IMG/VR virus record: IMGVR_UViG_3300023284_000512
Location: 1 to 21,277 of that record
Reading direction: 5' to 3' (one strand)
Source of the DNA: a virus
Length of the DNA: 21,277 bases
This document shows positions 1 to 21,277 of the stretch, one piece after another (position 1 is the first letter of the stretch; each line of letters begins with the position of its first letter). Both the position numbers and the translations under genes were made by a program. The notes beneath the pieces are model-generated. The model made no database searches and was not told the origin of the DNA. It worked only from the letters and a program-made list of their open reading frames with translations.

Positions 1-666
1 AGGAATAATAGGGTTATCGCTGATTCCGATTGTTGGATTTCCTGCGACTCCATCCCCATTTGCAATAGCGATTTCATTGGCATCAGGGGTTAGGGTCCTT
101 AAAGCCAGTGTCGCAGAATCGATCCTCGAAAGGATTCCTGTTCCGCCGGGGAGCGCTAAATCGAGATCAGTGATTCCTTCCACAATTTCAAGCGCAGTCC
201 CCGCTGCATCAATTCTGAAGAAAAAGAAAGGAGTTAGGGGGGCGGGGAGAATCCCGCTGAAAACTTCCGAAGATCCATCGGACTGTCTTAACGTTCTACC
301 CAGTTGATCCCTTAGTCTCTGAATGAGAATCACATTTCTGTCATGGGCTTTCTCAACTTCTTCAACTGGAAATTCTCCTGACTCCACATAATTATTTGGC
401 TGAAGTGCAGCCGGATCGTTAAGAATTACAAGGTCGTCCGTGGCAGGGGGAGCAACTAACATGGTCACAGTTCCGCCTGCAACTGCGTCCGCCCCCACTA
501 CTGTATAATTTGTAGTGAGAACTTGAAGAGTCTCAACTTGAGTAGTTCGATTAACAAGATTGACTACTAAATCCTCATCGGCAAGAAACCTAAAAGGAAA
601 TGCGAAAGCAGTTGTGACTCCATTTCCCGCAAAAGTTTTTCTGTTTCCATCACTTGATATAGTCAT
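1..666 (-). CDS. Tail fibre protein, N-terminal part (runs off left edge)
   Basis: The ATG at 666 opens a frame that stays open to base 1, giving the first 222 residues. A ribosome binding site (GGAGAG) lies just upstream, one base after the stop of the large ejection protein. Residues 10-120 look like the virion-attachment domain of T7 gp17-type tail fibres: an FAFPFRFL motif near residues 21-28, a beta-rich stretch (GGTVTMLVAPPA) and then a helical segment rich in E, K, R and Q (about 105-135). Near residues 204-215 is GDGVAGNPTIGI, a motif common at the base of phage fibre shafts. The fibre should attach to the tail and recognise the host surface; the receptor-binding end lies outside the window. 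Position after the gp16-like gene matches T7 order. The family call is confident, the receptor unknown. Confidence 0.85.
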   Translation of the reverse strand, partial: MTISSDGNRKTFAGNGVTTAFAFPFRFLADEDLVVNLVNRTTQVETLQVLTTNYTVVGADAVAGGTVTMLVAPPATDDLVILNDPAALQPNNYVESGEFPVEEVEKAHDRNVILIQRLRDQLGRTLRQSDGSSEVFSGILPAPLTPFFFFRIDAAGTALEIVEGITDLDLALPGGTGILSRIDSATLALRTLTPDANEIAIANGDGVAGNPTIGISDNPIIP

Positions 667-667
667 T

Positions 668-3600
668 TTACTCTCCAAACAAAGCTGGATCTAGCTGTCC
701 GCCGCCCAACTTCCTCTTATCATCATATTGTGCTCTCAAACTATCATCTTCTTCAATCAAAACTTGCTTGGCTTGTTCTCTAAATTGATTCATGAATTTC
801 CGGATGTAGTTCGCTTTACCCCCATCAGGTCCGTCAGAACGCAGGTCATAGACCGGAGATAAAGGATGATTCCCCGTAACCAGATCATTAAAAAATTCAA
901 GGGAGTTCTGGCCCCAAGCGATATGATTGATTTCTTTACCTGCCAATTGAACGAAGCGGCTGTATTGCGTATTATCCAATTCAAGAACCGCACCATTGAA
1001 CGATATTTTTCTCCCCGGCATTTTTGGAAAATAATTAAGTCGTTGAAATTCCTTATCCACGGGCTGCGGATCTTCTTTTTTAATATAAATCGGATTGAAC
1101 ATATCATTCATCCAGCCGAGATTAGATTTATAACTCACTGGACGCCCCCACAAATCTCTATATAGAGGGAGATCTTTACTGAGTCCAGGTGTTCTTCTTT
1201 TAAGTTCCTGAATCAATCCATCTGCGTATCGAAGATACGGATCTCCTTCGACTCCTGGGATTCCATTTCTAGCCAATGCCGCAATCCCTGTAGGAATAAG
1301 CGATCCTCCAACTTTTTGAAAATATCTCTTACCCGCCCACTTTGGATTTTCAACAGCTTCAAAGAAGTCTGCGGTTCCTTGCATCCAGGTCCGGCTCATA
1401 ACATTTCGCATAGTGCTCATAGTCATTGCGCCCAGGGTTTCAAGGAGGGTGTCATCGTCAAGTTCTTCCTGCGCATTTATCATTAACTCTGCCATATCCG
1501 CGGCCATCGTTATTGGAAAACTCACGGGATCAAGTCTTGAAAGGGCAACGTATGTTCGATTCTCTCCCTCTCCTTGAACCCAACTGTAAGGCTGCCAACC
1601 AGTTCTTTTGAGGGCCTGTCTTTCAGCGGGATTATCAGGTCCGCGTCCAGTTATTTTTCCAGAGAAAGCCAAATCCATTGCCGCCATAGTCATCATAGTT
1701 CCTGTGGACATCTTGGCAAGTGCGAGTTGATTTCTCGCTCCACCTGCAGCTATATCGGCCCTCCATTGCCCAACTAGCGGAGCAAGGGGAGTCCTTTCAA
1801 AGCTGTAGGTCATGATGTTAATAGGTGTATTTTTGAAAGGCATGATTATTCTTCCAATAACCGGAATCCCTCGGATAGCTTCGGCGATATTGTTAAAAGA
1901 TTCCGCAGGTTTTTGAGTAAAAGTATTGTAGAGAGCGGCATCTACAGATTCAATTTTTATATTTTTAGGAGGATCTTTAATGATCGCTGCCACACGTTCT
2001 CTAAATTCTCTGGAATCTAAAGCGTCGCCTCCGAGTTCCAAAGTCGCTTGTCTCAATGCCTGGGCGTGAAGTTCCATACGATAACCCATGGTTTTAAAAA
2101 ATTCATCCCCGGCTGCAAGCATCCTACCTGGAATCTGAGTAACAGTATCAAGTCCTTTAAGCGCATGACCGAAAAAAGAATCTTCAGCAAAGTTCCATTT
2201 TCCAGGAGCTAAAGCGCCTCCTTCTATTTCAACTTTATTGGCGGTTATCTTTGCAACTTCAGCGAAATCACTTTTACCTGACTTTATATTTTTCCAAGAA
2301 GATCGGAGAGCGTCCTTCCATGCTGAATTAATCGCGCTCATTTGAGTAGTAGCTTCTCCCAGCGCAACTCCATTCTGATCTCCAAGCAATGCACCTATGC
2401 GGGCGGCAGTCCCTCTTTCATAAATAGCTTGAACCATAACTCCGGTGTTGGAAACTCCATTGGCAACATGAGTTGTTGGGTTTGTTAAAAGAGAATTGAT
2501 CCAAACTTGTCGAACCCCGTCCGCAGTTCGCTTCCACATTCCACCTTGAACCATGCTTTCCATGGCCTCCATGTTTCCAGTCTTAGCAAGCATGGCAACT
2601 TTATTAGCAAGTAACTGTGCATTTTTTACGCCGCCCGCATTTTCCAGAAGCTTCCCGATATTGCCTGCAAACTCATCAGTCGCAGAACTTGGAATTTTCC
2701 AAGCGTTCAAAGCTCTAGCGGTTTCCGCTCTAGCTCCAAGAACTTCTCTTTGAATGGCGTAGTGAGTGGATAACATTTTTTGAAATTTAAAAAGATTAAC
2801 TTCACTCGGATTAGTCGCAGCCTCTATAGAAACTTCTCTGAGTTTGTTCGCAGATGTAGCCCACAAATTTCTAGCTGCAAGAGATTCCTCCGCATTTAAT
2901 GGAGCGCCTTTTCTTCTGTCAAACAATGCTTTCCATGCGTTTTTATGACTGGCAGAAAGTTTAGTTTGCTCCCAAGTCCGGACGCCTCTCTTGGCACCTT
3001 CGATTCCTTTATCTTTTTTGGCGATGTGGCTCATTACTTTTTTGATGTCATCAGGTTCGTTAATGCGTGCCCAATTTATATCTTCAATGAGTTCTTCATC
3101 TTTCGGAATCGCATCGTCAGGCTTTGCGCCTGCGGCTGTTTCTTCAGCTTTGTTAATTTTCTTTGCAGAAAGGCTGGGGGACTTTTTAATAGTCACTCCA
3201 CCTTCAATATCCCCAAGAGTAGCAATCACATCATCTTTAGTTGCCGCCGTTGCGATATCATCTGCTTCAAGTTGAGCGGCGGCTTTAGCTTCCGATCTCG
3301 CCATTCTGGAAGCGCGAACTGCTCTCAAACCTTTTATTAATCCTTCTGCAAGAATACCAATTCCCAAACCCTCGACAGCATTTTTAAATCGCCCTTCGAG
3401 TTTAGTATCATTAGGATCAGCGGCGAGAAATTCTGTCACAGGATTTTTAAGAGCCGGTTGATCTTGAATTAAATCCGACAGCCGCTTCTCATGCCCATCA
3501 AAAACCGCGAAATCAGAAACCGCGCCTTTAATCGCTCCCTTGACAATAGGACCTGATTTCGAGAAAAACTTAAATCCTTTGAGTGCCTTGCCTCCGCCTG

Positions 3601-4267
3601 CAAACCCCGCCAAAAATTGGGAAGCCCCGCGAACCAATCCCCCGGTAACACTTTTAGGATCTTTCTGAAGTCCTTCAAGAGCTTTTCCAGTCTGTTTAAA
3701 CGGGTCAAGTTCCGGATGTTCTTTTCTGAATTTTTCAAACTGTTCTTTATCTACAATCTTCAATCCTTCTTTCGGATCAAAAACAATGCCGCCGCCAAGA
3801 GCAGGAAATCTCTCAGACAAATCCTGTGCAACATCATCCGCAAGTTGAATTGTATTTTGAAATGCTTCGGCGACTCCACTTCCAACTTGCAAAGGAAACT
3901 CAACAATTCCTCTGCCTACATCGGAAATGATATCTCCTGTAGTCTCAATAGTTTGATCGATAATACTTTCATCATCTTTAGGCTGTGGCGCTCCGGCTTC
4001 CGGAGTTCCAGGTGTGGTCGTGACAGGAGTTTCTTCCGATCCAAGTTCCGCTTCCATTTCTGCAATCGCATCTTCACCTTCTGCTTGTTCCGTGGTGTCC
4101 AGGTAGTCGTCGGAAGCGTTATCCAACATAGTATCAAGATCCTCAGCTTCGGGAACATTCAACAGATTCCGATGCATCTCCTCCGCTTTAGAATGATCAA
4201 CTTGCAATGCCGGATCTTTGGTGAGATCTGCGAGCGGATTTGGAATTTCAATTAAAACTTCAGCCAT
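668..4267 (-). CDS. Large internal virion (ejection) protein, T7 gp16-position
   Basis: This 1199-residue protein is the largest in the window and sits between the gp15-like gene and the tail fibre, where T7 has gp16, the largest ejected core protein. The N-terminal 100 residues are strongly acidic. A Gly/Ala-rich hydrophobic stretch follows near 210-240. The C-terminal half carries a pattern (FSGKITGRGPDN, then RTGWQPYSW, then SRLDPVSFPIT) that I recognise from many phage ejection or polyvalent proteins (LPD38-like region). In T7, gp16 carries a lytic transglycosylase domain at its N-terminus and helps form the conduit across the cell envelope. I see no Glu-Ser/GLMQ-type transglycosylase motif here, so peptidoglycan cutting, if needed, is done by another protein. 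The ATG at 4267 follows the upstream stop directly. Confidence 0.82.
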   Translation of the reverse strand: MAEVLIEIPNPLADLTKDPALQVDHSKAEEMHRNLLNVPEAEDLDTMLDNASDDYLDTTEQAEGEDAIAEMEAELGSEETPVTTTPGTPEAGAPQPKDDESIIDQTIETTGDIISDVGRGIVEFPLQVGSGVAEAFQNTIQLADDVAQDLSERFPALGGGIVFDPKEGLKIVDKEQFEKFRKEHPELDPFKQTGKALEGLQKDPKSVTGGLVRGASQFLAGFAGGGKALKGFKFFSKSGPIVKGAIKGAVSDFAVFDGHEKRLSDLIQDQPALKNPVTEFLAADPNDTKLEGRFKNAVEGLGIGILAEGLIKGLRAVRASRMARSEAKAAAQLEADDIATAATKDDVIATLGDIEGGVTIKKSPSLSAKKINKAEETAAGAKPDDAIPKDEELIEDINWARINEPDDIKKVMSHIAKKDKGIEGAKRGVRTWEQTKLSASHKNAWKALFDRRKGAPLNAEESLAARNLWATSANKLREVSIEAATNPSEVNLFKFQKMLSTHYAIQREVLGARAETARALNAWKIPSSATDEFAGNIGKLLENAGGVKNAQLLANKVAMLAKTGNMEAMESMVQGGMWKRTADGVRQVWINSLLTNPTTHVANGVSNTGVMVQAIYERGTAARIGALLGDQNGVALGEATTQMSAINSAWKDALRSSWKNIKSGKSDFAEVAKITANKVEIEGGALAPGKWNFAEDSFFGHALKGLDTVTQIPGRMLAAGDEFFKTMGYRMELHAQALRQATLELGGDALDSREFRERVAAIIKDPPKNIKIESVDAALYNTFTQKPAESFNNIAEAIRGIPVIGRIIMPFKNTPINIMTYSFERTPLAPLVGQWRADIAAGGARNQLALAKMSTGTMMTMAAMDLAFSGKITGRGPDNPAERQALKRTGWQPYSWVQGEGENRTYVALSRLDPVSFPITMAADMAELMINAQEELDDDTLLETLGAMTMSTMRNVMSRTWMQGTADFFEAVENPKWAGKRYFQKVGGSLIPTGIAALARNGIPGVEGDPYLRYADGLIQELKRRTPGLSKDLPLYRDLWGRPVSYKSNLGWMNDMFNPIYIKKEDPQPVDKEFQRLNYFPKMPGRKISFNGAVLELDNTQYSRFVQLAGKEINHIAWGQNSLEFFNDLVTGNHPLSPVYDLRSDGPDGGKANYIRKFMNQFREQAKQVLIEEDDSLRAQYDDKRKLGGGQLDPALFGE

Positions 4268-4269
4268 TT

Positions 4270-5835
4270 TTAATCCGTCCCTTGCACTTCTTTAGATCTA
4301 CGTTTTTGTTTTTGCAAATCAGTCACTCGTTTCCATTTCTTAATCCTTATAGCTTCCCTTCTATAAGTCGCTCTATCAATCTTTTTATTTTTGTATGCTT
4401 CCTGAGTCTTTTTCCAAGTCTCTGCAATTTCCGGTTTCTGTCGAGTTCCAACTAAAAATCGAGGACTTGGAATCCCTAAAGTTGTAGATTGTTTATTCAC
4501 AATCGAGCCTGCTTCAACAATAGCGTCAGCTTCTTTTCGCGCTTCTTCTCTTGTGGCATTTGGATTTTGAGAAACCCAATCTCGCCAATCCCTCAAAGAC
4601 TTTGCAAAAATTCCTTTATCCAGAACAGGATTCAATTCAGAAGGTTTCAAAGATATGGTGATGAAGTCCTCATTTTCCTGGGGCCAATTCTTCTGTTGAT
4701 AGGCAATGCTGCTTTGCTTTGTTTTATTCAAAATAGAACTGGCATCATCGTAGCTCAATCTTCCATTGGATACTTCTCTAGAAACTTCCCCGCTCACATC
4801 AACGCCTCTATCTGCTTTCAATCTCAGATTCAACGCGACACTGGCATCAGATTTTACATCGGCCCTACCACTTGTAATATCTAAAAGAGATTTATACGTG
4901 GGCGCAGTTAAATTTCTGGAATTCTCTTTAACCCATTCAGTTGTAAGGGTTCCTTCATCGCGTAGAGTGTATGCCTTCTTGGCAGTTTCTTCTTCTCTGC
5001 GATTTTGTTCCCGATCAAGTTCTCTTCTTTTACGGTCATTTTGTGCAAATTCTCTTGCATCATTTCGCTCGCCCTGGTTAATAGCCGCATCAATAAGTTT
5101 TTCTTTTTTATGTGGAGAGAACGCATCAAATTCATTCGTCTGAAGTGCAATGATAGCGCTATCCGGATCTTGCCGAACCATTTTCCTATAACCCGCAAGA
5201 TCAACACTTTCATTCCATTGATTTTTTCGTCGAACAGCTTCTTCGGGAGTGAAAGCCCCTGAAAGTTGAGCGGTATCAATTGCCTCGTTCATCTGTTTTT
5301 CAATAGTTGGCTTCTCCAGATCCGGAGCCTCAACGTAGGTATCTGCAAGAGAGTCAACAGTTTCTTGAGTTTCGGCCCTGGTAAGCTGTTGCATTTTTCC
5401 GATTGCAGTCTTTTGAACTGTAAGAGAATTCCGAGCAGTATAGCTATCAAAATTGGCAGAAAATCTATCGAATGAGGGTCCATCTAACTGATCTTGAAAT
5501 CTGTCTCTTATTGCCTTAACTTTATTTTCATATAAATCTTTATGAGTAGTGGGATCGGAAGCAGGAAGAAAATTTCCTTCCTCATCTTGAACCAAACCCC
5601 CTTCTTGCATTCCAAGTGTAAACTCACCCAATTCTTTTTGCGCATCTGCAAGTCCTTTATTTGCTTGACTTACCCGACGAGCGCTAAGTGCTTGCAGTCC
5701 AAGTGTTTCAATTGCGGCGCCCAGTTGGCCGATGCTTTTCTGGAGAGAAGACCCCGCAACTTCACCGCTGGCTCTAGCAGTTCCTACCGCCCCTTGAACT
5801 TCTGGTGTTAATTCTATTCTAGGAAGTCTAGGCAT
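4270..5835 (-). CDS. Internal virion (ejection) protein, T7 gp15-position
   Basis: A 521-residue, highly helical, charged protein, with long runs rich in E, K, R, Q and A (for example residues 255-290, which look like coiled coil) and a very basic C-terminus (about 485-515). No catalytic motif is visible. Its start overlaps the stop of the upstream 150-residue gene in a TAATG junction, and the next gene begins 2 nt after its stop, so the three are probably translated together. Order and size fit the second ejection protein of T7-like phages (gp15, about 750 residues in T7), a core component ejected into the cell with DNA. The role rests on order and general character; there is no diagnostic motif. 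Confidence 0.72.
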   Translation of the reverse strand: MPRLPRIELTPEVQGAVGTARASGEVAGSSLQKSIGQLGAAIETLGLQALSARRVSQANKGLADAQKELGEFTLGMQEGGLVQDEEGNFLPASDPTTHKDLYENKVKAIRDRFQDQLDGPSFDRFSANFDSYTARNSLTVQKTAIGKMQQLTRAETQETVDSLADTYVEAPDLEKPTIEKQMNEAIDTAQLSGAFTPEEAVRRKNQWNESVDLAGYRKMVRQDPDSAIIALQTNEFDAFSPHKKEKLIDAAINQGERNDAREFAQNDRKRRELDREQNRREEETAKKAYTLRDEGTLTTEWVKENSRNLTAPTYKSLLDITSGRADVKSDASVALNLRLKADRGVDVSGEVSREVSNGRLSYDDASSILNKTKQSSIAYQQKNWPQENEDFITISLKPSELNPVLDKGIFAKSLRDWRDWVSQNPNATREEARKEADAIVEAGSIVNKQSTTLGIPSPRFLVGTRQKPEIAETWKKTQEAYKNKKIDRATYRREAIRIKKWKRVTDLQKQKRRSKEVQGTD

Positions 5836-6287
5836 TATTTTTTCCCCTTGCCCCCAGAAGAGGCCGCCTTCCCGCCGCCTGCGAGTAGTATCGATGCCGC
5901 GCTTACAAAGCCTGCATCTCTAGCAAACCGTCCTTTAAATCTTTGGAGATTCGCTTCCGCTTTAAAATTTGCAGCCTGAACTAGTCCGGAATGTTCTACC
6001 CCAAGTGCATTAAGTTCGCCATTCGCTGCACTTTCTTCAAGAAGATCCTGCGCACTCCCCGAAAGGCTCGCACCATTAGCCCCAAATTGCGCTCGCATTT
6101 TGCCAAGGGCTTTTCGGGTTTGAATTCTAGTTCTGCGAGCGTCTTCTTGACCTTTAGCTTTTGCAAGCGTGGCATTTTGTTCTGCAACTTTAGCATTATG
6201 ATCAGCCGCAGCCTTCTGTGCCTGTCCTTGTCGGATGGCAGCTATAGTTTGAAGTCCCGTTCCGGCTAAAACCGGGGCGATTGCCAT
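5835..6287 (-). CDS. Internal virion protein, T7 gp14-like
   Basis: A 150-residue protein with a short hydrophobic N-terminus (APVLAGTGLQTIAAI), a long Ala/Gln/Lys helical segment (about 20-60) and a small Gly/Ala segment near 125-145 followed by a basic GGKGKK tail. The pattern A-x-H-N-A-K-V-A-E-Q-N, then R-R-T-R, then GANGASLSGS-x-x-D-L-L, is typical of gp14-like internal virion proteins, including those of many phages that are not close to T7. In T7, gp14 is thought to form the outer-membrane part of the ejection conduit. Both ends overlap neighbours by one base (TAATG), which indicates translational coupling. The family call is fairly firm. Confidence 0.8.
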   Translation of the reverse strand: MAIAPVLAGTGLQTIAAIRQGQAQKAAADHNAKVAEQNATLAKAKGQEDARRTRIQTRKALGKMRAQFGANGASLSGSAQDLLEESAANGELNALGVEHSGLVQAANFKAEANLQRFKGRFARDAGFVSAASILLAGGGKAASSGGKGKK

Positions 6288-6715
6288 TACTTTACCCTCG
6301 CATATAACGAATAATCATTACCAAGCTGATCATAGCATCTTAAGGTTTCAGCTTCCAACTCAAAACCTAAAAGCCTCGCCCATCGATGCCCCTCTTTAAA
6401 ATCTTTCATCACTACCGCTTCAATTCTTTTAACCTGAGTTTCTTTTAGAAACTTCAGAACGGCTCTGTGAATTCCCATAAAATCTTTTCTACAACCATCT
6501 GCTAAAATCGCCCACGCTTCTCCACGATTTTCATAGTGCTCAACAATCCCAATACAGGCAATAACATTTTTACCGGATAGAACAGTATATGAATATCTGT
6601 TGTGCTGTAATTTTTTTCTTTGTTCATGAGTTATATATTCTCCAATCGGGGCCATCGTGGGCTGCTCACTAACCCGCTCAATATCGCCCGCAATAAATGG
6701 AACTACATCAATCAT
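6287..6715 (-). CDS. GNAT-fold-like protein in the T7 gp13 position
   Basis: 142 residues, starting with ATG in an ATGA overlap with the stop of the nozzle gene. The layout resembles a small acetyltransferase (GNAT) fold: an N-terminal strand (MIDVVPF), a strand pair around YSYTVLSGKNVIACIGIVEHY (residues about 42-62), a short stretch before a helix (GIHRAVLKFLKE), then KRIEAVVMKDFKEGHRWARLLGFE, which has the typical GNAT pattern of a strand, a charged helix and a 'LGF' turn (about 95-120). The classic acetyl-CoA P-loop (Q/R-x-x-G-x-G/A) is not clearly present, so catalysis is doubtful. T7 gp13 occupies the same place and is needed for virion morphogenesis. A structural or assembly role is the best inference. 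Confidence 0.7.
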   Translation of the reverse strand: MIDVVPFIAGDIERVSEQPTMAPIGEYITHEQRKKLQHNRYSYTVLSGKNVIACIGIVEHYENRGEAWAILADGCRKDFMGIHRAVLKFLKETQVKRIEAVVMKDFKEGHRWARLLGFELEAETLRCYDQLGNDYSLYARVK

Positions 6716-9255
6716 CCTCTATCCTGAGTTACTTGCATCGGCATCACCGCCAAAACTGCACCTGGACTTGGACCAAGTTGCTGCCACGCAATTTGATTTT
6801 CAGTGTCCGAATCTGCTTCAATGTGCTCTCCTTTTATTCCTGTGAACAACGGTTGTATGGGCGGCATATCAATATCTGCATCCCGAATAATCAATTCATC
6901 CATCTCTCCGTCGAAATCAGTTCCAAACTGAATCCCCATGATCCGATTTAATAAAAATGAAACAAAGTTTACGCGGCGAATTTTTCCAAGAGCAACTCCA
7001 TCGGCGGCACCGGCTTCAATCCGAAGCATCTGTGCTTTGCTCTCCATAGATAATCCGAGTTGAACTGTGGCCGCCTTTCGATTCAGCGTAGCTATTCCAT
7101 TTGCTACAGTAGTTTTAGGCTGCTCCCCTCCATCCCCATAAACCGCCAAGCTCTCCCCTTCCAAATGCCATAGGGGAGTTAACGTTGTAATCTGCTTTCT
7201 CACTTGACCGCCAGAGATATATGCTTTAAAGCCCGATCCGTCAATATCGTTATCATTGGAGTCCTGCAACTCGAATGTATTCGCAGCCTTATTGTTCACT
7301 TTAAATATTTTGTCATTTACTTCAGTCATGCCCGCGACATCGACTATGCGTATAAAATCCTGATCTGCAAATCCGTGAGCCGTAGAAGTGACCACAGGAG
7401 GATTCGCCGCAGTAATTCCAGTTATCACTTTTGGATTATCAAATGAAACCCCGGAGTCCACATGAAAGGCATCCCGCTGTTTAACATTGTCATCAAAGAA
7501 AGGAGTGAAATATTCAATATATCTTCTGACTTCTCCATCAATAAATCGTTTGACTATGATCCACAATTCTTCACTATCGCCTGTCTCAGTGGGGATCACT
7601 CCAACACTTTCTACTTGAGCTTTTGTCCCTGCAAGATCACTTCGGCCCCCGATTATATGTCTATGCCAGCCAACTTTAAGAGTTTCAACATCTCTTTCAT
7701 AGGTCATGCCCACAAGTTCTCCGTCGCCTCTCACAAACCAAACTATCGGCTGCGGCTCATCTTGAAATGCCATCTCAATAAATCCCGAAGGTCCGCCCAT
7801 ATGATCAGAGAGCAACGTGAGATCAGAAGCTTCAAGTCCATCCGACTCAAGAAAAAATCCAAGCTCCCGAACTTTAAATCCAGATCTCTGAATATAGAGA
7901 GTGTTTCTTCCGCTTTCAACGGGCTGAATGTTCGCGCACTTTTTAGAACTTTGTTTTTTAGAAGTCACGTTAGCATTTGTCAGAGCTTCTCCGTCCGCAC
8001 TTGGAGAAGTCAGCCAAGGTCCGCCCGCAGTTCCAATCTGCAAACCCTTAGAGCCCGAGCGCAGCCAAAAAATTGCATTTACTTTTTCGGCGGTTATCAC
8101 ATCCGAAATTGAATGCGCATCCGTGATAGTTCCATCCGGATCAGTAGGTGCAAAATTTTCAAAATCTCCTGAGTTAGAAAGATCATATCTTTGAGGATTA
8201 TCTGTCGGCCCTCCATAACTTAATCTGTTCTCATGGAAGGTAACGGCGGCAGGCCATCCAGTTGTGTCAGACCATACGCCCAAGCGCCAATCTGTTGTGG
8301 CTGTTCCGGCTGAAGCATCGGGTCCCTCGATTGTGGCGTCTACGCTTACAGTGCTGTTGAATACTGTTATCTTCAGCCAAGTGAAATTACCTGCGGGATC
8401 TTTAAACCGAAAAATTCTGCCAACATCAGTGGATTTAAAGCCGTCGCCTCCGTTAATCCCCACAGTTGAAGATGCGGTCACAGTTACCGTTCCCGTAGTT
8501 CCTGAAAGCGCAAGAGTTGTATCCGTGATGTTTGTTGGAAGATAGGGTCCGTCCTGAAAATCAATTTCGCTTAAAGTCCATGCAGTGTGGTCTGTTCTCT
8601 CAAGTTTTCTAGGTTTATAAATGGGATGCGCGAAGAAAAGAACGTCCGCACTTTGAGCATATTTTATTTGGAAAAGATCTACTTCTGCATAGGTCGAAGT
8701 TATTTCAAAAACTTTTGCCACAGTTCCGTCAGATGTGTAAGCCCCGAATCCAGTTCCATCGAGATCTACTCCATTCAAAGTTTTAAGCTCGAATGTATTC
8801 GCGGTTACATTGGCAACTTGAAAATTTCTTCCATTCAACTCCGTCATGCCTAGAACGCCCGTTATAAAAATTTCATCCCCGTTACTATATCCATGACTTG
8901 TCACAGTAACTACGACAGGATCGGTTTGAGTTGCACCACCCGTGATCGTTTGGGAGGCTTCTAAAATCTGAAAATTATTTCGGTTGAAACGAAAGTATAG
9001 ATCCCCCATCTCAATCATGTAGGCTTGAACTGTAGAAAATTCAAAGTCAATGAGGCGAGTTGATTTTGTGCTGTCTTTTACTTCAGCGACATATCGAGTT
9101 CCAGGGCGCCGAGTAAGTCCGCCTTGGATAAGCGGAACATAGTTCTCACATAGAGCAAGTGCGGAACTATACCGTTGGGCGTCCACTCTGCCAAACATGA
9201 AAGGGCTTATTTCCCCGGTATTAAAATTAGGTTGGATTGGATGGGCTTTGGGCAT
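6712..9255 (-). CDS. Tail nozzle protein, T7 gp12-like, with two FCCH-like inserts
   Basis: 847 residues. The N-terminus (about 8-60, with FNTGEISPFMFGR, then YSSAL-x-L-C-E-NYVPLIQGG, then RRPGTRYVAE) is the hallmark opening of gp12-type tail tubular protein B, and the segment WPAAVTFHENRLSYGG is also typical. This protein forms the end of the short tail, through which DNA leaves. Two regions resemble each other and the FCCH-like beta domain often inserted in such proteins: about 112-183 (VTSHGYSNGDEIFI, GMTELNGRNFQVANV, ANTFELK) and about 607-686 (STAHGFADQDFIRI, GMTEVNDKIFKVNN, ANTFELQ). The insert is separate from the core fold. The start follows the gp11-like stop by 2 nt. Confident call. 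Confidence 0.9.
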   Translation of the reverse strand: MPKAHPIQPNFNTGEISPFMFGRVDAQRYSSALALCENYVPLIQGGLTRRPGTRYVAEVKDSTKSTRLIDFEFSTVQAYMIEMGDLYFRFNRNNFQILEASQTITGGATQTDPVVVTVTSHGYSNGDEIFITGVLGMTELNGRNFQVANVTANTFELKTLNGVDLDGTGFGAYTSDGTVAKVFEITSTYAEVDLFQIKYAQSADVLFFAHPIYKPRKLERTDHTAWTLSEIDFQDGPYLPTNITDTTLALSGTTGTVTVTASSTVGINGGDGFKSTDVGRIFRFKDPAGNFTWLKITVFNSTVSVDATIEGPDASAGTATTDWRLGVWSDTTGWPAAVTFHENRLSYGGPTDNPQRYDLSNSGDFENFAPTDPDGTITDAHSISDVITAEKVNAIFWLRSGSKGLQIGTAGGPWLTSPSADGEALTNANVTSKKQSSKKCANIQPVESGRNTLYIQRSGFKVRELGFFLESDGLEASDLTLLSDHMGGPSGFIEMAFQDEPQPIVWFVRGDGELVGMTYERDVETLKVGWHRHIIGGRSDLAGTKAQVESVGVIPTETGDSEELWIIVKRFIDGEVRRYIEYFTPFFDDNVKQRDAFHVDSGVSFDNPKVITGITAANPPVVTSTAHGFADQDFIRIVDVAGMTEVNDKIFKVNNKAANTFELQDSNDNDIDGSGFKAYISGGQVRKQITTLTPLWHLEGESLAVYGDGGEQPKTTVANGIATLNRKAATVQLGLSMESKAQMLRIEAGAADGVALGKIRRVNFVSFLLNRIMGIQFGTDFDGEMDELIIRDADIDMPPIQPLFTGIKGEHIEADSDTENQIAWQQLGPSPGAVLAVMPMQVTQDRG

Positions 9256-9257
9256 CG

Positions 9258-9866
9258 TTAAACCCCCGTAATCGAGAAGTGTCGATTGCCTTCAACCTCT
9301 CGGGCGGTTTCCCAAGTATCAATAGGGGGTTCTGCGGAAACGGTTTGAATCGCATTTCTTCTTCTAGCTTTTGCAAGAATTTTTTTAAGATCCCTCTCAA
9401 TCCCCACTTTCTTAGTGTTGGACTGAGTAATCACTTCCACAAGTTCGTTTGCTAGACTCATGGAAAGAGCTTCCCGAAAAAGGGAATCCATTAAATTTGC
9501 ATCGGTTATGTTTTTTACATACCGAATTTCTAGAGGGGCATCAAAGTCCGTTAGAATCTTCCGACCTTCAACAACATAGTCAATAGAATTAAAATTATCT
9601 TCCGGATAGTCATCGGCGATTCTTAAAAAATCAGCGGGGAGTTCAAAAGCATTCGCTCTGCCAAACTCCGGAGGCGTGGCGTCCGCAGCAAGTTGCGCTC
9701 TGCCAGTAGCGAAAGCCCACAAATGATCAGAAAGGAGCGCTTCTCTTACAGGATTGTAAGCGAGATTACATTGGCGTCCGTTTTTACTAGCTTCAGTTAA
9801 ACTAACTATTGCTTTAGCGCCTAACCTTTGAAGTGCGCGGTTACATATTTGAACTTCAGATGCCAT
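9258..9866 (-). CDS. Head-to-tail adaptor, T7 gp11-like (tail tubular protein A)
   Basis: 202 residues, close to T7 gp11 (196). It opens with SEVQICNRALQRLGAKAI and continues with an NLAYNPVREALLSDHLWAFA-type segment (about 33-53), then ELPADFLRI (about 74-82) and a helical C-terminal third (LFREALSMSLANELVEVIT). This set of motifs marks the gp11-like adaptor family, which forms the ring between portal and nozzle. It directly precedes the gp12-like gene, as in T7. A GGAGAT ribosome binding site precedes the ATG at 9866. Confident. Confidence 0.88.
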   Translation of the reverse strand: MASEVQICNRALQRLGAKAIVSLTEASKNGRQCNLAYNPVREALLSDHLWAFATGRAQLAADATPPEFGRANAFELPADFLRIADDYPEDNFNSIDYVVEGRKILTDFDAPLEIRYVKNITDANLMDSLFREALSMSLANELVEVITQSNTKKVGIERDLKKILAKARRRNAIQTVSAEPPIDTWETAREVEGNRHFSITGV

Positions 9867-9881
9867 TCGCGATCTCCAATT

Positions 9882-10196
9882 TTAGGTAGTTCTTTCAGTT
9901 GGAATCCTTATGGCTGATGCATGAACCGCTGTAGGGGTAGTCGATCCAGTTATCACCCCCCGGATTTGACCTGGAGGTAAATCAAAATTTCCATGGCCAT
10001 TGGCGGTTAAAGTGGTGTCATTATCGACGTCGACCCAGGTTCCTGTTTGGGGAGTTGTGGTTTGAAGTTTTACGGTGCCGCCGCCAAAACTGGTAGCACT
10101 GGCATAGAAAGAACCGCGCCCGCCGGGCCAAATAAATGAAGCCCCGTTTACGTCCGCAGCTTGATTGGTAAGAAGATCTAGTCTTTCGTCAGCCAT
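9882..10196 (-). CDS. Small beta-rich structural (decoration-type) protein
   Basis: 104 residues, predicted to be mainly beta strand, with alternating small and aromatic residues (FIWPGGRGSFYASATSF, GTVKLQTTTP, GTWVDVDND). No enzymatic motif is visible. It sits between the capsid cluster and the gp11-like adaptor with a good GGAGG ribosome binding site, and proteins of this composition here are usually minor virion or decoration proteins. I recognise the general pattern (a 'GGRG-x-F' and 'GTWVDV' beta protein) from other phage head operons, but it has no established name I can give. Function is inferred from composition and place. Confidence 0.65.
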   Translation of the reverse strand: MADERLDLLTNQAADVNGASFIWPGGRGSFYASATSFGGGTVKLQTTTPQTGTWVDVDNDTTLTANGHGNFDLPPGQIRGVITGSTTPTAVHASAIRIPTERTT

Positions 10197-10208
10197 TAAA
10201 GCCTCCTA

Positions 10209-10397
10209 TTAAGCTGGAGGGAAATCGCCTTTGAGAATGTGATTCTTGAACATATCAAGCGCCAAAAGGATCTCACTCTTTGTTAAATTCACAGCCAGAT
10301 CAAACGACACTTCGACATCCTTTGCGGGAGTAGTTGCCTGCTCCACAATGTCGAACTCTTGTTCGCCCCTATCTATTCCGTAAAAACGGTCTGCCAT
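10209..10397 (-). CDS. Small hypothetical protein in head operon
   Basis: A 62-residue gene with a GGAG ribosome binding site before its ATG. The N-terminal half is acidic (YGIDRGEQEFDIVEQ); the C-terminal half is an amphipathic helix (TKSEILLALDMFKNHIL). No cysteines, membrane segment or known motif. It is tightly spaced between two structural genes (14 nt and 12 nt gaps), so it is expressed with the virion genes. I do not recognise a family. It could be a small head or chaperone-type protein. Confidence 0.68.
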   Translation of the reverse strand: MADRFYGIDRGEQEFDIVEQATTPAKDVEVSFDLAVNLTKSEILLALDMFKNHILKGDFPPA

Positions 10398-10411
10398 TTA
10401 AACTCCAAACT

Positions 10412-10909
10412 TTAGATTACAAACTGCACGCTGATACTGATCGTTCCAGTAGCCGATCCGACAGTGATTGCAGTCAACGCAAGGTCGTAATCTTTAAAAG
10501 GGTCCGCAGAAAGTCCGAGAAGTTCCCAAATTCTTTTCTCATTATTGGCAATATCCAAAGCTTCATAAAGCGCGTGCAATGGAATGACACGAGCCACAGC
10601 CATTGTAATAGCATCCCCGAAAAGGTTGTCATCCACCACAGCCCCACCATTTTTGGCAGTGTCATAAAGACCCAAATTATAATCCGTTCCGGCAGTGATA
10701 GTATCATTCAAGATTTGAATATCCTTGATACGAGCACTTGAAGGGATTCTGGAAAATCTGTAGACAGAGAGATCGTCATCAGCAGCTAAAACTTCAACTG
10801 TTCCCACACTTTCACGAATCATCCCATTATCAAAATATGAACTATTGAGAACTGCGGGAGTCGCATCCTGATTGGTTATTGATGTTGATTTTGTATTGGC
10901 TATAGCCAT
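10412..10909 (-). CDS. Head decoration/minor structural protein next to capsid
   Basis: 165 residues, first gene after the major capsid. It begins with MAIANTKSTSITNQDATPAVLN, then RESVGTVEVLAADDDLSVYRF-type beta strands, a DYNLGLYDTAKNGG loop (about 77-90), a DDNLFGDAITM segment and a final YDLALTAITVGSATGTISISVQFV strand pair. This order (N-terminal 'STSITNxDATP', then 'GTVEV', then 'LYDTxKNGGAVVDD') recurs in phage proteins encoded just behind capsid genes, annotated only as structural. A decoration or stabilising role on the capsid is inferred. The AGGAGGAG ribosome binding site overlaps one arm of an inverted repeat that begins at the capsid stop codon, so its translation may depend on capsid translation. 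Confidence 0.75.
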   Translation of the reverse strand: MAIANTKSTSITNQDATPAVLNSSYFDNGMIRESVGTVEVLAADDDLSVYRFSRIPSSARIKDIQILNDTITAGTDYNLGLYDTAKNGGAVVDDNLFGDAITMAVARVIPLHALYEALDIANNEKRIWELLGLSADPFKDYDLALTAITVGSATGTISISVQFVI

Positions 10910-10919
10910 GGTAATCTCC

Positions 10920-10971
10920 TCCTAAAAAATGATACTCAAAACTTAGTCACTCAAAGTGCTGGCTTTTAGGA
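10920..10971 (-). promoter_or_regulatory. Inverted repeat joining capsid stop codon and next ribosome binding site
   Basis: On the transcribed strand TCCTAAAA (10971-10964) and TTTTAGGA (10927-10920) are perfect 8-base complements separated by 36 bases. The first arm contains the capsid stop TAA and the second overlaps the AGGAGGAG ribosome binding site of the decoration-type gene. If the stem forms in RNA it would hide that site until ribosomes reach the capsid stop. The long loop weakens the case. There is no T-run placed as in a terminator. Confidence 0.35.
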
Positions 10972-11853
10972 CTCAGCACACTTGATTTCCATAGTTTTCT
11001 TTTCCTCAAGTCTAGTAGCACCAGCACTCAAGATTATGTAAGCCTGCCATGGAAGTCCTCTAAGATCTTTTCTATGAGAAATATCTGTAACCATATCATT
11101 CCATAGTCCAACATGCATTCCACTCTGAGCCCATACTGGGACCCTACGGAAACTGTTACTGTCCGTGTTGATCCGCTCAGAATGTTTGAAAAAGATTCCG
11201 AGATATTTATCGATATTTCCATCAACAAGAACGGGTTTGGAATTGAAATCTGTGCTGATAATTTGAGCTTCGCCAAGAAGATCTTCTTCTTGGATAGCGG
11301 GTAGAGCACATCCAAGTCTGTCAATTTCAAAATCAACTTCATTGGCCTTGAGTAATCTACGCGCTCTTTTGAGTTTGGCAACGGTCATTCCAACGTTTCC
11401 ACTCGCGCCAAAATCTACAGCAACTTGATTTGATGCAGGAAAAATTGTGGTAACGGTTCCGGTTTCGCCAGTTTTGGCGTCGTCGAAAAAGGCATCGATG
11501 ATAATATCATCAATTTGTCTACCGGCTGCATATGCACCATTTAAAACATATTTGGATTCGGGATCGGTTAACATTTTGAGCTTATCAAAATGATCGATCA
11601 ATTGATTAAGATCGAAATCGGTTGGAAAAACCCATCTACGATCTGTAGGAGCATCAGTTCTTCCAATTGGTTGGAAACGTCCAGTGACTACACTCATTTC
11701 AACTGCGCCGAGTTGATCGACAGGAGATCCTTGCTTACCTACATAAAACGCATTTTCAACCAATCCACGAAGTTTAGAACCTCGTTGTTGAAGTAAAAGA
11801 ACCACGTTATTTGCAAATTGTTGGACATAATGGGTAGGCAGATTTACGGACAT
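10966..11853 (-). CDS. Major capsid protein
   Basis: 295 residues. The N-terminus SVNLPTHYVQQFANNVVLLLQQRGSKLR, the segment RWVFPTDFD-x-N-Q-LIDHFDKLKML and the later FKHSERI/WAQSGMHVGLWNDM region match a phage capsid family found in many podoviruses of Proteobacteria (the one I know as Phage_capsid_2). It should have the HK97-type fold and build the icosahedral shell. It lies directly after the scaffold gene. The long leader in front of it holds three TTGACT boxes, a small hairpin and a strong GGAGGATT ribosome binding site, consistent with high expression. Capsid identity is strong from sequence and position together. Confidence 0.88.
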   Translation of the reverse strand: MSVNLPTHYVQQFANNVVLLLQQRGSKLRGLVENAFYVGKQGSPVDQLGAVEMSVVTGRFQPIGRTDAPTDRRWVFPTDFDLNQLIDHFDKLKMLTDPESKYVLNGAYAAGRQIDDIIIDAFFDDAKTGETGTVTTIFPASNQVAVDFGASGNVGMTVAKLKRARRLLKANEVDFEIDRLGCALPAIQEEDLLGEAQIISTDFNSKPVLVDGNIDKYLGIFFKHSERINTDSNSFRRVPVWAQSGMHVGLWNDMVTDISHRKDLRGLPWQAYIILSAGATRLEEKKTMEIKCAES

Positions 11854-12037
11854 TTTAATCCTCCAAAAAACTTTTCAGTTTTCAAAGGGCTTCGTCCGTA
11901 TTCGGGGCCGCTTCTATCCAGATTCCCAAGGATGTGAGAGAGTCTATTCCTTCTAGTCAACCTGGCTCGATAGAGTTGTCAGGATTTAGTCAAGACCAGG
12001 ATAGAGTAAAAACTCCATCCAAGTCAAGAAAAACTTT
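11854..12037 (-). promoter_or_regulatory. Capsid gene leader with three tandem promoter-like TTGACT boxes
   Basis: This 184-base gap is the largest inside the structural genes and has no ORF. TTGACT occurs three times on the transcribed strand: 12027-12022, 11993-11988 and 11960-11955, stepping by 34 and 33 bases. The first is followed after 18 bases by TATCCT (12003-11998), a fair -35/-10 pair. The second is followed after 15 bases by TATCGA (11972-11967). The third has only TCACAT at 17 bases. CTCTATC follows the first two boxes. Best reading: one or two host-type promoters for capsid expression, or a repeated binding site. Confidence 0.55.
11867..11882 (-). promoter_or_regulatory. Small hairpin before capsid ribosome binding site
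   Basis: On the transcribed strand AAAACT GAAA AGTTTT forms a 6-base stem with a GNRA tetraloop. It ends 2 bases before the GGAGG ribosome binding site of the capsid gene. A 5' stem-loop in this place is known in T7 gene 10, where the leader favours stability and translation. It is A/T-rich and could be chance; the trailing TT is too short to make it a convincing terminator. Confidence 0.35.
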
Positions 12038-12904
12038 TTACACATCTGGATACGCCCATTTATGAAGGTTATCCCACTTCTCTTTAGCTTCAGCATTTCC
12101 CTTAGTTAGCGCGTTTCCAAACTCTGAATCTTTTTGCAATTCGATGATTTTCGCTCGCGCCTGCTCCGGAGTCAGACCGCTAAAATTACTGCCGCCTCCA
12201 TCGCTGCTAATATATTTATGTTCCCCAGTTTTAGATCCAATATTGTGAAAGAGTTTCATCACTCCATCAAATCCCATAACTTTTTGAAGCTGATCAATTT
12301 GGTCGCCGGATACGCCCAAGCCTAAAGCTGCTTGGCGGGCTAAGTTTAAATTTGTATCGTGAACGGAACCCCAATCTGCTTTGAGTGTTGCTTGCTGTTC
12401 TGTAACTACACCCGCAGCTTTATCCGTCTCCCCTTTGAGATGCTCTGTCGTGTATTCATTCCATTTATTCACAAGATTTTCGCCTTGAGTTTTGGAAAGT
12501 CCTAATTCATGGAACGTTCCGCCAGCCCACTTAAGAAACGATTCACTCGCGGGGTTTTGTTCTGTGGCTTTTATCCCATAACCTTCAGCAGTTTCAGGAC
12601 GCCCCATTTTATTGAAAACTTTTCCCCAGCCGTCTTTATCGTCGGAACGCTCCGGAAGCGCGACAAGTCTTTCTTGCGGAACCCCATGCAACTTCTCAAA
12701 ATTGCGATGACTTTCTAAAGCGACCGCAGGGCTTTCAAAATTTTTATTTGTTGCCCACGCTTTTGTTTCAGGGGTTAAACCTTCAAGAGTAGAAAACCAG
12801 GGAGTATCCGCGCCGCCTGCGCCTGCTCCCCCTGCACCTGCTCCACCTGCTCCACCTGCATCACCTGTTCCTGCGCCTGCTCCGGCGCCCGCTGCTTCAC
12901 TCAT
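12038..12904 (-). CDS. Capsid assembly (scaffolding) protein with Gly/Ala-rich N-terminus
   Basis: 288 residues from the ATG at 12904, chosen because GGGGGATG precedes it at good spacing; upstream ATGs lie inside the Bbp19-like gene. Residues 4-32 are almost pure Gly and Ala (GAGAGAGTGDAGGAGGAGAG). Then come WFSTLEGLTPETKAWATNKN and FESPAVALESHRNFEKLHGVP, the typical opening of scaffold proteins in podoviruses, followed by a helical, charged body and a short C-terminal helix (KEKWDNLHKWAYPDV). Scaffolds of this type guide procapsid assembly and then leave. Place between portal and capsid supports the call. It overlaps the previous gene by 8 nt. Confidence 0.83.
   Translation of the reverse strand: MSEAAGAGAGAGTGDAGGAGGAGAGGAGAGGADTPWFSTLEGLTPETKAWATNKNFESPAVALESHRNFEKLHGVPQERLVALPERSDDKDGWGKVFNKMGRPETAEGYGIKATEQNPASESFLKWAGGTFHELGLSKTQGENLVNKWNEYTTEHLKGETDKAAGVVTEQQATLKADWGSVHDTNLNLARQAALGLGVSGDQIDQLQKVMGFDGVMKLFHNIGSKTGEHKYISSDGGGSNFSGLTPEQARAKIIELQKDSEFGNALTKGNAEAKEKWDNLHKWAYPDV
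12810..12894 (-). repeat. Low-complexity Gly/Ala codon repeat
   Basis: On the plus strand this stretch is a run of imperfect 6 and 9 base units such as CCTGCACCTGCTCC, encoding the Gly/Ala tract of the scaffold N-terminus on the minus strand. Units vary at third codon positions, so the tract is not a recent perfect expansion. Such tracts vary in length between strains through slippage. Confidence 0.75.
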
Positions 12905-13190
12905 TTTCTTCATCCCCCTGTTGGTGTGTTGCTCTATACTTTGCATAGAGTTGATCAAATCCTAAATCTACATGTTCTAAAATCCGAAGATAAACCTCCC
13001 GCCGTCCTTCAAGAAGTGCGTGTGTTCTGGCATCCGGACTGTAAGTAGATTCTTTAGCGCGACAAAATCTTATAAGATCGTCCATCACTGTTTGAGCAAA
13101 TTGATTTTTGGCCTCAAACACACATTTGTATGCCATTTGTCGTTGGGCAAGTCCATCTTTTAAAACTTGTTCTGGAGTTCTCTCAATCAC
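12897..13190 (-). CDS. Bbp19-like phage protein
   Basis: 97 residues. The core, AYKCVFEAKNQFAQTVMDDLIRFCRAKESTYSPDARTHALLEGRREVYLRILEHV without its spacing, follows the pattern of the Bbp19 family: an N-terminal helix ending in a tandem 'F', then 'DL-x-R-F-C', then 'S-T/S-Y/F-x-P-D-A-R-x-x-A-L-x-E-G-R-R-E-V'. The family is named after a Bordetella phage BPP-1 gene and is encoded next to portal and scaffold genes in many podoviruses; its role is not established. Mostly helical and without cysteine motifs of note. The C-terminus is acidic (QQGDEENE) and overlaps the start of the scaffold gene. Confidence 0.75.
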   Translation of the reverse strand: MIERTPEQVLKDGLAQRQMAYKCVFEAKNQFAQTVMDDLIRFCRAKESTYSPDARTHALLEGRREVYLRILEHVDLGFDQLYAKYRATHQQGDEENE

Positions 13191-13201
13191 TTAAACTACT
13201 T

Positions 13202-14899
13202 TCACGATGCTACATTAGACACCGCATTTGTCATGGCTGCTGCACCTGGGGCTAGCGTCGCCGCTTGTTGAATTTGTTTATCTTGCGTTCTTTGATCCCG
13301 CAATCTCAATAAATCTTGAGGACTATTAAGCCAGGATATCGGAACTCCATGAATTGCCGCAATCTCTGGCATAATTATATCCCAATTAAAATGATCTAAA
13401 GGACTCATATCTCCCGTGATGTTTACAACGTCAAGTGCTGCTTGAACCGCTCGGAAAACTCCGGCAGCTTCTTCCGATCTCTGTGCTCTACTCAAAGGAG
13501 AATCATAGACAATATCAAAATCTTCAGGTTCGTTTCCTTCAAGAAGCGCAAGTGGAGGTGGGGGGATAATCCCCTGAGTAATCAAAATACTTAATTCACG
13601 TTCAATCAAAGGCCCCAGATATTCACTTTGCTGTCTACCAATAGTCGGAGCTAAAAGAATTCCTTTTTCTTTTGTTCGTTCCAAAACTTCAGTCGCAGTC
13701 ATAGTCGGAGTGTCAGTGAGAATTTGAAATAGATTTACAAGGAAGGTGTCGTTGATCAACTCCCTCTCATCATCCATCAAATCTTTTCCAATATCAATCC
13801 GTCCAACGGGAAGCGCATGAATAAGAGCGCGTCCTTGGGCGTTGACTCCCCCATAGTTCACTTTTCCTGGCATCAGAGAAAAGGAATCCACAACTCCATC
13901 ATCGTGAGCTAAAAGAACTGGATCGACCGCACGATGTCCTTGCTTTATCAAAGTTCGTTTCTGCTCGTTCAACATTTTTATAGCAGGTAAAACTTCCATG
14001 GCAGGAGAGCGCCCATAAAATTCATTAGCGGTTTGACGGTAGCGAGGAATCGCATAAGGAAAAGATCTGAAGCCCCCTTCTTCGACAAGCATTTTATTTT
14101 TTTCAGATATATAAAAAGATGCCCACGGCATTCCTCTAAAATCCATTCTTTCAAGATCAGGATCTAATCGGGGCAGCACTGCGTGGAGAAAGAAAAATTC
14201 TGCATCCGGATCTTTACCTTTAGCTGCCTGAACAATATCGCTAGGAAGATTTTCTTCGCCAAACTGATCAAGCGCTTGCCAAGCACTCAAGGGGAAATAC
14301 CTGTAAACAGTGTTCACAACCCCCTGATGATTTTCTCGTCCAAAAATTTCTCCAAGATGAATGTTTTTATAACGAGTGCCAAGTCCGCTCGTGTGAGGGT
14401 CAGTAAAAAGCCCGCCAGTTCCATAGGCGCCAAGACTTTGATAAACCATTTGATTTTGAGAAGCAAAATTTGCCTGCGGAGAATATCTAAATTTGAAAAG
14501 CGATCTGTTCGCGGTTTCCATCCAGAGTTTCACTTCCCGATCTTTATTTTTCTCTGGATTCGACGCTTGTAGTTTATGCCATATTCCATTTCTGGGAGTG
14601 AGGAGAGAATCCAAAATAGAAGAAAATTTATCCAGAGCGAGAGCCGCCGTGCTGTCCAAAACAAATTCAGTTTTCCGTCTGCCTTTACTGAAAAGATTCA
14701 CAGTAGATTTAGCTTGCGTAAACAAATCTCTATGGGAAGGAATTACACGTTTTGCAATTTGATCCCAATGATCTTCCCAGTTGGAACGAAGTTGCCGCCT
14801 CTTTTCAAAATCTCTCCAAATTTTAAGAGCTTTGGCGGACGCAGAACTGCTTTTTGTATTGACTGCTTCAGTAGTGGGATTTGGAAATTCTTTGGGCAT
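13202..14899 (-). CDS. Portal (head-to-tail connecting) protein, T7 gp8-like
   Basis: 565 residues, close to T7 gp8 (536). The pattern KIWRDFEKRRQLRSNWEDHW (about 26-45), then FVLDSTAALALDKFSSILDSLLTPRNGIW-type sequence (about 79-107), IPRYRQTANEFYGRSPAMEVLPAIKMLNE (about 283-311), a polar HRAVDPVLLAHDDG segment and PTMTATEVLERTKE is characteristic of the head-to-tail connecting protein family. Twelve copies should form the ring through which DNA is packaged and ejected. The gene sits 2 nt after the proline-rich small gene, downstream of the terminase. The start at 14899 has upstream AGGGAGC as ribosome binding site. Confident. Confidence 0.9.
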   Translation of the reverse strand: MPKEFPNPTTEAVNTKSSSASAKALKIWRDFEKRRQLRSNWEDHWDQIAKRVIPSHRDLFTQAKSTVNLFSKGRRKTEFVLDSTAALALDKFSSILDSLLTPRNGIWHKLQASNPEKNKDREVKLWMETANRSLFKFRYSPQANFASQNQMVYQSLGAYGTGGLFTDPHTSGLGTRYKNIHLGEIFGRENHQGVVNTVYRYFPLSAWQALDQFGEENLPSDIVQAAKGKDPDAEFFFLHAVLPRLDPDLERMDFRGMPWASFYISEKNKMLVEEGGFRSFPYAIPRYRQTANEFYGRSPAMEVLPAIKMLNEQKRTLIKQGHRAVDPVLLAHDDGVVDSFSLMPGKVNYGGVNAQGRALIHALPVGRIDIGKDLMDDERELINDTFLVNLFQILTDTPTMTATEVLERTKEKGILLAPTIGRQQSEYLGPLIERELSILITQGIIPPPPLALLEGNEPEDFDIVYDSPLSRAQRSEEAAGVFRAVQAALDVVNITGDMSPLDHFNWDIIMPEIAAIHGVPISWLNSPQDLLRLRDQRTQDKQIQQAATLAPGAAAMTNAVSNVAS

Positions 14900-14902
14900 G
14901 CT

Positions 14903-15130
14903 TTAGCTCCCTAAAAGAGCGCGACGAGCGACATTCGGATCGCCCGATACTCCTTGCCCTCCGGTCAAAAGTGTCGATGCCCGTCCGCGAATATTTCTCT
15001 GCGCAGCCTGTTCCCGTCTCAACGCTTCATTAGTAGCCGCGCGAACTGTAGGATCTTCCGACACCGGACTTGGAGGCGGAGGAGGCGGAGGTGCTGCTGG
15101 AGTTTCTGGCTTGCTAAATATAGCTCCCAT
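14903..15130 (-). CDS. Proline-rich small virion-type protein between terminase and portal
   Basis: 75 residues with an AAGGAG ribosome binding site. The N-terminus is short and apolar (MGAIFSKP), then a proline run (residues 12-21, nearly all Pro), an acidic/helical middle and a basic-to-Gly tail (RGRASTLLTGGQGVSGDPNVARRALLGS). The C-terminal pattern 'GRAST-L-x-TGGQG-x-x-G ... LLG' recurs in small proteins encoded between terminase and portal in many phages, usually annotated hypothetical. T7 has small virion proteins gp6.7 and gp7.3 with comparable layout near the portal, and an analogous virion role is my inference. Confidence 0.72.
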   Translation of the reverse strand: MGAIFSKPETPAAPPPPPPPSPVSEDPTVRAATNEALRREQAAQRNIRGRASTLLTGGQGVSGDPNVARRALLGS

Positions 15131-15214
15131 ACTCCTTAAGATGGATCAAAAATTGAAAAAAAGCAAATAAAAACTTCAACACTTGATTTTTCAGGGAATT
15201 CTAAGGTGTAGTTC

Positions 15215-16783
15215 TCAATCTGGAAACAAATCATAATCAATATCTTGCGCCACGTCTCTATTTGAATGACGAGAATTTCTACTGGCACGAAGATCTCTAT
15301 GAGCAATTCTTTTGGCAAAAGTAACCGCTAACGCATCCCCAAAATCTGGCGAGGGCAGGCCCCGTTTCTTCATATCTTTTTTAGATTCAAGTTTCTTGAC
15401 ATCCGAACCTTTAACGTAGTCATATTCAGGATTCACTAAATCATCTTCAAGTCTTTGCTGCCATTCCACACCTTCTTTTTCGGGGATACACCCGCCCTGT
15501 AACCACTCCTCCATATTGCCCCAGATTTCAGTGCGCTTATCTGCATATTGGGGTTTGTCACTTTTTCCCCCGAACCAAACTTCATGGACTTTGTATCTCA
15601 TCTCCCGAAGTCGATCTATAATTCCAGTTCCATTTCCTGCATCAACAAAAACTCCATCCGGATTATATTTATCAATAAGTTCCGCACATTTATTTGCAAC
15701 AAACATATTATCGCGGGATTTTAATTCCAGCGGGGCGATCACTCGTCCGTTTCTTCCTTGTCTAAAGAAAATAACTGTAGAATCATCTCCAAATCTAGCG
15801 GGGTCAACGCCCATGGCTAAACCTGCCCACTCATCTTTGATTAGTTCCCGTTGCTGTGCCTGCTCCACAATTTCACGACTGATAAACTGATTATCGCCTG
15901 TGCGCGGGAATTGCCCTTTGACTTCTATTCGGGCTTCGTCGCTGTCCTCCCCGTGCTTGGCGATAATTTTATTTAGAACTTTTATATCAGTTCCTTCAAC
16001 AGTTCTTGAATCCAAGTTTCGAGTCAGCCAAAACTGCCTGTGTTTATGAAAGCAATAATAGAAGGCGCCTGTATTTCTACGAGGATTTGAATATGTGATC
16101 CAGTATCTATGCAAAACAGGTTCGGTGAAAAAACCTTCCGTCACTGTCCATATAGGTTCGGGGATACCTGATGATTCATCAAAGTGAATAAGCATCCCCA
16201 AGGGATTATGTGCTCCCGCAAATGCGTCAGGGTTTTCTTCGCTCCATGTTTGAGCCAGAGAATAGTAATAAGTATCATCAATTTTAAGATCTTCTCTGAT
16301 AGCAGCCGCGAACCAAGCCGCCGGTCGGACGGACAGAGTTGCTTTATCAAACCAATGTCCGTTGATTGCAAGGGTAAGCCATTTTCCAACTTCTCCCCAA
16401 GTTTTAGTTTTAAGTTGACCTTCAGTGTTTGCAGTGGTGATCGCAGTCGATCCTATATGACAGCTTTGCATCCAATGATTTATCCAAGCCACGAGAGTTG
16501 ATTTTCCGATTCCCCGTCCAGATGCAGTTGCAGATTGATAAACTTCAGGAATCTCGCCCAGGATCATACGAGCTTGATTATCCTTTATATGTTGTTCAAT
16601 TCGTTCCAATTCTTCTCGTTGCCAAGCTCTCGGACCTTTGAAATATTCAAGTGGAGTGCCCGGTTTTCCCCACGGATAAACCATCATTACAAATGTCAAA
16701 GGAGAATTTGCGACGGCGGGGTCCCACAACTCTGTCATTAAGCGCTGTTCTTCTTGAGCGGAATATTTTTGAATTGATGGCAA
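15215..16783 (-). CDS. terL: Terminase large subunit (DNA packaging ATPase/nuclease)
   Basis: 522 residues with both domains of the packaging motor. The ATPase carries Walker A SGRGIGKST at residues 88-96 and a Walker B-like LIHFDE at 198-203, followed by an adenine/coupling region around 225-235 (YWITYSNPRR). The nuclease carries a first acidic strand MGVDPARFGDDST (Asp327), a second at FVDAGNGTG (Asp381) and a third at SPDFGDALAV (Asp480/Asp483), the expected RNase H-like triad. The protein powers DNA entry through the portal and cuts the concatemer. No small terminase is recognisable next to it. The upstream gene ends 11 nt before the ATG. High confidence. Confidence 0.95.
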   Translation of the reverse strand: MPSIQKYSAQEEQRLMTELWDPAVANSPLTFVMMVYPWGKPGTPLEYFKGPRAWQREELERIEQHIKDNQARMILGEIPEVYQSATASGRGIGKSTLVAWINHWMQSCHIGSTAITTANTEGQLKTKTWGEVGKWLTLAINGHWFDKATLSVRPAAWFAAAIREDLKIDDTYYYSLAQTWSEENPDAFAGAHNPLGMLIHFDESSGIPEPIWTVTEGFFTEPVLHRYWITYSNPRRNTGAFYYCFHKHRQFWLTRNLDSRTVEGTDIKVLNKIIAKHGEDSDEARIEVKGQFPRTGDNQFISREIVEQAQQRELIKDEWAGLAMGVDPARFGDDSTVIFFRQGRNGRVIAPLELKSRDNMFVANKCAELIDKYNPDGVFVDAGNGTGIIDRLREMRYKVHEVWFGGKSDKPQYADKRTEIWGNMEEWLQGGCIPEKEGVEWQQRLEDDLVNPEYDYVKGSDVKKLESKKDMKKRGLPSPDFGDALAVTFAKRIAHRDLRASRNSRHSNRDVAQDIDYDLFPD

Positions 16784-16794
16784 TTAATACTCCA

Positions 16795-17082
16795 TTACGC
16801 TAGGGATTTCCATTCACGATATTTTTTAGTCTTAAAGAGTCGGGCGATCAAAGGGGGTATAGGTGGTTGCCATTCTGATTCTTTAAGTTCTTCTCTTATT
16901 TCTTTTAAAGTATATATTTGATAGTCCATAAATATTTCAGAAATGTCTCCCCCGATACTAAAAAGAACTTTAGATCCATCATTAGTTTTCCTTAAACTAT
17001 TGACATTTCTCGCTAAAGAACTGTTAATCATCCTGAAATTAGAAGAAGCAGCTACAGAATTGACAATTACATATCGTTTCAT
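16795..17082 (-). CDS. Hypothetical protein upstream of terminase
   Basis: 95 residues in good frame with AAAGGTAG-like upstream sequence. It opens with MKRYVIVNSVAASSNFR, has a basic middle (SLARNVNSLRKTNDGSK), then GGDISEIFMDYQIYTLKEIREELKE and a basic/proline end (QPPIPPLIARLFKTKKYREWK). The place before the large terminase is where many phages encode the small terminase, but I see no helix-turn-helix DNA-binding motif and the fold looks alpha/beta, so I do not name it. It is 11 nt from both neighbours and probably co-expressed with terminase. Confidence 0.62.
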   Translation of the reverse strand: MKRYVIVNSVAASSNFRMINSSLARNVNSLRKTNDGSKVLFSIGGDISEIFMDYQIYTLKEIREELKESEWQPPIPPLIARLFKTKKYREWKSLA

Positions 17083-17093
17083 AATTTCTACCT

Positions 17094-18200
17094 TTAAGGA
17101 ACATCCAATTCAAAATCAATCGCATCCATATTAAGCATATCTCCGGTATGATCCGCGAATCCCGCAGCTTCAGAAGAATCCTCTATAGTGGGAAAAGTGC
17201 TCACATCTCCCATTCTCCACCAAGAAACTAGGGCAGCAGCTTTAGCGTGTTCATTTAAATCTGCCGGATTTCCTGCATTATAGAGGTTTGAAATATCCGT
17301 TGCGGTCAATGCAACATTAAATAGCGCGCATTCATCTAAATTTCCCGCAAATGGAGTGAGAGGGGCTCCACTAGTTAAGGCGGCGCCTATTGTTAAATCG
17401 GCTGTGGAATTATGAAGACTAGTAATTGCATCATCAACGACTTTAGTCACTGAAGTGTCTTCAACTCCGTTAATATAAAGTTTTAGAGTGTTAGCTCCCC
17501 AGGTAAATGCTATGTGCTTCCAATCACCAGTTAAAGCAGCTATACTTGAAATATAATTTTTTACGTGAGTCGGTCCAGCAGATCCATCATCTGATAAAAT
17601 CACTTGAAGTTTATCAGTAGAACCCCCCGAGTCCGACCTCATTCTCCACGATCTTTCAGCCGTTCCCGCATCCCAGTTAGCAAAAAAATTCGCATTAAGT
17701 TGGGCACTACCTTTAATCCAACAGGCTGCGGTCATCGCCGAGCCAAAATCAAAATCCATATGATCTGTGATTTTTACGTGATCGTTAACGCCATCAAAAC
17801 TAGTGGAGAATGAATTCGTAAATGGAAGCTCAGGAAAAAAAGTGGTTCTATCATCCCAAATTTGATCGTATTTACCGTCGTTAGCAAATTGAGTTATAGT
17901 TTCGTTGCCAACTATAGCAATTCTTTTAACTTGCCAAATCGCAGCCGATGTATCCGGCTCTACAGAATCTGTTCCAAAACTTCGCGTCCTACCTTCAAAG
18001 GATACCGTGCCGCTTCGCCTATCAACTCTTCTAGATATTCCGTCATCATCAATACCCACTGGAGGAGTCCCAGCTTCCCCGCCAACTCGCATCGCAGGAT
18101 TATTTCTTCCGCTAGGAAAAAATTGACCTTTTTGCAAACTCGTAATGAGTTGGGTATAAATATCGTCGCGATCTAAATCATCAGATTGAAATGTAGCCAC
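17094..18200 (-). CDS. LamG-domain fibre-like virion protein
   Basis: I start this 368-residue protein at the GTG at 18200, because AAGGGGG lies just upstream at good spacing; the longer ATG at 18284 lacks a clear ribosome binding site and would add a spurious signal-peptide-like segment. Residues 1-30 (MATFQSDDLDRDDIYTQLIT) resemble a short head- or tail-attachment leader. Residues about 129-310 are a concanavalin/LamG jelly roll: FSTSFDGVNDHVKI, AACWIKG, WKHIAFTW, LKLYINGVEDTS and the C-terminal FAGNLDECALFNVALTATDIS. Such domains bind sugars or ligands. It precedes the terminase and lies far from the tail fibre; it may be a head fibre or adhesin. Signal peptide not supported. Confidence 0.78.
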   Translation of the reverse strand: MATFQSDDLDRDDIYTQLITSLQKGQFFPSGRNNPAMRVGGEAGTPPVGIDDDGISRRVDRRSGTVSFEGRTRSFGTDSVEPDTSAAIWQVKRIAIVGNETITQFANDGKYDQIWDDRTTFFPELPFTNSFSTSFDGVNDHVKITDHMDFDFGSAMTAACWIKGSAQLNANFFANWDAGTAERSWRMRSDSGGSTDKLQVILSDDGSAGPTHVKNYISSIAALTGDWKHIAFTWGANTLKLYINGVEDTSVTKVVDDAITSLHNSTADLTIGAALTSGAPLTPFAGNLDECALFNVALTATDISNLYNAGNPADLNEHAKAAALVSWWRMGDVSTFPTIEDSSEAAGFADHTGDMLNMDAIDFELDVP

Positions 18201-18300
18201 GGAATCCCCCTTATTCAGGTATACAATCGAACAGCTTACAATGCAAAAAATAATTTTTACCAGATATTTATGTTTAGTTCGCATAAAATTATGTCTATGT
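18201..18300 (-). promoter_or_regulatory. Gap before LamG gene with weak promoter candidate
   Basis: About 100 bases between the small upstream gene and the LamG gene. TTGCAT (18246-18241) and TATACC (18223-18218), 17 bases apart, make a weak host-type promoter, just ahead of the AAGGGGG ribosome binding site. As the first gene of the structural run, the LamG gene is a plausible place for a late promoter. Match to consensus is poor. Confidence 0.22.
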
Positions 18301-18558
18301 TTAGGACTGCTTACGGATCTTGATTTCCGAATCTACTATCAATTCCGCCGTCTTTGCCATTTCGTGCAAAGGTATTTTAACGAGGAGGCGAGCATGGAAA
18401 AACTCCTCCATGGCCCGATAGGCGCAACTCATCGCCACAGAATTTTGTGCGCGCAGAGAATTGACCGGAATATTTGTGACCATGATTGTAAACTTATGAC
18501 CCTCTCTACTGAAACGCACATCGACATGGGCTTTTCTATTTTTCTTTTTACGATCCAA
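18301..18558 (-). CDS. Small basic hypothetical protein
   Basis: 85 residues if started at the TTG at 18558, which overlaps the preceding gene by 11 nt; a longer start at 18633 (TTG) is possible but would overlap that gene by 86 nt. Neither has a strong ribosome binding site, although a GGAGG sits between them. The N-terminus is Lys/Arg-rich (LDRKKKNRKAHVDVRFSREG), then strands (HKFTIMVTN) and helices (CAYRAMEEFFHARLLVK). No recognised motif. It closes the accessory block, and about 100 noncoding bases separate it from the LamG gene. Start site uncertain. Confidence 0.55.
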   Translation of the reverse strand: MDRKKKNRKAHVDVRFSREGHKFTIMVTNIPVNSLRAQNSVAMSCAYRAMEEFFHARLLVKIPLHEMAKTAELIVDSEIKIRKQS

Positions 18559-18754
18559 TTTCGATAAGTTTCCGATACTGCGCCTCCGTGAAAAACATTT
18601 TCTCAAAACCCCATTTATCATATTGGAGTTCAATATTCGCTATAAAGTTTTCCTGCCAATCCCCGTCCGCTCCCGCTTCAGCTTCTCGAAGAATTTCAGT
18701 GAAAGCAATTTCATCATTGAAAAAATCCGTAAGTCTTGAATCAAATAAACTCAT
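18548..18754 (-). CDS. Small phage protein with WxExF/FFTEAQ pattern
   Basis: 68 residues, acidic N-terminus (FNDEIAFTEILREAEAG), then DGDWQENFIANIELQYDKWGFEKMFFTEAQYRKL without a cysteine motif. The W-x-E-x-F-I-x-x-I-x-x-Q-Y-D/E-x-x-G-x-x-x-F-T/S-E-x-Q pattern is one I have seen in many small phage proteins and primase-region segments, always without known function. The start ATG is 1 nt after the stop of a micro-gene; an AAGGA about 12 bases upstream may serve. Expressed in the accessory run. Confidence 0.7.
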   Translation of the reverse strand: MSLFDSRLTDFFNDEIAFTEILREAEAGADGDWQENFIANIELQYDKWGFEKMFFTEAQYRKLIEIGS

Positions 18755-18755
18755 C

Positions 18756-18851
18756 TCAGAAAAGAATCCTTATAATGATGCAGTTGGATTTTAAACCTGG
18801 ACGGATTATATGCCCACGGCTTAAAAGTAAAATGAGCAAAAGATCCGTCAT
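18756..18851 (-). CDS. 31-residue micro-gene, hydrophobic N-terminus
   Basis: An ATGA overlap with the preceding micro-gene starts it, and the next ATG follows its stop by 1 nt. The product opens MTDLLLILLLSRGHI, a short hydrophobic stretch, followed by a basic segment (RPGLKSN) and a second hydrophobic end (CIIIRILF). It could be a minor membrane peptide or simply a translated spacer that couples the two neighbours. I see no family. The coupling overlaps favour translation, the short length and lack of own ribosome binding site argue against a firm call. Confidence 0.38.
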   Translation of the reverse strand: MTDLLLILLLSRGHIIRPGLKSNCIIIRILF

Positions 18852-18937
18852 ACTACAAACAATATTTTCAACGAGCCCAGCGCAATTAAAATTAAATACG
18901 CTATGACCAAATAGTCGCACCATTTATATTTAAACAT
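18848..18937 (-). CDS. 29-residue single-span membrane peptide
   Basis: Below usual length limits but with a strong GGGGGAGG ribosome binding site 5 bases before the ATG. The sequence begins MFKYKWCDYLVIAYLILIAL and continues with GSLKILFVV: a basic N-terminus and one hydrophobic helix of about 18-20 residues. Topology by the positive-inside rule puts the N-terminus inside. Membrane peptides of this size are known in phages as holin-like, antiholin-like or regulatory proteins; no direct evidence for one. It follows the nucleoside deoxyribosyltransferase-like gene by 24 nt and overlaps the next frame by ATGA. Confidence 0.55.
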   Translation of the reverse strand: MFKYKWCDYLVIAYLILIALGSLKILFVV

Positions 18938-18961
18938 TTTTCCTCCCCCGGTTCATTCTTC

Positions 18962-19417
18962 TCACAAATCAAATGGATGTAAAATTTCATGCGCTCTCCT
19001 TATATACGCCTCGCCACACCACTTCGCTAAATCGTCAAGCTCTGTAAAAATATTCGCTGTCATCCGGTGCATTGTTTCCGGATCTCCGTTGCCCAAAAAT
19101 ATCGCACACTTCTTCCCCATCCCACAAGCATATCCAAATTCAATGCCCGCAGAATTTCCACATGGAGTTACCATGACCAACGCTTCGGATCGGGTCAACG
19201 CATATAGATCTTCACTATAAGCCAGTTGAACATATCTGTGATTCAGAACTTTGCGATATGTCTTTGCATCCCAGTCCTTCCATTTCGGGTGAATTTGTTC
19301 CCAATGAAAAGTTTGCTGCGCCTTTTTAAAATCATAAACTTCAAAACCAGCGTCCCTGAGAAACTTTACCACGGTCGGCTGCAATAAATTTCTCCATGAG
19401 GATGCGACGTAGATCAT
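18962..19417 (-). CDS. Nucleoside 2-deoxyribosyltransferase-like protein
   Basis: 151 residues. The opening MIYVASSWRN, then a helix ending GFEVYDF, the conserved FHWEQIHPKWKDW (about 37-49), Y-x-x-x-L-N-H (about 54-60) and the strand/turn ALVMVTPCGNSAGIEFGYACGMGKK (about 79-103) match the deoxyribosyltransferase-like family common in phages. The Glu in GIEFG (residue 93) is in the catalytic Glu position. Family members exchange or cleave nucleoside glycosidic bonds; the phage branch is poorly characterised and could act on free nucleotides or signalling nucleotides. It overlaps the Acb2-like gene by ATGA. Substrate unknown. Confidence 0.78.
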   Translation of the reverse strand: MIYVASSWRNLLQPTVVKFLRDAGFEVYDFKKAQQTFHWEQIHPKWKDWDAKTYRKVLNHRYVQLAYSEDLYALTRSEALVMVTPCGNSAGIEFGYACGMGKKCAIFLGNGDPETMHRMTANIFTELDDLAKWCGEAYIRRAHEILHPFDL

Positions 19418-19620
19418 TTCGATCTATTATGGGAAATAGATTTCACGGCATACATACAGGACTCTTCCAATCTATCGAGAGCAAGTTCCAAATATTTTTC
19501 ATTCTGGGGATAGCCACGCTTTTGAATTTTAGCCGCAACTTCTTCATAGCTCGCCCGAATCCTTTTAATCGCATCCGCCTGATACTCATCTAATTTTACA
19601 AATTCAAATCTACCTGCCAT
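19414..19620 (-). CDS. Acb2/Tad1-like cyclic-nucleotide-sponge candidate (anti-CBASS)
   Basis: 68 residues from the ATG at 19620, chosen for the GAAGGAG ribosome binding site; the upstream in-frame start at 19686 lies in the previous gene. The product is a helical hairpin: a first helix LDEYQADAIKRIRASYEEVA (about 10-29), a short P-containing turn (KRGYPQN), then EKYLELALDRLEESCMYAVK (about 41-60) and a basic tail. The pattern (aliphatic/Q-rich helix with I-K-R-I-R, then A-L-x-x-L-E-E-x-x-M-x-A-V-K-x-I) resembles the Acb2/Tad1 hairpin family, whose members trap CBASS or Thoeris second messengers. This is family resemblance by eye; ligand and activity are inferred. Overlaps the deoxyribosyltransferase-like gene by 4 nt. 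Confidence 0.58.
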   Translation of the reverse strand: MAGRFEFVKLDEYQADAIKRIRASYEEVAAKIQKRGYPQNEKYLELALDRLEESCMYAVKSISHNRSK

Positions 19621-19621
19621 T

Positions 19622-19786
19622 TTAACTCTCCTTCTTTTCTTTAACCCACTTGCCACAAATGCAACACGCCCACTCTTTATCCCCATCCTTATTAGTGCGA
19701 TAATTTTCAGAGTTCTGAAATGGATACTGCATGTGATATTGCCACAAAGTTACTGTGTGAATTACAAACGCAATTAAAAAATACAT
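19622..19786 (-). CDS. Small membrane protein with Cys cluster
   Basis: 54 residues from the ATG at 19786, preceded by AAGGAGG at ideal spacing; a longer in-frame start at 19828 lies inside the upstream gene. Residues 1-17 (MYFLIAFVIHTVTLWQY) are a probable membrane anchor or signal-anchor. After a polar link come EWACCICGKWVKEKKES: a CC-x-C cluster in a basic C-terminus, which could bind metal with another cysteine source or dimer. No homologue recognised. One nt separates it from the stop of the preceding gene and from the Acb2-like start, so it is likely expressed with it. Confidence 0.65.
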   Translation of the reverse strand: MYFLIAFVIHTVTLWQYHMQYPFQNSENYRTNKDGDKEWACCICGKWVKEKKES

Positions 19787-19787
19787 A

Positions 19788-20108
19788 TTAGTCCTCCTTA
19801 ATTTTAAGTTCCAACTTCGCTTCGCCAACTACCTTCGGCTCTTTAAGCATACAAGTAAAAGATCCTGTCTGATAAAAAGATATCTCTCCGCTCTCGTCAC
19901 TTATTTTCATAGAAGATCTACAAACAACTTTGTGACCGGCGGAATAGGTATCGTGTGGACCGTGCCCAGTCCCTCCACCTTCAGTTAATGTCTGAACCAC
20001 AACCCAGTGGGCCGATCGATATCCTAAAATAATTTCTCCAAGAGCTTTGTGATACACTCTTTGATTTTGCGGCAACTCCAGAATGTCGCCAAATTTAACA
20101 AGGTCCAC
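19788..20108 (-). CDS. Hypothetical beta-rich protein (GGGTGHGPHD family)
   Basis: 106 residues from a GTG at 20108, chosen because GGGGGAAT lies just upstream and the longer frame would overlap the previous gene by 95 nt. Strand-rich, with SAHWVVVQTLTEGGGTGHGP (about 39-58), HDTYSAGHKVVC, then GEISFYQTGSFTCMLKEP. The GGGTGHGP/HD/Y-x-x-GH pattern followed by FYQTGxFT recurs in small phage proteins of unknown function, often near lysis or accessory genes. No catalytic residues can be assigned, though the histidines are candidates for metal binding. Overlap of 14 nt with the gene before it. Confidence 0.66.
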   Translation of the reverse strand: MDLVKFGDILELPQNQRVYHKALGEIILGYRSAHWVVVQTLTEGGGTGHGPHDTYSAGHKVVCRSSMKISDESGEISFYQTGSFTCMLKEPKVVGEAKLELKIKED

Positions 20109-20361
20109 TTTTATTCCCCCACTTTTTAATAAACGCTTCACCAAGTGACTGACAGCGACGGAATCGGAAGATATCCTTTTTGGCACCAAGATATCGGCAG
20201 TGACCCATCAAGCTGTGAAGATCAGCGCTCATTGTTTTTCCATTTAAAAATTCTTGGGCAGAGCGGGGATCGTCCGTTCCATTTTCCTGATTCAAATGAT
20301 TATAAATTTTAATCACCACAGTTAAAATATTATCTACATCCTGTTTCAGTTTCTTGAACAT
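20095..20361 (-). CDS. Hypothetical helical protein
   Basis: 88 residues. Starts MFKKLKQDVDNILTVVIKIYNHLNQ, an amphipathic helix, then a polar link (ENGTDDPRSAQ), a second helical part (MSADLHSLMGHCRYLGAKK) and a basic C-terminus. No motif known to me. The ATG lies in a GAGTGAGCTTTAAATG junction identical to the one at 20731-20716. Spaced 7 nt from the previous stop. The coding call rests on packing and start context. Confidence 0.6.
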   Translation of the reverse strand: MFKKLKQDVDNILTVVIKIYNHLNQENGTDDPRSAQEFLNGKTMSADLHSLMGHCRYLGAKKDIFRFRRCQSLGEAFIKKWGNKSGPC

Positions 20362-20374
20362 TTAAAGCTCACTC
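20359..20374 (-). repeat. 16-base junction repeat, copy 2
   Basis: GAGTGAGCTTTAAATG on the transcribed strand, identical to the copy at 20716-20731. It covers the end of one gene and the ATG of the next, with GAG/GTGAG as a weak ribosome binding site. Exact identity over 16 bases at two start sites 357 bases apart suggests a conserved junction or duplication. Confidence 0.6.
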
Positions 20375-20644
20375 AACTTTCTTATAAAACCATTCAAAAA
20401 CATGCTTCGGACATATATCTAAAAGCCCGTGCTCCTCCTTAATCACATAGTCACCTGGATAAGCTGCTACCACCGAAGTCGGTCTGTGAACTTCCATAGC
20501 AACGTAAGGAGTTCCAGAATTTTTAAATATAATGCCACCACTTTTTATAGCTTCAACAGCCCACACAGGATCTTCAATTTGGTCAGGGCCGCCCGTCCAC
20601 TTGAAGGCGTCGATAATTTCAAATTTTTTTCGCCATTTCTGCAT
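20369..20644 (-). CDS. Phage protein of the KWRKKFEIIDAFKWTG type
   Basis: 91 residues from the ATG at 20644, in a TAATG overlap with the micro-gene; an alternative TTG at 20659 adds five residues and would overlap it more. MQKWRKKFEIIDAFKWTGGP (1-20) is the opening of a very common phage family, with later VYDPVWAVEA-like, GTPYVAMEV, AYPGDYVIKEEHGLLDICP-like segments (about 65-85) that end in 'W-F-Y-K-K-V'. The family is compact, beta-rich and of unknown role; it is found next to accessory genes. Good family match, function unknown. Confidence 0.78.
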   Translation of the reverse strand: MQKWRKKFEIIDAFKWTGGPDQIEDPVWAVEAIKSGGIIFKNSGTPYVAMEVHRPTSVVAAYPGDYVIKEEHGLLDICPKHVFEWFYKKVE

Positions 20645-20718
20645 TAGGTAATCCGCCAAACTATGAGAGCGACTAACGCTATTAAAGAAATGAGAGAAGC
20701 AGCTTCAGGCCAACTCAT
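20644..20718 (-). CDS. 24-residue membrane micro-peptide
   Basis: Directly after the preceding stop (TAA ATG) and ending in a TAATG overlap with the next gene. Sequence MSWPEAASLISLIALVALIVW plus RIT: one hydrophobic helix (about residues 6-21) with a polar N-terminus and one Arg at the end. Junction packing on both sides strongly suggests translation. Possible roles include membrane anchoring of a partner or a small toxin/holin-like effect, none testable from sequence alone. It starts in one copy of the 16-base GAGTGAGCTTTAAATG repeat. Confidence 0.55.
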   Translation of the reverse strand: MSWPEAASLISLIALVALIVWRIT

Positions 20719-20731
20719 TTAAAGCTCACTC
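20716..20731 (-). repeat. 16-base junction repeat, copy 1
   Basis: GAGTGAGCTTTAAATG on the transcribed strand, covering the last codons and stop of the first accessory gene and the ATG of the membrane micro-gene. Identical to the copy at 20359-20374. Confidence 0.6.
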
Positions 20732-21090
20732 GGTTCACAATCGGGAGTAGTATTGTTAACTTCTTTTTCTAAATACTCAGCGTGCATTGATAAAACGGAA
20801 CCCAAACTCTCACTCGCGCAACAATTGCCGCCCCTTCCACTTCGATGGAGATCAATCAAACCTTCAACCAAATTTATTTTCTCCGCCTGATTCTGACATC
20901 GAGTAGTAAGAGTATCGAGTTTTTTAGAAGCGTATTCCAAATCACGACTTAATCGAATTGCGAAAGAGTGGGGCAGTTTAATAGATGGCAGCGGCTCGCC
21001 CGTGCCTTTTGCTTTAGTCATCCCCGATTCATTATTCATTTGATTCTCCCTTTTCTCTGCTTCGATCATCGCGTTCTCTATAGCGCCCAT
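20719..21090 (-). CDS. Hypothetical coiled-coil-like protein
   Basis: 123 residues from the ATG at 21090, chosen for the AGGGAGAAAAATT ribosome binding site; the longer in-frame start at 21180 would cover the putative promoter. N-terminal helix (AIENAMIEAEKRENQM), a Gly/Pro-rich link, SFAIRLSRDLEYASKKLDTLTTR (about 50-72) with coiled-coil character, Gly/Cys turn (SGRGGNCC) and a second helix. No recognised family. It is the first gene of the accessory run in this window. Confidence 0.66.
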   Translation of the reverse strand: MGAIENAMIEAEKRENQMNNESGMTKAKGTGEPLPSIKLPHSFAIRLSRDLEYASKKLDTLTTRCQNQAEKINLVEGLIDLHRSGRGGNCCASESLGSVLSMHAEYLEKEVNNTTPDCEPSEL

Positions 21091-21277
21091 AATTTTTCTC
21101 CCTGTTAGATTTAGTGAGCTTTTATATGCTGAGTGAGCTGTTGGCAAGCATATTTTGAACTGTGGCCTTAAACGCCACATATTTCAGGAAATTTTTTATA
21201 TCAGCCGCTCGGGGGCTCACGAATACGTGAAGCCGTCGTAAATCCGGGGGCGCCCCGTCCCCCTACCCGGTATATTT
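21091..21277 (-). promoter_or_regulatory. Noncoding right edge with promoter candidate and repeats
   Basis: No gene seen. TTGCCA (21148-21143) and TATAAA (21127-21122), with 15 bases between, make a candidate promoter on the transcribed strand for the accessory run. AGCTCACT occurs twice (21139-21132 and 21120-21113), once in the spacer and once just after the -10, as an operator pair might. Further upstream are a 6-base hairpin TGTGGC-N7-GCCACA (21179-21161), a hairpin GGCTTCACG-TATT-CGTGAGCC with one bulged base (21234-21214) and a GC-rich stretch with the palindrome GGGGCGCCCC (21256-21247). None has the T-run of an intrinsic terminator. Confidence 0.4.

Follow-up and report, generated by a model that had tools for sequence, protein, structure and literature searches.

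The question raised by the locus described here is whether a small phage gene encodes a protein that protects the infecting phage by sequestering the nucleotide signals of host defence. The window, i.e., the whole stretch of DNA that was analysed, is a 21,277-base virus record from an uncultured, podovirus-like phage, whose gene content includes internal virion proteins, a head-tail adaptor, tail proteins, a major head protein, and a terminase. A sequence-only reading of this DNA had proposed that a gene for a 68-residue product encodes a cyclic nucleotide sponge of the Acb2/Tad1 type. The open reading frame and its length were borne out, and the strand, which that reading did not give, is the minus strand (Table 1).

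Table 1. Positions of the features discussed, in window coordinates.
Feature	Position	Strand	Evidence
Terminase large subunit	15215-16783	minus	phrog_2, 6.7e-35; 95% identical to that of sister phage L002
Accessory small-gene cassette, 2.6 kb	18548-21109	minus	replaced wholesale in L002 (blastn)
151-aa nucleoside 2-deoxyribosyltransferase-like (NDT-like) protein	18962-19417	minus	phrog_12607, 7.1e-35; PCGxSAxxE motif
Candidate Acb2/Tad1 hairpin-domain gene	19414-19620	minus	PF24729; phrog_1454; own profile and shuffles; AF2 hairpin
Shine-Dalgarno AAGGAG	19628-19633	minus	read in sequence; 7 nt upstream of the hairpin-gene ATG

The gene is intact, with an ATG start and a TGA stop, and its 68-aa product (hereafter the hairpin protein) has the full sequence MAGRFEFVKLDEYQADAIKRIRASYEEVAAKIQKRGYPQNEKYLELALDRLEESCMYAVKSISHNRSK, of which ALDRLEESCMYAVKSIS represents residues 47-63. 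An alternative start at 19686, which gives the 90-aa frame in the mechanically generated list of reading frames, was dropped in favour of the start at 19620, because a strong ribosome-binding site is suitably spaced from the latter. According to the coordinates, the stop codon of the hairpin gene shares four nucleotides (ATGA) with the start of the NDT-like gene; translation of the two genes is thus probably coupled. The PCGxSAxxE motif of the NDT-like protein is retained, as it is in its relatives.

The profile search that the sequence-only reading had proposed as a check yielded a match: PF24729 (Acb2_Tad1_hairpin) aligned with the hairpin protein over profile positions 5-56 of 58, with a score of 32.7 bits (E 8.4e-8) against a curated gathering cut-off of 27 bits, and with 31.9 bits when the whole record was searched. 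The best PHROG was phrog_1454, a family of unknown function (1.8e-5). A separate profile, made from 14 family members with the hairpin protein left out, gave 46.6 bits for this protein and 11.2 for the top of 5,000 composition-matched shuffles, and a profile made from named-phage members alone gave 23.7 versus 12.1 for shuffles. When the window was searched with our own profile, unrelated frames all scored 5 bits or less. PF24729 was not promiscuous: at E <= 1e-4 it matched only 7 genomes out of 385 sampled from one bacterial class and a single genome out of 392 sampled from one bacterial phylum, each sample including its centre genome, which had been picked for having a PF24729 match. A subfamily profile of eight sequences, the hairpin protein itself among them, found 9ptq ('Acb2 homolog 43') as the best PDB entry (7.4e-6), followed by Tad1 (~1e-3). 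The single sequence returned only noise from the PDB with phmmer, and neither PADLOC nor NCBIfam matched the hairpin protein.

Relatives of the hairpin protein surfaced only with an alignment as the query, and scanning viral and genome contigs with the single sequence gave nothing. The alignment query found seven viral loci (L102-L108) at 31-40% identity to the hairpin protein, and a second round extended these to fourteen. Six first-round relatives were scored with PF24729, and all were members, at 38.6-61.4 bits. One of the seven, L102, is a clear bridge to the family: its segments SRFDSVKITEEQ...LALTKLEESAMWATKAISKN correspond to GRFEFVKLDEYQ...LALDRLEESCMYAVKSISHN of the hairpin protein. 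A close ortholog was not found in the searched collections, and ten very diverse family members, once aligned, shared too little local conservation for any stretch to serve as a search query. Among 49 related records searched, chosen as terminase or NDT relatives, only 2 had PF24729 over the cut-off. Most of the stand-alone proteins recovered in this analysis have 62-77 aa; StellaBean gp101, a relative that at 65 aa falls in the length class of the hairpin protein, carries the annotation 'cyclic nucleotide sequestering protein'. The earlier description of the product as shorter than typical members was therefore wrong; greater lengths are seen in T4 Vs.4 (88 aa), in a few proteins that bear tails or are extended at the N-terminus, and in Tad1, with its additional domain. 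At one further locus (L118, 821-1456), a 211-aa open frame begins with the hairpin domain and continues as a long unassigned C-terminal extension, and may represent a fusion.

The compact helical hairpin suggested by the sequence-only reading was also predicted by AF2. From the eight-sequence alignment, two anti-parallel helices were modelled at residues 12-35 and 41-63, with a mean pLDDT of 81 and a pTM of 0.61; the model from the single sequence was weaker (pLDDT 72.7), and Foldseek returned no significant match for it. Foldseek with the eight-sequence model likewise gave no significant match (E above 1). In VIA-align, the Acb2 entries 7uq2, 8h2x, and 8h2j took ranks 1-3 of 164 chains, with Z scores of 7.7, 7.2, and 7.1, rmsd values of 3.1-3.7, and 65-67 of the 68 residues aligned. 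Because the next, unrelated chain reached Z 6.8, this ranking is within the noise for helical hairpins and supports, rather than proves, an Acb2 fold. On the basis of the Pfam match over the curated cut-off, the intermediate relatives, and the predicted fold, the 68-aa protein almost certainly belongs to the Acb2/Tad1 hairpin family, as a divergent member; the likeness claimed by the sequence-only reading is thereby sustained. An unrelated small helical hairpin, such as a phage regulator or structural factor, could have acquired its Acb2 likeness by chance, since helical hairpins are common, the structural matches lie within noise, and tblastn of the hairpin protein against named phages and plasmids revealed no relative. 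This explanation was already disfavoured, and is highly improbable against a curated Pfam match, the wide margin above shuffles, and 40%-identity sequence bridges to clear family members.

The hairpin protein was compared with positions mapped in T4 Vs.4, in which the base-stacking residues are Y8 and F82, hydrogen bonds and salt bridges are provided by Y8, H11, K23, and R79, and the hexamer interface consists of L29, A66, A73, and A77 (PMC10097602). The ligand positions Y8, H11, K23, R79, and F82 correspond to F7, L10, R22, K60, and S63 of the hairpin protein, so that an aromatic residue at the Y8 position and basic residues at the K23 and R79 positions are retained, and the Y8-to-K23 spacing of 15 is exact. 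Lysine is the commonest state at the R79 position (19 of 32). The His at H11 and the Phe at F82 occur in Vs.4 alone among aligned members, which makes them traits of Vs.4 and not of the family, and hence, L10 and S63 are uninformative. The interface positions are occupied by V28, A47, S54, and A58, all small or hydrophobic, and each of these replacements is found in other family members as well.

Most of the mapped ligand and interface positions are retained, and this, taken with the family match and the predicted hairpin, supports reading the protein as a divergent stand-alone Acb2-type cyclic-nucleotide sponge directed against CBASS-type signalling, to which we assign a probability of roughly 0.7. 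The role against CBASS or Thoeris that the sequence-only reading attributed to this family is thereby supported in part. By analogy with T4 Vs.4/Acb2, six copies would assemble into a compact hexamer, at whose head-to-head dimer interfaces F7 would stack on the bases while R22 and K60 would contact a cyclic dinucleotide. The alarm nucleotide of the host CBASS or a related system would be bound without cleavage and so kept from its effector, and infection would consequently not be aborted by the cell.

The hairpin protein differs from its relatives at several positions, of which the first named here is the most striking. The near-invariant helix-2 Thr (Vs.4 T68), which is conserved in 30 of 32 relatives but is no formal criterion of the PF24729 family, is replaced by Asp49; the Arg found seven residues before it in 28 of 33 rows becomes Lys42, given a gap-free alignment of helix 2; the turn has a two-residue insertion; and the Trp at the Vs.4 W76 position is Tyr. 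Asp49, together with the reported weakening of T4 Acb2 binding by a T68M substitution (PMC12657230), counts against the sponge reading. Within that reading, Asp49, Lys42, and the longer turn suggest a ligand preference other than that of the best-studied members.

As an alternative, a true family member that keeps its fold and oligomer may, through Asp49 and the altered turn, sequester another small molecule or be inactive; we regard this as unlikely, as the equivalents of Y8, K23, and R79 are still aromatic, basic, and basic, with the Y8-K23 spacing unchanged, and the gene is intact and has a strong ribosome-binding site. A more specific proposal, which we put forward only tentatively, is that Asp49, Lys42, and the longer turn reshape the ligand site to capture another alarm nucleotide, and that the cassette is a place where a module for sequestering (the hairpin protein) and a module for degradation (a DHH phosphoesterase) are swapped between sister phages. 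It is very doubtful that the hairpin protein is instead a partner of the overlapping NDT-like enzyme in nucleotide metabolism, with no part in counter-defence. The four-nucleotide overlap and the intact PCGxSAxxE motif would fit such a role, but PF24729 matched none of the records that hold the closest NDT relatives (L082-L087), and no NDT match was seen at the hairpin loci L102-L122; a conserved hairpin-NDT gene pair was rejected on these grounds.

The nearest relative of this phage is the sister phage L002, with DNA 89.6% identical over window 6394-16786 in addition to the similarity of the terminases. In blastn, L002 aligned with both flanks of the accessory cassette, at 17860-18547 (74.5%) and 21110-21277 (82.8%); nothing in L002 matched the interior, in place of which it has a different block at its positions 459-3436. 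Since the flanks align and the interior does not, the hairpin gene sits in a swappable accessory cassette. The L002 block encodes a DHH-DHHA1 phosphoesterase, a deoxyribosyltransferase-like protein, and an NrdR-like zinc-ribbon protein. DHH-family enzymes could in principle degrade nucleotide signals. Such a swappable cassette fits a counter-defence locus. The suggestion of an anti-defence island is supported only in part: the gene lies in this cassette, but none of its neighbours there was a recognised anti-defence gene in Pfam, PHROG, PADLOC, or NCBIfam.

Several further observations were made on these two phages. The L002 phosphoesterase (1022-1831; phrog_4771, 4.6e-78) could have short or cyclic nucleotides as substrates. 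A protein of the NDT superfamily is encoded in both cassettes (at 18962-19417 in the window and 2309-2701 in L002); the two belong to different subfamilies, and PCGxSAxxE is present in the window copy only. The N-terminal part of the L002 product of 3053-3448 is an NrdR-like zinc ribbon, and the stretch after it resembles a helix-turn-helix; an ATP-cone match was not listed. Beside the terminase gene of the window, a 396-aa protein (17094-18284) matches virion structural families and is only 42% identical to its L002 counterpart, in contrast to an identity of ~90% for the DNA from the terminase onward.

The hairpin protein is a new, divergent member of an already known family, the Acb2/Tad1 hairpin family, which now reaches a podovirus lineage without a similar record in the searched named-phage collection. 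The natural Thr-to-Asp replacement at a near-invariant position offers a ready test of the role of this residue in ligand choice, and the cassette swap relative to a phage with a 95%-identical terminase marks out a site at which additional counter-defence genes may be sought.

Among known systems, T4 Vs.4/Acb2 (7uq2) shares with the hairpin protein the two-helix hairpin, the aromatic residue at the Y8 position, the basic residues at the K23 and R79 positions, the Y8-K23 spacing, and a small or hydrophobic interface; it differs in being 88 rather than 68 aa long, with a long turn insertion, and in F82, H11, and T68, which become Ser63, Leu10, and Asp49, at an overall identity of ~14%. Acb2 homolog 43 (9ptq), the solved sequence nearest to our subfamily profile, and the short members from actinophages, StellaBean gp101 among them, are likewise single hairpin domains, in the 65-76 aa class, but they carry an REK...T motif in helix 2, where the hairpin protein has K42 and D49 in place of Arg and Thr. 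Tad1 (7uav, 8kbb) has the helix-2 motif of the hairpin domain in common with it, and differs by an N-terminal beta-sheet part and a length of about 125-140 aa, whereas two helices only were predicted by AF2 for the hairpin protein; because it does not have this N-terminal part, the hairpin protein is Acb2-like in architecture.
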